A DNA stretch of 64,000 nucleotides from Flavobacterium sp. (GTDB lineage Bacteria; Bacteroidota; Bacteroidia; Flavobacteriales; Flavobacteriaceae). Shown piece by piece: positions 1 to 64,000 of this stretch. The notes beneath the pieces are model-generated. The model was not told where the DNA came from. It saw only the letters and a program-made list of their open reading frames with translations, and searched no databases. The translations under genes were made by a program, and so were the position numbers. Position 1 is the first letter of the stretch. Every line of letters begins with the position of its first letter. Location: contig NZ_JAIXRZ010000051.1 in the NCBI RefSeq assembly GCF_027484945.1, positions 1-64,000 of the forward strand. Reading direction: 5' to 3'.

Positions 1-392
1 ATCGATTTGAGTACACTTCGTATAATCCATAAGGTCAAAACCACGATATAAATTCCAACGATTTTTCCAAAAAAAGCTTCCCAATACACATACTGATTTA
101 AAATTATTGGAACAGATTTGTAGATGAATAGAAAAGGAATTAAATAGGAAATGTATTTTGCAGTTTTATTGCTAATCAATAAATCATCAAAATTGGTTTT
201 TGTTTTTTTGGCGATCAACGCCATAAATGTGACCAAAAACAGACGGAATATGATGTATATAACATAGGCTATAAAAATCATTTCAGCCATATTGAAAAGC
301 AAACTGAAGTAGGATGCAAGAGTATCGCCTAGTCCGATTTTTTTCAAAAATGGATAGAGCCAGCCGAATAGTTGTTCCAGTTTTTGATGCAT
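1..392 (-). CDS. MscS-family mechanosensitive channel, N-terminal part (cut by window edge)
   Basis: About 130 N-terminal codons are visible before the left edge of the window; the pore and beta domains lie outside. The start is the ATG at 392-390. The visible protein has an amphipathic N-terminus, then three hydrophobic segments at about residues 33-60, 82-97 and 108-124. Between the first two is a basic loop with KKTKTNFDDLL, a pattern I associate with YbdG/MscM-like MscS channels, which release ions and small solutes on hypo-osmotic shock in the inner membrane. One base separates its start from the stop of the DUF3817 gene upstream, so the two are probably co-translated. The family call rests on the N-terminal pattern only, because the diagnostic pore helix is not in view. 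Confidence 0.6.
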   Translation of the reverse strand, partial: MHQKLEQLFGWLYPFLKKIGLGDTLASYFSLLFNMAEMIFIAYVIYIIFRLFLVTFMALIAKKTKTNFDDLLISNKTAKYISYLIPFLFIYKSVPIILNQYVYWEAFFGKIVGIYIVVLTLWIIRSVLKS

Positions 393-393
393 C

Positions 394-669
394 TTAAAAA
401 TACTTCTTTTCCATCATAAAAGTGCCAAATGGTAGGAGGGAAGCCAATTGAACTAGAAGTAAATCAAACCAACTCCACGCTTGTTTTTCACGAATCATGA
501 AGGCTAAATACACATAAGCTATAAACAATAGTCCATGAGTCATTCCCAAAGGTTTTAATATACTTTTATACAATTCAATATCATAATTTTTAACAATAAA
601 CATGTTGGCAAACAAAGCCAAATAGGAAAGACCTTCCAGAAAGGCAACGTAACGAAAAAGTTTAGTCAT
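394..669 (-). CDS. DUF3817 small integral membrane protein
   Basis: This 91-residue protein has three hydrophobic helices, at about residues 6-26, 43-60 and 67-84. It carries the family-like N-terminal FRYVAFLEGLSYLALF and the GMTHGLLFIAY motif, which I recognise as DUF3817 (COG2814-unrelated small inner-membrane proteins of unknown function). Length is normal for the family. It ends with a basic MEKKYF tail, and the MscS-like gene starts one base after its stop, so the two form a short operon. A TAATTTTG-type -7 element lies 17 bases upstream of its start. No biochemical role can be assigned from sequence. Confidence 0.75.
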   Translation of the reverse strand: MTKLFRYVAFLEGLSYLALFANMFIVKNYDIELYKSILKPLGMTHGLLFIAYVYLAFMIREKQAWSWFDLLLVQLASLLPFGTFMMEKKYF

Positions 670-686
670 AATTGATTGGTTTTATG

Positions 687-694
687 CAAAATTA
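687..694 (-). promoter_or_regulatory. Bacteroidetes -7 promoter element for the DUF3817/MscS-like pair
   Basis: Read on the minus strand the bases are TAATTTTG, matching TAnnTTTG. They lie 17 nt upstream of the start codon at 669. No clear TTG box is visible at the expected distance, so support comes from the -7 box and its position only. Confidence 0.45.
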
Positions 695-793
695 GAAATC
701 CAATTGGAAACTTTTCTTGAAATTAAATTAAAATTGTTCACAAGTTCAAAATAGTTTTGTGTTAAAAATTAGGTTCTCTTTCTTTTTTGGAGT

Positions 794-801
794 TATTTTT
801 G
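794..801 (+). promoter_or_regulatory. Bacteroidetes -7 promoter element for the SF2 helicase
   Basis: TATTTTTG matches TAnnTTTG and ends 17 nt before the ATG at 819, which implies a short leader. A -33 box at the usual spacing is not obvious. Confidence 0.5.
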
Positions 802-818
802 CAAAATTTCATTTTTGA

Positions 819-2360
819 ATGGCAAAATTAAGGCTTTTTGATGCGTTAACAGATCGGAAGGAACTCTACGATTACCAAATTCGGGATATTGATTCGATTT
901 TCGAACGATTAGATCATGCACCCTCCAATTACCATTTGCTGTATCAATTACCAACAGGTGGAGGTAAAACCGTAATATTTTCTGAAATAACTAGACGTTA
1001 CCTAGAAAAACACAAGAAAAAAGTAGTGGTACTTACACACCGTATTGAGTTGTGTAAACAAACTTCTAAAATGCTTTCGGCATTTAGCGTTAAAAACAAA
1101 ATTATTAATAGCGACATAAAAGAATTACCCGACCAGGAAGAATATTCATGTTTTGTGGCAATGGTTGAAACGCTAAAAAACCGACTCAACGATAAAAAAT
1201 TAGCTATACACGATGTTGGATTAGTAATTGTTGATGAAGCCCATTTTAATTCGTTCCGAAAACTTTTTAGTTCATTCAAAGATTCCTTTATTCTTGGGGT
1301 TACAGCAACACCATTAAGTTCAAATGTAAAATTGCCAATGTATCAAAATTACAACGAACTCATTGTAGGAGATACGATAAAAAATCTAATCGAAAAAAAA
1401 TACTTAGCCAAAGCCACAACCTACAGCTATAATGTAGGACTTACCTCATTAAAAGTTGGGATTAACGGTGATTATACCGTGAAATCATCGGATGAATTAT
1501 ATTCCAATTTGATGATGCAAGAAAAATTATTGTATGCGTATATGGAAAAATCAATGGGAAAGAAAACGTTGATTTTTAATAATGGGATTAATACTTCTTT
1601 ATACGTATATGAAACCTTTAAAAAAGCGAATCTTAATATCCGTCATTTAGATAATACAACACCCAACGATGAGCGGAAGCAAATTTTAAAGTGGTTTAAA
1701 AAGACACCCGATGCAATCCTCACATCGGTGAGTATTTTAACAACGGGGTTTGACGAGCCTACAGTAGAAAGCATCATCTTAAACCGAGCAACAAAATCAA
1801 TTACGTTATATTTTCAAATGATTGGTCGTGGTTCACGACGAATGCCCGATAAAGAAGAATTTACCATTATCGATTTGGGAAATAATGCCCTTCGGTTTGG
1901 CTTGTGGGATAGCCCAGTCGATTGGCAACATATTTTTAAAGCACCTGAATTTTATTTGGCAAGTCTACGTGATGATGCAGAAATTGAAAGTAACTTCAAA
2001 TACGAAATGCCTCCCGAATTACGTTTGAAATTCGCTAAAACCAAAGCAACTGACTTTGAATTTGATGTTCATGAAGAATTTAAATTTACCGTTAAAAATA
2101 ATCTTAAAGCCAAAACCGTAATCGAGAAATCCATTGAACAACACGCGCGTATTTGTGTAGAAAATACGGAGACCCAAATTGAAGCAAAATTTTTAACCAA
2201 AGAATTAGCCGATGATATTGAATACCGTGTTCGTCAATATTGTGTCTTATTAGGTAATACAACCAAAAATTACCGATTATGGTTAATAGAAGATTATAAG
2301 GAAAAACTTATGGTAGCTACAAGTAAAAAGATGCGTGAAAAATTAATAGCCGAAGATTAA
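819..2360 (+). CDS. DEAH-type superfamily 2 helicase (SSL2/RadD-like)
   Basis: This 513-residue protein has a complete SF2 helicase core. A Q-like DYQ precedes motif I PTGGGKT (residues 45-51); motif II is DEAH (139-142) and motif III is VTATP (161-165). A helicase-C lobe carries TSVSILTTGFDEP and motif VI QMIGRGSRRMP. The layout resembles COG1061/RadD-type DNA repair helicases. The last 130 residues are charged, contain no recognisable domain and may bind nucleic acid or a partner. No methylase, nuclease or restriction gene lies beside it, so it appears to be a standalone helicase rather than part of a defence island. It is transcribed alone, with 150 bp upstream and 200 bp downstream free of genes. 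The helicase call is firm; the cellular role is not. Confidence 0.85.
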   Translation: MAKLRLFDALTDRKELYDYQIRDIDSIFERLDHAPSNYHLLYQLPTGGGKTVIFSEITRRYLEKHKKKVVVLTHRIELCKQTSKMLSAFSVKNKIINSDIKELPDQEEYSCFVAMVETLKNRLNDKKLAIHDVGLVIVDEAHFNSFRKLFSSFKDSFILGVTATPLSSNVKLPMYQNYNELIVGDTIKNLIEKKYLAKATTYSYNVGLTSLKVGINGDYTVKSSDELYSNLMMQEKLLYAYMEKSMGKKTLIFNNGINTSLYVYETFKKANLNIRHLDNTTPNDERKQILKWFKKTPDAILTSVSILTTGFDEPTVESIILNRATKSITLYFQMIGRGSRRMPDKEEFTIIDLGNNALRFGLWDSPVDWQHIFKAPEFYLASLRDDAEIESNFKYEMPPELRLKFAKTKATDFEFDVHEEFKFTVKNNLKAKTVIEKSIEQHARICVENTETQIEAKFLTKELADDIEYRVRQYCVLLGNTTKNYRLWLIEDYKEKLMVATSKKMREKLIAED

Positions 2361-2537
2361 CATTAAAACTTATAAATAACTGTATTTTAGCAAAATGAAA
2401 CAAATATTGATTAGGTTTTACGTTAAAATTAATAAACCATAATTTATATTATGTAAAATAGAAAATGTTAGAATAAACTTGTTTATAAGTTGTTGTTTAA
2501 TGTCTTTAATATAACTTCTTTCTCCCGTTTTGTTTTC

Positions 2538-2545
2538 TAAATTTG
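2538..2545 (+). promoter_or_regulatory. Bacteroidetes -7 promoter element for the CBS/DUF294 gene
   Basis: TAAATTTG matches TAnnTTTG and lies 15 nt before the ATG at 2561. The 2361-2560 intergenic stretch otherwise shows only AT-rich sequence with no hairpin that I can support. Confidence 0.5.
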
Positions 2546-2560
2546 TATTTTGATTGATGA

Positions 2561-4483
2561 ATGAATTTTATGAGTACGGTATTCGCGCAACGTATAGCAG
2601 ATTTTTTAAATGCATATGAACCGTTTAATTTTTTGCCTTATGAAGATTTGGTAAAAATTGCTGCAACAGTTCGTGTCTTAACGCTTGAAAAAAACAAATC
2701 GCTTTTTCAAATCAATGATGCATTACATGATTCTTTCTATGTTGTTGCTTCAGGAAGTATTCATTTAATGGTAGTTTCTGATGCCGATGATCTGTTGTTG
2801 AATAAATGCTTCGCCGGAGATATATTTGGATTACGTCCTTTTTTCGCTAAAAACAATTATCAAATGACCGCTAAGGCAAAAGAAGATTGTATTGTTTATG
2901 CGGTTCCAATTGCTACTTTTAAACCGTATGTATCAAAAAATCAGGAGGTTTTAAATTTTTTATTAGAAAGTTTCGCTACCAATTCCAAAAATCAAGCGGA
3001 TAAACAGGCCAAAGGCCTTATTTCTGATACGGTGGCTTTTAATGAAAATCAGTCGGATTTGCTTTATTTTCAAGCATTGTCCTATAATCGTAATCCGTTG
3101 CGTGTTGGCAGTTCTACTAGTATTCGCGATGTTGCACAATTAATGACCGACAATTTATTTGACAACGCCATTGTTACCGACCAAAGTTACCCTATTGGCA
3201 TTGTAACCGATTCCGATTTTCGCGCTAAAATAGCGACTGGTCGAATACCGGCATCTGCAGCTATTGCAACGTTAATGAATGCACCGGTACCAACGGTAAA
3301 TGAAAACATTTCTGTTGCCGAAGCACAATTAGTGATGCTCAAACAGGGAGTTACGCACCTTTGTGTTACTTTGGATGGCACCGATAAATCTGAAGTTAAA
3401 GGGGTTATTTCTGAACACGATTTGGTTGTTGCACAAGCCAATAACCCTGGTGTTTTAGTGAAAGAAATCAAAAAAGCTACTACAGCAAAAGAATTAAAAA
3501 TAGTTCGGAATAAACTTACTGAAATTATTCAATCGTCACTAAATCGAACTATTCCCCTTACCCATATTAGCAGTATTGCGGGCGAAATTACGTTAGCAAT
3601 CGTTAAACGCGCTATCGAATTGGCTATTTTAGAATTGGGTTCCCCCCCAGCCCGTTATGCTTGGTTATGTATTGGAAGTCAAGGTAGAAAAGAACAATTG
3701 CTCGCTTCCGATCAGGATAGTATTCTGATTTTTGAAGACGTACCTGCTGATAAATATCGTGAAACCAAAGATTACTTTATTCGTTTAGCCAAAAAGGTTA
3801 CCCTTACTTTAGAAAACGTTGGTTTTAAATCCTGTCCTAATCAACATATGGCTAGTAATATTCTTTGGTGTAAGTCATTGACAGATTGGGTAAAACAATA
3901 CAATAATTGGATGAATACTCCAGGTGAAAAATCAAATGAAATTAGCAGTATATTTTTTGATTATGAGTTGGCCATTGGAGAGCAAAAAATAGAAGATAGT
4001 ATAACGGAAACCCTTTTTAAAAACACTAAAAACAACGTTCTTTTCTTTGATTATTTAGGCAACGACGCTTTGCACAAACCCCAAGCATTAAATTTCTTTA
4101 AAAAACTGAATACCGAAGAAGACGGGGAACAAAAAGGAAAGTTTGATATCAAAAACCGAGGGATTATGCCTTTAGTTGATGGTGCACGGTTATTTGCTAT
4201 GAGTAATACGGTTAAAGGCATCAATGGAACGTACCAACGGTTTAAACACTTGGCCATTGTTGATCCAAAACATGCTGAAATTTATCTCAATTGTGCTAAT
4301 GCATATATAGAGCTTATTCGTTTCAGAACTATTGAAGGTTTGAAAAATGACACCGACGGACAGTATTTGGATCTCAATGAAATAAATAAAATCGATCGCG
4401 AGAAATTAAAAAACGCATTGGGTCCGATGCGCGAATTAGAAGAACTTATTAAAGACACATTCCAACTTACACAATTTTCCTAA
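2561..4483 (+). CDS. cNMP-binding/CBS/DUF294 putative nucleotidyltransferase
   Basis: This 640-residue protein has four parts. A cyclic-nucleotide-binding-like domain spans about residues 8-145 and a CBS pair about 175-300. The DUF294 nucleotidyltransferase segment contains GSQGRKEQ (about 371-378) followed by a DQD pair, the GS-x(n)-DxD pattern of the GlnD/Pol-beta fold. A helical DUF294 C-terminal domain runs from about 480 to 630. The architecture is that of regulatory proteins proposed to sense nucleotides and modify or signal to a partner; the true substrate is not established. The downstream exonuclease-like gene starts one base after its stop, and acetyl-CoA synthetase is the next gene, convergent. 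In proteobacteria the same domain trio is, from memory, often next to acs/actP, so a role in controlling acetate metabolism is a reasonable inference. A second ATG at 2570 is an alternative start. Confidence 0.8.
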   Translation: MNFMSTVFAQRIADFLNAYEPFNFLPYEDLVKIAATVRVLTLEKNKSLFQINDALHDSFYVVASGSIHLMVVSDADDLLLNKCFAGDIFGLRPFFAKNNYQMTAKAKEDCIVYAVPIATFKPYVSKNQEVLNFLLESFATNSKNQADKQAKGLISDTVAFNENQSDLLYFQALSYNRNPLRVGSSTSIRDVAQLMTDNLFDNAIVTDQSYPIGIVTDSDFRAKIATGRIPASAAIATLMNAPVPTVNENISVAEAQLVMLKQGVTHLCVTLDGTDKSEVKGVISEHDLVVAQANNPGVLVKEIKKATTAKELKIVRNKLTEIIQSSLNRTIPLTHISSIAGEITLAIVKRAIELAILELGSPPARYAWLCIGSQGRKEQLLASDQDSILIFEDVPADKYRETKDYFIRLAKKVTLTLENVGFKSCPNQHMASNILWCKSLTDWVKQYNNWMNTPGEKSNEISSIFFDYELAIGEQKIEDSITETLFKNTKNNVLFFDYLGNDALHKPQALNFFKKLNTEEDGEQKGKFDIKNRGIMPLVDGARLFAMSNTVKGINGTYQRFKHLAIVDPKHAEIYLNCANAYIELIRFRTIEGLKNDTDGQYLDLNEINKIDREKLKNALGPMRELEELIKDTFQLTQFS

Positions 4484-4484
4484 T

Positions 4485-5078
4485 ATGCTGGATTGGCTTA
4501 AAAAAATCAATAGCGATTACCCTGTTTTCTGGAAAGAATACAGTTCGAAATTTGAAAAGAAATCGAACCGTTATGTTGCTTTTTCACTAGAAACGACGGG
4601 GTTAAACCCAAATAAAGATGTAATTCTATCCATTGGAGCCATTGCAATTGCTAATAATCAAATCATTATCGGTGATGCCTTTGAAATTGCTATTCCTCAA
4701 TACAAACATTTGCACGATAACGGAATACAACCTGACTTAATAACGGAAAGTTTGCTGCCAAAGTTGGCTGAACCTGCTGCGATAGAAAAATTTATTCAAT
4801 TTATAGACAATGCGGTTTTAGTGGGACATCGCACCTATTTCGACGTAGAACTTTTAAATGTAGCTTTGGAAAAATTAGGCTGTGGACGTCTTCGAAATGA
4901 AGCGCTGGATATCGAAATCATGTATAAAAAATTACATGATATTTCAGACAAATCTTTAGCATTAGATGACATGGCAACACAATATAAGCTACAAAAGACC
5001 GAGTTAGTTTCAGCAATTGATGATACCTATACCATCGCACTACTCTTTTTAAAACTCAAATCTAAGTTAGGGTTTTAA
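4485..5078 (+). CDS. DnaQ-fold exonuclease-like protein with altered catalytic residues
   Basis: This 197-residue protein has an RNase T/DnaQ fold. The ExoI motif is FSLETTGLN: E36 is kept, but the preceding aspartate position is S34. ExoII (LVGHRTYFD, D120) is intact. In ExoIII the second aspartate is present (D180), but the position of the general-base histidine (HxAxxD) is V175, in VSAIDD. Two of five DEDDh residues are therefore missing, which predicts weak or no exonuclease activity and perhaps a binding or regulatory role. The start is one base after the stop of the DUF294 gene, indicating translational coupling. It is not the replicative epsilon subunit: it is short and linked to the DUF294/acs neighbourhood. 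The fold is secure; activity is doubtful. Confidence 0.75.
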   Translation: MLDWLKKINSDYPVFWKEYSSKFEKKSNRYVAFSLETTGLNPNKDVILSIGAIAIANNQIIIGDAFEIAIPQYKHLHDNGIQPDLITESLLPKLAEPAAIEKFIQFIDNAVLVGHRTYFDVELLNVALEKLGCGRLRNEALDIEIMYKKLHDISDKSLALDDMATQYKLQKTELVSAIDDTYTIALLFLKLKSKLGF

Positions 5079-5154
5079 CCCGCTATTTCATTGGCTAAGC
5101 TACGAATCATTCAAAAAAACAGCCCTTTAATCAATATAGATTATAAGTAGAGGT

Positions 5155-5176
5155 AAACAATATTAATTAATTGTTT
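5155..5176. terminator. Weak AT-rich hairpin between convergent genes
   Basis: AAACAAT and ATTGTTT arms flank an ATTAATTA loop, followed by a short T run on the plus strand. It sits between the convergent exonuclease-like gene and acs. The stem is AT-only, so this is a tentative terminator. Confidence 0.3.
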
Positions 5177-5199
5177 TTCAATATATTAAAATCATAAAA

Positions 5200-7110
5200 C
5201 TATACCAAACGGTTGTTTTTGATTTCTTCTACAATTTCTGGATTCAATAAGGTAGAAATATCACCAAAATTAGTATAATCACCTTCAGCAATCTTCCGGA
5301 GAATTCGCCGCATAATTTTACCTGATCGAGTTTTTGGTAGTCCACTCACAAACTGAATCGTATCCAATTTAGCAATCGGACCGATTTGATCCGAAATTAA
5401 CTGATTAATCTCTTTTGCTAAGTCATCATGATTTCGGCTAACCCCGGTTTCTTTTAAAATAACAAATCCATACAAGGCATTTCCTTTAATATCGTGTGGG
5501 AATCCAACAATTGCACTTTCAGCAATAGCGGGGTGTTCGTTAATTGCATCCTCTATTGGGGCAGTTCCCAAATTATGTCCCGAAACAATAATAATATCAT
5601 CGATACGTCCCGTAATACGATAGTAACCCACTTCATCGCGTAAAGCGCCATCACCTGTAAAATATTTACCTAGGAACATCGTAAAATAAGTATCCTTATA
5701 CCGTTGGTGATCACCCCATATTGTTCGCGCAATACTTGGCCAAGGAAATGTAATACATAAACTTCCTGACACTTGATTACCTTCAATTTCGTTTCGAGAT
5801 TCATCAATTAATGCTGGCTGAATTCCGGGTAGCGGTAATGATGCATACGTCGGCTTTGTAGGAGTTACAAATGGAATCGGCGCGATCATGATCCCTCCTG
5901 TCTCAGTTTGCCACCATGTATCAACCAAAGGACACCGTTTTCCACCGACATGATCATTATACCAATGCCACGCTTCTTCATTTATGGGTTCTCCTACCGA
6001 CCCAATTACTTTTAACGAGGCTAACGAAAACTTTTGTACAAAATCTAAACTTTCTTTGGCCAAAGCGCGAATTGCAGTTGGAGCCGTATAAAATTGATTA
6101 ACGTTATGTTTTTCAATCACTTCCCAGAAACGACTAAAATTTGGATATGAAGGAATTCCTTCAAAAAGTACCGTCGTTGCGCCATTTAACAGAGGTCCGT
6201 ATACACTGTAGGAATGTCCTGTAATCCAGCCGATATCAGCAGTACACCAAAAAACGTCATCCGCTTCATAATTAAACACATTTTTAAACGTGTAGGCCGT
6301 ATAAACCATATACCCAGCTGTAGTATGCAACATTCCTTTGGGTTTTCCTGTTGATCCCGAAGTATATAGAATAAACAAAGGGTCTTCGGCATCCATAATT
6401 TCGGCAACATTGGTGGGGCTAGCTTTATCGACTAACGGCTGCAACCATAAGTCGCGACCTCGTTTCATAACTACAGTCTGATTGGTTCGACGTACCACTA
6501 AAACAGTTTCAACCGTAGGACATTTTTCGAGGGCTTCATCGATAATGGATTTAAGGTTGATGATTTTATCACCGCGATAGCCCCCATCTGAAGTGAGCAC
6601 CATTTTCGCTTCGCAATCTTGTATTCGTACAGCTACAGCAGCCGCTGAAAATCCAGCAAAAACGACCGAATGAATAGCACCGATGCGTGCACAAGCTAAA
6701 ACCGCTACAGCCAATTCGGGAATCATAGGAAGATAAATACAAACCCGGTCACCTTTTTGAATTCCTTGATCACGAAGCACATTGGCCAAACGCGCTACAC
6801 GATGATACAAATCAGTATATGAAATTGTTTCTGATGGCTCATTAGGGTCGTTGGGTTCAAAGAGTATTGCTGGCTTTTCTCCGCGTTCAGCTAAATGGCG
6901 ATCGATGCAATTAGTGGTTATGTTAACTTTTGCATTGACAAACCATTTGAAATCGGCTTCTAGCATATCAAATTCAAGAACTTTATCCCATTTCTGATCC
7001 CACAAAAAATTTTTATCGGCAATTTTACTCCAAAACTTTCGGGGATTCCGAATGGATTTCTTATACATTTTGAAATAATGTTCCAGATTTTTTATGCGAT
7101 AATCTCCCAT
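5200..7110 (-). CDS. acs: Acetyl-CoA synthetase (AMP-forming)
   Basis: This 636-residue cytosolic ANL enzyme converts acetate, ATP and CoA to acetyl-CoA, AMP and PPi. An Acs-type N-terminal cap precedes the adenylation core, with P-loop YTSGSTGKPKG at about residue 251 and TWWQTETGG at about 400. The hinge region is GRIDDIIIVSGHNLG, and the C-terminal lobe carries LPKTRSGKIMRR at about residue 590. Its lysine is the adenylation lysine that is acetylated in enterobacterial Acs. Length is that expected for Acs and clearly longer than the propionate or aryl-CoA ligases in this window. It is convergent with the DUF294/DnaQ-like pair, which may regulate acetate use. A 63-codon open frame ends six bases upstream of its start. 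Confidence 0.95.
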   Translation of the reverse strand: MGDYRIKNLEHYFKMYKKSIRNPRKFWSKIADKNFLWDQKWDKVLEFDMLEADFKWFVNAKVNITTNCIDRHLAERGEKPAILFEPNDPNEPSETISYTDLYHRVARLANVLRDQGIQKGDRVCIYLPMIPELAVAVLACARIGAIHSVVFAGFSAAAVAVRIQDCEAKMVLTSDGGYRGDKIINLKSIIDEALEKCPTVETVLVVRRTNQTVVMKRGRDLWLQPLVDKASPTNVAEIMDAEDPLFILYTSGSTGKPKGMLHTTAGYMVYTAYTFKNVFNYEADDVFWCTADIGWITGHSYSVYGPLLNGATTVLFEGIPSYPNFSRFWEVIEKHNVNQFYTAPTAIRALAKESLDFVQKFSLASLKVIGSVGEPINEEAWHWYNDHVGGKRCPLVDTWWQTETGGIMIAPIPFVTPTKPTYASLPLPGIQPALIDESRNEIEGNQVSGSLCITFPWPSIARTIWGDHQRYKDTYFTMFLGKYFTGDGALRDEVGYYRITGRIDDIIIVSGHNLGTAPIEDAINEHPAIAESAIVGFPHDIKGNALYGFVILKETGVSRNHDDLAKEINQLISDQIGPIAKLDTIQFVSGLPKTRSGKIMRRILRKIAEGDYTNFGDISTLLNPEIVEEIKNNRLV

Positions 7111-7116
7111 GATGTG

Positions 7117-7308
7117 TCATTTTATTTGAATAGGTAAATATAGCCAATCTTGTATTTTTATATTTATTTTTTTGATTTCAAAATGTTCACAATATAAAAT
7201 GGTCTTTAATCGAATAAAATCTTTACCCACTTGCTTTTGAACCCCAATGCCCAATTTATACACTCTATTTTCGATCCGTTTTCTCATTTGTTCACTATTT
7301 ATCATCAC
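7117..7308 (-). CDS. Possible small hypothetical gene upstream of acs
   Basis: This 63-codon ATG frame ends 6 nt before the acs start. The product is basic, with RKRIENRVYKLGIGVQ near the N-terminus and an isoleucine/lysine-rich tail. I recognise no domain, signal peptide or membrane segment. The rest of the 7111-7460 gap holds only AT-rich sequence, presumably including the promoters of acs and of the divergent aromatic cluster, although I find no exact TAnnTTTG box facing either way. It could equally be untranslated leader. Confidence 0.25.
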   Translation of the reverse strand: MMINSEQMRKRIENRVYKLGIGVQKQVGKDFIRLKTILYCEHFEIKKINIKIQDWLYLPIQIK

Positions 7309-7459
7309 AATTATTTTAATTACATCCCGAAGAAAAAGCGGGTATTTAGGTAAAGATGTTGTAAAAAATACTGATTATAAATAACTTACGTCAAAATCAA
7401 ACGGATCAATTAAAATGCTTTTTTTTCGGTCGATTTTATTATCTTGTATGAAATTTTTT

Positions 7460-8071
7460 ATGATGCAATTTGATCCTGAAACCCTGGAACAATCCGCAAT
7501 TTACAAGTTGTTAACCGGCACTATTATCCCCCGCCCTATTGGATGGATATCAACAATTGATACCAACGGAGTTAATAATCTAGCTCCTTTTTCGTATTTT
7601 AACTTGTTGGGGGATGACCCTCCGCATGTGGTATTTTCAACACGACGTGATAACCATACCAATAAAGACACTTTAAACAATGTATTGACAACACAACAAT
7701 TCGTGGTGAATATGGTAACCGAATCGGTAGTCGAACAAATGAATGCTACATCGGATAAATTACCACCCGAAATTGATGAGTTTTTGCATGCAGGCGTTAC
7801 ACCCATTTCCTCGGTTAAAGTAAAACCAATGCGAGTTCAAGAAAGTCCAATTCATTTGGAATGCGAACTTGCTCACCATTATTTTTTAGAAGGACATCAA
7901 CAGGGAGGAGCTTGCGTAATCATTGGACGGATTGTGATGATGCATTATGCAGATGAAGTACTTCTCGATAATTATAAAATCAATTTGGAAACCTATAAAC
8001 CGGTAGCACGTTTAGGTGGTGCTAATTACTCTAAATTGGGCGAATTATTTACTATTAAACGCAATACTTAA
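7460..8071 (+). CDS. Flavin reductase-like FMN-binding protein (flavoredoxin/DIM6 family)
   Basis: This protein of about 203 residues has the split-barrel flavin reductase-like domain. It opens with FDPETLEQSAIYKLL, then GTIIPRPIGWISTID and LAPFSYFNLLGDDPP, which contact FMN in this family, followed by STRRDNHTNKDTLNN. Such proteins bind FMN and often supply reduced flavin or act on small aromatics. It is the first gene of the aromatic cluster, and the monooxygenase gene starts two bases after its stop. In-frame ATGs also occur at 7415, 7448 and 7463; I prefer 7460/7463 because family members begin just before this FDP segment. It may be an electron donor or an accessory flavoprotein for the neighbouring oxygenase; this is inferred from context. 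Confidence 0.8.
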   Translation: MMQFDPETLEQSAIYKLLTGTIIPRPIGWISTIDTNGVNNLAPFSYFNLLGDDPPHVVFSTRRDNHTNKDTLNNVLTTQQFVVNMVTESVVEQMNATSDKLPPEIDEFLHAGVTPISSVKVKPMRVQESPIHLECELAHHYFLEGHQQGGACVIIGRIVMMHYADEVLLDNYKINLETYKPVARLGGANYSKLGELFTIKRNT

Positions 8072-8072
8072 G

Positions 8073-10364
8073 ATGAAAATTACTGTAATTGGTGGTGGTC
8101 CGGGCGGACTCTATTTTTCGATACTTACAAAAAAAGCAATGCCCAACTGTGAAATCGATATCTATGAACGGAACCGACCCGATGATAGTTTCGGTTTTGG
8201 CGTTGTTTTCTCTGATGAAACGTTGGGTGAGTTTTTGAAACGCGATATGGAGTCGTATGAGCTAATACGAACAAACTTTGCATATTGGGATGATATCATC
8301 ATCGCGCGCGACGGCCAAGAAGTGCGTATCGCAGGAAATGGTTTTTGTGGGTGTTCGCGAAAAACACTTTTAAAACTTCTACACCAACGTTGCCAAGAGG
8401 AAGGAATTCGGTTGCATTTTGAACAAAATGTAGACGATTTAAGTCAATTTTCCGATTCAGATATACTAGTGGCTTCTGATGGAATTGGCAGTGCTATTCG
8501 AACCCAATTTAATGAAGTTTTTGGGACAAAAGTCGAACTAAAAAGCAATCGTTTTGTGTGGTTAGGTTCGACCAAACCACTCGATGCTTTCACGTATTTT
8601 TTCCGCTCTACGCCCTATGGAACTATAGTGGCACATTCCTACCAATATGAACCTGGAATGAGTACTTGGATATTTGAATGCACCCATTCGACATGGGAAA
8701 AAATAGGATTTGAAATCACCAATGAGGCCGATACAATTGCAAAAATTGAATCGCTTTTCAAAGAAGAATTAGAAGGTCACAAATTAATTTCAAATAAGTC
8801 GCATTGGCGGCAATTTCCCCATGTAACCAATGAAAATTGGTATCACAAAAACATCGTGTTGCTTGGAGATGCCAAAGCGACAGCCCACTACTCTATTGGA
8901 TCTGGAACAAAACTGGCCATGGATTGTGCTATTGCCCTCTCAGATGCTGTAATAGCCAACCCCACCAATATTCAAGCCGCTTTTAAGCAATATGAACAAA
9001 CGCGTCGAAATACGGTAGAAATGATTCAATATGCCGCAACGGTTTCATTGGATTGGTTTGAACAAATGGACCGTCATATGCAACACCCTTTTTATCAATT
9101 TGCCTTCGGGTGTATGACGCGTTCTAAAAAAGTAACGTTTGAAAACCTGTTCATTCGTGATCAATCGTTTACCCATAAAGTATTAGCAGAATACAATCAC
9201 AATTCAACTACAGGAGCAATTCCGGCTGCTTTTAGTCCATTCAAATTACATGATCTTGAATTGATTAATCGAATTGTGATGGCTCCCATGGGACAATACC
9301 GAGCTAATCAAGGGGAAGTTAACGATTGGCATTTTCAACATTATACTTCGCGTGCCATTGGAGGTGTGGGGTTAATTCTTACTGAAATGACCGCCATTTC
9401 TGATACGGGTCGTATTACTCCAGATTGTGCTGGGATTTACACCGAAAATCAAATCACAAATTGGAAGCGAATTACCGATTTTATTCATCAAAATACCGCT
9501 ACAAAAATAGGAATTCAACTGGGCCATTCGGGACCAAAAGGAGCCACAAAACGACCAAGCCTGGGTTCCAACGAACCTATAGAAAACCCATGGGAATTGG
9601 TTGCGGCTTCTGCGATTGCATTTTCTGAAAAAATGCCGACCCCAAGAGCACTTTCTGTGACTGATATGGCGACCATAACCCATCAATTTATTCAAGCGAC
9701 CAAAAATGCAACTTTAGCTGGATTTGATTTAATTGAACTTCAAGCGCATCACGGATTTTTACTGGCTTCATTTCTATCGCCTTTAACCAATACCCGTACA
9801 GACGAATTTGGTGGAAGTATTGAAAATCGTTTAAAGTTTCCTTTACAAGTTTTTAAAGCCATGCGCGCCGAATTCCCAAAGGATAAACCCATGTCAGTTC
9901 GTATTTCAGCATGCGATTGGGCTGAAGGCGGAATTTCAGAAGCCGATGTTGTTTTTATTGCCAATGCCTTTAAATTAGCTGGAGTTGATGTCATCAATGT
10001 TTCGACAGGTAATACCGTTGCTTATCAGAAACCTGTAGTGGGTCGAATGTGGCAAACTCCTTTTTCAGATGTTATTCGCAACACCGTTCATATTCCAACA
10101 ATCACCGCCGGTTCTATTCAAAATATTGATCAAATCAATACAATTTTGTTGAATGGGCGTGCTGATTTAGTAGCCTTAGGACGTCCCCTTTTATTGGATC
10201 CGTATTTTGTTCGCAATGCGCAAGCTTATGAAAATTACCGACCAGCAGATATTCCAGAGACCTATTTTGCAGGCACCTCACATTTGTATCCCTTTCAAAC
10301 AACTGAGCGAAAACAGTTAGAAAACATGAAACGCGCTTTGAAACCAAAGAGTAATAAAAAATAA
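8073..10364 (+). CDS. Bifunctional aryl-CoA monooxygenase/Old Yellow Enzyme fusion (salicylyl-CoA 5-hydroxylase or 2-aminobenzoyl-CoA monooxygenase/reductase type)
   Basis: This 763-residue fusion has two parts. Residues 1 to about 370 form a class A FAD monooxygenase: the Rossmann GGGPGG is at residues 7-12 and the second FAD motif LLGDAKATAHYSIGSGTK is near 263. From about 383 to 745 is an NADH:flavin oxidoreductase barrel, seen in NRIVMAPMGQY, IQLGHSGPKG, LQAHHGFLLASFLSP, GGSIENR and ALGRPLLLDP. The same architecture is known from 2-aminobenzoyl-CoA monooxygenase/reductase and from bifunctional salicylyl-CoA 5-hydroxylase/oxidoreductase. Both hydroxylate a CoA-bound ortho-substituted benzoate at C5. 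The CoA ligase next door and the downstream gentisate-type dioxygenase support a C5-hydroxylated product. The ATG at 8073 begins exactly at the Rossmann strand; a longer frame from 8016 would overlap the previous gene. Substrate (salicylyl- versus anthraniloyl-CoA) cannot be decided from sequence. Confidence 0.88.
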   Translation: MKITVIGGGPGGLYFSILTKKAMPNCEIDIYERNRPDDSFGFGVVFSDETLGEFLKRDMESYELIRTNFAYWDDIIIARDGQEVRIAGNGFCGCSRKTLLKLLHQRCQEEGIRLHFEQNVDDLSQFSDSDILVASDGIGSAIRTQFNEVFGTKVELKSNRFVWLGSTKPLDAFTYFFRSTPYGTIVAHSYQYEPGMSTWIFECTHSTWEKIGFEITNEADTIAKIESLFKEELEGHKLISNKSHWRQFPHVTNENWYHKNIVLLGDAKATAHYSIGSGTKLAMDCAIALSDAVIANPTNIQAAFKQYEQTRRNTVEMIQYAATVSLDWFEQMDRHMQHPFYQFAFGCMTRSKKVTFENLFIRDQSFTHKVLAEYNHNSTTGAIPAAFSPFKLHDLELINRIVMAPMGQYRANQGEVNDWHFQHYTSRAIGGVGLILTEMTAISDTGRITPDCAGIYTENQITNWKRITDFIHQNTATKIGIQLGHSGPKGATKRPSLGSNEPIENPWELVAASAIAFSEKMPTPRALSVTDMATITHQFIQATKNATLAGFDLIELQAHHGFLLASFLSPLTNTRTDEFGGSIENRLKFPLQVFKAMRAEFPKDKPMSVRISACDWAEGGISEADVVFIANAFKLAGVDVINVSTGNTVAYQKPVVGRMWQTPFSDVIRNTVHIPTITAGSIQNIDQINTILLNGRADLVALGRPLLLDPYFVRNAQAYENYRPADIPETYFAGTSHLYPFQTTERKQLENMKRALKPKSNKK

Positions 10365-10376
10365 TATACTACTATC

Positions 10377-11975
10377 ATGAAACAGTACATTGATTCGTTT
10401 GCTCATGATTATTTGCCCAAAATTGAGGCTCAGCCGGGGTATTCATTTTTAGATTTACCCCAATTTCAACAACCTGAAATATGCAATTGTGTGGATCGTT
10501 TATTGGACCACCATATTCGCGAAGGACGCGGCCAAAACTTGTGTCTACAAACTTTTGAATCGCGTTGGACATACCAAGACCTATATGAAAAAAGCAATCA
10601 AATTGCGCAAGTTTTGGTTAACGACTTTGGACTCCAATCAGGCAATCGCGTGTTAATTCGATCAGCCAACAACCCCATGATGGTTGCTTGTTGGTTTGCC
10701 ATCTTAAAAGCCGGTGGAATTGTTGTGGCTACTATGCCACTCTTGCGCTCCAAGGAACTCACTACCCTAGTTTCATGTGCCGAAATTACGCATGCCTTGT
10801 GCGCAGCTGATTTAGAAGACGATATGCATTTAGTTACGTCTGATCATCTTCAATCGGTATGTTATTTTGGAAATGGACAATTGGAAACGTTAATGGCTCA
10901 ATACCAACCCGTTTTTGAAAATTACCACGCACATGCTGAAAGTGTTGCTTTGATAGGATTTACTTCGGGCACGACAGGTTTACCTAAAATGACGGCACAC
11001 TTTCATAAAGATATCCTCACTATTTGTGAAGCATTTCCCTCCTACTCGCTTCAACCAACACCGGAAGATCTATTTGTTGGCAGTCCGCCCATTGGTTTTA
11101 CCTTTGGTTTGGGAGGGTTAGTTTTATTTCCTTTATATTACGGTGCATCAACTTTTCTTATTGAAAAACCTAGTCCTGATTTGCTTTTACAAGCGATACA
11201 AGATTTTAAAATCACAATCTGTTTTACTGCACCAACGGCTTGGCGGGTAATTACAGGAAAAGTAAAAGCCTACGACATTTCAAGCCTTCGCAAATGTGTA
11301 TCGGCTGGAGAAACACTCCCTTTAAATGTATGGCAAGATTGGTATGAGGCTACCGGACTAAAAATTATTGACGGAATCGGTGCAACAGAAATGCTGCATA
11401 TTTTTATTTCTTCAAACGAATCTAATATGAAACCCGGAGCTACGGGATTACCAATTACAGGATACGAAGCTAAAATTATCGATGAAGAAGGAAATGAAAT
11501 TACGGATGGATCTTCGGGTCGATTAGCGGTTCGTGGAATAACCGGTTGCAAATACTTGAATCGTCCCGAAAAACAGTTAGAATATGTTCAATACGGCTGG
11601 AATATTACCGGTGATCTTTTCAGAAAGGATGAAGAAGGGTATTATTGGTTTGTTGCACGCGGAGATGATATGATTATTTCATCCGGATACAATATTGCAG
11701 CAATTGAAGTAGAAAGTGTATTGCTCACCAATGAAGCGATAGCCGAATGTGCGGTAGTTGGACTTCCTGATGAAGAACGCGGGATGTTGGTTTGTGCCTA
11801 TATTGTAGTAAAAGAATCATTTAAAGCTTCTGATGCGTTAAAACTAACTATCCAACAGTGGTTCAAAGAAGTAGCTGCACCATACAAGTACCCTAGAGTC
11901 ATTCATTTTGTAGCCTCCTTACCTAAAACTGAAACCGGAAAAATTCAACGATTCAAACTTAAAAGCAGCGAATAA
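10377..11975 (+). CDS. Aryl-CoA ligase (2-aminobenzoate/benzoate-CoA ligase family)
   Basis: This 532-residue ANL-superfamily ligase has GFTSGTTGLPK at about residues 194-204 as the ATP-binding loop and IDGIGATEMLHIF at about 330. The hinge is TGDLFRKDEEGYYWFVARGDDMIISSG (split here: TGDLF, then RGDDMIISSG), and the catalytic lysine is in SLPKTETGKIQR near the end. The N-terminal region, with DHHIREGRGQNLCL and YEKSNQIAQVL, resembles benzoate and 2-aminobenzoate CoA ligases rather than fatty acyl ligases. It should activate the aromatic acid to its CoA thioester using ATP, in the cytosol. It sits 12 nt after the CoA-ester monooxygenase, so the two steps are clearly linked. Exact acid specificity is unresolved. 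Confidence 0.85.
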   Translation: MKQYIDSFAHDYLPKIEAQPGYSFLDLPQFQQPEICNCVDRLLDHHIREGRGQNLCLQTFESRWTYQDLYEKSNQIAQVLVNDFGLQSGNRVLIRSANNPMMVACWFAILKAGGIVVATMPLLRSKELTTLVSCAEITHALCAADLEDDMHLVTSDHLQSVCYFGNGQLETLMAQYQPVFENYHAHAESVALIGFTSGTTGLPKMTAHFHKDILTICEAFPSYSLQPTPEDLFVGSPPIGFTFGLGGLVLFPLYYGASTFLIEKPSPDLLLQAIQDFKITICFTAPTAWRVITGKVKAYDISSLRKCVSAGETLPLNVWQDWYEATGLKIIDGIGATEMLHIFISSNESNMKPGATGLPITGYEAKIIDEEGNEITDGSSGRLAVRGITGCKYLNRPEKQLEYVQYGWNITGDLFRKDEEGYYWFVARGDDMIISSGYNIAAIEVESVLLTNEAIAECAVVGLPDEERGMLVCAYIVVKESFKASDALKLTIQQWFKEVAAPYKYPRVIHFVASLPKTETGKIQRFKLKSSE

Positions 11976-11977
11976 TG

Positions 11978-11985
11978 TATATTTG
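11978..11985 (+). promoter_or_regulatory. Possible internal -7 element inside the aromatic cluster
   Basis: TATATTTG matches TAnnTTTG just after the ligase stop, 98 nt before the thioesterase ATG. No convincing -33 partner is visible. If real, the second half of the cluster could be transcribed separately. Confidence 0.2.
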
Positions 11986-12083
11986 AATGGTTTATTTTTT
12001 CATAGACAATATTAAATTTAAACCAATCGTACCCTTTCACTTTCATGCAATACAAAGCAGGTTAGTTTTTAAATAAAACAAGT

Positions 12084-12503
12084 ATGAATTATTTTACAAA
12101 AGAAGAGAAAATTCGTTTTCAACATATCGACTATGCAGGAATTGTATTCTATCCTCGGTTTCTCGAAATGCTCAATGCCTTGGTCGAAGATTGGTTTGAA
12201 GAAGCGCTTGAACGTCCGTTCCAACAGATGCACGAAACGCATGGTATTCCAACGGTTGACTTAAAAATTCAATTTAAAAATCCAGCACGATTAGGTGAAA
12301 CGCTAATCAAGCATTTATGGGTGAAAGAGCTCCGAAATTCTTCAATTCTTTGTGGATTTCGATTTGAAAATGCGCAACAAAAAACGGTCTTAGAAGGCGA
12401 AGTTACCCTAGTTAACGTGAAAATCGCGGAAGACCGCCATAGTATTAGTTCGGAAGCTTTTAACGAAACAATGAAGTCAAAAATTGAACTCTATTTACTG
12501 TAA
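12084..12503 (+). CDS. 4HBT-type acyl-CoA thioesterase
   Basis: This 139-residue hot-dog-fold protein carries IRFQHIDYAGIVFYPRFLEML near the N-terminus. The D-x-AGIVFYP signature is that of Pseudomonas-type 4-hydroxybenzoyl-CoA thioesterase, in which this aspartate is the catalytic residue. It should hydrolyse an aryl-CoA in the cytosol. In the cluster it fits release of the hydroxylated free acid (gentisate or 5-hydroxyanthranilate) after the CoA-dependent hydroxylation, before ring cleavage. Length matches the family. Gaps of 108 bp upstream and 45 bp downstream separate it from its neighbours; the latter contains ATCAGTAG (12527-12534), echoed before two later genes. Substrate is inferred from context. 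Confidence 0.82.
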   Translation: MNYFTKEEKIRFQHIDYAGIVFYPRFLEMLNALVEDWFEEALERPFQQMHETHGIPTVDLKIQFKNPARLGETLIKHLWVKELRNSSILCGFRFENAQQKTVLEGEVTLVNVKIAEDRHSISSEAFNETMKSKIELYLL

Positions 12504-12548
12504 ATTCGTCCGATTTTACAAATTTAATCAGTAGCATTATTTAGCATT

Positions 12549-13523
12549 ATGGAATTTAAAAAGTTTAAAGCCGCAACAGTTCAAACGGCACCTGTATATC
12601 TCAAAGTTTCGGCAACAGTCGACAAAGCGGTAAATTGTATTAAAGAAGCACATCAAAATGGTGCAACACTTATTGCATTTCCTGAAGTATTTATAGCCGG
12701 TTACCCCTATTGGAACTGGATTATGACACCCGTTCAAGGCAGCACATGGTATGAAAAATTATACCGTAATGCAGTAGCCATTGACGATCCCGAAATGCAA
12801 CCGTTGTACCAAGCCGCCCGAGAGTTTAATATGCATATTGTTATTGGTATTAATGAACGTGGATTGAGTTATGGAGAAATTTACAATACCAATTTAATCA
12901 TTGATAATCAAGGAACAGTTATTGGACGTCATCGTAAGCTGGTACCAACATGGGCAGAAAAATTAACGTGGAGTTCTGGTGACGGTTCAACCTTAAAAGT
13001 TTATGACACTGCTGTAGGCCCACTTGGCACTTTGGCCTGTGGTGAAAACACCAATACGTTAGCCCGTTTTACGTTACTGTCACAAGGAGAATTAGTCCAT
13101 ATTGCCAATTACATTTCCCTTCCTGTTGCTCCTCCCGATTATGATATGGCCGAGGCAATTAAAATTCGGGCTGCAGCACATTCGTTTGAAGGAAAACTTT
13201 TCACTATCGTTTCTTGTTCAACCATATCGCAAGAAATCAAAGATGCCCTTCGGGGCGATGTTCCCAATATAGATGCACTATTGGATCGTAAAAGCTCGGC
13301 TTTTTCCGGATTTATTGGTCCAAATGGAGCAGTAATCGGTACTCCATTAATCGATGAGGAAGGTATTGTCTATGCGGATATTGATTTATCTAAATGCATA
13401 CAACCGAAACAAATGCACGATATTTTAGGGCATTACAACCGTTTTGATATTTTTGATTTACGGGTAAATATTGCCCCAACGCGTAAAATTACATTTGTAG
13501 AAAATAACGAAAAGGAAACATAA
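12549..13523 (+). CDS. Nitrilase-superfamily carbon-nitrogen hydrolase
   Basis: This 324-residue protein has the full Glu-Lys-Cys triad: E46 in FPEVFIAGYPYW, K130 in RHRKLVPTW and C164 in ACGENTNTLAR. The C-G-E-N-T-N context differs from the CWEH of classical nitrilases and cyanide dihydratases, and resembles a less characterised nitrilase-like group. It hydrolyses a C-N bond, in either a nitrile or an amide. In an otherwise complete CoA/gentisate-type cluster it stands out. One inference is that it hydrolyses the amide left when an ortho-amino ring is cleaved (maleamylpyruvate or maleamate to the acid plus ammonia). The alternative is that it makes the aromatic acid from an aryl nitrile upstream of the ligase. 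No signal peptide is seen. Family is firm, substrate open. Confidence 0.85.
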   Translation: MEFKKFKAATVQTAPVYLKVSATVDKAVNCIKEAHQNGATLIAFPEVFIAGYPYWNWIMTPVQGSTWYEKLYRNAVAIDDPEMQPLYQAAREFNMHIVIGINERGLSYGEIYNTNLIIDNQGTVIGRHRKLVPTWAEKLTWSSGDGSTLKVYDTAVGPLGTLACGENTNTLARFTLLSQGELVHIANYISLPVAPPDYDMAEAIKIRAAAHSFEGKLFTIVSCSTISQEIKDALRGDVPNIDALLDRKSSAFSGFIGPNGAVIGTPLIDEEGIVYADIDLSKCIQPKQMHDILGHYNRFDIFDLRVNIAPTRKITFVENNEKET

Positions 13524-13568
13524 AAGAGTACAACTAATTAGATAACTAACAGATTAGTAGTTAATAAA

Positions 13569-14690
13569 ATGGAAGATACCAATTATTCAGATGATGTATA
13601 CGGACGGGCGCGCGTTAGTGACACCCCCGAACTCGAAGCCTATTATAAAGATCTCGAAGCTTTAGGTGCCGGTGCCTTATGGACCGTTGCTAATGATATC
13701 GAACCCTGGGAACCGCGTTCCAATTCGGTTCCGATGCTTTGGAAATATGAAGACTTACGCGCGCTTGTTCTCAAATCGAGTGAATTGGTTACTCCAGAGC
13801 AAGCCGGTCGACGTGTAGTTTATTTGGTTAATGAAAAGCGCAAAGACGTTTCTGCAGCTGTTGGTTGGCTCTATACAGGGATTCAAGTAACACGCCCAGG
13901 AGAATCGACTTCGGCGCACCGCCATCGTGCATCTGCTCTACGTTTTATTATGGAAGGCAGTAAAGGATATACCGTAGTTGATGGTAATAAAATTATGTTG
14001 GAGGTAAATGATTTTGTTATTACTCCCAATTCAACTTGGCATGAGCATGGTGTAGAAGCTGATGGCCAAACATGTATTTGGCAAGATGGTTTAGACATTC
14101 CTTTAGTGAATGCTTTGGAAGCTAATGATTATGCGGTTTTTGATGGGAAACAACCTGTAGATGTTCCGTTAAATTATTCACCGAAAACCTATAGTGGTGT
14201 CGGACTCATTCCAGCTGATGTACAATGGGACAAACCCTATTCTCCCCTATTTAAATACTCATGGAGTAATGTATATCCTGCTTTGTTAGAGGCATTAGAC
14301 GTGAATCCAATCGATCCCTTTGATGGCATTCATATGCGTTACAGTAATCCCTTGACGGGTGGCCATGTTATGCAAACGATGAGTGCCGCTATGCAATTGT
14401 TGCCAAAAGGATATAAAGGAAAAGCTCATAAACATACTGGTTCTTTTGTTTACCAATGTGCCAAAGGAACTGGCTACTCAATAATTAACGGTAAACGTTA
14501 CGACTGGAAAGAACGGGATATCTTCTGCGTCCCATCATGGGCTTGGCACGAACATCACAACGCTTCCGACACTGAGGATGCATGCTTATTTCATTTTAAT
14601 GATTTACCTGTGATAGAGGGACTAGGATTATATCAAGACCGAATATATACAGAAAACAACGGCAACCAACCTCTGAATTTCTCAATTTAA
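13569..14690 (+). CDS. Gentisate 1,2-dioxygenase-like bicupin ring-cleavage enzyme
   Basis: This 373-residue bicupin shows strong gentisate 1,2-dioxygenase character. The N-terminal segment has LEALGAGALWTVANDIEPWEP. The first cupin has SAHRHRASALRFIMEG (metal histidines at about 116 and 118) and NSTWHEHG (about 160). The second cupin has KAHKHTGSFVYQ and WAWHEHHN. The family uses Fe(II) and O2 to open gentisate between C1 and C2, giving maleylpyruvate. Homologues also act on 5-substituted salicylates and on 5-hydroxyanthranilate-type substrates, so the true substrate may be an amino analogue. It lies between the nitrilase-family gene and the aspartyl-protease-like gene. AGATTAGTAG (13551-13560) precedes its start by 8 nt. 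Confidence 0.9.
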   Translation: MEDTNYSDDVYGRARVSDTPELEAYYKDLEALGAGALWTVANDIEPWEPRSNSVPMLWKYEDLRALVLKSSELVTPEQAGRRVVYLVNEKRKDVSAAVGWLYTGIQVTRPGESTSAHRHRASALRFIMEGSKGYTVVDGNKIMLEVNDFVITPNSTWHEHGVEADGQTCIWQDGLDIPLVNALEANDYAVFDGKQPVDVPLNYSPKTYSGVGLIPADVQWDKPYSPLFKYSWSNVYPALLEALDVNPIDPFDGIHMRYSNPLTGGHVMQTMSAAMQLLPKGYKGKAHKHTGSFVYQCAKGTGYSIINGKRYDWKERDIFCVPSWAWHEHHNASDTEDACLFHFNDLPVIEGLGLYQDRIYTENNGNQPLNFSI

Positions 14691-14704
14691 GGAAGTATAC
14701 AAAA

Positions 14705-15886
14705 ATGAAAAAAAGGGTACTGATTGCGTTACTTTTTTTAAGTGTTAAACTAATTTTCGCACAAGATTTCAAATTAGACGCTGGAAAAATTGTTCAACGC
14801 GAATATTTAGAAGTAATTGATTTTGAATTACTTCACGGAAAAATAATTATTCCCGTAATCATTGAGGGTCAATCCTATCGCTTTCTATTAGATACGGGGG
14901 CTCCAAATATTATTTCAAAACGACTCGCAACTGTTTTTAATTCTTCGAAAAAAAAGGAACTTGATGTAGTCGATGTAAATAATTTAAATGAAAAAATGGA
15001 TATCGTACCGATTCCCAGTATTCATCTTGGTTCGTTGCGATTTGAAAATGGCGTTGCTATTGTCGTTGATTTGGATAATCACCCTATTTTACAATGTTTT
15101 AAATTGGATGGTTTTATTGGAAGTAATTTCTTTAAAGATGCAGTGCTACAAGTTGATTTTCCAGCAAAAAAAATACGTATTGCGCATACCATTAAATCGC
15201 TTTCTCCAATATCAAAAAGCGGTTCGTTGCAATTAATTGGGAAGCAAATGGCTCCATTTATCCAAGTTAAACACGAAAATGAAAAAGGAGACAAAGGAAG
15301 TGAGTTTGCACTTTTAGATACCGGAATGGAAGGTTTATATGATTTATCGGATCGAATTTATACTGAATTTCAAAAAGATGCTATTATTAAAACGGTAGCA
15401 GAATCGAAGGGTGTGACTGAATTGGGCCTTTTCGCGAAGACAGAGCCAACACCTTACCGTTACGTGGCTATCAATCAAATGCAAATAAACAATACGAAAT
15501 TCAAAGGACTTCAGGTGCTAACTACTGCTGATGCCAATTCAAGAGTTGGATTGGAACTTTTTCAATATGGAAAAATCACATTAGATTTTCATAAAAAGAA
15601 ATGGTATTATGAAGCCCCCACTGAAATTAATTTTACACAAAGTCTCCCACCCATCACACCTACCATTATTGATAATAAATTAGTAGTGGGAGTTATTTGG
15701 GATACCCAGTATAACAACCAATTGCAATTTGGAAATCCAATCACTAGAATCGATGAATACCGTATGGAAAACCTATCGGTTTGTGAAATTTTAGCGATAA
15801 AAAACCAAATCAAAATGAGAACTCATTATGAAATAGAAATTAAAAATAATGCCGGAGAAACGGTCCTAATAAAAATGAAAAAATAA
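14705..15886 (+). CDS. Secreted retropepsin-like aspartyl protease with PDZ-like C-terminus
   Basis: This 393-residue protein starts with a signal peptide (KKRVLIALLFLSVKLIFAQ, cleavage near residue 20). It has two aspartyl-protease motifs, FLLDTGAPNIIS at about residue 60 and FALLDTGMEGLY at about 200, so a single chain provides both catalytic aspartates. The last 75 residues contain FGNPITRIDEYRMENLSVCEIL, which looks like a PDZ-type segment, as in other Bacteroidetes aspartyl-protease-fold proteins. It should act in the periplasm or outside the cell. Its place is odd: it lies 14 nt after the ring-cleavage dioxygenase, and its stop codon overlaps the start of the FAA hydrolase by one base (TAATG), so it is co-translated with catabolic enzymes. 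Its role in the pathway is unknown. Confidence 0.78.
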   Translation: MKKRVLIALLFLSVKLIFAQDFKLDAGKIVQREYLEVIDFELLHGKIIIPVIIEGQSYRFLLDTGAPNIISKRLATVFNSSKKKELDVVDVNNLNEKMDIVPIPSIHLGSLRFENGVAIVVDLDNHPILQCFKLDGFIGSNFFKDAVLQVDFPAKKIRIAHTIKSLSPISKSGSLQLIGKQMAPFIQVKHENEKGDKGSEFALLDTGMEGLYDLSDRIYTEFQKDAIIKTVAESKGVTELGLFAKTEPTPYRYVAINQMQINNTKFKGLQVLTTADANSRVGLELFQYGKITLDFHKKKWYYEAPTEINFTQSLPPITPTIIDNKLVVGVIWDTQYNNQLQFGNPITRIDEYRMENLSVCEILAIKNQIKMRTHYEIEIKNNAGETVLIKMKK

Positions 15887-16794
15887 TGAAACTAGTTACC
15901 TACATTGAACAAAATCATGAACCCCGTTTGGGATTTTTATGGCAAGAATTCATTATCGACATGGAAGATTTTGGAGCAATTGTTAATTTTCCGTTACCGA
16001 ATGATATGTTGGATCTTATCGATATGGGCATAGAAGTCATTGCTGAAATAAACGACTTAATTGCAGAAACTCCTGAGGAATATATCGCCAAAATTGGTGT
16101 ACCCTTTGCAAGTGTGACACTTATGGCTCCCATTCCTAGACCTCGAAAAAATATTATTGGCATTGGACTCAATTATACCGAGCATGTAGCCGAGAGTGCC
16201 CGTACATTGGATACCACAGGTAAACTTCCTCAAAAACCAATTATTTTCTCTAAACCACCAACCACAGTTACCGCAACCAATACTGCTGTGATTAAAAACA
16301 CTAAACTTACTGCGCAATTGGATTGGGAAGTTGAATTAGCTGTGGTAATTGGAAAAAAAGGAAAGTATGTCCCCAAAACAGAAGCTATGGATTATGTATT
16401 TGGCTATACAGTTATCAACGATATTTCGGCGCGTGATTGCCGACGGGAAGGACAATGGATTGTTTCGAAAGGGCAAGACACCTTTGCACCTATGGGTCCT
16501 TATTTGGTTACTAAGGACGAAATTGAAAATCCACATAACTTGAATTTGAGTTTGAAAGTAAATGGAGTCGAAAAACAAAACTCAAACACCCAATACCTCT
16601 TATTTACAATCGACGATTTGATAGAAGATTTAAGTATTGTTTTTACACTTGAACCGGGAGATATCATAGCAACTGGTACACCCGCAGGTGTGGGTGCAGG
16701 TCGAAATCCGCAAGAGTGGTTACATGATGGTGATGTGGTTGAAGCTACTGTGGAAGGAATCGGAACGATTATTAATACAATAAAAGAAATTTAA
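15886..16794 (+). CDS. Fumarylacetoacetate hydrolase-family acylpyruvate hydrolase (likely maleylpyruvate hydrolase)
   Basis: This 302-residue protein has the FAH C-terminal domain. IGIGLNYTEHVAES begins it, LDWEVELAVVIGKKG supplies the acidic metal ligands, GYTVINDISARDCR follows, and TGTPAGVGAGR closes the active site. The family cleaves C-C bonds of acylpyruvates. After a gentisate-type dioxygenase, and with maleate isomerase but no glutathione-dependent maleylpyruvate isomerase in the cluster, direct hydrolysis of maleylpyruvate (or its amide) to maleate (maleamate) plus pyruvate is the best fit. The first base of its ATG is the last base of the preceding stop. Fumarylpyruvate hydrolase is the main alternative. 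Confidence 0.87.
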   Translation: MKLVTYIEQNHEPRLGFLWQEFIIDMEDFGAIVNFPLPNDMLDLIDMGIEVIAEINDLIAETPEEYIAKIGVPFASVTLMAPIPRPRKNIIGIGLNYTEHVAESARTLDTTGKLPQKPIIFSKPPTTVTATNTAVIKNTKLTAQLDWEVELAVVIGKKGKYVPKTEAMDYVFGYTVINDISARDCRREGQWIVSKGQDTFAPMGPYLVTKDEIENPHNLNLSLKVNGVEKQNSNTQYLLFTIDDLIEDLSIVFTLEPGDIIATGTPAGVGAGRNPQEWLHDGDVVEATVEGIGTIINTIKEI

Positions 16795-16868
16795 TAAGCG
16801 AATAGTACACAGAGATTAGTAGACTATATACGGTTTTAAAGAATGGTTTTCAGTAATATAATAAAATT

Positions 16869-17621
16869 ATGAGTAGAAAATATAGAATTGGGCAGATTGT
16901 TCCGTCATCAAATGTGACGATGGAGACCGAAATCCCTGCGATTTTTAGAGCAAGAGAATCCTTGTTGTCCGAACGTTTTTCATTTCATAGCAGTCGAATG
17001 CGAATGAAAAAAGTCACTCAAGAAGAATTAGCCGCAATGGATGCGATGAGCTTGAAGTGCGCTACGGAATTGTCAGACGCTCATGTGGATGTAATGGGCT
17101 ATGCTTGTCTAGTAGCCATTATGAGCATGGGGCGTGGTTATCATTGTGTATCTGAAGTAAACTTGCACCAAGAAACTATAGCAAATGGCTTCCCTACACC
17201 TATTGTGACTTCAGCAGGTGCATTAATTAATGGTTTACGTGTATTGGGCGCACAACAAATCTCGATTATCACACCTTATATGCGTCCTTTAACCGACAAA
17301 GTAGTCGACTATATAGAGCATCAAGGTATAAAAGTTAAGCAAAGTATTGCGTTAGAAATTCCAGACAACTTAGAAGTAGCTGCTCAAAATCCTTTGAATT
17401 TGCTCGAAATCTACAAACAATTGGATTTAACCGATGTGGATGTTTTGGTAGTTTCGGCATGTGTTCAAATGCCTTCACTAGAAGCTATTGATTTAATTCA
17501 AGCGGAGTGTGGAATTCCTGTAACTTCTGCAGCGGTATGTACCACTTACGAAATGATGAAAAAACTAGGAATCGAAGCGCGATCTTCAATTGGTGGTGAA
17601 TTGTTAAGCGGGAAGTACTAA
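16869..17621 (+). CDS. Maleate cis-trans isomerase (Asp/Glu racemase superfamily)
   Basis: This 250-residue protein has the maleate isomerase pattern. PSSNVTMETEIP lies at residues 12-23, the first catalytic cysteine is C80 in MGYACLVAIMSMG, and the second is C198 in VVSACVQMPSLEAI. Characterised maleate isomerases have cysteines near 76 and 194 and a similar length. The enzyme converts maleate to fumarate without cofactor, feeding the TCA cycle. Its presence as last gene of the cluster strongly suggests that the preceding hydrolase releases maleate (or that an amidase yields it), rather than fumarate directly. The gap upstream (16795-16868) contains AGATTAGTAG (16813-16822). A strong hairpin terminator follows 11 nt after the stop. 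Aspartate racemase or arylmalonate decarboxylase are less likely given both cysteines and the context. Confidence 0.88.
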   Translation: MSRKYRIGQIVPSSNVTMETEIPAIFRARESLLSERFSFHSSRMRMKKVTQEELAAMDAMSLKCATELSDAHVDVMGYACLVAIMSMGRGYHCVSEVNLHQETIANGFPTPIVTSAGALINGLRVLGAQQISIITPYMRPLTDKVVDYIEHQGIKVKQSIALEIPDNLEVAAQNPLNLLEIYKQLDLTDVDVLVVSACVQMPSLEAIDLIQAECGIPVTSAAVCTTYEMMKKLGIEARSSIGGELLSGKY

Positions 17622-17632
17622 TAATAAAAACA

Positions 17633-17660
17633 AAAAAGCCTGAATTACTTCAGGCTTTTT
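17633..17660. terminator. Bidirectional rho-independent terminator
   Basis: Arms AAAAAGCCTGAA and TTCAGGCTTTTT flank a TTAC loop. A/T runs on both sides allow it to end both the aromatic cluster (+) and the convergent M13 peptidase gene (-). Confidence 0.9.
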
Positions 17661-17663
17661 CCG

Positions 17664-19673
17664 TTACCATATTGTTATACGTTCACTTTCAGGAAGGTAC
17701 ATTTTTTGTCCAGGTTGCACATTAAATGCTTTATAAAATTCAGTACAGTTCATTAATGGTCCATTAATTCTGAATTTTGCAGGTGAATGTACATCCTGTA
17801 TCACTTGTTGCATTAAATATTCTTTGCGGGCATTGACCATCCATGCATAAGCATAGGATAAGAAATAGCGTTTTATCGGACTAAGTCCACTAATTTTTTC
17901 ATTGTTTTGGTATTGTTTTGTTTTCTTAAACGCTTCTAATCCCATAACAACACCGCCCAAATCAGCAATATTTTCACCTTGTGTGGCTTCGCCATTTACA
18001 TGTTTTCCATTTACAACTTCAAAACGATTAAAAAGTGCCACTATGGCTTTCGTTTTTTGGGTAAATTTTTCATAATCCGACGGAGTCCACCAATTGTTTA
18101 AATTACCATTTTCATCATACTGACTCCCTTGATCATCAAATCCGTGGGTAATTTCATGACCAAATGTAGAACCGCCAATGATTCCATATAAAACGGCATC
18201 ATCGGGCATTCTTCCCTCAAATCCAGGGACAATTATATTACAAGCCGGAACACAAATTTCATTATTACTTGGATTATAATAGGCATTATAGGTTTGTGGA
18301 TACATTCCCCACTCCTTGCGATCTACCGGTTTACCATACTTTTTAACCATGTAGTCATATTCCCAAACTTTAATTGCCATCGTATTTTGACAATAGGCAT
18401 TAGGAACAATTGTAATTGAAGATAAATCTTTCCATTGATCAGGATAACCCACTTTCATCACTATTTTTTGGAGTTTACTAAGCGCCTTAACCTTAGTTTC
18501 CGCACTCATCCAATCCAATTTTTTTATACGTTCAGCATAGACGTCACGTATCGAATTACCAATCTCAAGTAATTTTTCTTTAGTCCCTTTGGGCAAATAT
18601 TCAGCTACATAAACTTGACCGATTAATTCACCCAGCGATTCATCGGTTTGTTGAACCACTCGTTTCCATCTTGGCTTCTGAACTTTCACACCATTCATTA
18701 CTGTTCCATAAAAGGAAAAATTTTGTTTTTCAATTGAAGAACCTAAAAATTCAGCATACGTGTTAACTAAACTCCATTTCAAATACAATTTCCAATCAGC
18801 TACTGAAAATGTAGTTAACGTTTGATCTAACCCTCTAAAAAACTCGGGTTGCCCAACAATAACAGAATCCACCTTTTGAATTTTTAATTTCGGAAAAACC
18901 AAATTCCAATTGATATGTGGTGTTAACGTATTCAATTGGGAGATAGACATTTTATTATAATTTTTTTGTGGATCACGAAGCGCTTCTAGTTTGCGTGAAT
19001 GTTTGGCCAATGCCGTTTCTAATTTCATTAGTGCAGATGCTGAACCTGAAATTGAGCTCAATTGTAGTATTTTAGATAGATGTGCAACGTATGCTGAGCG
19101 AATTTTCATTGAGGCCGGATCTGAATTTAAATAATACTCTTGTTGCCGTAATCCTAATCCTCCTTGCTGAAGAAATAACGCATTTTTTGAACTTATTTTA
19201 TCATCTTGTCCAACATAAAAAGCAAATCCAGGAGCTGCACCAAGGGTATGTAGTCGGGCCATATTTTCGTATACCGCTTGCGTATCTTGAATAGCATCAA
19301 TTGTATTCAATTCGTGTTGCAATGCTTTTATTCCCACTTGATCAATGGCCACACTATCCATCCCAGATCTGTAAAAATCGCCTATTTTTTGCTTGTTCGA
19401 GCCTACTTTATGTTCTTCATCAGCAGCTTTTTCACATATAGACTTGATTTGGTTGTTGATTGTATCTTGAATAATTTGAAAAATACCATTACTCTTTTCT
19501 GATGCTGGAATTGGATTGGATTTAATCCAACCTCCATTTGCATACGAAAAGAAATCATCACCGGCAACTATTGTTGTATCTCGATGGGAAACTATTGGAT
19601 CAAGTATATCTTTAGGTGTACAACTCACCAAATGAATGAAAACGAAAAGAAGTCCAAAAAATAATTTTTTCAT
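17664..19673 (-). CDS. M13 family (neprilysin-like, PepO) zinc metallopeptidase lipoprotein
   Basis: This 669-residue protein starts with a lipoprotein signal ending in LVSC (Cys at about residue 18), so it is probably anchored in the envelope. The M13 N-terminal helical domain fills about residues 40-420. The zinc site is GHEITHGFDDQG (HExxH at about 507), with the third ligand in GENIADLGG (about 563). The C-terminus keeps YAYAWMVNARKEYLMQQV and ends in ITIW rather than the usual RVW. M13 enzymes trim oligopeptides. The beta-lactamase-fold gene lies 11 nt upstream on the same strand and probably shares its transcript. Two M1 peptidases and an oligopeptidase B elsewhere in the window suggest a peptide-using lifestyle. 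Confidence 0.92.
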   Translation of the reverse strand: MKKLFFGLLFVFIHLVSCTPKDILDPIVSHRDTTIVAGDDFFSYANGGWIKSNPIPASEKSNGIFQIIQDTINNQIKSICEKAADEEHKVGSNKQKIGDFYRSGMDSVAIDQVGIKALQHELNTIDAIQDTQAVYENMARLHTLGAAPGFAFYVGQDDKISSKNALFLQQGGLGLRQQEYYLNSDPASMKIRSAYVAHLSKILQLSSISGSASALMKLETALAKHSRKLEALRDPQKNYNKMSISQLNTLTPHINWNLVFPKLKIQKVDSVIVGQPEFFRGLDQTLTTFSVADWKLYLKWSLVNTYAEFLGSSIEKQNFSFYGTVMNGVKVQKPRWKRVVQQTDESLGELIGQVYVAEYLPKGTKEKLLEIGNSIRDVYAERIKKLDWMSAETKVKALSKLQKIVMKVGYPDQWKDLSSITIVPNAYCQNTMAIKVWEYDYMVKKYGKPVDRKEWGMYPQTYNAYYNPSNNEICVPACNIIVPGFEGRMPDDAVLYGIIGGSTFGHEITHGFDDQGSQYDENGNLNNWWTPSDYEKFTQKTKAIVALFNRFEVVNGKHVNGEATQGENIADLGGVVMGLEAFKKTKQYQNNEKISGLSPIKRYFLSYAYAWMVNARKEYLMQQVIQDVHSPAKFRINGPLMNCTEFYKAFNVQPGQKMYLPESERITIW

Positions 19674-19684
19674 AATAATGTTTT

Positions 19685-20698
19685 TTATAAAACTTGACTA
19701 TCGGCTGCCATTTCGCGATAAACCATAGCTGAAATCTGTTTTATCACTTCTGGAAGCGAATTAAAACTTGTACCTTTAGTCATTACTGTAATCAAATACG
19801 TACGGTTATTTAGATACACAAGCGCGGTTTCATGCAATTGTTTTTCTAGTGCATCTCCAGCTTCTCCAAATTTATGTGAAAATTGAATTGAATTGGGCAA
19901 ACTTGCTGCAATTCCCAATTTAAAATCCGATTGCGTTAACAAAAAAGTAGCATATTCAGAGTCATCCGCTGTTAGATAAGAACCATTATAAAGCGCTCTC
20001 ATAAAAATAGAGATGTCTTTTACATTTACTGGATAATCTGATGCATTCCAATCGGGAGCAGTTAAACCTAAGTCCGTAAACACTTTTTTAAATAACGCAA
20101 CATCAATGATCGAATTTAAAATATACGTGGCATTGTTGTCTGAATGAACAATCATGTATTTTAATAACTCACGTACCGAATACGACTGCCCTAATTGAAT
20201 CGATTTTGTAGTATAAATTGGCTTTTTATCCGTTTCTAATTTTTGGTTAAAAAGATATTTTTTATCCAATAAGCCCGGATTCAATTCGTTCATCTTTAAA
20301 AAGGTGATTAATTCCGGTATTTTTAATAAGGAACCCGGCTTATACTGTTCGTTTGGATTCAGCGCACACCAACCGTTATTTTCATATTCTCGAATGTAAA
20401 CCGAAGCTGAAGTTAGTACCCCTTTATTTTTAAATTCTTGAATAACTTGCTCTAAGGATTGTTTTATTGAGGAGAGTTCAGACGCTTCATTTTCTGAATC
20501 AACCAACAAAAGTGGCTTAATAAATTTGTATCCATTTAACCGTTTTACTTGAAATTCCTTATGCGCTGTTACATTGTTTTCACTGGATTGAGTAGGTTCA
20601 AAAAAATATGTAGCTACAATATAAGTCCCTAAGATAGAAACAAATACAACAATAGGTATATATTTAACTTTCAGCTTATAATTTAAAATTCGGGTCAT
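19685..20698 (-). CDS. Class A beta-lactamase-fold serine hydrolase, membrane-anchored
   Basis: This protein of about 337 residues has an N-terminal membrane anchor (residues 9-28: KYIPIVVFVSILGTYIVATY). The penicillin-binding fold shows GSLLKIP with the SxxK serine at about residue 120, HSDNNATYI (SDN) at about 184, and KFGEAGD in place of KTG at about 276. The omega-loop glutamate of true class A lactamases is not evident, so it is better described as a beta-lactamase-related hydrolase than as a resistance enzyme. I chose the ATG at 20698 over a longer frame from 20794 because a complete Bacteroidetes promoter lies between them. The M13 peptidase follows 11 nt downstream. Confidence 0.8.
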   Translation of the reverse strand: MTRILNYKLKVKYIPIVVFVSILGTYIVATYFFEPTQSSENNVTAHKEFQVKRLNGYKFIKPLLLVDSENEASELSSIKQSLEQVIQEFKNKGVLTSASVYIREYENNGWCALNPNEQYKPGSLLKIPELITFLKMNELNPGLLDKKYLFNQKLETDKKPIYTTKSIQLGQSYSVRELLKYMIVHSDNNATYILNSIIDVALFKKVFTDLGLTAPDWNASDYPVNVKDISIFMRALYNGSYLTADDSEYATFLLTQSDFKLGIAASLPNSIQFSHKFGEAGDALEKQLHETALVYLNNRTYLITVMTKGTSFNSLPEVIKQISAMVYREMAADSQVL

Positions 20699-20722
20699 TT
20701 TTGAGAAATTATATAAAAACGC

Positions 20723-20754
20723 CAAATGTATAGGTATTAAATTGAAAAAACAAA
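20723..20754 (-). promoter_or_regulatory. Bacteroidetes promoter for the serine hydrolase/M13 pair
   Basis: On the minus strand TTTG (20754-20751), 20 nt, then TACATTTG (20730-20723) gives a full match to the -33/-7 consensus. It lies 24 nt upstream of the start at 20698 and fixes that start. Confidence 0.75.
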
Positions 20755-20910
20755 GCGAAAATGAAATTAAATTTGTTAATTTATCAATTGACAAAAAATA
20801 GGATTATTTACTTTTTTATAAAGAAAATAGAAAAAAATAATACTGTAAGAAATACTAAAAGGATTCACAAATTCGTTAAACAAATAGTAACTTGCAGCAA
20901 ATTTGCATCT

Positions 20911-22488
20911 ATGAATAGCATAAAAATACTTTGGGTTGATGATGAAATCGATTTACTAAAACCCCACATTCTTTTTCTTGAGAAAAAAAATTACCAGGTC
21001 ACAACATGTAACAACGGTCGTGATGCATTGGATATATTTAACGATCAGAATTTTGATATTGTGTTTTTGGATGAAAATATGCCGGGAATATCGGGCTTGG
21101 AAGTCCTATCCGAGATGAAAGAAAAAAAATCCACTCCAGTAATTATGATTACCAAAAGTGAGGAAGAATACATTATGGAGGAAGCGATTGGCTCTAAAAT
21201 TGCCGATTATTTAATCAAGCCCGTCAATCCAAATCAAATTTTATTGAGTTTAAAAAAGAATTTAGATCATTCCCGATTGGTTTCAGAAAAAACAACCTTA
21301 GATTATCAAAAGGAATTTCGCAAAATCGCCATGGATATGGGTAGTGCCAATTCGCATGAAGATTGGATAGAGGTTTATAAAAAATTGTTGTTCTGGGAAA
21401 TTGAACTTGAAAACACGGAAGATTCCAACTTAACGGGTATTTTGGAATCTCAAAAACAAGAAGCCAACTCCCAATTCGGAAAATTCATTGAACGAAATTA
21501 TGAAGATTGGTTTGCTAGCCCTGTTCGCCAAGGTTCAGGCAGCCCCGATAATGAAAAACCAATACTATCGCACACGCTTTTTCGAGAATTGGTTGTTCCC
21601 GAATTGGTTAAAAAGGAAAAACCGGTACTCTTTATCGTAATTGATAATTTGCGCTATGACCAATGGAAGGCAATAGAAGCATCAGTAAATAGTTATTATA
21701 AAGTTGAAAAAGAAGTGCCCTATTATGCAATACTTCCAACGGCTACACAATATGCTCGTAATGCTATTTTTTCAGGGTTATTACCACTAGAAATGGAAAA
21801 GCAATTTCCTCAATATTGGAAAAATGATACAGACGAAGGTGGAAAAAATAATTTTGAAGCCGAATTTCTTACAGCACATTTAAAACGTTTAGGACTGAAT
21901 ATAAAACAGGATTATTTTAAAATTACCAACTTTCAATCAGGAAAAAAGTTAGCTGAAAACTTTCGCGGATTAAAAGACAATCAACTCGTAACGGTTGTAT
22001 ATAATTTTGTAGATATGCTATCACATGCCAAAACCGAAATGGATGTGGTTAAAGAACTAGCAGCCGATGATAAAGCCTACCGTTCCTTAACCGTGAGTTG
22101 GTTTAAAAACTCCCCACTTTTAGAAATTATTCAACAAGCACAAAAATTAGGGTTCAAACTTATAATAACTACAGATCACGGCACGATAAACGTTAAAAAT
22201 CCAAGTAAAGTAATTGGAGACAAAAACACGAGTTTAAATTTGCGGTACAAAACCGGTCGAAGTTTGACCTATGAAGACCGTGATGTTTATGCAGTGAAAG
22301 ATCCAAAAAAAATAGGACTTCCCGCAATTAACATGAGTAGCTCCTTTATTTTTGCAAAAAACGATTTATTTTTGGCCTACGTAAACAATTATAATCATTA
22401 CGTTAGTTTCTACCGCAACTCCTACCAACACGGTGGAATTTCATTAGAAGAAATGATTGTTCCGTTTATTGTGTTAAATCCGAGATAA
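20911..22488 (+). CDS. porX: PorX-type response regulator with PglZ phosphatase domain
   Basis: This 525-residue protein has a receiver domain (residues 1-125: acidic D10/D11, phosphoacceptor D54 in IVFLDENMPG, and K in DYLIKPVNP). A helical linker follows. The PglZ/alkaline phosphatase-fold domain begins at about residue 210, with FIVIDNLRYDQW, PTATQYARNAIFSG (nucleophile threonine), TTDHGTINV and YQHGGISLEEM as metal-site motifs. This is the architecture of PorX, which with the PorY kinase controls type IX secretion in Porphyromonas and relatives. The ATG at 20911 starts the receiver strand; the longer frame from 20761 would add non-homologous sequence and run through the divergent promoter. 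tsaE follows 6 nt downstream. No T9SS structural genes are in the window. Confidence 0.9.
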   Translation: MNSIKILWVDDEIDLLKPHILFLEKKNYQVTTCNNGRDALDIFNDQNFDIVFLDENMPGISGLEVLSEMKEKKSTPVIMITKSEEEYIMEEAIGSKIADYLIKPVNPNQILLSLKKNLDHSRLVSEKTTLDYQKEFRKIAMDMGSANSHEDWIEVYKKLLFWEIELENTEDSNLTGILESQKQEANSQFGKFIERNYEDWFASPVRQGSGSPDNEKPILSHTLFRELVVPELVKKEKPVLFIVIDNLRYDQWKAIEASVNSYYKVEKEVPYYAILPTATQYARNAIFSGLLPLEMEKQFPQYWKNDTDEGGKNNFEAEFLTAHLKRLGLNIKQDYFKITNFQSGKKLAENFRGLKDNQLVTVVYNFVDMLSHAKTEMDVVKELAADDKAYRSLTVSWFKNSPLLEIIQQAQKLGFKLIITTDHGTINVKNPSKVIGDKNTSLNLRYKTGRSLTYEDRDVYAVKDPKKIGLPAINMSSSFIFAKNDLFLAYVNNYNHYVSFYRNSYQHGGISLEEMIVPFIVLNPR

Positions 22489-22494
22489 TCGAAT

Positions 22495-22905
22495 ATGGAA
22501 GTTATTTTTTCTCTCGAAGAAATCGAACGTATAGCAAATGAAGTTGTAGCTCAAAATCCACATAAAGTCATTATTTTCAAGGGACAAATGGGCGTCGGGA
22601 AAACAACTTTAATCAAAGTATTGGCGGCTATTTTGGGCGTAAAAGACACGATAAGCAGTCCAACCTTTTCTTTAGTTAACGAATACAAAGTTTCTGAAAA
22701 TCAAAACGTTTATCATTTTGATGTTTATCGTTTACAATCAGAATCCGAAGCATTAGATATGGGAATCGACGAGTATTTATATTCGGGACATTGGTGCTTT
22801 ATTGAATGGGCCGAAAAGATACCCAATCTCTTACCTGATTTGTACACAACAATTAATTTGGAACTACTCCCCGACGGAAAAAGGAAATTGACATTGCACC
22901 ATTAA
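22495..22905 (+). CDS. tsaE: tRNA threonylcarbamoyladenosine biosynthesis ATPase TsaE
   Basis: This 136-residue P-loop protein has GQMGVGKTT at residues 30-38, followed by TISSPTFSLVNEY, the TsaE-specific switch motif. HFDVYRL and CFIEWAEKIPNLLP complete the family pattern. TsaE is the ATPase that works with TsaB and TsaD to place threonylcarbamoyl on A37 of ANN-decoding tRNAs. It follows porX by 6 nt and precedes the alanine dehydrogenase-like gene by 37 nt, probably in one operon. A Sua5/YciO-type protein, which belongs to the family that makes the threonylcarbamoyl donor, is encoded separately at 57.8-58.4 kb. Confidence 0.95.
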   Translation: MEVIFSLEEIERIANEVVAQNPHKVIIFKGQMGVGKTTLIKVLAAILGVKDTISSPTFSLVNEYKVSENQNVYHFDVYRLQSESEALDMGIDEYLYSGHWCFIEWAEKIPNLLPDLYTTINLELLPDGKRKLTLHH

Positions 22906-22942
22906 GTGAAATTTTATACTTTTAGGAGAAAATAACAACGGT

Positions 22943-24136
22943 ATGCCCTTAACCCCTTTCAGTCCAGAACAATTGATTCCTCAAGAGGAAAAACTTGAGA
23001 TATCCCGACATAAAAGTGAATTATACATTGGGATTCCAAAAGAAACCAGCTACCAAGAGCGACGAATTTGTTTAACACCTGATGCGGTGAATTCATTAAC
23101 TGCTCATGGTCATCGCGTTCTAATTGAAGCTGGCGCTGGGTTGAGTTCGAGTTATCCCGACAATGAATATCTCGATGCTGGAGCCGAAATTACCAATGAT
23201 CCAAAAAAAGTGTTTGGCTGCCCAATGTTACTCAAAGTAGAGCCACCTACCCTAGCAGAAATCGAATTGATTCAGCCCGGTACTATACTTCTTTCTGCAC
23301 TCCAAATTAAAACACGTAAGAAAGAATATTTTGAAGCATTAGCAAAGAAAAAGGTTACAGCACTAGCTTTTGAATATATTAAAGATGAAGACGGGTCTTA
23401 TCCTGCCGTAAAATCATTAAGTGAGATTGCAGGTACCGCATCAATATTAATCGCGGCAGAATTGATGATTAACAATGTTTTCGGAAAAGGATTGTTATTT
23501 GGAAATATTAATGGCGTACCCCCTACCGATGTCGTGATTATTGGTGCAGGAACTGTAGGTGAGTTTGCCGCACGAACGGCTATTGGCTTGGGTGCTAATG
23601 TTAAAGTGTTTGACAATTCAATTACTAAACTACGTCGTTTGCAAAACAATTTAAGTCAGCGCGTTTTTACATCAACTATCGAACCTAAAGCGCTGCAAAA
23701 AGCGTTACGCCGTTGTGATGTTGCTATTGGGGCTATGCGTGGTAAAGACCGATGTCCTGTTGTTGTTACAGAGCCTATGGTTGAATTAATGAAAAAAGGT
23801 GCAGTCATTGTAGATGTGAGCATTGATACTGGAGGATGTTTTGAAACTTCTGAAATTACAACCCACGAAAAGCCAACGTTCATCAAAAATGACGTCATTC
23901 ATTATTGCGTCCCCAATATTCCTTCGCGGTATTCAAAAACGGCTTCGCTTTCAATAAGTAATATTATTCTACCTTATCTTTTGCAAGTTGCCGATGATGG
24001 TGGGATGGAAAATGCATTACGCATTAGTAAAGGTTTAAAAAATGGAGTTTATTTCTACCATGGAATATTAACCAACAAATCCATAGGTGATTGGTATGAT
24101 TTACCCGACAGCGATATAAATTTAATAGTCTTTTAA
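22943..24136 (+). CDS. Alanine dehydrogenase/PNT-family NAD-dependent oxidoreductase
   Basis: This 397-residue protein aligns by eye along its length with alanine dehydrogenases. GIPKETSYQERRICLTP holds the substrate arginine (R41), MLLKVEPP the lysine (K98), VIIGAGTVGEFAAR the NAD loop, and VSIDTGGCFE the conserved aspartate at about 293. The catalytic histidine of Ald (His96 in the mycobacterial enzyme, in FLHLA) aligns with Q121 in SALQIK. It has a 28-residue N-terminal extension. Alanine plus NAD to pyruvate, ammonia and NADH is the family reaction, but loss of the histidine makes it uncertain for this branch. It lies in the porX-tsaE transcript direction. Other family options are PNT alpha-like or saccharopine dehydrogenase-like enzymes. 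Confidence 0.8.
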   Translation: MPLTPFSPEQLIPQEEKLEISRHKSELYIGIPKETSYQERRICLTPDAVNSLTAHGHRVLIEAGAGLSSSYPDNEYLDAGAEITNDPKKVFGCPMLLKVEPPTLAEIELIQPGTILLSALQIKTRKKEYFEALAKKKVTALAFEYIKDEDGSYPAVKSLSEIAGTASILIAAELMINNVFGKGLLFGNINGVPPTDVVIIGAGTVGEFAARTAIGLGANVKVFDNSITKLRRLQNNLSQRVFTSTIEPKALQKALRRCDVAIGAMRGKDRCPVVVTEPMVELMKKGAVIVDVSIDTGGCFETSEITTHEKPTFIKNDVIHYCVPNIPSRYSKTASLSISNIILPYLLQVADDGGMENALRISKGLKNGVYFYHGILTNKSIGDWYDLPDSDINLIVF

Positions 24137-24176
24137 ATACGACCTCTTTTTCAATACTTTTTTTTAATCATCAATT

Positions 24177-24572
24177 ATGAAGTTTTATCAACGCCTTGCT
24201 TATTATAGTTTCGGAGTCCTTTTAGGTGCTATTTTTGTTGGATTTGTTCTCAATGGAAAAGGAGCACGTTGTAGTTATTTTCCAAATGAACGAGTACTTA
24301 ACAACATCCGTACCAAGCCGCTTAAATACAGCTTGGAAGCCTCACGAAAACTAGAAGAAGATTGGATTGATAGTTTGGATATCAAAAACACCTTGCGCTA
24401 TGGCGATGTTGACTTTGACAAAAGCAATATCAAAATGCAAGGAGGAAAATTGTACGTTATTGATGGCTTTACCTCAAAAAAAGATACAATTCAATTGCGT
24501 ATCATCAATTATGAAACCCGAGCCGTTCTGGAAGATATTATACGTATTAAATCTAAAAAAAATCGATCATAA
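24177..24572 (+). CDS. DUF4258 domain membrane-anchored protein
   Basis: This 131-residue protein has one N-terminal hydrophobic segment (residues 8-26: YYSFGVLLGAIFVGFVL). The globular part contains CSYFPNERVLNNIRTKPL, SLDIKNTLRYGDVDFDKS and YVIDGFTSKKDTIQLRI, a pattern I associate with DUF4258 proteins of Bacteroidetes; their function is unknown. It lies 40 nt after the alanine dehydrogenase-like gene and ends directly at a strong hairpin, so it is likely the last gene of the porX-tsaE transcript. Confidence 0.7.
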   Translation: MKFYQRLAYYSFGVLLGAIFVGFVLNGKGARCSYFPNERVLNNIRTKPLKYSLEASRKLEEDWIDSLDIKNTLRYGDVDFDKSNIKMQGGKLYVIDGFTSKKDTIQLRIINYETRAVLEDIIRIKSKKNRS

Positions 24573-24574
24573 AA

Positions 24575-24598
24575 AAACGCCTTCAAATGAGGGCGTTT
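24575..24598. terminator. Bidirectional hairpin terminator
   Basis: AAACGCC(TTC) and (GAG)GGCGTTT arms close on an AAAT loop and are flanked by an A run on the left and TTTCTT on the right. It lies between convergent genes ending at 24572 and 24603. Confidence 0.8.
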
Positions 24599-24602
24599 CT
24601 TA

Positions 24603-25643
24603 TTATTTTATGAATTCAACTTTATGTGTTTCCTTACTGTTGACACTATCGAAAAAGCCTTGCTCATTCATCCAATCGTCACTAAACACTTTACTCATAT
24701 AACGGGATCCGTGATCGGGAAAAATAACAACCACATTACTTTCAGCCGTAAACTCTCCTTCTTCTGCAAATTGTTTTACTGCTTGAATTGCAGCACCTGA
24801 AGTATAACCTACGAACATTCCTTCTGTTTTTGCAATCTCTCGAGCCATATGGGCACTATCTTCATCACTTACTTTGATAAATTTATCAATTACATCAAAA
24901 TCGGTTGCGGTAGGAATTAAATTTTTACCCAAACCTTCAATTCGATAGGGATAAATTTCAGAAGCATCAAATTCTTTTGTCTCGTGGTATTTTTTCAAAA
25001 CAGAACCAAATGCATCCACACCTAAGATTCGTATTGCAGGATTTTTCTCTTTTAAAAAACGTGCAGTCCCCGATATTGTTCCTCCTGTACCACTACAAGC
25101 AATTAAATGGGTAATCTTACCCCCCGTTTGTTCCCAAATTTCAGGACCGGTACTTTTATAGTGCGCGTCTATATTTAAATCATTAAAATATTGATTAATA
25201 TAAACCGAACCTTTGGTTTCTTCATGTAAACGCTTAGCTACAGAATAATAGGAACGATCATCATCGGCAGCTACATGTGCAGGGCAAACATAAACCTTAG
25301 CTCCCATGGAACGCAACATGTCAATTTTATCTTTTGAAGATTTAGAACTAACCGCCAAAATGCATTCGTATCCTTTGATGATACTGACCATTGCTAAACT
25401 AAAACCTGTGTTTCCAGAAGTAGTTTCAATGATGATATCTCCCGGTTTTAAAATACCTTTTCGTTCGGCTTCTTCAAGAATATATAAGGCAATTCGATCT
25501 TTGGTGGAGTGACCCGGGTTAAAAGCTTCTACTTTTGCGAAGAAGTTACCTAAAAAGTCTTCGGTAATTCGGTTTAGTCGAACTAACGGCGTGTTTCCAA
25601 TCAACTCAAGGACATTATTATAGGCTTTTATTTCTTCTTTCAT
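24603..25643 (-). CDS. PLP-dependent cysteine synthase/cystathionine beta-synthase family protein
   Basis: This 346-residue fold-type II PLP enzyme has [13 protein letters not shown] near the N-terminus, the PLP lysine in [10 protein letters not shown] (about residue 44), the SGNTGFSLA substrate loop at about 75, the [14 protein letters not shown] phosphate-binding loop, and [11 protein letters not shown] near the C-terminus. The family makes cysteine from O-acetylserine and sulfide, or condenses serine with homocysteine. Bacteroidetes versions of about 345 residues are often annotated as either, and I cannot separate them by eye. I place the start at 25643; a longer frame from 25736 would overlap the end of the oligopeptidase gene and cross a TAAATTTG promoter box. 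Confidence 0.82.
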
Positions 25644-25702
25644 AAAAAATAAATTTGCATTTGAAGGTCCATCATCTGAAGTATACACCCCCACAAACCT
25701 TG

Positions 25703-25710
25703 CAAATTTA
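25703..25710 (-). promoter_or_regulatory. Bacteroidetes -7 element for the cysteine synthase-family gene
   Basis: On the minus strand this reads TAAATTTG. A TTG complement lies about 22 nt further upstream, inside the end of the preceding gene. It sits 59 nt before the chosen start at 25643. Confidence 0.45.
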
Positions 25711-25725
25711 ATAAATAATTTTAAA

Positions 25726-27783
25726 CTAGCTTTCAATTTTTTCCAAATCCAACAAAAAAGCGAACTCTTTTGCTACCTCTTTTAAGGCCTCAAAACGGCC
25801 CGATGCACCACCATGACCGGTATCCATATTGGTATCAAGAAACAGGTAATTGGAGTCAGTTTTTAATTCCCGTAACTTGGCGACCCATTTGGCCGGTTCC
25901 CAATACTGCACTTGCGAATCATGGAGCCCCGTTGAAATATACAAATGCGGATACTCTTGTGCTTTAACATTATCATAGGGTGAATAGGATAACATATAAT
26001 CATAGTATATTTTTTCATTTGGATTGCCCCATTCATCATATTCTCCAGTAGTTAACGGTATCGTATCGTCCAACATCGTTGTGACCACATCGACAAATGG
26101 AACCTGAGCAATTACTCCTTTATACAATTCTGGATTGTGATTAATAATTACCCCCATTAGTAATCCACCAGCCGATCCACCTTCGGCATATAAATGTGCA
26201 GCAGTAGTATATTTTTCATCAATTAAAAATCGGGAACAGTCGATAAAATCCGTAAACGTATTCATCTTGTGCAACATTTTACCGTTTTCATACCATGTGC
26301 GACCAAGATCTTCACCCCCACGGATATGTGCAATTGCATAAATAAAGCCTCGATCGAGCAAACTCAAACGAGTCGACGAAAAATAAGGCTCAATGGTTAC
26401 TCCATAGGATCCATAAGCATACTGCAAAAGCGGATGGGTACCATTTTTTTTAGTTGTTTTATGATAAACCATCGAAATAGGAATTTTCACTCCATCACGC
26501 GCTGTGGCCCAAACCCGTTCTTCTATATAATTTGACTTATCAAACTTACCCCCTAAAACCGCTTGTTCTTTTAAAACTTTTTGCTCTTGGGTAACCATAT
26601 TAAAGTCAATTACAGAAGCTGGAGTAGCCAATGATTGATAGGCATACCGTAAAATTTCCGTATCAAAATCCAAATTGGTTGTTGTATACGCAGTATAGGT
26701 TTCAGACTGAAAGGGTAAATAATAATCTTGACTGCCATCCCACCGCATAATTCGAATCTTATTTAAACCCTCCGAGCGTTCAGAAACAACTAAAAAATCG
26801 CTAAACAGATCAATACCTTCCAACAACACCTCTTCGCGGTGCGGTAAAACATCGACCCAATTTTCTTTGGTAGTTTTTGTTTCTGGAGTTTTCATCAATT
26901 TGAAATTAGTAGCGCCCTCAAGATTAGTGACTATATAAAAATGAGAACCATAATGCGATACTGAGTATTCCAAACCGCGGGTTCGTTTTTGAAATAGCGA
27001 AAATGCGGCTGTTGGAGTATTTGCTGGTAACAATTGGTACTCTGAAGTTAGGGTGCTTTCTGAAGCAATTATAATGTATTTACGCGATTTGGATTTGTAT
27101 AAGGACACATCAAATGTATCGTCATCTTCAAAATAGACCCTAATATCCGAACTTGGATCAGTGCCTAATTCATGGCGGTAAATTGAAGCAGCGCGCAACG
27201 TTTTTGGGTCTTTTCTACAATAAAACAAATACTTTCCACACGACGACCATGTGCCACCCGCGGTGGTATTTTCGATTTTATACGGTAAAATTTCTCCGGT
27301 AATTAAATTTTTAATTTGAATAGTATATTGACGGCGTGAAACCGAATCAATACCAAATGAAACCCACTGATTATCTTCACTTATACTCATACCCGAAAGC
27401 TGAAAATAGCTATGCCCTTCTGCTAAAACATTACAATCAAAAAGCAGTTCTTCTTTTGCATCTACAGATTCTTTTTTTCGTGTATAAATAGGGTAATCTT
27501 TTCCACTTTCAAAACGAGTACTGTATATATAACCATTATAAAGATAGGGTACCGATGCATCGTCTTCTTTTATGCGACTTTTCATCTCGGTATACAAATC
27601 ATCTTGCAAAACTTTCGTAGGTGCGGTCATCGCTTGATAATACTCATTTTCAGCATTCAAATAAGCAATGACTTCTGGATTTTCGCGATCATTCAACCAA
27701 AAATAATCATCAATACGAACGTGATTGTGTATTTCGAGAGTTTGGGGATTTTTTTTTGCTTTTGGCGGTTGCGGCTTATTCAT
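25726..27783 (-). CDS. ptrB: Oligopeptidase B / S9 prolyl oligopeptidase family
   Basis: This 685-residue cytosolic serine peptidase has no signal peptide. An N-terminal beta-propeller (about residues 70-420) opens with [16 protein letters not shown]. The C-terminal alpha/beta hydrolase domain has the nucleophile serine in [12 protein letters not shown] (about residue 534) and the histidine in [11 protein letters not shown] near 653. GGSAGG with the following LLMG is typical of oligopeptidase B, which cuts after basic residues in short peptides. Size fits. It is transcribed alone. Confidence 0.92.
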
Positions 27784-27881
27784 AAAATAATTTTTAATCC
27801 ATGCAAAGATAGAGTCTGTGACTACCCTATTGACTTGCTACCATCCTTTTTTTTCAACTAAAGATTGAACACAATATTTTT

Positions 27882-27889
27882 TATTTTTG
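27882..27889 (+). promoter_or_regulatory. Bacteroidetes -7 element for ybaB
   Basis: TATTTTTG lies 23 nt before the ybaB ATG. An upstream TTG at 27865-27867 is only 14 nt away, shorter than usual. Confidence 0.45.
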
Positions 27890-27912
27890 TAAAGAACGAT
27901 TAATAAACTAGT

Positions 27913-28236
27913 ATGTTTGGAGATATTACCGGAATGATGGGTAAAATTAAAGCTACTCAAGAAAAAATGGAAGCCACCAAAAAACGACTTGATACTGTTC
28001 TTATCAACGAAAAAAGCACCGATGGCTTATTGGAAATAACGATAACGGCCAATCGGCTAATTCGAACTATTCAAATCGATAATGAATTATTGAACAACAA
28101 AGATCAACTCGAGATTGAGTTAGTTACCCTCATAAATAAAGCAATAGCAAAGGCGACTGCAATCAATGAAGTAGAATTAAGTGCTTTAGCAAAAGAAGGG
28201 ATGCCTACTATTCCTGGGATGGACTTTTTTAAATAA
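27913..28236 (+). CDS. YbaB/EbfC family nucleoid-associated protein
   Basis: This 107-residue protein starts [20 protein letters not shown], the coiled-coil N-terminal helix of YbaB. A central beta segment ([19 protein letters not shown]) and a C-terminal helix follow. The family forms tweezers-like dimers that bind DNA and affect nucleoid organisation. In many bacteria it is next to dnaX-recR, but here it stands alone between oligopeptidase B and threonine aldolase. Length and domain order are normal. Confidence 0.9.
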
Positions 28237-28248
28237 GCCAAAAAAAAA

Positions 28249-29274
28249 TTAGAATACCAATTTTGTCAGCTGTTCCATCACATAGCTGTGCATAACTTGC
28301 TTATAATCCAAATGGGTAACTATGCGGAGTTTACCTTGTCCCATCGAACTGATATGAATATTTTTTTGTTTAAGTTTTTCAATAACCCATTTTTCTTCCA
28401 ATGTTTTTCGTACCGTGAAAATAATGATATTGGTTTCTATCGGTTCGACTTTTTCAACCCAAGATAAGGAAGCCAATAGCGCTCCCAACTCAAGTGCGCG
28501 CGCATGATCCTCTTCTAACCGCAAGATATTGTTTTGAAGGGCATACATCCCCGCGGCAGCGAGATAACCGACTTGACGCATCCCGCCTCCAAGTATTTTT
28601 CGAATACGCAACGCCCGATGCATATCTGCTTTGGAACCTAATAATAAGGAACCAACAGGAGCACCTAATCCTTTAGATAAACACACCGAAATCGTATCAA
28701 ACAATGCGCCGAATTGTTTTGGATGTTGCTTTTTTGCGACCATAGCATTCCACAGCCGTGCGCCATCCAAATGATATTTTAATTGATGTTCCTCACATAC
28801 TTGTTTAATACGGTTCATTTCAAGTAGCTCATAACAAGCTCCTCCTCCTTTGTTGGTGGTGTTTTCCAAACTTACCAATGCGGTTTTAGGTGCATGATAA
28901 AACTCTGGATCGTTTATAGATGATCGAACTTGTTCAGCGGTTATCATCCCGCGAACTCCATCGACTAAACAACACGAAACACCACTATTAAACGAAGCAC
29001 CTCCGCCTTCATAATGATAGATATGTGCATATTTATCACATATCACTTGTTCACCGGGCTGGGTATGCAATTTAATAGCGGTTTGGTTAGCCATTGTCCC
29101 ACTCGGAAAAAACAAAGCCGCTTCCATTCCAAATAATGTAGCTACAGCTTCTTCTAATTCATTTACCGTTGGATCTTGCTTGTAAACATCATCCCCTACT
29201 TTGGCACGAAACATATACTGTAACATTTCATTGCTGGGTTTGGTTACCGTATCGCTAATTAAATTAATTTCCAT
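28249..29274 (-). CDS. ltaE: Low-specificity L-threonine aldolase
   Basis: This 341-residue PLP-dependent fold-type I aldolase has SDTVTKPSNEMLQYM at the start, FPSGTMANQTAI for PLP phosphate contacts, and HLDGARLWNA carrying the cofactor aspartate. SVCLSKGLGAPVGS contains the Schiff-base lysine at about residue 200. It cleaves threonine (and allo-threonine) to glycine plus acetaldehyde. Length is typical. Its start is 48 bp from the divergent prfB start, with face-to-face promoters in between. Confidence 0.92.
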   Translation of the reverse strand: MEINLISDTVTKPSNEMLQYMFRAKVGDDVYKQDPTVNELEEAVATLFGMEAALFFPSGTMANQTAIKLHTQPGEQVICDKYAHIYHYEGGGASFNSGVSCCLVDGVRGMITAEQVRSSINDPEFYHAPKTALVSLENTTNKGGGACYELLEMNRIKQVCEEHQLKYHLDGARLWNAMVAKKQHPKQFGALFDTISVCLSKGLGAPVGSLLLGSKADMHRALRIRKILGGGMRQVGYLAAAGMYALQNNILRLEEDHARALELGALLASLSWVEKVEPIETNIIIFTVRKTLEEKWVIEKLKQKNIHISSMGQGKLRIVTHLDYKQVMHSYVMEQLTKLVF

Positions 29275-29291
29275 ATCTGTAATAGAAGCTT

Positions 29292-29299
29292 TACTTTTG
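29292..29299 (+). promoter_or_regulatory. Bacteroidetes -7 element for prfB
   Basis: TACTTTTG matches TAnnTTTG and lies 23 nt before the prfB ATG at 29323, within the 48-bp divergent gap. Confidence 0.55.
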
Positions 29300-29305
29300 C
29301 AAATA

Positions 29306-29313
29306 CAAAACTA
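29306..29313 (-). promoter_or_regulatory. Bacteroidetes -7 element for threonine aldolase
   Basis: On the minus strand this reads TAGTTTTG, 31 nt before the start at 29274. It overlaps the expected start region of the opposing prfB promoter, so the two promoters may interfere. Confidence 0.5.
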
Positions 29314-29322
29314 CATTAAATT

Positions 29323-30421
29323 ATGACAAATACCGAACAAATCAAAGGTATTGTAGAACGCCTGGGTGCGTTGAGGAGGTATCTTTGACATCGATGCCAA
29401 ATTAATTGAAATCACCAATGAAGAAGAAAAAACTTTTGCGCCCGACTTTTGGAATAATGCTAAACAAGCCGAAGTAATTGTAAAAAACCTTCGTTCAAAA
29501 AAGAAATGGGTTGATGATTTTAATAAAGCGAATAATCTTGTAGAAGAATTGCAAATCACCCATGAATTTTTTCGGGATGGTGATGCATCTGAAGCAGAAT
29601 TAGATGAGGCCTATTTACTTGCTTTTCAACAAATTGAAGACCTAGAATTTCGCAACATGCTTTCCGATGAAGGCGATAGCATGAGTGCCGTATTGCAAAT
29701 AACTGCTGGCGCTGGAGGTACAGAAAGTTGTGACTGGGCATCGTTATTAATGCGTATGTATTTGATGTGGGCTGAAAAACAGGGCTACAAAATCAAAGAA
29801 TTAAATTTTCAAGAAGGAGATGTTGCCGGTATAAAAACGGTAACCCTCGAATTTGAAGGTGATTTTGCATTTGGCTACTTAAAAGGCGAAAATGGTGTTC
29901 ACCGATTGGTGCGTATTTCCCCCTTTGATAGTAACGCCAAACGGCATACTTCGTTTGCTTCTGTTTATGTATATCCCTTAGTTGACGATACCATTGATAT
30001 TGAAATCAGTCCCGCAGATATTGAAATCACAACAGCTCGTTCCAGTGGTGCTGGCGGTCAAAATGTAAATAAAGTAGAAACCAAAGTACAGTTATTGCAT
30101 AAACCCACGGGAATTCAAATTCAGTGCTCAGAGACGCGTTCACAACATGACAATAGGAATCGTGCGATGCAAATGCTTCGTTCGCAATTGTATGAAATTG
30201 AATTGAAAAAACGAATGGAACAACGTGCCGATATTGAAGCAGGAAAAATGAAAATTGAATGGGGCTCGCAAATTCGCAATTACGTGATGCATCCGTATAA
30301 ATTAGTAAAAGATGTTCGTACCGGACATGAAACGAGTGATGTAGATGCTGTAATGAATGGTGAAATCGACTCTTTTCTTAAAGCGTATCTAATGATGATG
30401 GGACAAAAAGAATCGGAATAA
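29323..30421 (+). CDS. prfB: Peptide chain release factor 2 with programmed +1 frameshift
   Basis: The gene starts at ATG 29323 and reads 21 codons to CTT, then meets an in-frame TGA at 29386-29388. A +1 shift at CTT-TGA-C resumes in the frame that runs to the stop at 30421. The joined protein is 365 residues, the size of E. coli RF2. It has the RF2 stop-recognition tripeptide SPF in [12 protein letters not shown] (about residue 199) and the catalytic GGQ in [14 protein letters not shown] (about 243). RF2 reads UGA and UAA, and the internal UGA gives the known autoregulation: low RF2 favours frameshifting. The upstream AGGAGG stimulates the shift in other bacteria. The gene is not broken. The first internal ATG of the second frame (29549) is not the real start. 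Confidence 0.96.
29374..29389 (+). promoter_or_regulatory. prfB programmed +1 frameshift site
   Basis: AGGAGG, TAT, then CTT TGA C: a Shine-Dalgarno-like hexamer three bases before the slippery CTT, an in-frame UGA, and a C after it (a weak stop context). This matches the classical RF2 recoding signal, here in a genome whose genes mostly lack Shine-Dalgarno sequences. Confidence 0.95.
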
Positions 30422-30439
30422 TTATAGAGCTGTTTGTAA

Positions 30440-30464
30440 TGCGTCGCTTAAGCAATTAGACGCA
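30440..30464. terminator. Inverted repeat between convergent prfB and porin genes
   Basis: TGCGTC and GACGCA arms are separated by 13 nt. There is no clear T run on either side, so it is at best a weak terminator. Confidence 0.25.
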
Positions 30465-30469
30465 ATCTA

Positions 30470-31699
30470 CTAAATACCCATTTCGATTTGAAAACGAAAA
30501 TACCAATTGTTTTTTTCATTGCCATTTGCGTAATTCAAAACATCATAAGTAAATTCGGTTTGGAGTTTAAAGGCATGTTCCCATATATATTTGGTTAGTC
30601 CAATTGTGTATTCTTTTGTATTGGGTACAATATCATGAATATCCATTCCAACTTTTTGAAGGGAATAACGTGCTATAATTTCATAATTGGATTGTGTAAT
30701 ATAACTTAATTGATAGTCAAAACCATTTCCAACAAACACATAATTCGATTGTGTTAAATCTAATGGATTGTAAGTTATTGCAGATTTATTAGTGGTTCTA
30801 GACATATAGCTAGCCATTGCTGCAAATCCATTATACTTTAACATACCGTCTATTAAAACAGATTTTAAAGTACGTTGCTCAAACAAATCTACACCTAGCT
30901 GTCCTTGGGAACGCTGCGCATGGTTATTTTGTTGAAAAGCTCCAGACAATAATAGTTTTGGCTTTTTTTCTCGAAACAAATCACCTTCAAAATTGGTTCC
31001 GTCTTTGATAAATGATCCAAAAGGCATCACTTCTACTTTTCCCGTATAAGCTAAGCCCGTATCGTGACCATTGGTAGTATTTCTTCCTTCTCCCGTGGAT
31101 ACAGCTGCTTTAAAATTGTACGAAAAACGATCCTTAAATTCATTTATATTGTGAATTTGAAAGCCAAAATCCCGATCAATATTAAACCGAGCATTATTGA
31201 TGGAACGATCCGTGAGCTGTAAAGCACCTGATGAATTTATACGTTGTCGGTTTCCGGGTAATTTAGTCTGTCCAAAACTATAATTCCAATGAGCATTGGG
31301 TCGATACATAACTACTGCATCGCGAATAATATTATAATTATCCCCCTCGGAAATCGGACCCGTATCACCCGGAGCAAAAGATAATTGCATAACATATAAA
31401 AACTTGGGATTCCCTACAAAACCATCAAAACGCAAGCGGAGCCGTCGGATTTGCCAATCGTTCCCCCCTGTTTCATCCTCGTTTTTAATAAAGGAAACTC
31501 GGTTTTGTATTCGGAATCGTATGTTTAATTGAAATAAACTATCGGGAGCTGTTAACCCTAATCCCTTGCCAAAATTATAGTACGGCAACATCGATAAATG
31601 CAAATCATTATCGTTTTTGTTTTTTTCAAGTGAAATTTGGGCTTGTGATAAAAAACTGAAAATCAACAAGAATCCAAGAATCAAAAATTTAATTTTCAT
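30470..31699 (-). CDS. Phosphate-selective porin O/P-like outer-membrane protein
   Basis: This 409-residue protein has a signal peptide (KFLILGFLLIFSFLSQAQ) and a long run of alternating beta-strands typical of porin O/P proteins. Examples are QLNIRFRIQNRVSF, DWQIRRLRLRFDGFVG, YVMQLSFAPGD, WNYSFGQTKLPGNRQR and a C-terminal strand WYFRFQIEMGI ending in an aliphatic residue. It should form a trimeric outer-membrane channel for phosphate or other anions. It is the third gene after the DUF47/PhoU-like and Pit genes on the same strand, 98 bp downstream of pit. This supports outer-membrane phosphate entry coupled to Pit uptake. Confidence 0.85.
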   Translation of the reverse strand: MKIKFLILGFLLIFSFLSQAQISLEKNKNDNDLHLSMLPYYNFGKGLGLTAPDSLFQLNIRFRIQNRVSFIKNEDETGGNDWQIRRLRLRFDGFVGNPKFLYVMQLSFAPGDTGPISEGDNYNIIRDAVVMYRPNAHWNYSFGQTKLPGNRQRINSSGALQLTDRSINNARFNIDRDFGFQIHNINEFKDRFSYNFKAAVSTGEGRNTTNGHDTGLAYTGKVEVMPFGSFIKDGTNFEGDLFREKKPKLLLSGAFQQNNHAQRSQGQLGVDLFEQRTLKSVLIDGMLKYNGFAAMASYMSRTTNKSAITYNPLDLTQSNYVFVGNGFDYQLSYITQSNYEIIARYSLQKVGMDIHDIVPNTKEYTIGLTKYIWEHAFKLQTEFTYDVLNYANGNEKNNWYFRFQIEMGI

Positions 31700-31797
31700 A
31701 AGACTATAAACAAAAGGATTCTAGTTTATTTTATAAACTTAAACTGCAACTCAATTTAACATGATAACCAAAAAATACTGTTGGCTAAAGAATTTAT

Positions 31798-33123
31798 TTA
31801 TAATAATAAATTGATAATCGCGTAGATTGCTGCAGCCATTAACGCAGAAACGGGTATCGTAAGAATCCAAGCCCAAAGCAAGTTGATTGTAACACCCCAA
31901 CGAACGGCAGAAATACGTTTAGTCACACCGACACCAATAATCGACCCTGTAATAGTGTGCGTCGTAGAAACGGGAATTTTAAAATGTTCGGTCGAGAATA
32001 AGGTCAATGCTCCAGCAGATTCGGCAACAACGCCTTCAAATGCATTGACTTTAGTGATTTTGGAACCCATAGTTTTCACAATTTTCCAACCCCCACTCAA
32101 CGTTCCTAATGCAATTACGGTGTAACAGGTTAAGGGGATCCATTCGGGCATCTGACTCTTAATTCCTTTGTCTTCATTGGGTAAAACGACCTGTAACCAA
32201 TCGGGCATAGCAATTACCTCTTGGTGGGTCGTATTCAAATAAACGGCAACCGCGGCAGCTATAATACCCATTACCTTTTGTGAGTCATTTCCTCCATGCC
32301 CTAAACTAAATGAGGCCGAAGACAATAACTGCATTCGTTTAAGAATTGCTTCCGATTTTGAGGCTGAAAAACGACTGAAGAGTAAATTAAAAATAGCCAA
32401 ACTATAAAATATGACCGCAACTAAAAGCCATTTGATGTTATGCGGCTCTGTTACCACTGACCAAAACGGACTTTCAAATCGAGGTTTTTCAATTTTATCA
32501 TACCCTTTCATTACAGAATTAAGGGACCAAAAAACCAATGCCATTAAAGTTACTGTTAAAACTTTAGGACCAATTGCTTTTCTGGAAGAATACATCATCC
32601 ATAATGAAATAAAATAGGAAATAATCATTCCTACTAAAGGAGCTAATACAATGAAGGATATCACCACAAAAACGCCACTTGGCAATAAATCCCCTTCTTT
32701 AGGCGCTTTATACCATGTTACAATCCCCCAACCAATATGCTCGATATCGGTAACTTTTCCAGAAAAACCATGAGCAATCGCCGCACCGGCAAAACCACCA
32801 ATTAAAGTATGGGAGGAAGATGAAGGAATACCCTTCCACCAGGTTATTAAATTCCAAATAATTGCTGCTATAATACCGGCTAAAATTACCGTTAAATCGA
32901 TACTACTTGTTTTGGCTGTTTTAGCAACGGTATCGGCAACACCAAATCCAAAAACCCAATAAGCCAAAAAATTAAAAAAAGCAGCCCAAAGCACCGCTTG
33001 AAAAGGAGTCAAAACTTTGGTTGCCACAATTGTTGCAATAGAGTTGGCTGCATCATGAAAACCATTGATGTAATCAAAACCAAGTGCTAAAACAATTATA
33101 AGAATTAAAAGTGTAAATTCCAT
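31798..33123 (-). CDS. pit: Inorganic phosphate transporter (PiT family)
   Basis: This 441-residue inner-membrane protein has about ten hydrophobic segments. It carries both PiT signature repeats: GFDYINGFHDAANSIATIVATKVLTP near the N-terminus (split: GFDYINGFHDAANS, then IATIVATKV) and LGHGGNDSQKVMG with PVSTTHTITGSIIGVG near the C-terminus. It carries phosphate (or metal-phosphate) with H+ or Na+ symport. I use the ATG at 33123; a longer frame from 33186 would overlap the upstream DUF47 gene. The 11-nt gap to that gene is the usual DUF47-pit arrangement. Confidence 0.92.
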   Translation of the reverse strand: MEFTLLILIIVLALGFDYINGFHDAANSIATIVATKVLTPFQAVLWAAFFNFLAYWVFGFGVADTVAKTAKTSSIDLTVILAGIIAAIIWNLITWWKGIPSSSSHTLIGGFAGAAIAHGFSGKVTDIEHIGWGIVTWYKAPKEGDLLPSGVFVVISFIVLAPLVGMIISYFISLWMMYSSRKAIGPKVLTVTLMALVFWSLNSVMKGYDKIEKPRFESPFWSVVTEPHNIKWLLVAVIFYSLAIFNLLFSRFSASKSEAILKRMQLLSSASFSLGHGGNDSQKVMGIIAAAVAVYLNTTHQEVIAMPDWLQVVLPNEDKGIKSQMPEWIPLTCYTVIALGTLSGGWKIVKTMGSKITKVNAFEGVVAESAGALTLFSTEHFKIPVSTTHTITGSIIGVGVTKRISAVRWGVTINLLWAWILTIPVSALMAAAIYAIINLLL

Positions 33124-33134
33124 CGAAACGCGGA

Positions 33135-33779
33135 TTATGAATGTTTCACCGAAATTTGCTCCATCACATTGGAAACACTCTTGCATTTATCTGATGCCAT
33201 CTCTAAGGAAGACAAAACTTCTTTGTACTTGATGATATTTTTAGCATCGGTTTCATTCTCAAAAATATCGGCTACCGCACGATCAAAAACTGCATCAGCC
33301 TTACTTTCCAATTTATTGATTTTTATACAAGTTTCTTTAATTGCACTAGGATTCTTTAAATCTTTCAATTCTCGAATCCCAACTTGAATCAATTGACAGG
33401 CCTCTAAATTAATTTCGGTTAATTTTCGTATCGACTTGGTGATTTTATCGACTTGATACAATCGAATACGACTTGCTGCACCGTGCATGTTATCAGCTAC
33501 GTTATCAATGGCTTTGATCAAGGAATGGATATCTTCGCGATCAAAAGGGGTGATAAAATTACGACTCAACTCCAAATGGGTTTTATGAGCGATATCTTCA
33601 ATTATTGCTTCAAGTTCTTCTACTTTTTTAAACAACTCTTCTCGTTCATTTTTTGGTGCATTCACTGCATCATGCAACGTATTTGCCATTATAGTTAACA
33701 ACTCAGAGGCTTTTTCAAAAAGCGGAAAGAATTTTTTATCCTTTGGAACAAAAAACTGAAATAAACTATTTAAGGTCAT
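33135..33779 (-). CDS. DUF47/PhoU-like phosphate transport regulator
   Basis: This 214-residue all-helical protein has FVPKDKKFFPLFEKASELL at the start, then HLELSRNFITPFDREDIHSLI, a DUF47 (PhoU_div) signature with acidic ExxxD metal motifs, and NKLESKADAVFDRAVADIFE. Proteins of this family are nearly always encoded just before a PiT transporter and are thought to control its activity. pit follows after 11 nt. It is the first gene of a three-gene phosphate operon with the porin. Confidence 0.9.
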   Translation of the reverse strand: MTLNSLFQFFVPKDKKFFPLFEKASELLTIMANTLHDAVNAPKNEREELFKKVEELEAIIEDIAHKTHLELSRNFITPFDREDIHSLIKAIDNVADNMHGAASRIRLYQVDKITKSIRKLTEINLEACQLIQVGIRELKDLKNPSAIKETCIKINKLESKADAVFDRAVADIFENETDAKNIIKYKEVLSSLEMASDKCKSVSNVMEQISVKHS

Positions 33780-33798
33780 TTTAATTATTTTAACATGG

Positions 33799-33806
33799 CA
33801 AAAATA
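33799..33806 (-). promoter_or_regulatory. Bacteroidetes -7 element for the phosphate operon
   Basis: On the minus strand this reads TATTTTTG, 19 nt upstream of the DUF47 start at 33779. No -33 box at usual spacing is evident. Confidence 0.45.
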
Positions 33807-33890
33807 AACCTAAAAAATTAATTTAGCATTAATAAATAAACAAATCCCGGTTATTTTTTACATTAATTTAACATGGTGCTTCACGCTTAT

Positions 33891-33922
33891 TTTGTTCCTG
33901 TGGATTCGTTTTCGTACTTTAG
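33891..33922 (+). promoter_or_regulatory. Bacteroidetes promoter for the acyl-CoA carboxylase gene
   Basis: TTTG (33891-33894), 20 nt, then TACTTTAG (33915-33922, one mismatch to TAnnTTTG). It lies 25 nt before ATG 33948, supporting that start over a longer frame from 33873, which would run through the promoter. Confidence 0.6.
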
Positions 33923-33947
33923 CAACTCAAAAAATAGTGAACACCCT

Positions 33948-35576
33948 ATGGACTTAAACTTCAATAAAAACGAAGACCACAATAAACTTTTACTCGCAGA
34001 TCTCAGGCAAAAATTTGCCAAAGTTAAACTTGGTGGCGGCGAAAAACGTATTGAAAAATTGCATGCCGAAGGCAAAATGACCGCTCGAGAACGAATTGAT
34101 TATTTGTTGGACCAATCTTCATCATCTATTGAAATCGGTGCGTTTGCCGGTGAGGGAATGTATAGTGAACACGGCGGATGTCCTTCAGGTGGAGTTGTGG
34201 TTAAAATCGGTTATATAGCAGGAAAACAATGTATTGTGGTAGCCAATGATGCTACTGTAAAAGCAGGAGCTTGGTTTCCAATTACGGGCAAGAAAAACTT
34301 GCGCGCACAAGAAATCGCTATTGAAAACCGACTACCTATAATTTATTTGGTAGATTCTGCAGGGGTATATTTACCAATGCAGGATGAAATTTTCCCTGAC
34401 AAGGAACATTTTGGACGTATTTTCCGCAATAACGCAATCATGAGCAGTATGGGAATTACCCAAATTGCTGCCGTTATGGGAAGTTGTGTTGCGGGTGGCG
34501 CTTATTTACCCATCATGAGTGACGAAGCCCTTATTGTCGACAAAACAGGAAGTATTTTCTTAGCTGGAAGTTATTTAGTTAAAGCTGCTATTGGTGAAAA
34601 TATTGACAACGAAACCTTAGGAGGTGCAACAACCCACTGTGAAATCTCAGGAGTGACCGACTATAAAGCCAAAGACGATAAAGATGCATTAGACCGCATT
34701 CGAAGTGTAGTTGGCAAAATTGGAGACTATGAAAAAGCGGGGTTTAACCGAATTAAATCGGAAAAACCAGCATTAGAACCGAATGACATTTACGGTATAT
34801 TGCCTAAATCGCGTTCTGATCAATACGACATGATGGAGATCATTAAACGTTTGGTTGATGAATCGAAAGTGGATGAATACAAAGCAGGATATGGCCAATC
34901 GATCATTACTTGCTATGCGCGTATAGACGGATGGGCTGTTGGAATTGTAGCCAATCAACGTACAGTTTCTAAAACTAAAAAAGGAGAGTTGCAATTTGGT
35001 GGTGTCATTTATTCGGATAGTGCTGATAAAGCAACCCGATTTATTGCCAATTGTAACCAAAAGAAAATTCCTTTGGTTTTCCTTCAAGACGTTACCGGAT
35101 TTATGGTAGGTTCCAAAAGTGAACATGGAGGAATTATTAAAGACGGTGCAAAAATGGTGAATGCGGTTTCCAATTCGGTAGTTCCGAAGTTTACCATTGT
35201 GGTTGGAAATTCCTACGGTGCAGGCAACTATGCCATGTGTGGAAAAGCCTATGACCCGCGATTAATTGCTGCTTGGCCTAGCGCTGAATTGGCTGTAATG
35301 GGTGGCGCACAAGCCGCTAAAGTATTGATGCAAATCGAAGCGGCATCGCTAAAATCTAAAGGCGAGGTTGTTGATGCGCAAAAAGAACAAGAATTGTTTG
35401 ATAAAATTAAAGCCCGATATGATGCCCAAGTTTCACCATATTATGCAGCAGCTCGTTTATGGACTGATGGCATTATTGATCCATTAGACACCCGAACCTG
35501 GATTTCTATGGGAATTGAAGCGTCTGACCATGCTCCTATTGAAAAGAAATTCAATTTGGGGGTGATTCAAGTTTAA
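33948..35576 (+). CDS. Acyl-CoA carboxylase carboxyltransferase (beta) subunit
   Basis: This 542-residue carboxyltransferase has both crotonase-like halves. IEKLHAEGKMTARERIDYLLD is the family N-terminal signature, and VDSAGVYLPMQDEIFPD with AAVMGSCVAGGAYLP form the first oxyanion region. FLQDVTGFMVGSKSEHGG and VVGNSYGAGNYAMCG form the second. The VDSxGxYLPxQ..FPD stretch is closest to methylcrotonyl-CoA carboxylase beta subunits. The enzyme moves carboxyl from biotin to an acyl-CoA, for example 3-methylcrotonyl-CoA in leucine breakdown, or propionyl-CoA. No biotin carboxylase or biotin carrier gene is adjacent, so the partner must be elsewhere. Confidence 0.88.
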   Translation: MDLNFNKNEDHNKLLLADLRQKFAKVKLGGGEKRIEKLHAEGKMTARERIDYLLDQSSSSIEIGAFAGEGMYSEHGGCPSGGVVVKIGYIAGKQCIVVANDATVKAGAWFPITGKKNLRAQEIAIENRLPIIYLVDSAGVYLPMQDEIFPDKEHFGRIFRNNAIMSSMGITQIAAVMGSCVAGGAYLPIMSDEALIVDKTGSIFLAGSYLVKAAIGENIDNETLGGATTHCEISGVTDYKAKDDKDALDRIRSVVGKIGDYEKAGFNRIKSEKPALEPNDIYGILPKSRSDQYDMMEIIKRLVDESKVDEYKAGYGQSIITCYARIDGWAVGIVANQRTVSKTKKGELQFGGVIYSDSADKATRFIANCNQKKIPLVFLQDVTGFMVGSKSEHGGIIKDGAKMVNAVSNSVVPKFTIVVGNSYGAGNYAMCGKAYDPRLIAAWPSAELAVMGGAQAAKVLMQIEAASLKSKGEVVDAQKEQELFDKIKARYDAQVSPYYAAARLWTDGIIDPLDTRTWISMGIEASDHAPIEKKFNLGVIQV

Positions 35577-35706
35577 CTCTAAAATAAAAATAGAAGGTTG
35601 TGCGAACATTCCATTTAAAATAAGACTGAACTCCTCCCCTTTTTTAGTTCTGTTTTTCTTATTATCAATTGTAAATTTCGTTTGCAAATCGCTAGTTTTT
35701 TCTATT

Positions 35707-37371
35707 TTGAAGCACATAAAACCTGATTTATTTCAAAAATTCACTGCTCCTTTTTCTGAATATCCAATTCCGAAAGAATTTACGTTTCCTTTTTTTTACG
35801 AACCTCACGCGTTAAGTATTGAAGCAGCGCGTTTGCTCCAACAGTATTTGAAAGTTCAAAAGGATTTTGAACACAATTTTGGACTGCAAAAAGAACAGTC
35901 AGGAATGGTGATTGGAAAAATGTTTGGCGTTTTGGTGGTGCAAAATGAGGTCGGTGAATTAGGCTTTTTGTGGGCTTTTTCAGGAAAACTAGCCGAACAA
36001 AACCACTGGCCAAAATTTGTACCTACGGTTTATGATATGCTGCAGGATAATGGATTTTTTAAATCCGAAGAAATTATTTTAAACGAACTCAATTCTAAAA
36101 TAGAAATTCTCGAGAAATCTATTGATTACAATACCTTACGTGAAGTGTTAACTAAAACCATTCATGAAACTCAAGAAGCGGTTGAGTCCTTCAAGCAAAC
36201 CATCAAAAACAATAAAAAAGTACGATCCATTTTTAGAGAAAACCATCCCAATTTAACTGATGAGCAAACCCTAAAGTTGATTCAAGAAAGTCAACTCGAA
36301 AGCATACGCCTACGGCAATTGCAATTGGATTGGAAAACAAAAATAGATTTGATTTCAACAGAACTAGCTCAATTTGAGCAGCAAATCAATGCATTAAAAG
36401 ACGAACGTCGCAACCGTTCCGCTGCCTTACAACAACAATTGTTTTCTGAATATGCCTTTTTAAATCAATACGGTGAAACCAAAAGTTTGCAAACTATTTT
36501 TAATGGAAATCCTCCCGCAGGTGCAGGTGAATGTGCAGCACCAAAATTGCTCCATTATGCATTTCAAAACAAATTAAAACCATTGGCAATGGCTGAATTT
36601 TGGTGGGGACAATCGCCAAAGTCAGAAGTCCGAAAACACGGTCAGTTTTACCCCGCATGTACCGGAAAGTGCGAACCTATTCTTAGACACATGTTGGATG
36701 GAATACCATTAGAAAAGAATCCGTTTCTTATAAATTTAGGAGCCAATAAACCAATGGAAATCCTGTATGAAGACCATTGGATTATAGCCGTTAGTAAACC
36801 AACCGATCTTCTTTCCACTCCTGGGAAAGCAATTGCTGATTCGGTCTACACGCGAATAAAATCAATGCGACCCAACATCAGCGGACCAATAATTGTGCAT
36901 CGATTAGATATGGCAACTTCAGGCATATTGCTGTGCGCAAAAGATGTAGACACCTATAAAATCCTGCAATACCAATTTATTAAAAGAAAAATTCAAAAGA
37001 AATACATAGCGCTACTAGAGGGTGTCATTATCCAAAATCAAGGCACAATTAATCTACCTCTTGTTCTAGACATTGATAATCGTCCCTTTCAAAAGGTTTG
37101 TTTTGATCTGGGAAAACTAGCAGTTACAGAATGGAGAAAAATAAGCGAACGTAAAGGGCAAACTTTAGTTGAATTTAAGCCCATTACCGGTCGCACTCAT
37201 CAACTTCGAGTTCATGCAGCACATCATTTAGGACTAAATTGCCCCATTGTTGGTGATGACTTATACGGTACGCAATCTGACCGACTCTATTTGCACGCAC
37301 AATCACTCACCTTTTGGCATCCGCATGAGAAAAAAGAAATTACCCTAAACTTACCTGCACCGTTTGCCTAA
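35707..37371 (+). CDS. RluA-family pseudouridine synthase with long N-terminal extension
   Basis: This protein of about 554 residues has a C-terminal RluA/RsuA catalytic domain. YEDHWIIAVSKPTDLLSTPG leads to the catalytic aspartate in VHRLDMATSGIL (about residue 400), and TGRTHQLRVHAAH follows. Residues 1 to about 140 form a conserved-looking module (PFFYEPHALSIEAARLLQ, GKMFGVLVVQNEVGELGFL), and about 150-250 is a charged coiled coil, so it is much longer than typical RluA proteins. It isomerises uridine in rRNA or tRNA. No ATG precedes the conserved N-terminal block; the only suitable start is TTG at 35707. The preceding 130 bp hold no gene. Confidence 0.82.
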   Translation: MKHIKPDLFQKFTAPFSEYPIPKEFTFPFFYEPHALSIEAARLLQQYLKVQKDFEHNFGLQKEQSGMVIGKMFGVLVVQNEVGELGFLWAFSGKLAEQNHWPKFVPTVYDMLQDNGFFKSEEIILNELNSKIEILEKSIDYNTLREVLTKTIHETQEAVESFKQTIKNNKKVRSIFRENHPNLTDEQTLKLIQESQLESIRLRQLQLDWKTKIDLISTELAQFEQQINALKDERRNRSAALQQQLFSEYAFLNQYGETKSLQTIFNGNPPAGAGECAAPKLLHYAFQNKLKPLAMAEFWWGQSPKSEVRKHGQFYPACTGKCEPILRHMLDGIPLEKNPFLINLGANKPMEILYEDHWIIAVSKPTDLLSTPGKAIADSVYTRIKSMRPNISGPIIVHRLDMATSGILLCAKDVDTYKILQYQFIKRKIQKKYIALLEGVIIQNQGTINLPLVLDIDNRPFQKVCFDLGKLAVTEWRKISERKGQTLVEFKPITGRTHQLRVHAAHHLGLNCPIVGDDLYGTQSDRLYLHAQSLTFWHPHEKKEITLNLPAPFA

Positions 37372-37404
37372 TTTTAGTATGTTTGACAAAACAACTCCAA
37401 CAGC

Positions 37405-39024
37405 ATGAAGAAAATTCTCTTGGTTTCATTCATAGCGCTTTGTTTTTCTACATTGGCGCAAAATAAACCTTCACGCAAAGATTCCTTAATGGGCGGATTT
37501 AGTAAAGAACGAACCTGTTTTGATGTGAAGCATTATGCGCTTGATATTTCGATTGACCCTGATAAAAAACAGATTATTGGTAGCAATACCATTCTTTTTG
37601 AAATCGTGCAAAATACCCAACGTATTCAATTGGACTTATTTGTCAATATGGTGGTTGATTCCATTTTATGGAACCACCAAAAACTAAACTATCGTAGAGA
37701 ATTTAATGCTGTTTTTATTGATTTTCCAAAAAAACTGGGCGCAAAAACGAAACATCAATTGAAGTTTTATTACCAAGGCAGCCCGCTAATTGCCAAAAGA
37801 GCGCCCTGGGATGGTGGTTTTGTATTTACAAAAGACAAGAATAACAGACCATGGATTGCAGTCGCCGTGCAAGGTACTGGTGCAAGTTTATGGTATCCTG
37901 TTAAGGACGGGCAAAGTGATGAGCCCGATTCGGGAGCGACGATTCGAGTAGCTGTACCCAATGGATTAATGAATATTTCTAATGGAAAATTTATGGGCTC
38001 TACTCCGCTATCCAACGGCTATACCCGCTGGGATTGGGAGGTTGTAAATCCGATTAATAATTATGACATCACAGTAAATATTGGTTATTATGTCCCTATT
38101 ATTGATCGTCTAGGTGACTTGGATCTTACCTATTATGTATTGGATTACAATCAGTCGCGTGCTGTGAAACACTTTGAAGAAGTAAAACCCATGCTCAATT
38201 GTTTCCAATATAAATTTGGACCCTACCCCTTCCAAGCAGATGGTTATAAATTGGTTGAAACTCCATATTTAGGCATGGAGCACCAAAGTGCAATTGCCTA
38301 TGGAAATCGGTTTTTAAAAGGGTACTTAGGATCTGATCTTTCGGGAACCGGAGTAGGATTATTATTTGATTTTATTACCATACACGAAAGTGGCCACGAA
38401 TGGTTTGGCAATAGCATCACTTCACGCGATATTGCCGATATGTGGATTCATGAAGGATTTACGCAGTATAGCGAATTGGTTTTTATTGAATGTCAGTTTG
38501 GTTATGAAAAAGCAATGCAATATGGCAAGGGCTTGCAAGGAAATGTCCTAAATGATCGTCCAATTATTGGACCAAAAGGCGTAAATACTGAAGGCTCGGG
38601 TGATATGTACCCCAAAGGAGCATTACTCTTAAACACAATGCGCCATGCATTAAATGATGACTCCAAATGGTGGGCAATACTCTTAAACTATTGCAATACG
38701 TTTAAACACAAGATTATTGATACAGCAACGGTTTTGGATTTTTTTAATCAGCAAACCGGCATTGATTGGACCCGTGTTTTTGAGCAATATTTACAGAAAA
38801 CCAAAATCCCCGAACTACAAATTCGTGTATCGGAGCAGCAATTGGAAGTGCGATGGAAGTGTGAAACATCGGATTTTACAATGCCTGTCATCCTAGATGT
38901 AAAAGGAAAAAAAATAACGATAGTACCCAAAAATTCGTGGACGAAAACAGCTATTCCATCAGAAAACGCAAAAGAGGCTATTGTTGATTCAAGTCGGTTT
39001 TATATAACTGTTGCCTATTTTTAA
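37405..39024 (+). CDS. M1-family metallopeptidase (secreted)
   Basis: This 539-residue protein has a signal peptide (KKILLVSFIALCFSTLAQ). The M1 N-terminal beta domain includes FDVKHYALDISIDPDKKQIIG. The active site is TIHESGHEWFGNS (HExxH at about residue 328), with the third zinc ligand 18 residues on in MWIHEGFTQYSE. The exopeptidase GAMEN-type motif is YLGMEHQSA at about 290, where GMEH replaces GMEN. It removes N-terminal residues from peptides in the periplasm or outside the cell. It is shorter than full aminopeptidase N, lacking the large C-terminal helical domain. Confidence 0.9.
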   Translation: MKKILLVSFIALCFSTLAQNKPSRKDSLMGGFSKERTCFDVKHYALDISIDPDKKQIIGSNTILFEIVQNTQRIQLDLFVNMVVDSILWNHQKLNYRREFNAVFIDFPKKLGAKTKHQLKFYYQGSPLIAKRAPWDGGFVFTKDKNNRPWIAVAVQGTGASLWYPVKDGQSDEPDSGATIRVAVPNGLMNISNGKFMGSTPLSNGYTRWDWEVVNPINNYDITVNIGYYVPIIDRLGDLDLTYYVLDYNQSRAVKHFEEVKPMLNCFQYKFGPYPFQADGYKLVETPYLGMEHQSAIAYGNRFLKGYLGSDLSGTGVGLLFDFITIHESGHEWFGNSITSRDIADMWIHEGFTQYSELVFIECQFGYEKAMQYGKGLQGNVLNDRPIIGPKGVNTEGSGDMYPKGALLLNTMRHALNDDSKWWAILLNYCNTFKHKIIDTATVLDFFNQQTGIDWTRVFEQYLQKTKIPELQIRVSEQQLEVRWKCETSDFTMPVILDVKGKKITIVPKNSWTKTAIPSENAKEAIVDSSRFYITVAYF

Positions 39025-39052
39025 GTTAGCAACTGTATACGACACGAAGGAA

Positions 39053-40102
39053 TTAATGGATTAAATCAGCAGTAGCTTTGCGTATAATTTTACCATTGGC
39101 AGTTTCTTTAAAATGCGCAACAAAGTAGATCGATTTTGGACGTTCGTACTTATCTAAATGGTCAAAAATTCGATTGTCAATTGGATATTCTTCGCCTTCT
39201 ACAACCAATACTACTTTTTCGCCAAGCGAAGCATCTTCCATTGAAGCAATAAAAAAGCGTTGCGCAATTTTACCTTCTAATTTTTGCTCTACTAATTCGG
39301 GCATTATTTTTACACCACCGCTATTAATGACATTATCAATTCGGCCAAGGAATCGGAATTGATTTTCATTAATTAATTCAACAATATCATTGGTAACAAC
39401 CGTTTCTTCAGCGATAATATGTGGAGCATGAATAACCAAACAATTACGTTCATCATAAGTTAATGTAACATGAGGCAAAACCGTAAATTCTTTTGCGCCT
39501 ATTCGTTTGGCTGCTATATGGGTAATCGTTTCAGTCATACCATAGGTTTCATAGGCCTCAATTGGCAATTGCATTAATTGCTGTTCTAATGTTGCATTGA
39601 TACGTGCGCCACCAATGATAAGTTTTTTTACCAAAGGTAATTTTTGCAACGAATTTTGGGCTTGTAAAGGAACCATCGCTACAAAATCATAGGTTTCCTC
39701 CAATTGATCCATCGGGTGTGACGTTGGGGCAACATAATCTAAATCCAAACCAAGTACGATAGAACGAATCAACATCATTTTACCGGCAACATAGTGTACC
39801 GGAAGACAAAGTAATGCGCGATCACCAGGCTTTAGATCAAAAAAAGTACCCGTTGCCAATGCCGAATTAACCATGGCTTGTTTCGCTACCGAAATTAGTT
39901 TGGGAACTCCAGTCGAACCTGACGTTTGCATTTCAATGTAGGGTTTCTCATCAAACCAATCCAATAAAAAATCACCTACCGGTTTTTCAAATTCTTCGCC
40001 TTCTTTAATAAAACTGTACGCAACCCGACAAAGATCATCCTTATCCAGATGGAATCCATTCAATTTAAATTGATTGTGAACATTTTGGTAAGTTGGATTC
40101 AT
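39053..40102 (-). CDS. menE: o-Succinylbenzoate-CoA ligase (menaquinone biosynthesis), short form
   Basis: This 349-residue ANL ligase has EMQTSGSTGVPKLISV at about residues 57-72 as the ATP loop, ETYGMTETITHIA at about 185, a hinge in FLGRIDNVINSGGVKI, and the catalytic lysine in ETANGKIIRKA near the end. It lacks about 100 N-terminal residues compared with E. coli MenE, as do other Bacteroidetes homologues I know. MenE activates OSB to OSB-CoA for MenB. The CPBP gene starts upstream with an 7-nt gap on the same strand. No other men genes are nearby, so the assignment relies on the recognisable short-form family. Confidence 0.82.
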   Translation of the reverse strand: MNPTYQNVHNQFKLNGFHLDKDDLCRVAYSFIKEGEEFEKPVGDFLLDWFDEKPYIEMQTSGSTGVPKLISVAKQAMVNSALATGTFFDLKPGDRALLCLPVHYVAGKMMLIRSIVLGLDLDYVAPTSHPMDQLEETYDFVAMVPLQAQNSLQKLPLVKKLIIGGARINATLEQQLMQLPIEAYETYGMTETITHIAAKRIGAKEFTVLPHVTLTYDERNCLVIHAPHIIAEETVVTNDIVELINENQFRFLGRIDNVINSGGVKIMPELVEQKLEGKIAQRFFIASMEDASLGEKVVLVVEGEEYPIDNRIFDHLDKYERPKSIYFVAHFKETANGKIIRKATADLIH

Positions 40103-40109
40103 AGTTAAG

Positions 40110-41051
40110 TTATTTTTTAATTTGGGGAATATCTGGAACTGAAATAGGCCCTGTTAAACGTAATTTCCAATCGGACCATCGGTAAATTTTAGCAAACAAT
40201 AGTACCAACAAAGGATAAAATATAAATAACGGCAAAAACAGCTCCATACTCAATGATGGCTTAGCTGTATCGCGAAAAAGCGCATAAGTTTGTAATGCCG
40301 AACTATCGGTTGTAACCAACAATGCTGTCATTAAGTTATTCGCCGCATGAAATCCTAACGCTAATTCCATTCCATTATCCATCAGTGTGATAATTCCCAA
40401 AAACAAACCGGTTCCAATGTAATATAACAACACAATATAGCCCATTTCTTGCACCTCTGGATTGGCAATATGAAGCACTCCAAACAAAAAAGAAGTCCAA
40501 AACAAAGGAAACCATCGATGGGGATGCAACTGAGCAAACCCCTGCATTAAATACCCACGAAACAAGTACTCTTCTAAAGAAGTTTGTATAGGAATCATAA
40601 CAATTGCGATTAAAACCAATACCGCAAATCGACTGGGTTGAAAATTCCACGTTAATGTAGAAGCTGCATCATAAAATGAAATGAGAGTAATACTTACGGT
40701 GACGATACTCCATATTCCAAAGGCTACAAAAAAGCGTTTCCAATCAAATTGAAGTCGTGCTGTGGTAATTTCAATTAATTTTTGTTTATGCAAAAACCGG
40801 ATAACCCCCAAAAAGGCTACAAAGGCAAAGACAAAGGTTAGCAACATTAAAAACAAAGACCAATTCAAATCCAACAGTCCCACCATTTCCTGCATCGAAT
40901 TAGGAAAAGGTTTGTCTTGTTGTAATGCAGCACCGAGAACTGCCAACGAAAACGGAATTTGCCCAATAAATGAGGCTGAAATGACAATAAATGAACCTAA
41001 AACATACCAACCAAAACGGGTGGATTTTGTAACACCAAAGAGTTGCTGCAT
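40110..41051 (-). CDS. CPBP-family intramembrane glutamic endopeptidase (Abi-like)
   Basis: This 313-residue protein has about eight hydrophobic segments. The CPBP catalytic motifs are SLEEYLFRGYLMQG (EExxxR at about residue 166), FGVLHIANPEV (FxxxH) and LGFHAANNLMTA (HxxxN/D). The family includes CaaX-prenyl protease-like enzymes and bacteriocin-immunity proteins; bacterial substrates are mostly unknown. menE follows 7 nt downstream, but no functional link is evident. Confidence 0.85.
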   Translation of the reverse strand: MQQLFGVTKSTRFGWYVLGSFIVISASFIGQIPFSLAVLGAALQQDKPFPNSMQEMVGLLDLNWSLFLMLLTFVFAFVAFLGVIRFLHKQKLIEITTARLQFDWKRFFVAFGIWSIVTVSITLISFYDAASTLTWNFQPSRFAVLVLIAIVMIPIQTSLEEYLFRGYLMQGFAQLHPHRWFPLFWTSFLFGVLHIANPEVQEMGYIVLLYYIGTGLFLGIITLMDNGMELALGFHAANNLMTALLVTTDSSALQTYALFRDTAKPSLSMELFLPLFIFYPLLVLLFAKIYRWSDWKLRLTGPISVPDIPQIKK

Positions 41052-41103
41052 AACCTATAATTATTGAAGCAATTTACTTAATTTCGCTCAATAAATAAAC
41101 AAC

Positions 41104-41445
41104 ATGATTACAATTTATCACAATCCCCGTTGTGGAAAATCGAGAACCTGTGTTATGCATTTCGACACGTTGAACGTTCCCTATACAGTGGTGCGGTATT
41201 TGGAGCATCCGCTCACCGAAGCCGAACTTAAAAAGTTGTTGAACTTATTAGCCATTCGACCGATTGATTTAGTTCGAACCAAAGAGAAAATCTGGATCGA
41301 ACAGTTTCAAAACAAAATTATGTCGGACGACGCAATTATTCAGGCAATGGTACTTTACCCTATTCTTATCGAACGACCAATTGTGATTAACAATGATAAA
41401 GCCGTAATCGCTCGACCATTAGAACGCATTCAAGAAATCCTTTAA
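41104..41445 (+). CDS. ArsC/Spx-family thioredoxin-fold protein (arsenate reductase-like)
   Basis: This 113-residue protein begins ITIYHNPRCGKSRTC with C10 at the ArsC active-site position. VRYLEHPLT and ELKKLLNLLAIRPIDLVRT follow, then VLYPILIERPIV, the RP motif that binds the oxyanion in ArsC. Length is typical. It could reduce arsenate with glutaredoxin/thioredoxin help or be a YffB-like paralogue of unknown role. No ars operon genes are adjacent, so arsenic detoxification is not supported by context. Confidence 0.85.
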   Translation: MITIYHNPRCGKSRTCVMHFDTLNVPYTVVRYLEHPLTEAELKKLLNLLAIRPIDLVRTKEKIWIEQFQNKIMSDDAIIQAMVLYPILIERPIVINNDKAVIARPLERIQEIL

Positions 41446-41524
41446 TTTTATTAACAAAACTTTATGAAACTACGTTAACCCTTAGCGTAATTTTGCAATT
41501 CAACAGGAAAGACATAATTGATAC

Positions 41525-43972
41525 ATGAAAATTTTAAAAATTGTATTCGCGATTACCTTACTATTCAAAGGTTTATCGGGTTATACACAAAACCCCAATC
41601 TACGCACCAACGGTGGAAATCGCTTAAAAGTCACAGGCAGGGTAATTGCAAAATCCAACAATCAACCTTTAGAATATACTGAAATTCGCTTCATCAACGA
41701 ATCGAATAAGACGGTTAACGGGGGTTTAACTGATGCTAAAGGAAATTTTTCAATAGACGTCCCGGAGGGAACCTACACTATTAATGTAGAGTTCCTTTCA
41801 TTTAAACCTCTTGTCATTACCTCTAAAGTTATTAAAACGAATACCGATTTAGGTGAAATTAGCTTAGAAGATGAAGCGACTCAATTGAAAGAAGTTGTAA
41901 TTCGCTCAGAAAAAACAACCGTTGAGATTAAATTAGACAAAAAAGTCTACAACGTCGGACAAGATTTAATGGTTAAAGGTGGAACGGTGAGCGATGTTTT
42001 AGACAATATCCCTTCTGTAGCTGTTGATACAGATGGTACAATTAGCTTGAGGGGAAATGAAAATGTAAAAATTTTAATTGACGGTCGTCCGACAAATGCA
42101 ATTAGCATTAATGATGCCCTTCGGATGATACCCGCTGATGCCATCGATAAAGTTGAAGTAGTTACCAACCCTTCTGCACGGTATGATGCCGAAGGTGGTG
42201 GTGGTATTTTGAACATCCTTCTTAAAAAAGGTAAAACCAATGGCATTAATGGTACCCTTATTGCCACAACAGGCGCACCCGATAATCACGGCTTAACGGG
42301 TACGTTAAACTACAAAACCAATCAGTTTAATATGTTTACCAATCAAGGATACAACGATCGAAATAATCCTGGAACGGTCAATGTAGATAACACGTATAAT
42401 GCTACTGGAAATAAACTTATTGACGCTAGGGAAACCGACCGATTTAGCAAAGGGTATAATGGGAATTTTGGTTTTGATTGGTTTTTAGACAAAAGCACTA
42501 CATGGACCAATTCGATAAATTACCGACGTAATACAGGGAGAAATATTGACGATGTTGATTTTACGTATTTTGACAATTCCTCAAATTTTCTGGGAGCTGA
42601 TTACCGAAATAATAATGAAGATTCAAAAAGCGAGAATATCGAATACAACTCAAATTTTGTAAAAAAATTTAAACGGGATGGTCACAAATTAACGGCCGAT
42701 TTTTCGGTTTCCAAAAACAATGATGACAACTTTGCAGCTATTGACTATTTTCGCTACAGTACCAACACCAATGGTTTGGATAACTCGAGTATTATACAGC
42801 GACAAAATCGTTTACTCCTTCAGACGGACTATGTTTTACCCTTTGGAAAAGAAAGTCAGTTTGAAGCTGGATATCGAGGAAATTTCACCGATTTGAATAG
42901 CGACTATGCGGTATTTAATAACGGAATTTTAAATACATCATTTACAAACAATATCGATTATATTGAAAACGTAAATGCGTTGTACCTGCAATTGGGGAGT
43001 AAAATAAATCATTTTTCGTTTTTAGCGGGTCTTCGTTATGAAGCATCGGATATCGAAATCAACCAATTCACGCAAAACATTTTTAAAAATAAAAAATACG
43101 GTAATTTCTTCCCTTCTGCTACCATTGGCTATGAAATGAATTCAAATTCTTCGATTTCAATCAACTATAGCAAACGAATCAATAGACCACGTGGAAGAGA
43201 AATTAATCCTTTTTCCAGTTATTCTAGTAACATTAATATTTTTCAGGGGAATCCTGATTTAGATCCTTCGTTGACGGATGCAATTGATATCGGTTATTTA
43301 AAAAAATGGGACAAATTAACCTTCAGTACTTCGGCTTATTTTAACAAGACTTCCAATACGGTACAAATGATTCGAAAACCAAATGGCGATGTAGTCGATG
43401 GTGTTCCTGTTATTATTACCACTCCAACAAATATTGCGGATGAATTTCGTAGTGGTTTTGAATTTACATTCAATTATACACCATACAAATGGTGGAAAAT
43501 CAACACTAACTTCAATTTCTTTCGCCAACAAACCAAAGGACAGTATTCGTATACGCTAGGTGCGCAAGACTTTGTAATTAACTTTGATCGAGCAACCAAT
43601 ACCTGGTCTTCACGTATTACCTCAAAAATCACTTTACCCGGCAAAATTGATTGGCAAACAAACGCCAATTACAATGGCGAACAAACCACAGCTCAAGGGA
43701 AAGTTTTAGGAATTTTTGGAATGAACCTAGCTTTCAGCAAAGATATTTTAAAAGACAAAGGAACCTTGGCTCTCAATGTAAATGATGTTTTTAATTCGCG
43801 TAAACGCAGAATGTATACCTATACTGAAACGGTCGATTCATATGCTGTTATGCAATGGAGGGTTCGACAAATAACGGCATCCTTTACCTACCGATTCAAC
43901 AAATCGAAAAACGATAAAGATGAAAAACGATCTAAACGTAATGGTGAAGAATCTGAAGGTGGCGATTTCTAA
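41525..43972 (+). CDS. Outer-membrane beta-barrel/TonB-dependent receptor-like protein
   Basis: This 815-residue protein has a signal peptide (KILKIVFAITLLFKGLSGYTQ). A CarboxypepD-regulatory-like beta-sandwich spans about residues 37-120 (VTGRVIAKSNNQPLEYTEIRF). A plug-like domain spans about 135-235, with LRGNENVKILIDGRPTNA and IDKVEVVTNPSARYDAEG, and a long barrel of the outer-membrane beta-barrel type follows. The C-terminus is rich in Lys, Asp and Glu and lacks a terminal aromatic. No SusD partner is adjacent, so a polysaccharide-utilisation role is not indicated. Peptide, metal or siderophore transport are all possible. A hairpin terminator follows the stop. Confidence 0.85.
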   Translation: MKILKIVFAITLLFKGLSGYTQNPNLRTNGGNRLKVTGRVIAKSNNQPLEYTEIRFINESNKTVNGGLTDAKGNFSIDVPEGTYTINVEFLSFKPLVITSKVIKTNTDLGEISLEDEATQLKEVVIRSEKTTVEIKLDKKVYNVGQDLMVKGGTVSDVLDNIPSVAVDTDGTISLRGNENVKILIDGRPTNAISINDALRMIPADAIDKVEVVTNPSARYDAEGGGGILNILLKKGKTNGINGTLIATTGAPDNHGLTGTLNYKTNQFNMFTNQGYNDRNNPGTVNVDNTYNATGNKLIDARETDRFSKGYNGNFGFDWFLDKSTTWTNSINYRRNTGRNIDDVDFTYFDNSSNFLGADYRNNNEDSKSENIEYNSNFVKKFKRDGHKLTADFSVSKNNDDNFAAIDYFRYSTNTNGLDNSSIIQRQNRLLLQTDYVLPFGKESQFEAGYRGNFTDLNSDYAVFNNGILNTSFTNNIDYIENVNALYLQLGSKINHFSFLAGLRYEASDIEINQFTQNIFKNKKYGNFFPSATIGYEMNSNSSISINYSKRINRPRGREINPFSSYSSNINIFQGNPDLDPSLTDAIDIGYLKKWDKLTFSTSAYFNKTSNTVQMIRKPNGDVVDGVPVIITTPTNIADEFRSGFEFTFNYTPYKWWKINTNFNFFRQQTKGQYSYTLGAQDFVINFDRATNTWSSRITSKITLPGKIDWQTNANYNGEQTTAQGKVLGIFGMNLAFSKDILKDKGTLALNVNDVFNSRKRRMYTYTETVDSYAVMQWRVRQITASFTYRFNKSKNDKDEKRSKRNGEESEGGDF

Positions 43973-43996
43973 ACTACAAATCAGTATTGCATAAAA

Positions 43997-44020
43997 AAAA
44001 GTCCCGAATTCGGGACTTTT
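43997..44020. terminator. Perfect-palindrome rho-independent terminator
   Basis: AAAAGTCCCGAA and TTCGGGACTTTT form an uninterrupted 12-bp palindrome with A and T runs outside, between convergent genes ending at 43972 and 44039. Confidence 0.85.
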
Positions 44021-44038
44021 CTATTAAAACAGCGATTA

Positions 44039-44206
44039 TTACGCTTGCTCTAATGCTTTTTTCTCTTTTCGTTCTTGCAACAACTCACGAGTTGTTCCAT
44101 ACACCCAGTAAAATGCAAAGTGTATCAGAAAAATCATCAACCAAAAACCGATTGTGAAAATCGTTAAGAAAAGTAGAAAACCTAGGTACTGTTGAAATTC
44201 AAACAT
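44039..44206 (-). CDS. Small single-span membrane protein (55 residues)
   Basis: ATG at 44206 to TAA at 44039. The product starts MFEFQQYLGFLLFL, has a hydrophobic, aromatic-rich span at about residues 8-36, and ends in a charged helix (TRELLQERKEKKALEQA). It fills the otherwise empty 43973-44302 interval, whose only other feature is the terminator. Normal codon use and a clean membrane-plus-charged-tail design argue that it is real. Function unknown. Confidence 0.6.
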   Translation of the reverse strand: MFEFQQYLGFLLFLTIFTIGFWLMIFLIHFAFYWVYGTTRELLQERKEKKALEQA

Positions 44207-44302
44207 TGTTTTCGCGAATAATTTGTGAATTCAGTCCAAAAATACAGCAATAAATTGATATGACCAATAGTTCTGAAAGAATTATTAACTGTGTTATAAA
44301 CA

Positions 44303-45373
44303 CTAATACCACTTTTTTTTCTTAAAATAATAAATCATACCCATCAAGAGCAGGGCCATCACACCCAATATGATAAAATATCCATAGTGCCAATGCAACT
44401 CAGGCATGTTATCAAAGTTCATTCCATAAATCCCCACAATAAAGGTTAGCGGCATAAAAAAGATAGAAACCACAGTAAGCGTTTTCATAACTTGATTCAT
44501 TTTCTGACTTTGGGAAGCAAAATAAAAATTGGAGGCACTTTCTAATGTTGCCATATCATAATCAATCTGCTCCAAGAGCTCTAATGACTTTTGATGTAAT
44601 CGTTCAAAGAAGGTGTAATTTTGAGGCTCAATCGAATTAAAAACATTGTCATCTTTAATGGATTTTATCGCATATAACGAATCCCGTAATGGAATAATTG
44701 ATCGTTTTATAAAGTTATAATTATCCCGGTGTTTTTCAATCTTCTCAAGTATTTCAGGCGTACCACCCAACTTCGATTGATTAATTAAGTTTTCAACCTT
44801 ATCTTCTTCATTTTCAATTGTTATGTAAAAGTTTTCCATAACCGCATCCAACATCAAATAAAGCAAATAATCTGCACCTTTTTCACGCACTATTCCTGAG
44901 TGGGTGCGTAAGCGTTCCCGTAAATGGGAAAAGAAATCCGATCGTTTCTCCTGAAAAGAAACCAAGATATTTTTCTTTAATAAAAAGCTAATCTGCTCAA
45001 CGGTAATGTTGTCAGAATGTTCAACTGGCAAGAGTGATTTAATACTAAAAAACAACACTTCATGGTATTCCTCCAATTTGGTTCGTTTGGTCGTATTCAT
45101 AATATCGGCCATCATAAAATTGTCAACTTTTAAAAAGTCGCCGATCTCTTGTATGACAGCAATATCATTTAAACCATGAACATTCAACCAATTAATTCGC
45201 TCAAGCACTACAGTACTTTGTAAAGCTTGAACTTTAAATTTTTCAAATTCAGTAAGGTCTTTATTGTCATAAACAAACAATTGGATTTCAGTGATCGTAT
45301 TTTTATGACTTCCGGTATACTCCATATTTGTTGGCTGTACCTTTCGCCCTTTTTTATATTTTATCTTTCGCAC
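44303..45373 (-). CDS. corA: CorA-type magnesium/cobalt transporter
   Basis: This 356-residue protein has a large cytoplasmic domain followed by two C-terminal membrane helices. The CorA pore signature YGMNFDNMPELHWHYGY comes at about residues 313-329, between helix one (VSIFFMPLTFIVGI) and helix two (FIILGVMALLLMGMIYYF). A basic KKKKWY tail ends the protein. It transports Mg2+ (also Co2+/Ni2+) as a pentamer. It is divergent from hutI, with 69 bp between starts. Confidence 0.93.
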   Translation of the reverse strand: MRKIKYKKGRKVQPTNMEYTGSHKNTITEIQLFVYDNKDLTEFEKFKVQALQSTVVLERINWLNVHGLNDIAVIQEIGDFLKVDNFMMADIMNTTKRTKLEEYHEVLFFSIKSLLPVEHSDNITVEQISFLLKKNILVSFQEKRSDFFSHLRERLRTHSGIVREKGADYLLYLMLDAVMENFYITIENEEDKVENLINQSKLGGTPEILEKIEKHRDNYNFIKRSIIPLRDSLYAIKSIKDDNVFNSIEPQNYTFFERLHQKSLELLEQIDYDMATLESASNFYFASQSQKMNQVMKTLTVVSIFFMPLTFIVGIYGMNFDNMPELHWHYGYFIILGVMALLLMGMIYYFKKKKWY

Positions 45374-45442
45374 GGGATTTGAATTTGGAATAAAGTTAGA
45401 AATTATTCCTATTAAACTGTATTTTTACGAAAAATATCCCTG

Positions 45443-46681
45443 ATGCGCACACTAATTACCAACATTAAGGAACTCCTTCAAGTGAGAGAACCCGGCATCC
45501 TCAAAGTTTCTGGTGAAGAAATGGCCATACTCCCCTCGATCAACAATGCATTTCTACTCATTGAAGACGGAATTATCATTGATTTTGGTACGATGGACCA
45601 ATGCACAATCACAAATTCCGATCGAACTATTGACGCTACAGATCGAACGGTTTTACCTTCATGGATTGATAGCCACACGCACTTAGTATATGCTGGAAAT
45701 AGAGTGCAAGAATTTGTGGACCGTATTAACGGACTTTCCTATGAGGCTATTGCAAATCGTGGAGGTGGCATCCTTAACTCTGCCAAGCGTTTAAACGAAA
45801 CATCTGAAGAGCAATTGTATGAAGAATCCAAATTGCGTTTAGAAGAAATAATTCGTCAAGGTACTGGAGCCGTTGAAATAAAGTCGGGATATGGCTTGAC
45901 CGTAGAAGGCGAATTGAAAATGCTTCGCGTAATTCAACGTTTGCGAAACAATTATCCCATTACAATTAAAGCCACTTTTTTAGGTGCTCACGCATTTCCG
46001 CTTGCCTACAAAAATGACCACAACGGTTATTTGAATATAATAATAAATGAAATGCTGCCCAAAATTGCTGCAGAAAAGCTAGCCGATTTTATCGATGTTT
46101 TTTGTGAAAGTGGTTACTTTTCTGTTGAGGAAACCATTCGCTTAATGGAGGCAGGTAAAGGTTTCGGACTACAACCCAAAATCCATGTAAATCAATTTAC
46201 AGCAATAAATGGAATTGCAGCAGCAGTTCAACTTAATGCATTATCTGTAGATCACCTTGAAATTGTGACCGCAGAAGATATAGCGGTTTTAAAAGATTCG
46301 GCTACCATGCCAGTTGCTTTACCTTCCTGTTCTTTTTTTATCAGTATACCCTACACACCCGCACGGCAGTTACTGGATGCCGGACTTCCACTAGCTATTG
46401 CATCTGATTTTAATCCCGGCACGACACCATCTGGAAATATGAATTTTGTGGTAGCTACTGCATGTATTAAAATGAAAATGACTCCAGAAGAAGCAATTAA
46501 TGCAGCTACTTTAAATGCCGCTTATGCTATGGGAATAGCAACAACGCATGGAAGTATCACCCGAGGTAAAAAAGCCAATATTCTAATCACCGAACCAATT
46601 GCTAGTTTTTATGAACTTCCGTATGCTTTTGGATCCAATCGAATTGAAAAAATACTCCTAAATGGAACGATTGTAAAATAG
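45443..46681 (+). CDS. hutI: Imidazolonepropionase (histidine degradation)
   Basis: This 412-residue amidohydrolase has the metal-binding SWIDSHTHLVYAG (HxH at about residues 76-78), FVDRINGLSYEAIANRGGGI (a HutI-specific substrate loop), KSGYGLT, and the metal aspartate region ASDFNPGTTPSGNM. It hydrolyses 4-imidazolone-5-propanoate to N-formimidoyl-L-glutamate. hutG is about 1 kb downstream on the same strand, beyond a minus-strand coiled-coil gene. hutU and hutH are not in the window. A TATTTTTA sequence at 45420-45427 could be its -7 box. A hairpin terminator follows the stop. Confidence 0.95.
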   Translation: MRTLITNIKELLQVREPGILKVSGEEMAILPSINNAFLLIEDGIIIDFGTMDQCTITNSDRTIDATDRTVLPSWIDSHTHLVYAGNRVQEFVDRINGLSYEAIANRGGGILNSAKRLNETSEEQLYEESKLRLEEIIRQGTGAVEIKSGYGLTVEGELKMLRVIQRLRNNYPITIKATFLGAHAFPLAYKNDHNGYLNIIINEMLPKIAAEKLADFIDVFCESGYFSVEETIRLMEAGKGFGLQPKIHVNQFTAINGIAAAVQLNALSVDHLEIVTAEDIAVLKDSATMPVALPSCSFFISIPYTPARQLLDAGLPLAIASDFNPGTTPSGNMNFVVATACIKMKMTPEEAINAATLNAAYAMGIATTHGSITRGKKANILITEPIASFYELPYAFGSNRIEKILLNGTIVK

Positions 46682-46682
46682 A

Positions 46683-46708
46683 AAAAGCTTGGTGATGACC
46701 AAGCTTTT
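46683..46708. terminator. Rho-independent terminator after hutI
   Basis: AAAAGCTTGGT and ACCAAGCTTTT arms close on GATG, flanked by A and T runs. It also faces the convergent coiled-coil gene ending at 46730. Confidence 0.85.
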
Positions 46709-46729
46709 ATCTGTAAAATCAAAGAACAA

Positions 46730-47611
46730 CTATCGAAGCGTGAAACTTGTTTTTGAAACCAATTCACCTTTGTCGAATATATTGACGTAATACGATCCTT
46801 TTTCAAATTTTTTGCCTGGCAAATCTTGTGACACATTTACCGTTTTATTCTCATATTTAACTTTAGCTTGGAAGCTGTAGGTTAAAGATTGAGAGCCAAA
46901 AGTAAGCGTTTCTTTGTCTCCTAGAACATTGTTTTTTGCATCAATAACTTGAACATAATAGGTTTTGTCACCTGATTTTGCAACAGCATTTTCAGCAATA
47001 GTAAAGCTAATTTTTAAAACATCAGCACGGCTCGCCTTATCGGTTTCAATCTGCTTACCTGAACTGCGTTGCTTAAATGCAATCGTTTTTAAATTAAGTA
47101 TTGAAAGTTTAGAAGCTTTTTCAATAGTTTTAGACAACTCCTCATTTTGACCTACCAAAACTTGGTTGTAATTTTTTGAGTCTTGTAAGACAACATTGGT
47201 ACTGTCTAAGTCTTTATTCAATTTTTTATTTTCACCTTTAAGCACTTCTACTTCAAGCATTAATGATTTCATTTTAGCCTCCATAGCTTTCAATTGCTCT
47301 TTGTATTTTCGAATCGCACTTGCATCACCTTTCGCTTTTTCAATTTGCACCATCAATTTCATTACTTTTTCACGTTCGGCGATTAACTCATCGGATAAAG
47401 AGGTGTTTTCGGCAATAGCCGTATCATACGTTGACTTCAATTCCTGAAGTTCCTTTAAAATGTTTTCTTTTTCAGTTGAAACGGAAGCCACTTTAGTTTC
47501 AAGATTTTGAGCGGCAGTGGTAAGTTTAAAAATATAAAACAAACTACCAAGCAATAACAAGACAAGTACTAAAATAATTGCCTTTAACGAATTGTTCTTT
47601 TGATTTTCCAT
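46730..47611 (-). CDS. Membrane-anchored coiled-coil protein of unknown function
   Basis: This 293-residue protein has a short cytoplasmic N-terminus (MENQKNNSLK) and one membrane helix (AIILVLVLLLLGSLFYIFKL). A long coiled coil spans about residues 32-170, rich in Lys, Glu and Leu heptads. A C-terminal beta-rich domain spans about 175-293 (YYVQVIDAKNNVLGD, LTYSFQAKVKYENKTVNV, KGSYYVNIFDKGELVSKT). I recognise no enzymatic motif. The topology resembles envelope or cell-shape scaffolds. It lies between hutI and hutG on the opposite strand and is probably unrelated to histidine breakdown. Confidence 0.75.
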   Translation of the reverse strand: MENQKNNSLKAIILVLVLLLLGSLFYIFKLTTAAQNLETKVASVSTEKENILKELQELKSTYDTAIAENTSLSDELIAEREKVMKLMVQIEKAKGDASAIRKYKEQLKAMEAKMKSLMLEVEVLKGENKKLNKDLDSTNVVLQDSKNYNQVLVGQNEELSKTIEKASKLSILNLKTIAFKQRSSGKQIETDKASRADVLKISFTIAENAVAKSGDKTYYVQVIDAKNNVLGDKETLTFGSQSLTYSFQAKVKYENKTVNVSQDLPGKKFEKGSYYVNIFDKGELVSKTSFTLR

Positions 47612-47682
47612 AACAAAAAGGATTTGTATTTCAACAAATTTAATAATTATAAATTCTATAACGATGGTTTTGGGAATTATAT

Positions 47683-47690
47683 TATTTTTG
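47683..47690 (+). promoter_or_regulatory. Bacteroidetes -7 element for hutG
   Basis: TATTTTTG matches TAnnTTTG and lies 16 nt before the ATG at 47707. It implies that hutG has its own promoter, consistent with the opposite-strand gene separating it from hutI. Confidence 0.5.
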
Positions 47691-47706
47691 GGTATTAACT
47701 TTTTTT

Positions 47707-48744
47707 ATGGAACATCTACTCCGCTTCACGCAAAAGGACCTTTCTAAAATCACCAATCACCGAAGTGGTGAGGTAAAATTTGGCGAAAAAATGCAACTCA
47801 TTCCAGAAGGAGAAGATATTACCCAATTTTTAAAAAATTCAAAAGCACAATTTGTTCTTCTCGGAATTCCAGAGGATATTGGAGTGCGCGCTAATAATGG
47901 TAGATCGGGTGCAGCTACTGCTTGGGAAAGCGCCATAAAAAGTATTGCTAATATTCAGCATAACCGGTTTTGCAAAGGTTCACAAATCATAGTATTGGGA
48001 ACGTTGGATACGACTACATTTAATCAAGAAGCCGAGGGTTTGTGTTTTGATAGTACTCCCGACCGAAAAAAATTCAGCGAGATTGTTTCCAAAATCGATC
48101 GAGAAGTTGCCCATATCATCACTACAGTTGTTCAATGCGGAAAAATACCAATAATTATAGGCGGTGGCCACAATAATGCATACGGAAATATCAAAGGATC
48201 CGCTTTGGCATTTGGAAAACCAATTAATGCGATTAACCTAGATGCCCATTCTGATTTTCGAATTATGGAGGGACGGCACAGCGGCAATGGGTTTTCGTAT
48301 GCATTTGAAGAAGGCTTTCTTAAGAAATATTTTATTTTTGGTTTACACGAAAGTTACACCTCTAAAAATGTCTTGGACCAACTTAAATCACTCAAGGAAA
48401 AAATCCAATACAACACCTATGATGCCATCAAAGTGAGGGGTGAAAAAGAATTTCGTTTAGAAATGCAAATAGCCTATGATTTTATTAAATCTGATGCCTA
48501 CGGAATTGAAATTGACCTAGATGCACTTCCGCTAGTACCCAGTAGTGCTATGACTCCAAGCGGCTTTTCCGTTGAAGAAGTCCGCCAATTTATTTATTTT
48601 TTCGGGAAACATCAGAATGCTTGTTATTTACATATTTGTGAAGGTGCTCCTGCTCTAGATACCGAAACAAACAACCACATGGTTGGCAAACTTATTGGGT
48701 ATTTGATGACCGATTTTATTAAAGCAAAAAATGGTTTGGATTAA
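47707..48744 (+). CDS. hutG: Formimidoylglutamase (arginase/ureohydrolase family)
   Basis: This 345-residue protein has the ureohydrolase manganese ligands in IIGGGHNNAYG, NLDAHSDFR (DxHxD) and EIDLDALPLVP (DxD). The GHNNAYG variant and placement next to hutI point to formimidoylglutamase rather than arginase or agmatinase. It would convert N-formimidoyl-glutamate to glutamate plus formamide, the last step of histidine use after HutI. An N-terminal extension of about 50 residues precedes the arginase fold. Confidence 0.87.
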   Translation: MEHLLRFTQKDLSKITNHRSGEVKFGEKMQLIPEGEDITQFLKNSKAQFVLLGIPEDIGVRANNGRSGAATAWESAIKSIANIQHNRFCKGSQIIVLGTLDTTTFNQEAEGLCFDSTPDRKKFSEIVSKIDREVAHIITTVVQCGKIPIIIGGGHNNAYGNIKGSALAFGKPINAINLDAHSDFRIMEGRHSGNGFSYAFEEGFLKKYFIFGLHESYTSKNVLDQLKSLKEKIQYNTYDAIKVRGEKEFRLEMQIAYDFIKSDAYGIEIDLDALPLVPSSAMTPSGFSVEEVRQFIYFFGKHQNACYLHICEGAPALDTETNNHMVGKLIGYLMTDFIKAKNGLD

Positions 48745-48752
48745 AAAGCAAT

Positions 48753-48760
48753 TATCTTTG
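48753..48760 (+). promoter_or_regulatory. Bacteroidetes -7 element for the DEAD-box helicase
   Basis: TATCTTTG lies 34 nt before the ATG at 48795. A TTTG at 48735-48738 is present, but at 14 nt is closer than the usual spacing. Confidence 0.45.
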
Positions 48761-48794
48761 CATTTCCTTTCAATAGATTGAGGGAAGTTTTCAC

Positions 48795-50054
48795 ATGACA
48801 TTTAACGACTTACAATTACTTCGAAATATTCAACAAGCATTAGCTGAAGAAGGATATGAAGTACCAACACCTATACAACAACAAGCGATCCCGATAATTA
48901 AAGAGGGGATTGATTTGGTTGGATGTGCGCAAACAGGAACCGGAAAGACTGCAGCCTTTGCCATACCAATTATTCATCAAATACATCCTATTGTAGGTTC
49001 AGCAAAAAAACGCAAAAACATTCGTGCCTTAGTCATTACACCCACGCGTGAATTAGCGATTCAAATCCAAGAAAGTTTTGAAACCTATGGACGCTATACC
49101 AATATTGTATCTACGGTTATTTACGGAGGTGTTAGTCAGGTTCCACAAGTAGACCAACTCAAACGCGGAGTAGATGTACTCATTGCAACGCCAGGTCGTT
49201 TGTTGGATTTACATAAACAAGGACACGTTAATCTGGATCATTTGCATCATTTGGTATTAGATGAAGCCGATTTAATGTTGGATATGGGCTTTATAAACGA
49301 TGTAAAAAAAATCATCAAACTTACGCCCACAAACCGTCAAACGTTACTTTTTTCTGCAACCATGCCTCTACCAATTCGCGAATTGGCAGAAACATTTTTA
49401 ACCCAACCCAAATATGTTACCGTAACACCCGTAGCTTCAACTGCCGAAAAAATAAAGCAGTATGTCTACAAAGTCGAAAAAGAAGACAAACGCAAATTAT
49501 TACTTCAGATTTTAAATGAATATTCGGGCGCACAAATTTTAATTTTTACGCGCACTAAGCACGGTGCGGATAATGTGGTGAAATTTTTAAAAAAGCAAAA
49601 CTTTACCGCTGAAGCCATACATGGTGATAAATCGCAAGGAGCCCGCCAACGAGCTTTGGATCATTTTAAAAGTAAAGAAATCCAGTTACTAGCCGCGACC
49701 GATATCGCTGCACGCGGTATTGATATTGAAAGCTTACCCTTTGTGATCAATTTTGACATTCCCAATATTCCCGATACTTATGTGCACCGCATCGGTCGAA
49801 CCGGACGTGCTGGCAATGAGGGATTGGCCATTTCTTTATGCGGCAAGGATGAATGGACCTACTGGCTGGCAATCGAAAAATTAATTCGTTTAAAAATTAA
49901 AGTTGTTGAAAACCATGAATGGGTTTGGAACGAAACAAAAGTAAATACATTACCAATTACGGAAAAAGGTGTACCCCAAAAAAAAGATTTTCGAAACAAG
50001 AAAAAAGGAAATGGAGGAAAGCATTTTTTTGGTAATCGATCGAAGAAAAAGTAA
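48795..50054 (+). CDS. DEAD-box RNA helicase (RhlE-like)
   Basis: This 419-residue protein has the full motif set: Q motif YEVPTPIQQQAIP, motif I AQTGTGKT (about residues 43-50), PTRELAIQ, TPGRLLDL, DEAD in VLDEADLMLDMGF, SAT, RGIDIESLPFVINFD, and HRIGRTGRAG. A basic, glycine-rich tail (KKKGNGGKHFFGNRSKKK) ends it, as in RhlE/CsdA-type helicases that remodel rRNA or mRNA. It converges on the hybrid kinase with only two bases between stops, and no terminator is visible. Confidence 0.9.
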   Translation: MTFNDLQLLRNIQQALAEEGYEVPTPIQQQAIPIIKEGIDLVGCAQTGTGKTAAFAIPIIHQIHPIVGSAKKRKNIRALVITPTRELAIQIQESFETYGRYTNIVSTVIYGGVSQVPQVDQLKRGVDVLIATPGRLLDLHKQGHVNLDHLHHLVLDEADLMLDMGFINDVKKIIKLTPTNRQTLLFSATMPLPIRELAETFLTQPKYVTVTPVASTAEKIKQYVYKVEKEDKRKLLLQILNEYSGAQILIFTRTKHGADNVVKFLKKQNFTAEAIHGDKSQGARQRALDHFKSKEIQLLAATDIAARGIDIESLPFVINFDIPNIPDTYVHRIGRTGRAGNEGLAISLCGKDEWTYWLAIEKLIRLKIKVVENHEWVWNETKVNTLPITEKGVPQKKDFRNKKKGNGGKHFFGNRSKKK

Positions 50055-50056
50055 GC

Positions 50057-52234
50057 TTATTGCTCAATTAAATTGCCGATAACTTGAAAAAGCTTAGTAG
50101 ATTCGAAAGGTTTAATTATAATATCATTAATCCCTACAGCGAGTGCTTGTTCGGTAATTTCTTGTTTATCAAAAGCCGTTAATGCAATTACCGGAGTTTG
50201 TATTCCTTTTTTTCGAATGAGTTTAGTGGTTTCAAAACCGTTGATAATGGGCATATTGATATCCATTAATACAATATCGTAATGCTCATTTTCAAGCGCA
50301 TCAATTGCAGCATAACCATTATCTAAAACGGTACATTTAAAATGATTGCTTTCCAAGATTTTTTTGGTTACTACTTGATTGATTTTGTTGTCTTCAACTA
50401 CTAGTATTCGATACATTTGATTGGTCGATAAATCAACCTCTATATTATTAATAATTGCGTTCTTTTGACTTTCATCGGCCTCAAAAGAAATGGTAAACGA
50501 AAATGTCGTCCCCTTACCTACTTCACTCTCTAATGTTATCGAACTTCCAAATAATTCAACCAACCGCTGAACAATAGACAAACCCAATCCAGTACCTTGA
50601 TAATCCCCTTCTTTACGTTCGATTTGAACAAACTTTTCAAATATTTTTTGTTGGTCCTCTGGAGCAATCCCTACCCCGGTATCGGATACTGAAAAATGAA
50701 TATAGTGTTGGGTATCCTCGACATGGTCAAGTGTTGCAGCAACATGTACAACACCATCTTTGGTAAACTTCAAGGCGTTGCTAACCAAATTCATAAAAAC
50801 TTGAGATAATCGCAATTTATCCCCAATTAAAAACTCTGGAATATTCGGATCGATAACCGTAACTAGTTGGTTATTGTTTTTCAGTGCAATAAATTCAAGC
50901 GAATCGGCAATAGTATTGAGCTCATCCGATACATTAAATATCATGCGTTCAAGGGCAATTTTATTTTCTTCAATTTTATTGATTTGCAATAAATCGTTCA
51001 CTAATGAGAGTAAATAACGTGCTGAAAATTTCAATGAATTCAAATGGGGACTATTCGCCAATTCTTTATGTTCGTCCAAAATAATTGTCGCAATCCCAAC
51101 AACGCCATATAAGGGTGTTCGCAATTCATGACTGATGGTTGATACAAATTGGCTTTTTAGTCGAGAAGCTTCTTCTGCACGATCTTTAGCAATTTGCAAT
51201 TCGGCATAGGCTTTTTGTAATTCGGCATAGGTTTTTTCTCGAAATAAATTATTTCGGTACAGCGAGAATAATAGCAATAATAGTATAATAAGAATAATTA
51301 CAAACAAAAGCACGATCAATTTGGACTCTTTGAGGTACTTATCTTGTTGGTTTTTTTCTCCTTCTATTTTATCAATTTGACGCTGGTATTCATCGATTTC
51401 GATTTGACTACTGGCTAATTTTACTTTTTTACGCCGTTCTTCGTTATAAATTTTTTCTTTTAAATTTTTATAAAGATTCTCGAAGTATAATGCCTGTTCG
51501 GTAGCGCCATTTTTTTTATAATGATTCGATAAGTCGTTGTAAACATCAATGATATAAACATCAAACAAGTTTCCTTTTTGACTTTTCCCCAAAAGCAATG
51601 CTTTTTTTAAATGCGCTTCAGCTCGGTCATTTTGACCTAATGCGCCGTAATATGTTCCTAGTAACGAATGAAAATGTAACGCGGCTTCTACATCTTTTGA
51701 ACGCGTAATATAAGATTGAATGGATTGCACATACGCATAGCCTTCTTTGAATTTTTTCGCTTCAAAAAAAGCGCCAGAAATACTCAATTTTGCATACATT
51801 ATCTCTATTGAGTCTTTGATTTTTTCTGCAAATCGAAGTCCTTCTTCGTAGTAAATTATACTCGAATTAAAATCATTTTTACGATACGAATAATAATTAC
51901 CAAGATTATTATTAACCCAAATCAATACCGAATCATTTTGCCCTTTTTGGGCATACACCAAAGCTTTTTTGTAATACTTTAATCCCTTATCGGCACTATA
52001 AAACTCCTCTAAATTTAGCCCAATCAGATTATAGGCTTTTGCCATTAATACATCGCTATTTATTTTGTGAGCTTGGTCTAATGCCTTTTGCGAAAGACGT
52101 AACGATTTTTCTCCATTCAAATCATAAAATGCCTTTCCAGCTTGATCCAATGTTTTCTCAATAGACCGAACAGAATACTGTGCCAGAGTAAATACAGGCA
52201 ATAAATAAATGACTAAAATAAAATACGTTCGCAA
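50057..52234 (-). CDS. Hybrid sensor histidine kinase/response regulator with TPR sensor
   Basis: This 725-residue protein starts with a signal-like hydrophobic segment. About six TPR-like repeats follow at residues 25-270 (for example KGLKYYKKALVYAQKG). Then come a coiled coil, one membrane helix (about 305-325: LIVLLFVIILIILLLLLF), HisKA with the phosphoacceptor H at about 369 (FVSTISHELRTPLYG), HATPase_c (FMNLVSNALKF, DTGVGIA, GTGLGLSI) and a C-terminal receiver (D at about 655 in DIVLMDINMP). The TPRs are probably periplasmic. A short tandem AYAELQ duplication lies in the linker. No cognate output gene is next to it. Confidence 0.9.
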   Translation of the reverse strand: MRTYFILVIYLLPVFTLAQYSVRSIEKTLDQAGKAFYDLNGEKSLRLSQKALDQAHKINSDVLMAKAYNLIGLNLEEFYSADKGLKYYKKALVYAQKGQNDSVLIWVNNNLGNYYSYRKNDFNSSIIYYEEGLRFAEKIKDSIEIMYAKLSISGAFFEAKKFKEGYAYVQSIQSYITRSKDVEAALHFHSLLGTYYGALGQNDRAEAHLKKALLLGKSQKGNLFDVYIIDVYNDLSNHYKKNGATEQALYFENLYKNLKEKIYNEERRKKVKLASSQIEIDEYQRQIDKIEGEKNQQDKYLKESKLIVLLFVIILIILLLLLFSLYRNNLFREKTYAELQKAYAELQIAKDRAEEASRLKSQFVSTISHELRTPLYGVVGIATIILDEHKELANSPHLNSLKFSARYLLSLVNDLLQINKIEENKIALERMIFNVSDELNTIADSLEFIALKNNNQLVTVIDPNIPEFLIGDKLRLSQVFMNLVSNALKFTKDGVVHVAATLDHVEDTQHYIHFSVSDTGVGIAPEDQQKIFEKFVQIERKEGDYQGTGLGLSIVQRLVELFGSSITLESEVGKGTTFSFTISFEADESQKNAIINNIEVDLSTNQMYRILVVEDNKINQVVTKKILESNHFKCTVLDNGYAAIDALENEHYDIVLMDINMPIINGFETTKLIRKKGIQTPVIALTAFDKQEITEQALAVGINDIIIKPFESTKLFQVIGNLIEQ

Positions 52235-52253
52235 AAGAAATAAGTACTAAAAA

Positions 52254-52281
52254 AAGAGTCCCAATTTACATCAGGACTCTT
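52254..52281 (-). terminator. Rho-independent terminator after ettA
   Basis: On the minus strand AAGAGTCC, a 12-nt loop, GGACTCTT and then a T run lie just downstream of the ettA stop and just upstream of the hybrid kinase start. Confidence 0.75.
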
Positions 52282-52290
52282 CAAAGGTAT

Positions 52291-53985
52291 TTAATTTCTA
52301 ATTAACTTTTTATATTTAATTCGGGTAGGCGTAATTTCGTTACCTAATCGTTTTCTACGGTTTTCCTCGTATTCTGAGAAACCACCTTCAAAGAAATAAA
52401 CCTGAGAATCGCCTTCAAAAGCTAATATATGTGTACATACACGGTCTAAAAACCATCGGTCGTGGGAAATGATTACTGCACAACCCGCAAAATTTTCCAA
52501 ACCTTCTTCTAAGGCGCGTAGTGTATTGATATCCAAGTCATTTGTAGGCTCATCCAACAACAAAACGTTACCCTCTTCTTTTAAGGTCATTGCTAAATGC
52601 AAACGGTTACGTTCACCTCCTGATAATGTATTGACTTTTTTATTTTGATCACTACCTCCAAAATTAAATCGCGACAAATAAGCTCTTGAATTGACTTGAC
52701 GTCCGCCCATCATAATTAATTCTTGGCCGTCACAAAAGTTTTCCCAAATCGATTTATTGGGATCGATATTGGAATGCGTTTGATCAACATAAGCAATTTT
52801 AACGGTTTCACCAATCGAAAATTCGCCACCATCGGGCAGTTGCTCGTTCATTATCATTTTGAAAATTGTCGATTTCCCAGCACCATTAGGACCGATAATC
52901 CCCACAATTCCTGCTTGAGGTAGGGTGAAATTCAAATCTTCATACAATATTTTATCCCCAAAGGCTTTAGCCACATGATTGGCATTGATTACATTGGTTC
53001 CCAAACGCGGACCATTGGGAATATAGATTTCCAATTTTTCTTCCAAAGCCTTTTGGTCTTCATTCAATAACTTATCGTAGTTCTGCAAACGTGCTTTCTG
53101 TTTGGTTTGTCGTCCTTTTGCACCTTGTCGTACCCAATCCAACTCACGTTCGAGTGTTTTGCGACGCTTCGATGCTACTTTTTCCTCTTGATCTAATCGT
53201 TTTCCTTTTTGGTCCAACCAAGAAGAATAATTCCCTTTCCACGGAATACCTTCGCCCCGATCTAATTCAAGAATCCAACCCGCTACGTTATCTAAGAAAT
53301 ATCGGTCGTGTGTTACCGCAATTACGGTGCCCGCATAGTTTTGTAAATGTTGCTCCAACCATAATACCGACTCGGCATCTAAGTGGTTGGTGGGCTCATC
53401 CAATAACAAAACATCGGGTTGTTGCAACAACAAGCGGCAAAGTGCTACACGACGTTTTTCTCCACCAGACAAAACACTAATTGGGGTATCTGCCTCAGGT
53501 GTACGCAGGGCATCCATCGCAATTTCTAGTTTGGTATCCAATTCCCAAGCCCCTACTGCATCGATTTTGTCTTGTAATTCGGCTTGACGGTCCATGAGTT
53601 TTTGCATTTTATCAGCATCCTCATAAACTTCAGGCAACCCAAACATATCGTTAATTTTATTGAATTCATCCAATACCGCTACAATTTCTGCAACACCTTC
53701 ACGAACAACTTCTATTACCGTTTTGGTTTCATCCAATTGGGGCTCTTGCTCTAAATATCCTACGGTATACCCTGGTGCAAAAACCACATCTCCTTGGTAA
53801 TTTTTTTCAACTCCAGCAATGATTTTCAATAAGGTCGACTTACCCGAACCGTTAAGACCAAGAATACCAATTTTAGCTCCATAAAAAAAGCTTAGGTAGA
53901 TATCTTTTAAAACTTGTTTATTAGTACTCGAATAAACTTTATTTACACGAGACATCGAAAAGATGACTTTCTTATCGTCTGACAT
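52291..53985 (-). CDS. ettA: ABC-F ATPase, energy-dependent translational throttle EttA
   Basis: This 564-residue protein has two ABC domains: Walker A GLNGSGKST (about 40-48) with LSGGEKRRVAL, and GPNGAGKST (about 363) with LSGGERNRLHL. Both have EPTNHLD/EPTNDLD Walker B motifs. An arm insertion in domain 1 and the linker RELDWVRQGAKGRQTKQKAR are EttA-specific. There are no membrane segments. It binds the ribosomal E site and gates translation according to ATP/ADP ratio. The 114 bp upstream are AT-rich, with AATTTAAAATTCAAAATTT-like runs and no clear promoter box. Confidence 0.93.
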   Translation of the reverse strand: MSDDKKVIFSMSRVNKVYSSTNKQVLKDIYLSFFYGAKIGILGLNGSGKSTLLKIIAGVEKNYQGDVVFAPGYTVGYLEQEPQLDETKTVIEVVREGVAEIVAVLDEFNKINDMFGLPEVYEDADKMQKLMDRQAELQDKIDAVGAWELDTKLEIAMDALRTPEADTPISVLSGGEKRRVALCRLLLQQPDVLLLDEPTNHLDAESVLWLEQHLQNYAGTVIAVTHDRYFLDNVAGWILELDRGEGIPWKGNYSSWLDQKGKRLDQEEKVASKRRKTLERELDWVRQGAKGRQTKQKARLQNYDKLLNEDQKALEEKLEIYIPNGPRLGTNVINANHVAKAFGDKILYEDLNFTLPQAGIVGIIGPNGAGKSTIFKMIMNEQLPDGGEFSIGETVKIAYVDQTHSNIDPNKSIWENFCDGQELIMMGGRQVNSRAYLSRFNFGGSDQNKKVNTLSGGERNRLHLAMTLKEEGNVLLLDEPTNDLDINTLRALEEGLENFAGCAVIISHDRWFLDRVCTHILAFEGDSQVYFFEGGFSEYEENRRKRLGNEITPTRIKYKKLIRN

Positions 53986-54099
53986 AGGGTTGATGATTTA
54001 ATATTAATAAGAAACGGAATACATATAACTGAATAGTTAAAAGAATACCCTCTAACTTAAAATTTATAATTTAAAATTCAAAATTTAAAAAAAAGCACA

Positions 54100-54276
54100 C
54101 TACACTCTTCCCTTAAGCGAGCTAAACACCCAGGCGTTGGCTAAAAAACCAACACCAACAGCTGCAAATCCCCAACCGGCAACTTCGTTGTAGCGGAAGG
54201 CTCCCAACCCAATTAACAATAATCCCATTACAATCATTATTGTGGTGGCCCAAGCCAATACTGTATTTTTATTCAT
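54100..54276 (-). CDS. CAL67264-family small membrane protein
   Basis: This 58-residue protein runs from ATG 54276 to TAG 54100. It has two hydrophobic segments (about residues 8-26 and 34-51) around FRYNEVAGWGF and ends SSLKGRV. I recognise it as the flavobacterial CAL67264 family, whose function is unknown. It fills the 53986-54323 interval between ettA and holA, which otherwise holds only AT-rich sequence. Confidence 0.8.
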   Translation of the reverse strand: MNKNTVLAWATTIMIVMGLLLIGLGAFRYNEVAGWGFAAVGVGFLANAWVFSSLKGRV

Positions 54277-54323
54277 TGCTATTGTTTAGAGTTGTTTGAT
54301 TTCGAATGCAAATATCGATAAAA

Positions 54324-55340
54324 TCAATTAAAAATAGTCACCAAAAGTTCTTTCAGTAAATCACCATGTGTCAAATTACTTGCGCCAACACCTTTACTTT
54401 TAGAATCTATATCCCTTATTTTGGCCACTACAGCCGCAACTTTTTTCATAGGGAAATTACGTGCCGCCAATTCGTAATCTTTCACATAAAAAGGACTTAC
54501 GCGTAATACTTTAGATACATTCCCTTGGCTTTTGTCCTTTAAACCATGGTACTGCAACAATTGGGTGAAAAATGCAAACACCATCGAGGTCGTTACTACA
54601 AGTGGGTTTTCTTTCGGATTTTGTGTAAAATAATGTGCAATTCGATAAGCCTTTAACTGATTGCGTTCGCCAATAGCCGCGCGTAATTCGAAATTATTAT
54701 AATCTTTACTAAATCCAATATTGACTTCAATATCTTTTGGGGTAACTGTATGTCCTTTCGGAAAAATAATTTTCAGTTTCTCCAATTCATTACTAATGCG
54801 ACTTAAATCGTTGCCTAAAAACTCGACTAAAATGGCTGCAGCCTTAGGTTCTATTGCCAATCCTTTTCCTTGAATAACTCGGGTAATCCATGTTGCCACC
54901 TGATTCTCATAGAGTTTTTTACTTTCAAAAACTAATCCGTTTTTTTCGAGCAACTTGGTTACTTTTTTACGCTTATCCAGGGTTTTGTATTTATAGGCCA
55001 ACACCAAAACCGTAGAGGCTTGAGGATTATCTGCATAGGTCTCCAACTTATCAATAGTGCGCGACAATTCTTGTGCTTCACGAACAATGACAACTTGCCG
55101 TTCGGCCATCATCGGATAGCGCTTTGCATGTGCAATCACTTCTTCAACAGTAGTGTCGCGGCCATAAATGACCATTTGGTTAAACCCTTTTTCATCATCA
55201 GACAACAAATTCTCTTCAATATATGCCGTAATAATATCAATATAATACGTCTCCTCCCCCATTAAAAAATAAATGGGTTGAATAATTCCCGACTTGATAT
55301 CGTTGATGATTTTGACTGCTTGATCCATATTGTATTCCAA
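54324..55340 (-). CDS. holA: DNA polymerase III delta subunit (clamp loader)
   Basis: This 338-residue protein has PIYFLMGEETYYIDIITAYIEENLL near the N-terminus, where other delta subunits have the degenerate P-loop, followed by FNQMVIYGRDTTVEEVIAHAKRYPMMAERQVVIVREA. The middle has FLGNDLSRISNELEKL and the C-terminal helical collar domain ends at GDLLKELLVTIFN. Delta opens the sliding clamp during loading. In-frame ATGs at 55340 and 55328 are both possible starts. It is divergent from the HsdR-N gene with 35 bp between starts. Confidence 0.88.
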   Translation of the reverse strand: MEYNMDQAVKIINDIKSGIIQPIYFLMGEETYYIDIITAYIEENLLSDDEKGFNQMVIYGRDTTVEEVIAHAKRYPMMAERQVVIVREAQELSRTIDKLETYADNPQASTVLVLAYKYKTLDKRKKVTKLLEKNGLVFESKKLYENQVATWITRVIQGKGLAIEPKAAAILVEFLGNDLSRISNELEKLKIIFPKGHTVTPKDIEVNIGFSKDYNNFELRAAIGERNQLKAYRIAHYFTQNPKENPLVVTTSMVFAFFTQLLQYHGLKDKSQGNVSKVLRVSPFYVKDYELAARNFPMKKVAAVVAKIRDIDSKSKGVGASNLTHGDLLKELLVTIFN

Positions 55341-55341
55341 A

Positions 55342-55371
55342 TTGGAAGCTGTTAAAAAATAACTATTTTTG
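55342..55371 (+). promoter_or_regulatory. Bacteroidetes promoter for the HsdR-N gene
   Basis: TTG (55342-55344), 19 nt, then TATTTTTG (55364-55371) is a full consensus match. The ATG at 55376 comes only four bases after it, so transcription is predicted to start at or very near the start codon. Confidence 0.7.
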
Positions 55372-55375
55372 CATC

Positions 55376-55825
55376 ATGCAAGAACTTAATTTTCCACGGT
55401 TTTCCTTCCGCTTCAAAAATAGTGAAAATAAAACGGCTATTTTCGATGAAATACGGAAAAAATTTGTGGTCCTAACTCCCGAAGAGTGGGTTCGACAACA
55501 TACGGTTAAATTCTTGACTGAAACCAAAAAAGCCTCCAAATCATTTTTAAATATTGAAAAAGCAATTCAACAAAACGGATTAACTAAACGCTATGATATT
55601 GTGGTGTTTCAAAGGGACGGTGGCATCAAACTTTTAGTAGAATGCAAAGCCCCTGAAGTCAAAATCACTCAAGCCGTTTTTGATCAAATTGCACGCTACA
55701 ATCTCGAACTCAAGGCCGATTATTTAATGGTTACCAATGGATTGCAACATTATTTTTGTCAGATGGATTTTAATCAAAAAACCTATCGATTTCTAACCGA
55801 TTTACCCGAACTAAAAACGCTATAA
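55376..55825 (+). CDS. Type I restriction enzyme R N-terminal domain (HsdR_N) protein, standalone nuclease-fold
   Basis: This 149-residue protein matches the HSDR_N_2 domain seen alone in Bacteroidetes. The PD-(D/E)xK core is RYDIVVFQRDG (catalytic D) and KLLVECKAP (ExK), preceded by EEWVRQHTVKFL with a conserved Q/E. No helicase, specificity or methylase gene is adjacent, so it is not a type I system; it may be a small nuclease or DNA-end-binding protein. The predicted promoter leaves almost no leader. The glycosyltransferase start follows 4 nt after its stop. Confidence 0.82.
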   Translation: MQELNFPRFSFRFKNSENKTAIFDEIRKKFVVLTPEEWVRQHTVKFLTETKKASKSFLNIEKAIQQNGLTKRYDIVVFQRDGGIKLLVECKAPEVKITQAVFDQIARYNLELKADYLMVTNGLQHYFCQMDFNQKTYRFLTDLPELKTL

Positions 55826-55829
55826 ACCT

Positions 55830-56819
55830 TTGAAAAAAATTGCCGTCGTAATACTCAATTGGAATGGAAAGAAGTTGTTGGAGCAATTTTTACCCTCAAT
55901 AGTTGCCCATTCTGATGCAGCACAAATTTATCTAGCCGATAATGCGTCAACCGATGATTCGATAGTCTTTGTTCAAACGCAATATCCCCAAATAAAATTA
56001 ATACAAAACAAAGGGAATTATGGATTTGCAAAAGGGTATAACGAAGCTTTAAAACAGGTTGAAGAGCCAATTTATGCATTGGTTAATTCAGATATTGAGG
56101 TTACAGAAAATTGGTTACAACCGTTTATGTCCCATTTTGAAAATCATCCTAACACAGCCATTGCTCAACCCAAATTAATGGATTTCAAAAACAAATCCTA
56201 TTTTGAATATGCAGGAGCCGCCGGTGGATTTATAGATCAGTACGGATTTCCGTATTGCCGTGGACGCGTATTTGAAACGCTTGAGCGGGATTATGGACAA
56301 TACAATACGCCTGAAAAAATATTTTGGGCTACTGGCGCTTGTTTTTTTATTCGAAAGGAAGTGTTTTGGGAAGTGGGGGGACTCGATCCTGATTTTTTTG
56401 CACATCAGGAAGAAATCGATCTGTGCTGGCGGGTTTTTAATAAAAATTACGATTGCTATTATTTACCCGATGCTACGGTTTTTCATGTAGGTGGTGCAAC
56501 CCTTAAAACGGGCACTCCTCAAAAAACATTCCTTAATTTTCGGAATTCGCTTTTCATGTTATTAAAAAATTTACCCAAGCACCAATTAATTCCGTTACTT
56601 TTGATTCGCTTATGTATTGACGGAATAGCAGGTATCCATTTTTTTGTCAAGGGAGATTTCAAGCATACCTTAGCCATTCTAAAGGCTCACTTTTCGTTTT
56701 ATGCGCAAATAGGGCCTACCCTTCGTAAACGAAATACCGCACAGCGAAACGATTATTATCAAGTAAAAAGTATTGTGTGGAACTATTTTGTTCGTAAAAA
56801 AATATATTTTAAGCACTAA
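55830..56819 (+). CDS. Family 2 glycosyltransferase
   Basis: This 329-residue GT-A fold enzyme starts at TTG 55830 (reading KKIAVVILNWNGKKLL, the canonical beta-strand of the family, so the non-ATG start is convincing). It has YLADNASTDDS (nucleotide-sugar site), ALVNSDIEV (DxD-like metal site), and FWATGACFFIRKEVFWEVGGLD with HQEEIDLCWRV, the acceptor and catalytic region of rhamnosyltransferase-like GT2 enzymes. A hydrophobic stretch near 255-275 may attach it to the membrane. It follows the HsdR-N gene by 4 nt, probably cotranscribed. Donor and acceptor are unknown. Confidence 0.88.
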   Translation: MKKIAVVILNWNGKKLLEQFLPSIVAHSDAAQIYLADNASTDDSIVFVQTQYPQIKLIQNKGNYGFAKGYNEALKQVEEPIYALVNSDIEVTENWLQPFMSHFENHPNTAIAQPKLMDFKNKSYFEYAGAAGGFIDQYGFPYCRGRVFETLERDYGQYNTPEKIFWATGACFFIRKEVFWEVGGLDPDFFAHQEEIDLCWRVFNKNYDCYYLPDATVFHVGGATLKTGTPQKTFLNFRNSLFMLLKNLPKHQLIPLLLIRLCIDGIAGIHFFVKGDFKHTLAILKAHFSFYAQIGPTLRKRNTAQRNDYYQVKSIVWNYFVRKKIYFKH

Positions 56820-56866
56820 TTAACAATTCTTAACCTTTTTAAAGGTATTTACATTTTAACATATTG

Positions 56867-56874
56867 TATTTTTG
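56867..56874 (+). promoter_or_regulatory. Bacteroidetes -7 element for the OmpA-like lipoprotein
   Basis: TATTTTTG matches TAnnTTTG and lies 21 nt before the ATG at 56896. No clear -33 box is visible. Confidence 0.5.
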
Positions 56875-56895
56875 TAGCATTATTTAGTGAAAATC

Positions 56896-57729
56896 ATGAA
56901 AAGAGTACTATTAATTTCCTTCGTAGCCCTGGGCTTAGCTTCATGCGGAGCAAAGAAAAAAATTGCTGAACTTGAACAAAAAAACAAAGAATGCCAAGAA
57001 TTATTAAATTCAACGACCGTAAAATTGAATTTGTGTTTAACTGAAAAAGAGGCGCTTACGCAACAAAATGATTATTTAAAGAAATCAAATACCGATTTAA
57101 TCAATAATTCAAAAGAACTCGCGGTTTTAACAACAAAAGGAGCCGAAAACTTAGAACGATCATTGGAAAGTTTAAAAGAAAAAGATCTTAAAATTAGTCG
57201 TCTTCAAGACGCCATCACAAAAAAAGATTCGATGACTCTAGCATTGGTAAGCAGTCTTAAGAAAAATGTTGGGTTAGACGACCAAGATATCAATATCAAT
57301 GTTGAAAAAGGGGTTGTTTTTATTAATATTTCAGATAAAATGTTATTCAAAAGCGGAAGTTATGTCGTTACGGATAAAGCAAAAGTAGTTTTAGAAAAGG
57401 TAGCTAAAGTAATAAACGACAAACCCGATTTTGAATGTATGGTTGAAGGGCATACCGATAATGTTCCTTTTACTGGAAATGCTATTTTATTGGATAATTG
57501 GGACTTAAGTGTGAAACGTGCGACTGCAATTACACGGGTATTAACTAAAGAATTGGGGGTTAACCCAAAACAACTAATTGCTGCTGGTCGTAGCGAATAT
57601 ATTCCGTTGGTAGAAAACAAAACGGCAGAAAATAGAGCTACTAACCGTCGTACACGGATAGTGATTCTCCCTAAGATTGATCAGTTCTATGATATGATTG
57701 AAAAAGAAATGAAAACAATGTCCAAATAA
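56896..57729 (+). CDS. OmpA-family peptidoglycan-associated lipoprotein
   Basis: This 277-residue protein has a lipoprotein signal (KRVLLISFVALGLASC, lipid Cys at residue 17). A coiled-coil stalk spans about 20-115 (KKKIAELEQKNKECQELL). The OmpA-C peptidoglycan-binding domain spans about 140-260, with FINISDKMLFKSGSY, VEGHTDNVPF and ELGVNPKQLIAAGRSEY. It should tether the outer membrane to the cell wall. I use ATG 56896; a GTG at 56887 would add three residues before the signal peptide. A strong terminator follows the stop. Confidence 0.9.
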   Translation: MKRVLLISFVALGLASCGAKKKIAELEQKNKECQELLNSTTVKLNLCLTEKEALTQQNDYLKKSNTDLINNSKELAVLTTKGAENLERSLESLKEKDLKISRLQDAITKKDSMTLALVSSLKKNVGLDDQDININVEKGVVFINISDKMLFKSGSYVVTDKAKVVLEKVAKVINDKPDFECMVEGHTDNVPFTGNAILLDNWDLSVKRATAITRVLTKELGVNPKQLIAAGRSEYIPLVENKTAENRATNRRTRIVILPKIDQFYDMIEKEMKTMSK

Positions 57730-57746
57730 TTGAATTCGTTAATAGC

Positions 57747-57776
57747 AACGCCTCTTCCTAAAGAGGCGTTTTTTTA
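57747..57776. terminator. Rho-independent terminator between convergent genes
   Basis: AACGCCTCTT and AAGAGGCGTT arms close on CCTA, followed by TTTTT on the plus strand. It ends the OmpA lipoprotein gene; the convergent Sua5-like gene stops at 57777. Confidence 0.9.
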
Positions 57777-58397
57777 TTATAGTATATCGATACTTCCTTT
57801 ACCTTCTCGAATGATTTCAGGAATATTGCCCGATAAATCAATTACCGTTGATGGTGTAACGGCACCATAACCGCCATCAATGACTATATCAACCTGACGC
57901 TGCCACTTTTCAAAAATTAACTCCGGATCGGTAGAATATTCCAAAAGTGCATCGTCATCATGAATTGAGGTTGAAATAATTGGATTCCCTAATTGGTTTA
58001 CGATACTTCGAATGATGTTATTATCGGGAACACGAATCCCCACTGTTTTTTTGTTTTTAAAAACTTTAGGCAAATCATTATTTCCCGGTAAAATAAAGGT
58101 ATAGGGACCGGGCAAAGCACGTTTTAATAACTTAAATGTAGGCGTATCAATTTGACGAACATAATCGGAGATATGACTTAGATCATAACAAATGAAAGAA
58201 AGATTGGCTTTTTCCAATTTGATCCCTTTCAATTGAGCAACGCGTTCCAGCGCTTTAGTATTGGTAATATCACAACCCATACCATAGACCGTATCGGTTG
58301 GATAAATTACAATTCCACCATTGCGCAACACCTCAACTACTTTTTTGATGGCCGATTCATTGGGATTGTCGTTGAATATTTTGATGAATTGCGCCAT
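57777..58397 (-). CDS. Sua5/YciO/YrdC-family protein (threonylcarbamoyl-AMP synthase-like)
   Basis: This 206-residue protein has the YrdC fold: GGIVIYPTDTVYGMGCDI at about residues 28-45, LKGIKLEKANLSFICYDLSHISDY, LPGPYTFIL, VGIRVPDNNIIRSIV and SGNIPEIIREGKG. The family makes threonylcarbamoyl-AMP from threonine, bicarbonate and ATP for tRNA t6A37. The segments resemble YciO at least as much as TsaC: the TsaC-type SxN (as in TSAN) is STSIHDD here, so activity is less certain. TsaE is encoded at 22.5 kb. Confidence 0.8.
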   Translation of the reverse strand: MAQFIKIFNDNPNESAIKKVVEVLRNGGIVIYPTDTVYGMGCDITNTKALERVAQLKGIKLEKANLSFICYDLSHISDYVRQIDTPTFKLLKRALPGPYTFILPGNNDLPKVFKNKKTVGIRVPDNNIIRSIVNQLGNPIISTSIHDDDALLEYSTDPELIFEKWQRQVDIVIDGGYGAVTPSTVIDLSGNIPEIIREGKGSIDIL

Positions 58398-58421
58398 ACA
58401 TTATTTTAATTGTTACTAAAA

Positions 58422-60764
58422 TTAATCAATAATATCAAGTTTAGCAAAGCGCAACAAGAGTTTTTTTATACCTCCAACTTCAAATTTGATCTCCGCTTTA
58501 CGATCACCTCCTACCCCTTCCAAATTCAAAACCTCTCCCTTGCCAAAACGCTCATGAATGACCTTAGCACCGATAACCAATTTGGAATCACCCGAACGCT
58601 GCGGTGCACTTGAGCTTGTCGGACTACTGACGGGTTTTAAACGCCGAATATTGGGAGATACCGATGGTGAATCCGAATCAAAACTACGTGGCGGAGTTCC
58701 AGAAACGGGTTTACTGGTACGTAATTTAGACTTGTCTACATCCCCAAAAATATCCATATCTAGCATCGGTTTGTAACGGTAAGTACTCGTCTCTGCTGGA
58801 TTGACATATTCTAAATACTGGGCATCAATTTCTTCAATAAAACGCGAGGGTTCAGCATCGGTTAATTTTCCCCAGCGGTAGCGCGATTGTGCATACGTTA
58901 AATACGCTTGATGTTCGGCACGGGTAAGTGCAACATAAAACAATCGCCGTTCCTCTTCGAGCTCAGATCGGGTGTTCAAGCTTAGCGCACTAGGAAATAG
59001 GTCCTCTTCCATTCCAACAATAAAAACATAAGGAAACTCCAAACCTTTGGCCAAGTGAATGGTCATTAGGGCAACCCGATCCTCATCACCGGTATCTTTA
59101 TCCAAGTCGGTTGCTAAAGCTACATCTTCCAAGAACTCGGTTAAAGCACCACGGGCACCGTCGATTTCCTTCTGCCCTTCGGTAAAGTCCTTGATCCCGT
59201 TCATCAACTCCTCAATGTTTTCTACGCGCGCCACTCCTTCGGGCGTACCGTCTTTTTTCAATTCCTGAATCAAGCCCGTCTTTTTAGTCACATGCTCGGT
59301 CACATAAAACGCATCTTGATTTTCATTGATTATTTGAAAACTCTTAATCATGTTCACAAAATCATGAATCTTGTTTTTGGTCCCTGAATTGAGTTTTAAA
59401 TCTATTTTGTCAATATGCTCCATTACTTCAAAAATGGAACGCTTGTAATGATTGGCGGCAATAGTTAATTTTTCAACGGTCGTATCGCCAATCCCACGGT
59501 GGGGATAATTAATCACCCGAACAAGGGCTTCTTCATCTTTGGGATTGATTATTAACCGCAAATAACACAATACATCTTTGATTTCTTTTCGTTGGTAGAA
59601 CGACAATCCTCCGTAAATGCGATACGGAATATCACGCTTACGCAATGCATCCTCCATTGCACGTGATTGCGCATTAGTTCGGTATAAAATTGCAAACTTC
59701 CCGTTGGTCAGTTGGTTGCGCATCTTGAGTTCAAAGATCTCTCCTGCTACATACCGTCCTTCTTCCCCATCGGTGAGACTGCGGTGGACTTTTACTTTGG
59801 GACCAAAATCATTGGCTGTCCAAACGACTTTATCCAACTTCGTTTTGTTTTTTTCAATAATGGTGTTGGCCGCTTCAACGATATTTTTTGTCGAACGGTA
59901 GTTTTGCTCCAAACGGAAGGTTGCAACCTGATCATAATCCTTTTGGAAGTTTAAAATATTGTTGATATTGGCTCCACGAAATGCATAAATACTTTGCGCA
60001 TCATCGCCAACAACACAGATATTTTGATAGCGATCGGATAACGCACGAACAATTAAATATTGCGAATGATTGGTATCTTGGTACTCATCGACCATGATAT
60101 AGCGAAAACGGTCTTGGTATTTTGCCAGAACATCGGGATACAAATTCAAAAGTTCGTTTGTTTTCAAGAGCAAATCGTCAAAGTCCATAGCCCCTGCCTT
60201 AAAACAACGGTTCACATAGGCCTGGTAAATATCGCCCATGCGCGGGCGTTTACTCATGGCATCGGCTTCTTGAAGTTCGGGATTGTTGAAATAGGCTTTA
60301 ACCGTAATTAATGAATTTTTATACGATGATATTCGACCAATAATTTGTTTGGGTTTGTAAATATCTTTATCCAATTGCATTTCTTTCACAATGGCCGAAA
60401 CAAGGCGAACAGCATCTTGGGTGTCATAAATGGTGAAATTGGAAGGGTAGCCTAATTTATCGGCTTCAATTCGTAGAATTTTTGCAAATACGGAGTGAAA
60501 AGTTCCCATCCATAAGTTTTTTGCCTCGTTATTTCCAACAATTGCTGAAATACGCGACTTCATTTCGCGGGCGGCTTTATTGGTAAAGGTGAGCGAAAGT
60601 ATATTGAACGCATCTACCCCTTGACTCATGAGGTATGCAATTCGCATGGTGAGTACCCGGGTTTTTCCCGAACCTGCGCCAGCAATAACCATCATCGGGC
60701 CGTCTTTTTGGAGTACCGGCTCTCGCTGGGCTTCATTCAATTGGTTGATATATTGTTCAATCAT
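58422..60764 (-). CDS. UvrD/PcrA-type superfamily 1 DNA helicase
   Basis: This 780-residue helicase has Q motif LNEAQREPV, Walker A AGAGSGKTRVLTMRI (about residues 28-42), motif Ia LTFTNKAAREMKSRI, motif II VDEYQDTN, motif III GDDAQSIYAFRGA, motif IV LEQNYRS, motif V LMTIHLAKGLEF and motif VI FYVALTRAEHQAYL. A low-complexity Ser/Pro/Arg linker (about 690-730) precedes a C-terminal Tudor-like domain (GAKVIHERFGKGEVLNLEG), as in PcrA. It unwinds DNA 3'-5' in repair and at replication-transcription conflicts. Confidence 0.94.
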   Translation of the reverse strand: MIEQYINQLNEAQREPVLQKDGPMMVIAGAGSGKTRVLTMRIAYLMSQGVDAFNILSLTFTNKAAREMKSRISAIVGNNEAKNLWMGTFHSVFAKILRIEADKLGYPSNFTIYDTQDAVRLVSAIVKEMQLDKDIYKPKQIIGRISSYKNSLITVKAYFNNPELQEADAMSKRPRMGDIYQAYVNRCFKAGAMDFDDLLLKTNELLNLYPDVLAKYQDRFRYIMVDEYQDTNHSQYLIVRALSDRYQNICVVGDDAQSIYAFRGANINNILNFQKDYDQVATFRLEQNYRSTKNIVEAANTIIEKNKTKLDKVVWTANDFGPKVKVHRSLTDGEEGRYVAGEIFELKMRNQLTNGKFAILYRTNAQSRAMEDALRKRDIPYRIYGGLSFYQRKEIKDVLCYLRLIINPKDEEALVRVINYPHRGIGDTTVEKLTIAANHYKRSIFEVMEHIDKIDLKLNSGTKNKIHDFVNMIKSFQIINENQDAFYVTEHVTKKTGLIQELKKDGTPEGVARVENIEELMNGIKDFTEGQKEIDGARGALTEFLEDVALATDLDKDTGDEDRVALMTIHLAKGLEFPYVFIVGMEEDLFPSALSLNTRSELEEERRLFYVALTRAEHQAYLTYAQSRYRWGKLTDAEPSRFIEEIDAQYLEYVNPAETSTYRYKPMLDMDIFGDVDKSKLRTSKPVSGTPPRSFDSDSPSVSPNIRRLKPVSSPTSSSAPQRSGDSKLVIGAKVIHERFGKGEVLNLEGVGGDRKAEIKFEVGGIKKLLLRFAKLDIID

Positions 60765-60863
60765 AAAAACTAATGCAAATTATATGGGACTTACAAAAAT
60801 AACTTTACGCGTCAAGTTATACAAATGCAGACGGATGTAAATATCAACTATTTTTTGGGATTG

Positions 60864-60893
60864 GTTAAGAATTTCTTTTCTTTGTTATCTTTA
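60864..60893 (+). promoter_or_regulatory. Bacteroidetes promoter for the DUF7935-like gene
   Basis: TTTG (60864-60867), 18 nt, then TATCTTTA (60886-60893, last base differs from consensus). It lies 18 nt before ATG 60912, supporting that start over a longer frame from 60825. Confidence 0.5.
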
Positions 60894-60911
60894 AATAAAC
60901 AAAAAACAGCT

Positions 60912-61433
60912 ATGGATACAGACAAATGGTTTGAATTGGCGATGTACACTTTACCCGCAGTAGTTACGGGTGGTGTAGCCTATATAATGATTCAAAAATT
61001 TGTGAATTTAGATACCAATCGCCGGAAATTTCAACTCTTGCGCGAAAATCAAAAACAAGCACTTCCCATTCGACTTCAGGCTTACGAGCGAATGGCCTTA
61101 TTTTTAGAACGAATCAATCCCGTAAAATTGATGATTCGCGTTGCCCCATTAAGTTCGGATAAAACCGATTATATGAATCTATTAATTCAGAATATCGAGC
61201 AAGAATTCGAGCACAATATAACCCAGCAAATCTACCTGAGTGATGCGTGTTGGATGATGATTAGTAATGCTAAAAATGCGATTATACAAAATCTTCGAAA
61301 TGTAGCTGCTGACACTGAATTAACCGATGCAGACCAATACCGAATGAAAGTGCTTAGTTCGTTGTTTGAAAGCGAATCGGCTACACAGTTGGCTTTGGAA
61401 TTTTTGAAAAGCGAATTATCGGATTTTTTTTAA
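60912..61433 (+). CDS. Membrane-anchored conserved protein (DUF7935-like)
   Basis: This 173-residue protein has an N-terminal membrane segment (about residues 7-25: LAMYTLPAVVTGGVAYIMI) followed by a helical soluble domain: RENQKQALPIRLQAYERMALFLERINP, IEQEFEHNITQQIYLSDACWMMI, and a charged C-terminus. I have seen this pattern in flavobacterial hypothetical proteins (DUF7935), but no function is known. It is a single gene between uvrD (divergent) and an M1 peptidase (convergent). Confidence 0.65.
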   Translation: MDTDKWFELAMYTLPAVVTGGVAYIMIQKFVNLDTNRRKFQLLRENQKQALPIRLQAYERMALFLERINPVKLMIRVAPLSSDKTDYMNLLIQNIEQEFEHNITQQIYLSDACWMMISNAKNAIIQNLRNVAADTELTDADQYRMKVLSSLFESESATQLALEFLKSELSDFF

Positions 61434-61520
61434 GAGGCTTTTGACCGTGTAAATATCGTAACTAGACAACCAACTACAAGTTGCTTTGAAGTGAGTATTG
61501 TTGAATAAAGTAACCAATCA

Positions 61521-63635
61521 CTACTTCTCGTCCAATAAACGTTGCAGTTCGATTTGCTCCTTTTGGTTAAGTTCAGGTATTAAGGCGGTAAAAATGGTAC
61601 GGTAATGCTCTTTTCTAATTAATTTTCGAATCATATCTCGACCGTATTTTACCATTTGCCATTTGGGATGATCTGTCGCATTAACCAAGTTTTTAAGCAA
61701 TTGGGGGTCTTCTGGAAAAACATTCAATGCATTCTGAAACGCCGGGATACGTGTGACACTTTCAAAATCGGGTCCGGTATAATCAATCAATTCTTTTTTG
61801 TAACCTACGCCTCGTAAATCCGACTCGGGCATAAGATTTAAATAGGAACTCAAAAACAAAATCCGCAACTCCCTATCATTTGCGCCTTGCCAATCTTTTG
61901 CTATCTCAAAATACCGCTCTTTGTCGTCGGGAAACGAATTTAATAAATTTAAAAACGCATTGGAGCGAACCTCATAAGACGGTACGGTAAGCAATTGTTC
62001 GTAAGCGGTTTTAAGGGAAAGAGGAACTTTGGTAACAATCTCGCTTAAGGTCAACTGCACTTTAATCGCTTTTTGCTGTAACGCTAAACGCAACAAAGGT
62101 TCAGTTTGCTCAAAGGGCTGGCCTTTGAGCTGGTATATGACTTCCGATTTTAAAGGCCAAAAGGAATCCGATTGAAGAATTTGGTTAAATCGTGTAAGTT
62201 TAGCACTCAGGGGTTGGGAACGTATTTTTTGCAATTGAATTAATTCCTGTATAAACAAACTCTTCGCTAAACATTCATTAATTGCAGTTTCGGGATAGTT
62301 ATACCGCTCCAACCAGGTTTCTCGAAATGCTATTAAATCAAAACTACTGTATTTTGCTACATAGTTTAGAAAATCTTCTGTCACTACATTTTTATAAGCA
62401 TAATGCTTGAGGTAGGATTTAACCGCTTTATCAAACGCTTTCTTACCTATTTGATCGCGAAGATAATGCAATGCCCAAGCACCCTTCTGATAAAACGATA
62501 ATGCGCTTGCCTTTTCATGGAGTATCGGAATTGTGTCTGACTTTGCAGCCGTCTTGATTCGGTTGGCATAAGTATACAACTGATAATAGAAGTAATCGTC
62601 TCCAAAAACTTCTTTTTCAGCCAGTAAGGCATAATAAGTGGCAAATCCTTCTTGCAACCAATGGTGTTTACCCGATTGGGCCGTAACCAAATCACCAAAC
62701 CAATGGTGAGCCAACTCATGCGCGTTAACATTCACATAATTCCGGTCGTTAAACGCAATCGAATCTACTACAAAATCTTGATCAAAAAGTGTAGCGGTAG
62801 TATTTTCCATTCCCGCATATAAAAAATCACGAACAGGGAGTTGACGGTAAATTTTCCAAGGATATTTGACTCCGATTTCCTTTTCCATAAAATCAAAAAT
62901 GTGTTGCGAATGGAGGTACGTTGGTGTAAACTTATGGAGATCCTTGGGCTGAATATAAAGTTCTACTGGAATACCCGATGCACTTGTATGGGTTTTAAAA
63001 ATAAATTCACCAATTGCCAACATTACCAAATAGGACGCCATAGGTTTTTGCATTTGATAGTCCCATGTGTTATAAATTTTCCCCTCTTGAATTGCATGAT
63101 GTGTATTTTTTTTAAGTAACACCCCATTACTAACCGCTGTTTTTCGGGGAGCGGTATAAATAGCCTCTTCAACTGTAGTTACACTTATAGAAAAGGTCAA
63201 CTTTTCATTAACATCATCAAAACTCGGAAGCCAATGACTGGTATACCGTCCTTGCCCTTGCGTCCACATTTGGTTATTGGGAGGAGTTCCTATGAAATAC
63301 AAGGCTAGCTTAGGTTGCGCCTGATAATTCAGTTCCAATCTATTTTTACCTTTTCGGTATCCCGTATATAGCAGCAACTCTTTGCCATTATTTTTGTATT
63401 CAACCGCTTTACCATTGAGCATTACGCGACTAAATTGCATATTTTTTGCATCAATTCGAAAAGTATCTATGTTTTGATGTACGCGAAAATCGAAACGACA
63501 ATTTCCTGAGATTTCCTTTTTTTCAAATTGTGGAAATACAATCGCCTTAAGTGATAAAAAATCTACATTGGGTTTTGTTTGCGCCCATGAAATCAAAATC
63601 GTAAAAAAACCAATAAAAAGAAATTGAAACCGCAT
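61521..63635 (-). CDS. M1-family aminopeptidase with HEAT-like C-terminus (secreted)
   Basis: This 704-residue protein has a signal peptide (FQFLFIGFFTILISWAQ). The M1 beta domain is followed by the active site VNAHELAHHWFGDLV (HExxH at about residue 310) and the third zinc ligand in WLQEGFATYYAL 19 residues on. The substrate motif YAGMENTTATL comes at about 278 (GMEN). After about residue 480 there are repeated helical hairpins, resembling the C-terminal concave domain of aminopeptidase N. It should act in the periplasm. Together with the 37.4 kb gene, the window has two different M1 enzymes, and only this one keeps GMEN. Confidence 0.91.
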   Translation of the reverse strand: MRFQFLFIGFFTILISWAQTKPNVDFLSLKAIVFPQFEKKEISGNCRFDFRVHQNIDTFRIDAKNMQFSRVMLNGKAVEYKNNGKELLLYTGYRKGKNRLELNYQAQPKLALYFIGTPPNNQMWTQGQGRYTSHWLPSFDDVNEKLTFSISVTTVEEAIYTAPRKTAVSNGVLLKKNTHHAIQEGKIYNTWDYQMQKPMASYLVMLAIGEFIFKTHTSASGIPVELYIQPKDLHKFTPTYLHSQHIFDFMEKEIGVKYPWKIYRQLPVRDFLYAGMENTTATLFDQDFVVDSIAFNDRNYVNVNAHELAHHWFGDLVTAQSGKHHWLQEGFATYYALLAEKEVFGDDYFYYQLYTYANRIKTAAKSDTIPILHEKASALSFYQKGAWALHYLRDQIGKKAFDKAVKSYLKHYAYKNVVTEDFLNYVAKYSSFDLIAFRETWLERYNYPETAINECLAKSLFIQELIQLQKIRSQPLSAKLTRFNQILQSDSFWPLKSEVIYQLKGQPFEQTEPLLRLALQQKAIKVQLTLSEIVTKVPLSLKTAYEQLLTVPSYEVRSNAFLNLLNSFPDDKERYFEIAKDWQGANDRELRILFLSSYLNLMPESDLRGVGYKKELIDYTGPDFESVTRIPAFQNALNVFPEDPQLLKNLVNATDHPKWQMVKYGRDMIRKLIRKEHYRTIFTALIPELNQKEQIELQRLLDEK

Positions 63636-63650
63636 ACCAAAAGCTTTTCA

Positions 63651-63658
63651 CAAAGATA
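63651..63658 (-). promoter_or_regulatory. Bacteroidetes -7 element for the M1 aminopeptidase
   Basis: On the minus strand this reads TATCTTTG, 15 nt before the start at 63635. Confidence 0.5.
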
Positions 63659-63714
63659 ACGGAAGATTTCAAAATTCGGGTTTTTAAAGTATCTTAGCCT
63701 TTCATTTTTAATCC

Positions 63715-64000
63715 ATGGTTAATCTTCTCGAAACTCCTATAGAATACCTAAAAGGCGTCGGTCCTCAGCGCGGTGGACTATTACGGAGTGAATTGAATAT
63801 AAACCAATACGGCGATTTACTCCATTTATTCCCTAACCGTCATATTGATCGAACGCGGTATTATAAAATCAATGCGCTGGTAAATAGTAATGCCGAAGTT
63901 CAAGTTTTAGGAAAAATTACGCATATCAAAACCGTTCCAATGGGTAAAACCAAAAGTCGGTTAGTTGCCACTTTTATTGACGAAACCGGCGAAATGGAAT
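63715..64000 (+). CDS. recG: ATP-dependent DNA helicase RecG, N-terminal part (cut by window edge)
   Basis: The ATG at 63715 opens a frame that runs off the right edge (95 codons seen). LLETPIEYLKGVGPQRGGLL and YGDLLHLFPNRHIDRTRYY are the wedge-domain N-terminal signatures of RecG, which remodels stalled replication forks. The OB-fold region starts near VQVLGKITHIK. The helicase domains lie outside the window. TATCTTAG (63690-63697) may be a -7 box. Confidence 0.88.
   Translation, partial: MVNLLETPIEYLKGVGPQRGGLLRSELNINQYGDLLHLFPNRHIDRTRYYKINALVNSNAEVQVLGKITHIKTVPMGKTKSRLVATFIDETGEME

Follow-up and report, generated by a model that had tools for sequence, protein, structure and literature searches.

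A Flavobacterium gene cluster that probably degrades anthranilate through 5-hydroxyanthranilate, ring cleavage and amide hydrolysis to fumarate

Nine tightly packed genes on one strand of a Flavobacterium genome (positions 7460–17621 of the 64,000-nucleotide stretch analysed, hereafter the window) raise the question of which aromatic acid they degrade, and by what route. A preliminary description had proposed anthranilate or salicylate, and had accounted for the nitrilase-family enzyme by an amide arising on ring cleavage. The open reading frame list of the window, combined with profile and PDB matches, gives the following features:

7460..8071, forward strand: flavin reductase-like protein (PF01613, 86.2 bits versus a cut-off of 27; the open reading frame possibly starts at 7415)
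8073..10364, forward strand: fusion of an FAD-dependent CoA-ester monooxygenase with an Old Yellow Enzyme (OYE), predicted anthraniloyl-CoA 5-hydroxylase with an altered reductase half (NF006101, PF00724)
10377..11975, forward strand: AMP-forming aryl-CoA ligase, predicted anthranilate-CoA ligase (best solved relative 4wv3)
12084..12503, forward strand: 4HBT-family thioesterase that would free 5-hydroxyanthranilate from its CoA ester (PF13279, 39.6 bits; PF03061, 32.4 bits)
12549..13523, forward strand: nitrilase-superfamily C-N hydrolase, predicted to act as an amidase on maleamate or on the ring-cleavage product (PF00795, 143.7 bits)
13569..14690, forward strand: bicupin gentisate-type 1,2-dioxygenase, predicted 5-hydroxyanthranilate 1,2-dioxygenase (PDB 3BU7, 61% identity; TIGR02272)
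14705..15886, forward strand: aspartyl-protease-like protein (PF13650, 41.4 bits)
15886..16794, forward strand: FAA-family hydrolase that would split the ring-fission product into pyruvate and either maleamate or maleate (PF01557, 232.1 bits)
16869..17621, forward strand: maleate cis-trans isomerase with Cys80 and Cys198 (PDB 4fq7, 309.9 bits)
17632..17661, no strand given: terminator-like stem flanked on both sides by T-runs, separating the cluster from a convergent gene

The intergenic gaps (in order 1, 12, 108, 45, 45, 14, −1 and 74 nt) bear out the compact same-strand arrangement reported earlier, and the matches agree with all of the families then named (aryl-CoA ligase, CoA-ester monooxygenase/OYE fusion, 4HBT thioesterase, nitrilase-family enzyme, gentisate-type dioxygenase, FAA hydrolase and maleate isomerase). 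The earlier count of ten genes falls to nine; the 108-nt gap holds no open reading frame of at least 90 amino acids. The flavin reductase is the first gene, alongside the pathway enzymes. The strong terminator described at the cluster end does exist as a stem, but it sits between two convergent genes and is a minus-strand entry in the scan; the plus strand likewise reads the stem and then TTTTT. The aspartyl-protease-like gene, whose GC content (0.333) is the lowest of the nine, is probably a local insertion outside the pathway, since none of 87 other loci (some of them short) has a match to it scoring above 60 bits.

Read from its genes, the cluster probably encodes an anthranilate pathway that passes through 5-hydroxyanthranilate, C1–C2 cleavage and amide hydrolysis to fumarate. 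The aryl-CoA ligase would convert anthranilate to anthraniloyl-CoA, the fusion protein would hydroxylate this at C5 to give 5-hydroxyanthraniloyl-CoA, and the thioesterase would release 5-hydroxyanthranilate. The gentisate-type dioxygenase would then cut between C1 and C2, with C2 and its amino group becoming a carboxamide. From this amide, the combined action of the FAA hydrolase and the nitrilase-family enzyme would yield pyruvate, NH3 and maleate, with amide hydrolysis either before or after the FAA step, and the isomerase would convert maleate to fumarate. We infer the substrates and products of every step from the protein sequences.

The best solved relative of the ligase is an anthranilate-CoA ligase (4wv3, 287.3 bits; benzoate-CoA ligases reach at most 222.4 bits). 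The isomerase is by sequence a clear member of the maleate cis-trans isomerase family, matching 4fq7 over residues 5–250, and its Cys80 and Cys198 align with cysteines there. The dioxygenase is 61% identical to 3BU7 over 362 amino acids. According to the accessible text on 3BU7, His119, His121 and His160 are the Fe ligands and the Gln108/Asp175 dyad deprotonates the 5-hydroxyl of gentisate (PMC4019311); all of these residues are conserved in the window protein (alignment, numbering offset 8).

The fusion protein matches VioD over residues 1–350 and OYE chains over residues 375–737 (PF00724, 230.6 bits), which is the architecture of 2-aminobenzoyl-CoA monooxygenase/reductase. The cluster could on this ground be an abm route beside an unrelated gentisate operon, in which the hydroxylase would yield a reduced, non-aromatic CoA ester and the β-oxidation enzymes would be encoded elsewhere; clusters with enoyl-CoA hydratase do occur in R. 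pomeroyi, P. denitrificans and Leisingera. However, neither acyl-CoA dehydrogenase nor enoyl-CoA hydratase is among the nine genes, whereas both are present in loci L099 and L100. The OYE half also differs: the window protein has A441, Q557 and N647, and not the C441, H557 and Q647 of the other kind, a combination that is a marker from this analysis and not a published definition of abm enzymes. These residues are changed in 35 of 35 hydroxylase rows beside the dioxygenase and kept in all 37 rows from elsewhere. Only 3 of 763 columns separate the two kinds, all of them in the OYE half. The switch was first seen on 44 rows and then held without exception in 27 further copies, which come from one family. 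A tree built without the three columns indicates at least four independent switches (sign test on four, p = 0.125), and ten genomes hold both kinds of hydroxylase. Taken with these points, the abm explanation is highly improbable. Under the preferred anthranilate route the pattern suggests that the reductase half has been disabled so that the product stays aromatic, because only the aromatic 5-hydroxy product, not its reduced form, would serve a ring-cleaving enzyme.

Automatic names point to salicylate. The best named models are salicylyl-CoA 5-hydroxylase for the fusion protein and gentisate 1,2-dioxygenase for the dioxygenase, and 3BU7 is described as a gentisate enzyme in the accessible parts of its literature (PMC4019311, PMC11264262). 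Salicylate would then pass via salicylyl-CoA, gentisyl-CoA, gentisate and maleylpyruvate to maleate plus pyruvate, and on to fumarate, with the nitrilase serving something else. Both window scores, however, lie under the model cut-offs (NF006101, 959.5 bits versus 1078; TIGR02272, 295.1 bits versus 442.1), and the ligase is nearest to anthranilate-CoA ligase. Two Burkholderiales hydroxylases beside the dioxygenase, those of L006 and L091, do pass 1078 (1359 and 1333 bits); the hydroxylase of L039 does not. Yet the L091 gene has isatin hydrolase and oxidoreductase genes as neighbours, so the model name leaves the substrate unsettled.

Of 199 genomes searched in the genus, 86 have the dioxygenase, 88 the nitrilase and 85 both; the dioxygenase is without a nitrilase in one genome and the nitrilase without a dioxygenase in three, and these four are drafts of at most 85% completeness. 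The pair lies on one contig in 81 of 85 cases, 80 of these at most 3 kb apart. Within the genus, then, the two genes are almost always found as partners. The preliminary description had proposed looking for the set in other Bacteroidetes, and it does recur: eight of the nine genes appear in the same order and on the same strand in 15 Flavobacterium-type scan loci, some with extra genes between. The order, then put forward as not known from Flavobacteria, is in fact common in the genus, to judge from the dioxygenase counts, and no peculiarity of this genome.

Across the scan loci the partnership is looser, in favour of salicylate. The flanks examined, some of them short, contain no nitrilase in 19 of 80 scan loci with the dioxygenase. 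Whole-genome searches of 15 of the genomes concerned found no relative at E 1e-20 in six and relatives of only 34–44% identity in nine. The nitrilase is missing from two of the 14 plasmid loci with the dioxygenase (L006 and L092), and L006 carries a switched hydroxylase. Against this, the Aminobacter and Tistrella loci do carry a divergent nitrilase (just 32% identical to that of the window), and two Novosphingobium loci have one of the same second subfamily (71–72% identical to the Aminobacter protein). Tryptophan genes give no tie of the cluster to anthranilate, since they are common regardless: tryptophan dioxygenase occurs in 84 of 86 genomes with the cluster dioxygenase and in 101 of 113 without it, and 3-HAO in 172 of 199. 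We consider salicylate unlikely as the substrate. Of the two acids first proposed, the context favours anthranilate, through the nitrilase partnership, the ligase kinship, the three-position switch, the sub-cut-off model scores and the iad and isatin loci described below.

Both tryptophan and plant auxin yield anthranilate on breakdown. In Proteobacteria the dioxygenase subfamily shares loci with auxin-degradation (iad-like) and isatin genes, including a Rieske subunit (540 bits to 7yls) and an isatin hydrolase (341 bits to 5nna). At least two iad-like genes are present in 39 of 80 scan loci, and an iad-like or indolepyruvate-oxidoreductase gene in 43 of 80; many of the iad-type loci are from Bradyrhizobium and are not independent, and the iad-like names were assigned by gene content and solved relatives rather than by comparison with verified iad proteins. 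Caballeronia SBC1 has isatin hydrolase, oxidoreductase, thioesterase, hydroxylase, dioxygenase, FAA, nitrilase and isomerase genes together. The flanks examined of the 43 loci contain no hydroxylase (0/43), and the 18 hydroxylase copies found elsewhere in iad-type or similar genomes keep C, H and Q; both results count against the anthranilate reading, which offers no account of 5-hydroxyanthranilate formation in these genomes. By family, no Rieske IadDE, IadF, IadG or isatin hydrolase is among the nine window genes.

The window nitrilase has the triad E46-K130-C164 with the motif CGEN, aligned with NitA (6zby), and scores 225.1 bits against TIGR04048 (Nit6803-type; cut-off 502.6). In the PDB it is closest to nitrilases and cyanide-degrading enzymes; such enzymes are generally poor amidases, which counts against the predicted amidase role. 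This kinship would suit a nitrile pathway that starts with the nitrilase: the enzyme would convert an aromatic or indolic nitrile to an acid, which the other enzymes would go on to degrade; indole-3-acetonitrile might then provide a link to the iad loci. The gene order speaks against it, as the nitrilase gene lies between those of the thioesterase and the dioxygenase in the window and immediately before the dioxygenase gene in Ruegeria, Sulfitobacter and Sagittula. The 17 loci with both ligase and hydroxylase, moreover, contain none of the iad-like genes searched. We give the nitrile pathway very little credence.

Returning to the anthranilate route, a wider proposal seems to us evenly poised between right and wrong. 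Bacteria may at least four times have independently disabled the reductase half at the same three positions, giving a pure 5-hydroxylase that feeds amide-forming ring cleavage to fumarate, a widespread third fate of anthranilate; this subfamily of ‘gentisate dioxygenases’, 3BU7 included, would in nature be 5-hydroxyanthranilate 1,2-dioxygenases, and the module would be the lower half still missing from iad auxin degradation. If so, anthranilate, a hub in the breakdown of tryptophan, indole and auxin, would have a gene-defined, ammonia-releasing route, and its fate after auxin degradation by iad bacteria a testable answer. The automatic names ‘salicylyl-CoA 5-hydroxylase’ and ‘gentisate 1,2-dioxygenase’ would need correcting, and the three-position marker would tell from sequence alone whether ring cleavage or reduction lies downstream of such a hydroxylase.

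Among known systems, the iad loci of Variovorax and Bradyrhizobium are published to yield anthranilate, at which the accessible text stops (PMC9613470, PMC12633357). In Bradyrhizobium and roseobacters the dioxygenase and FAA genes, often with the nitrilase, are co-located with iad-like genes, whereas in Flavobacterium-type clusters a ligase is present and the search for iad-like genes found none. The R. pomeroyi (Silicibacter) protein SPO_RS20405 contains the 362-residue 3BU7 stretch with zero mismatches, and with it the Fe ligands and acid–base residues of the window dioxygenase; its gene lies between those of a nitrilase and of an FAA protein and an Asp/Glu racemase (a maleate isomerase relative). 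The published substrate of 3BU7 is gentisate, whereas 5-hydroxyanthranilate is the predicted physiological substrate of the window enzyme. The lower nicotinate pathway (maleamate to maleate to fumarate) has maleate isomerase in common with the window; its maleamate amidohydrolase is an isochorismatase-fold enzyme, whereas the predicted counterpart here is a nitrilase-superfamily protein. The gentisate route of Nocardia opaca (Cain 1968), in the accessible text of PMC4539516, likewise has 5-hydroxyanthranilate and a gentisate-type end but converts 5-hydroxyanthranilate to gentisate first, whereas the window route would open the ring first and remove the nitrogen afterwards, through the C-N hydrolase. 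The aerobic CoA-dependent anthranilate pathway of Azoarcus evansii and Arthrobacter Rue61a shares the CoA ligase and the monooxygenase/OYE fusion. That pathway goes on to reduce the product to a non-aromatic CoA ester, although 5-hydroxyanthraniloyl-CoA is reported when NADH is limiting, in the accessible text of PMC3534580. The window differs from the Rue61a type (whose protein is among the 37 rows that keep C, H and Q, the Azoarcus protein being outside them) in its altered reductase half, followed by a thioesterase and a dioxygenase. The cluster is likely a variant of CoA-dependent anthranilate catabolism with ring cleavage in place of reduction.

The cluster comprises nine genes called as ORFs between 7460 and 17621, not the ten of the preliminary description; all lie on the + strand and are spaced by -1 to 108 nt:

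7460..17621, + strand: the whole cluster, in the gene order below
gene 1, + strand: flavin reductase
gene 2, 8073..10364, + strand: FAD monooxygenase/OYE fusion (the hydroxylase)
gene 3, + strand: AMP-forming ligase
gene 4, + strand: 4HBT thioesterase
gene 5, + strand: nitrilase-family enzyme
gene 6, 13569..14690, + strand: gentisate-type bicupin dioxygenase
gene 7, 14705..15886, + strand: aspartyl-protease-like protein
gene 8, + strand: FAA hydrolase
gene 9, + strand: maleate isomerase

The source assembly is a draft of 2.28 Mb with a completeness of 89.6%. Upstream of the cluster an acetate-CoA ligase gene (938 bits, cut-off 725) lies on the opposite strand, and downstream a convergent gene has a terminator-like stem in common with the cluster. 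At a GC content of 0.333 the aspartyl-protease-like gene lies below the rest of the operon, and none of 87 other loci matched it above 60 bits; it looks like an insertion into the operon. CBS/nucleotidyltransferase-like and exonuclease-like genes (names from sequence reading) stand with the acetate-CoA ligase gene (named from its profile score) at 2561-7110, just upstream of the cluster. An ORF at 20761-22488 encodes a putative response regulator whose C-terminal region is long; we take it to resemble PorX of type IX secretion.

In the route we propose, anthranilate would be converted with CoA and ATP to anthraniloyl-CoA, to which the FAD half of the hydroxylase would add a 5-hydroxyl; reduced flavin may come from the flavin reductase. 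The thioesterase would then free 5-hydroxyanthranilate, and the dioxygenase would cut between C1 and C2, leaving C2 as an amide. The FAA hydrolase and the nitrilase, in either order, would yield pyruvate, ammonia and maleate, which the isomerase would convert to fumarate.

The solved structure nearest to the ligase is the anthranilate-CoA ligase 4wv3 (287 bits; benzoate-CoA ligases reach at most 222 bits), and over residues 5-250 the isomerase aligns with maleate cis-trans isomerase 4fq7 at 310 bits. The dioxygenase shares 61% identity with 3BU7, the solved gentisate-type enzyme of R. pomeroyi, and alignment with the published residues shows that those for Fe binding and for the 5-hydroxyl are kept. 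Among the best 40 of 55 plasmid matches it is 56.7-63.9% identical to 16 members of its subfamily and 36.5-39.2% identical to those annotated gtdA, which places it at a distance from canonical GtdA. Direct cleavage of unhydroxylated anthranilate was set aside because the 5-hydroxyl dyad is kept and the maleate isomerase implies maleate as product. The nitrilase has the residues E46, K130 and C164 and scores below the Nit6803 cut-off. Branch-1 nitrilases are, as a class, poor amidases, and NicF is isochorismatase-like. The top named matches of the dioxygenase are from Flavobacterium, and the nitrilase has Myroides, Paenimyroides and Flavobacterium among its own; on these matches the source genus is most likely Flavobacterium. 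An annotation pipeline would choose the labels salicylyl-CoA 5-hydroxylase and gentisate 1,2-dioxygenase for these genes. Neither curated score is attained by the window proteins; that for salicylyl-CoA 5-hydroxylase is attained by the hydroxylases of two comparison loci, L006 and L091.

The hydroxylase's reductase half is an OYE-family domain, and a fold search with the structure model returned VioD and OYE structures, in agreement with the sequence matches. In a first set of 44 hydroxylases, 22 encoded beside the dioxygenase (that of the window included) and 22 not, three of the 763 residue columns of the window protein split the groups without overlap, each of them within the OYE half: A versus C at 441, Q versus H at 557 and N/Y/L/E/G versus Q at 647 (a fourth flagged column is mostly gaps, at the C-terminal end). 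Around position 557, presumably the catalytic His position of YqjM-type OYEs, the motif ELHAAHGY becomes ELQA.HG. A second set, fetched afterwards from a Burkholderiaceae-type family sample, holds 27 copies from 16 of the 17 genomes with the dioxygenase; A-Q-E is found in 13/13 copies within 5 kb of the dioxygenase and C-H-Q in 14/14 elsewhere, and ten of these genomes hold both kinds. Since the 13 linked copies form one lineage, and two of them lie at zero branch length to earlier rows (L006, L091), this set mainly adds copies and few independent events. With both sets pooled, 35 linked and 37 other rows are again split by these three columns alone.

A hydroxylase tree was calculated with the three columns left out (60 rows after thinning of close relatives). 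Given its well-supported branches, the switch must have changed at least four times, in Bacteroidota, Burkholderiales, Novosphingobium and one gammaproteobacterial draft, the last sitting on a long branch with less certain placement. Independent pairs agree in four of four cases (sign test, p 0.125; four pairs cannot attain significance). Hydroxylases away from the dioxygenase include that of Arthrobacter Rue61a pAL1, whose adjoining ligase activates anthranilate (PMC3534580), and those of R. pomeroyi and P. denitrificans, which share their clusters with acyl-CoA dehydrogenase and enoyl-CoA hydratase genes. The simplest reading of the alignments is that ring-reducing residues would have been lost each time a hydroxylase was paired with the ring-cleaving dioxygenase. 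The hydroxylase model (mean pLDDT 76, from only 13 sequences) was used for strand positions and not for distances: 441 is at a strand end, and 557 and 647 lie just after strands, 647 in a stretch with pLDDT below 50.

The preliminary description called for a search for the same gene set and order elsewhere, and in 15 loci the eight genes other than the aspartyl-protease-like one keep the order and strand that they have in the window, some interrupted by extra genes. Contigs were scanned with 3BU7, the window dioxygenase and four relatives as seeds; 275 relatives were confirmed and the best 80 loci analysed, with gene counts resting on set identity thresholds. Near the dioxygenase, an FAA hydrolase is found in 75/80, a nitrilase in 61/80 and a maleate isomerase in 33/80. 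Hydroxylase and ligase occur together in 17 loci, all of which have nitrilase, thioesterase and isomerase, and 15 also the flavin reductase. At least one iad-like (auxin degradation) or indolepyruvate-oxidoreductase gene is present in 43/80, many of them from Bradyrhizobium, so that the counts are not independent. Fourteen plasmid loci carry the dioxygenase; a nitrilase from one or the other of two subfamilies accompanies it in 12 of them, the exceptions being L006 and L092.

Within the window's genus (199 genomes) the dioxygenase is found in 86, the nitrilase in 88 and both in 85; the two share a contig in 81 (within 3 kb in 80) and are on separate contigs in four, and each of the four genomes with only one of them is at most 85% complete. 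In the order, 3/119 genomes have the dioxygenase (E 1e-30), all from this genus and including the source genome. The Burkholderiaceae-type family sample gave 17/299, and class-level sampling around Paraburkholderia, which is too thin, 1/274, namely the centre. Cultured species that have the cluster include F. saliperosum and F. cauense (loci L055, L045). One locus with a complete Flavobacterium-type cluster (L043) is entered under the title Bifidobacterium breve MAG, probably through wrong assignment of the contig or the title. A 527-aa protein that has the glutamate-synthase core domain alone (PF01645; domain checked for L045, remaining loci by clustering) is encoded at L045:6734-8317 and in nine other Flavobacterium-type loci; in L038, L045, L048, L053 and others its gene separates ligase and thioesterase. 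It is absent from the window and is perhaps tied to released ammonia.

Dioxygenase neighbourhoods in other genomes point to ANTHRANILATE. In three Rhodobacteraceae drafts (L016, L017, L020) the dioxygenase and FAA genes directly adjoin a set that agrees with published iad content (reductase, Rieske alpha and beta subunits, AMP ligase, thiolase, isatin hydrolase), "iad-like" being assigned by gene content and solved relatives rather than against verified iad proteins. Family checks in L016 gave 540 bits for the Rieske subunit to 7yls and 341 bits for the cyclase to isatin hydrolase 5nna, together with a ring-hydroxylating beta subunit, reductase, AMP ligase and thiolase; 7yls and 9o71, the solved Rieske relatives, we take to be IadDE. 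The nitrilase-dioxygenase-FAA-isomerase block adjoins an indolepyruvate-type oxidoreductase and a thioesterase in R. pomeroyi, Sulfitobacter THAF37, Sagittula and Shinella (plasmid 2), and a single locus of Caballeronia SBC1 combines oxidoreductase, thioesterase, hydroxylase, dioxygenase, FAA, nitrilase, isomerase and isatin hydrolase. Against the background of phenylglyoxylate oxidoreductase chemistry, we infer that the oxidoreductase converts isatinate to anthraniloyl-CoA; Flavobacterium, with a ligase in its place, would thus start the same route from free anthranilate. According to PMC9613470 and PMC12633357, iad loci yield anthranilate; "gentis-", "nitrilase" and "maleate" do not appear in the main text of a 2025 preprint on these loci. 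On the R. pomeroyi megaplasmid (L099, L004) a hydroxylase cluster with acyl-CoA dehydrogenase lies by tryptophan 2,3-dioxygenase, and the nitrilase-dioxygenase module is elsewhere on it.

Several observations speak against the anthranilate route. The nitrilase is missing from 19/80 scan loci, some of them short. Sixteen nitrilase-free loci span at least 15 kb, and of the 15 genomes searched whole (all but that of L050) six lack any relative at E 1e-20, and in nine the only relatives are 34-44% identical. The hydroxylase is in the flanks of 0/43 iad-like/oxidoreductase-type loci; it occurs somewhere in 19 of 20 genomes picked from the scan loci (one, L053, with a local copy), and the 18 unlinked copies among these all keep C-H-Q. 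The 3BU7 gene is that of the R. pomeroyi block (0 mismatches over 362 residues), and its enzyme reportedly acts on gentisate, which we count against 5-hydroxyanthranilate as substrate. A tryptophan link by co-occurrence was tried and is uninformative either way, such genes being too common in the genus: Trp dioxygenase is found in 185/199 genomes (84/86 with the ring-cleaving dioxygenase, 101/113 without) and 3-hydroxyanthranilate dioxygenase in 172/199. The source genome encodes a kynureninase (447 bits), which also serves other routes.

Other genes that may cut an amide accompany the dioxygenase in some loci. In Aminobacter (L007) and Tistrella (L008) a nitrilase 32% identical to the window's shares the locus with dioxygenase and FAA, adjoining them in L007 and about 5 kb away in L008; Novosphingobium L089 and L097 have nitrilases of this second subfamily (71-72% identical to the L007 protein). 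In the nitrilase-free, iad-like loci L016 (8574-9284), L017 and L020 the thioesterase gene is accompanied by one for a class-I glutamine-amidotransferase-like protein (Pfam check for L016 and L020, clustering for L017), a possible substitute amidase. As signs of an amide needing cleavage, the second nitrilase subfamily and this gene are suggestive only.

Among the papers listed by searches of the open literature, with subscription papers mostly outside this scope and absence thus not proven, we found neither genes for ring cleavage of 5-hydroxyanthranilate nor an earlier description of the paired loss in the reductase half. Such genes are not named in the passages covered from PMC3534580, PMC4539516, PMC9613470, PMC12633357, PMC12538310, PMC6117287, PMC11264262, PMC4019311, PMC9007349 and PMC7118221. 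From gene content and sequence relationships, we think it quite likely that the cluster is a variant of CoA-dependent anthranilate catabolism. Hydroxylation of anthranilate as its CoA ester, combined with reduction, is already known, and abm names this 2-aminobenzoyl-CoA monooxygenase/reductase route. In Nocardia, as told in PMC4539516, a gentisate branch runs via 5-hydroxyanthranilate.
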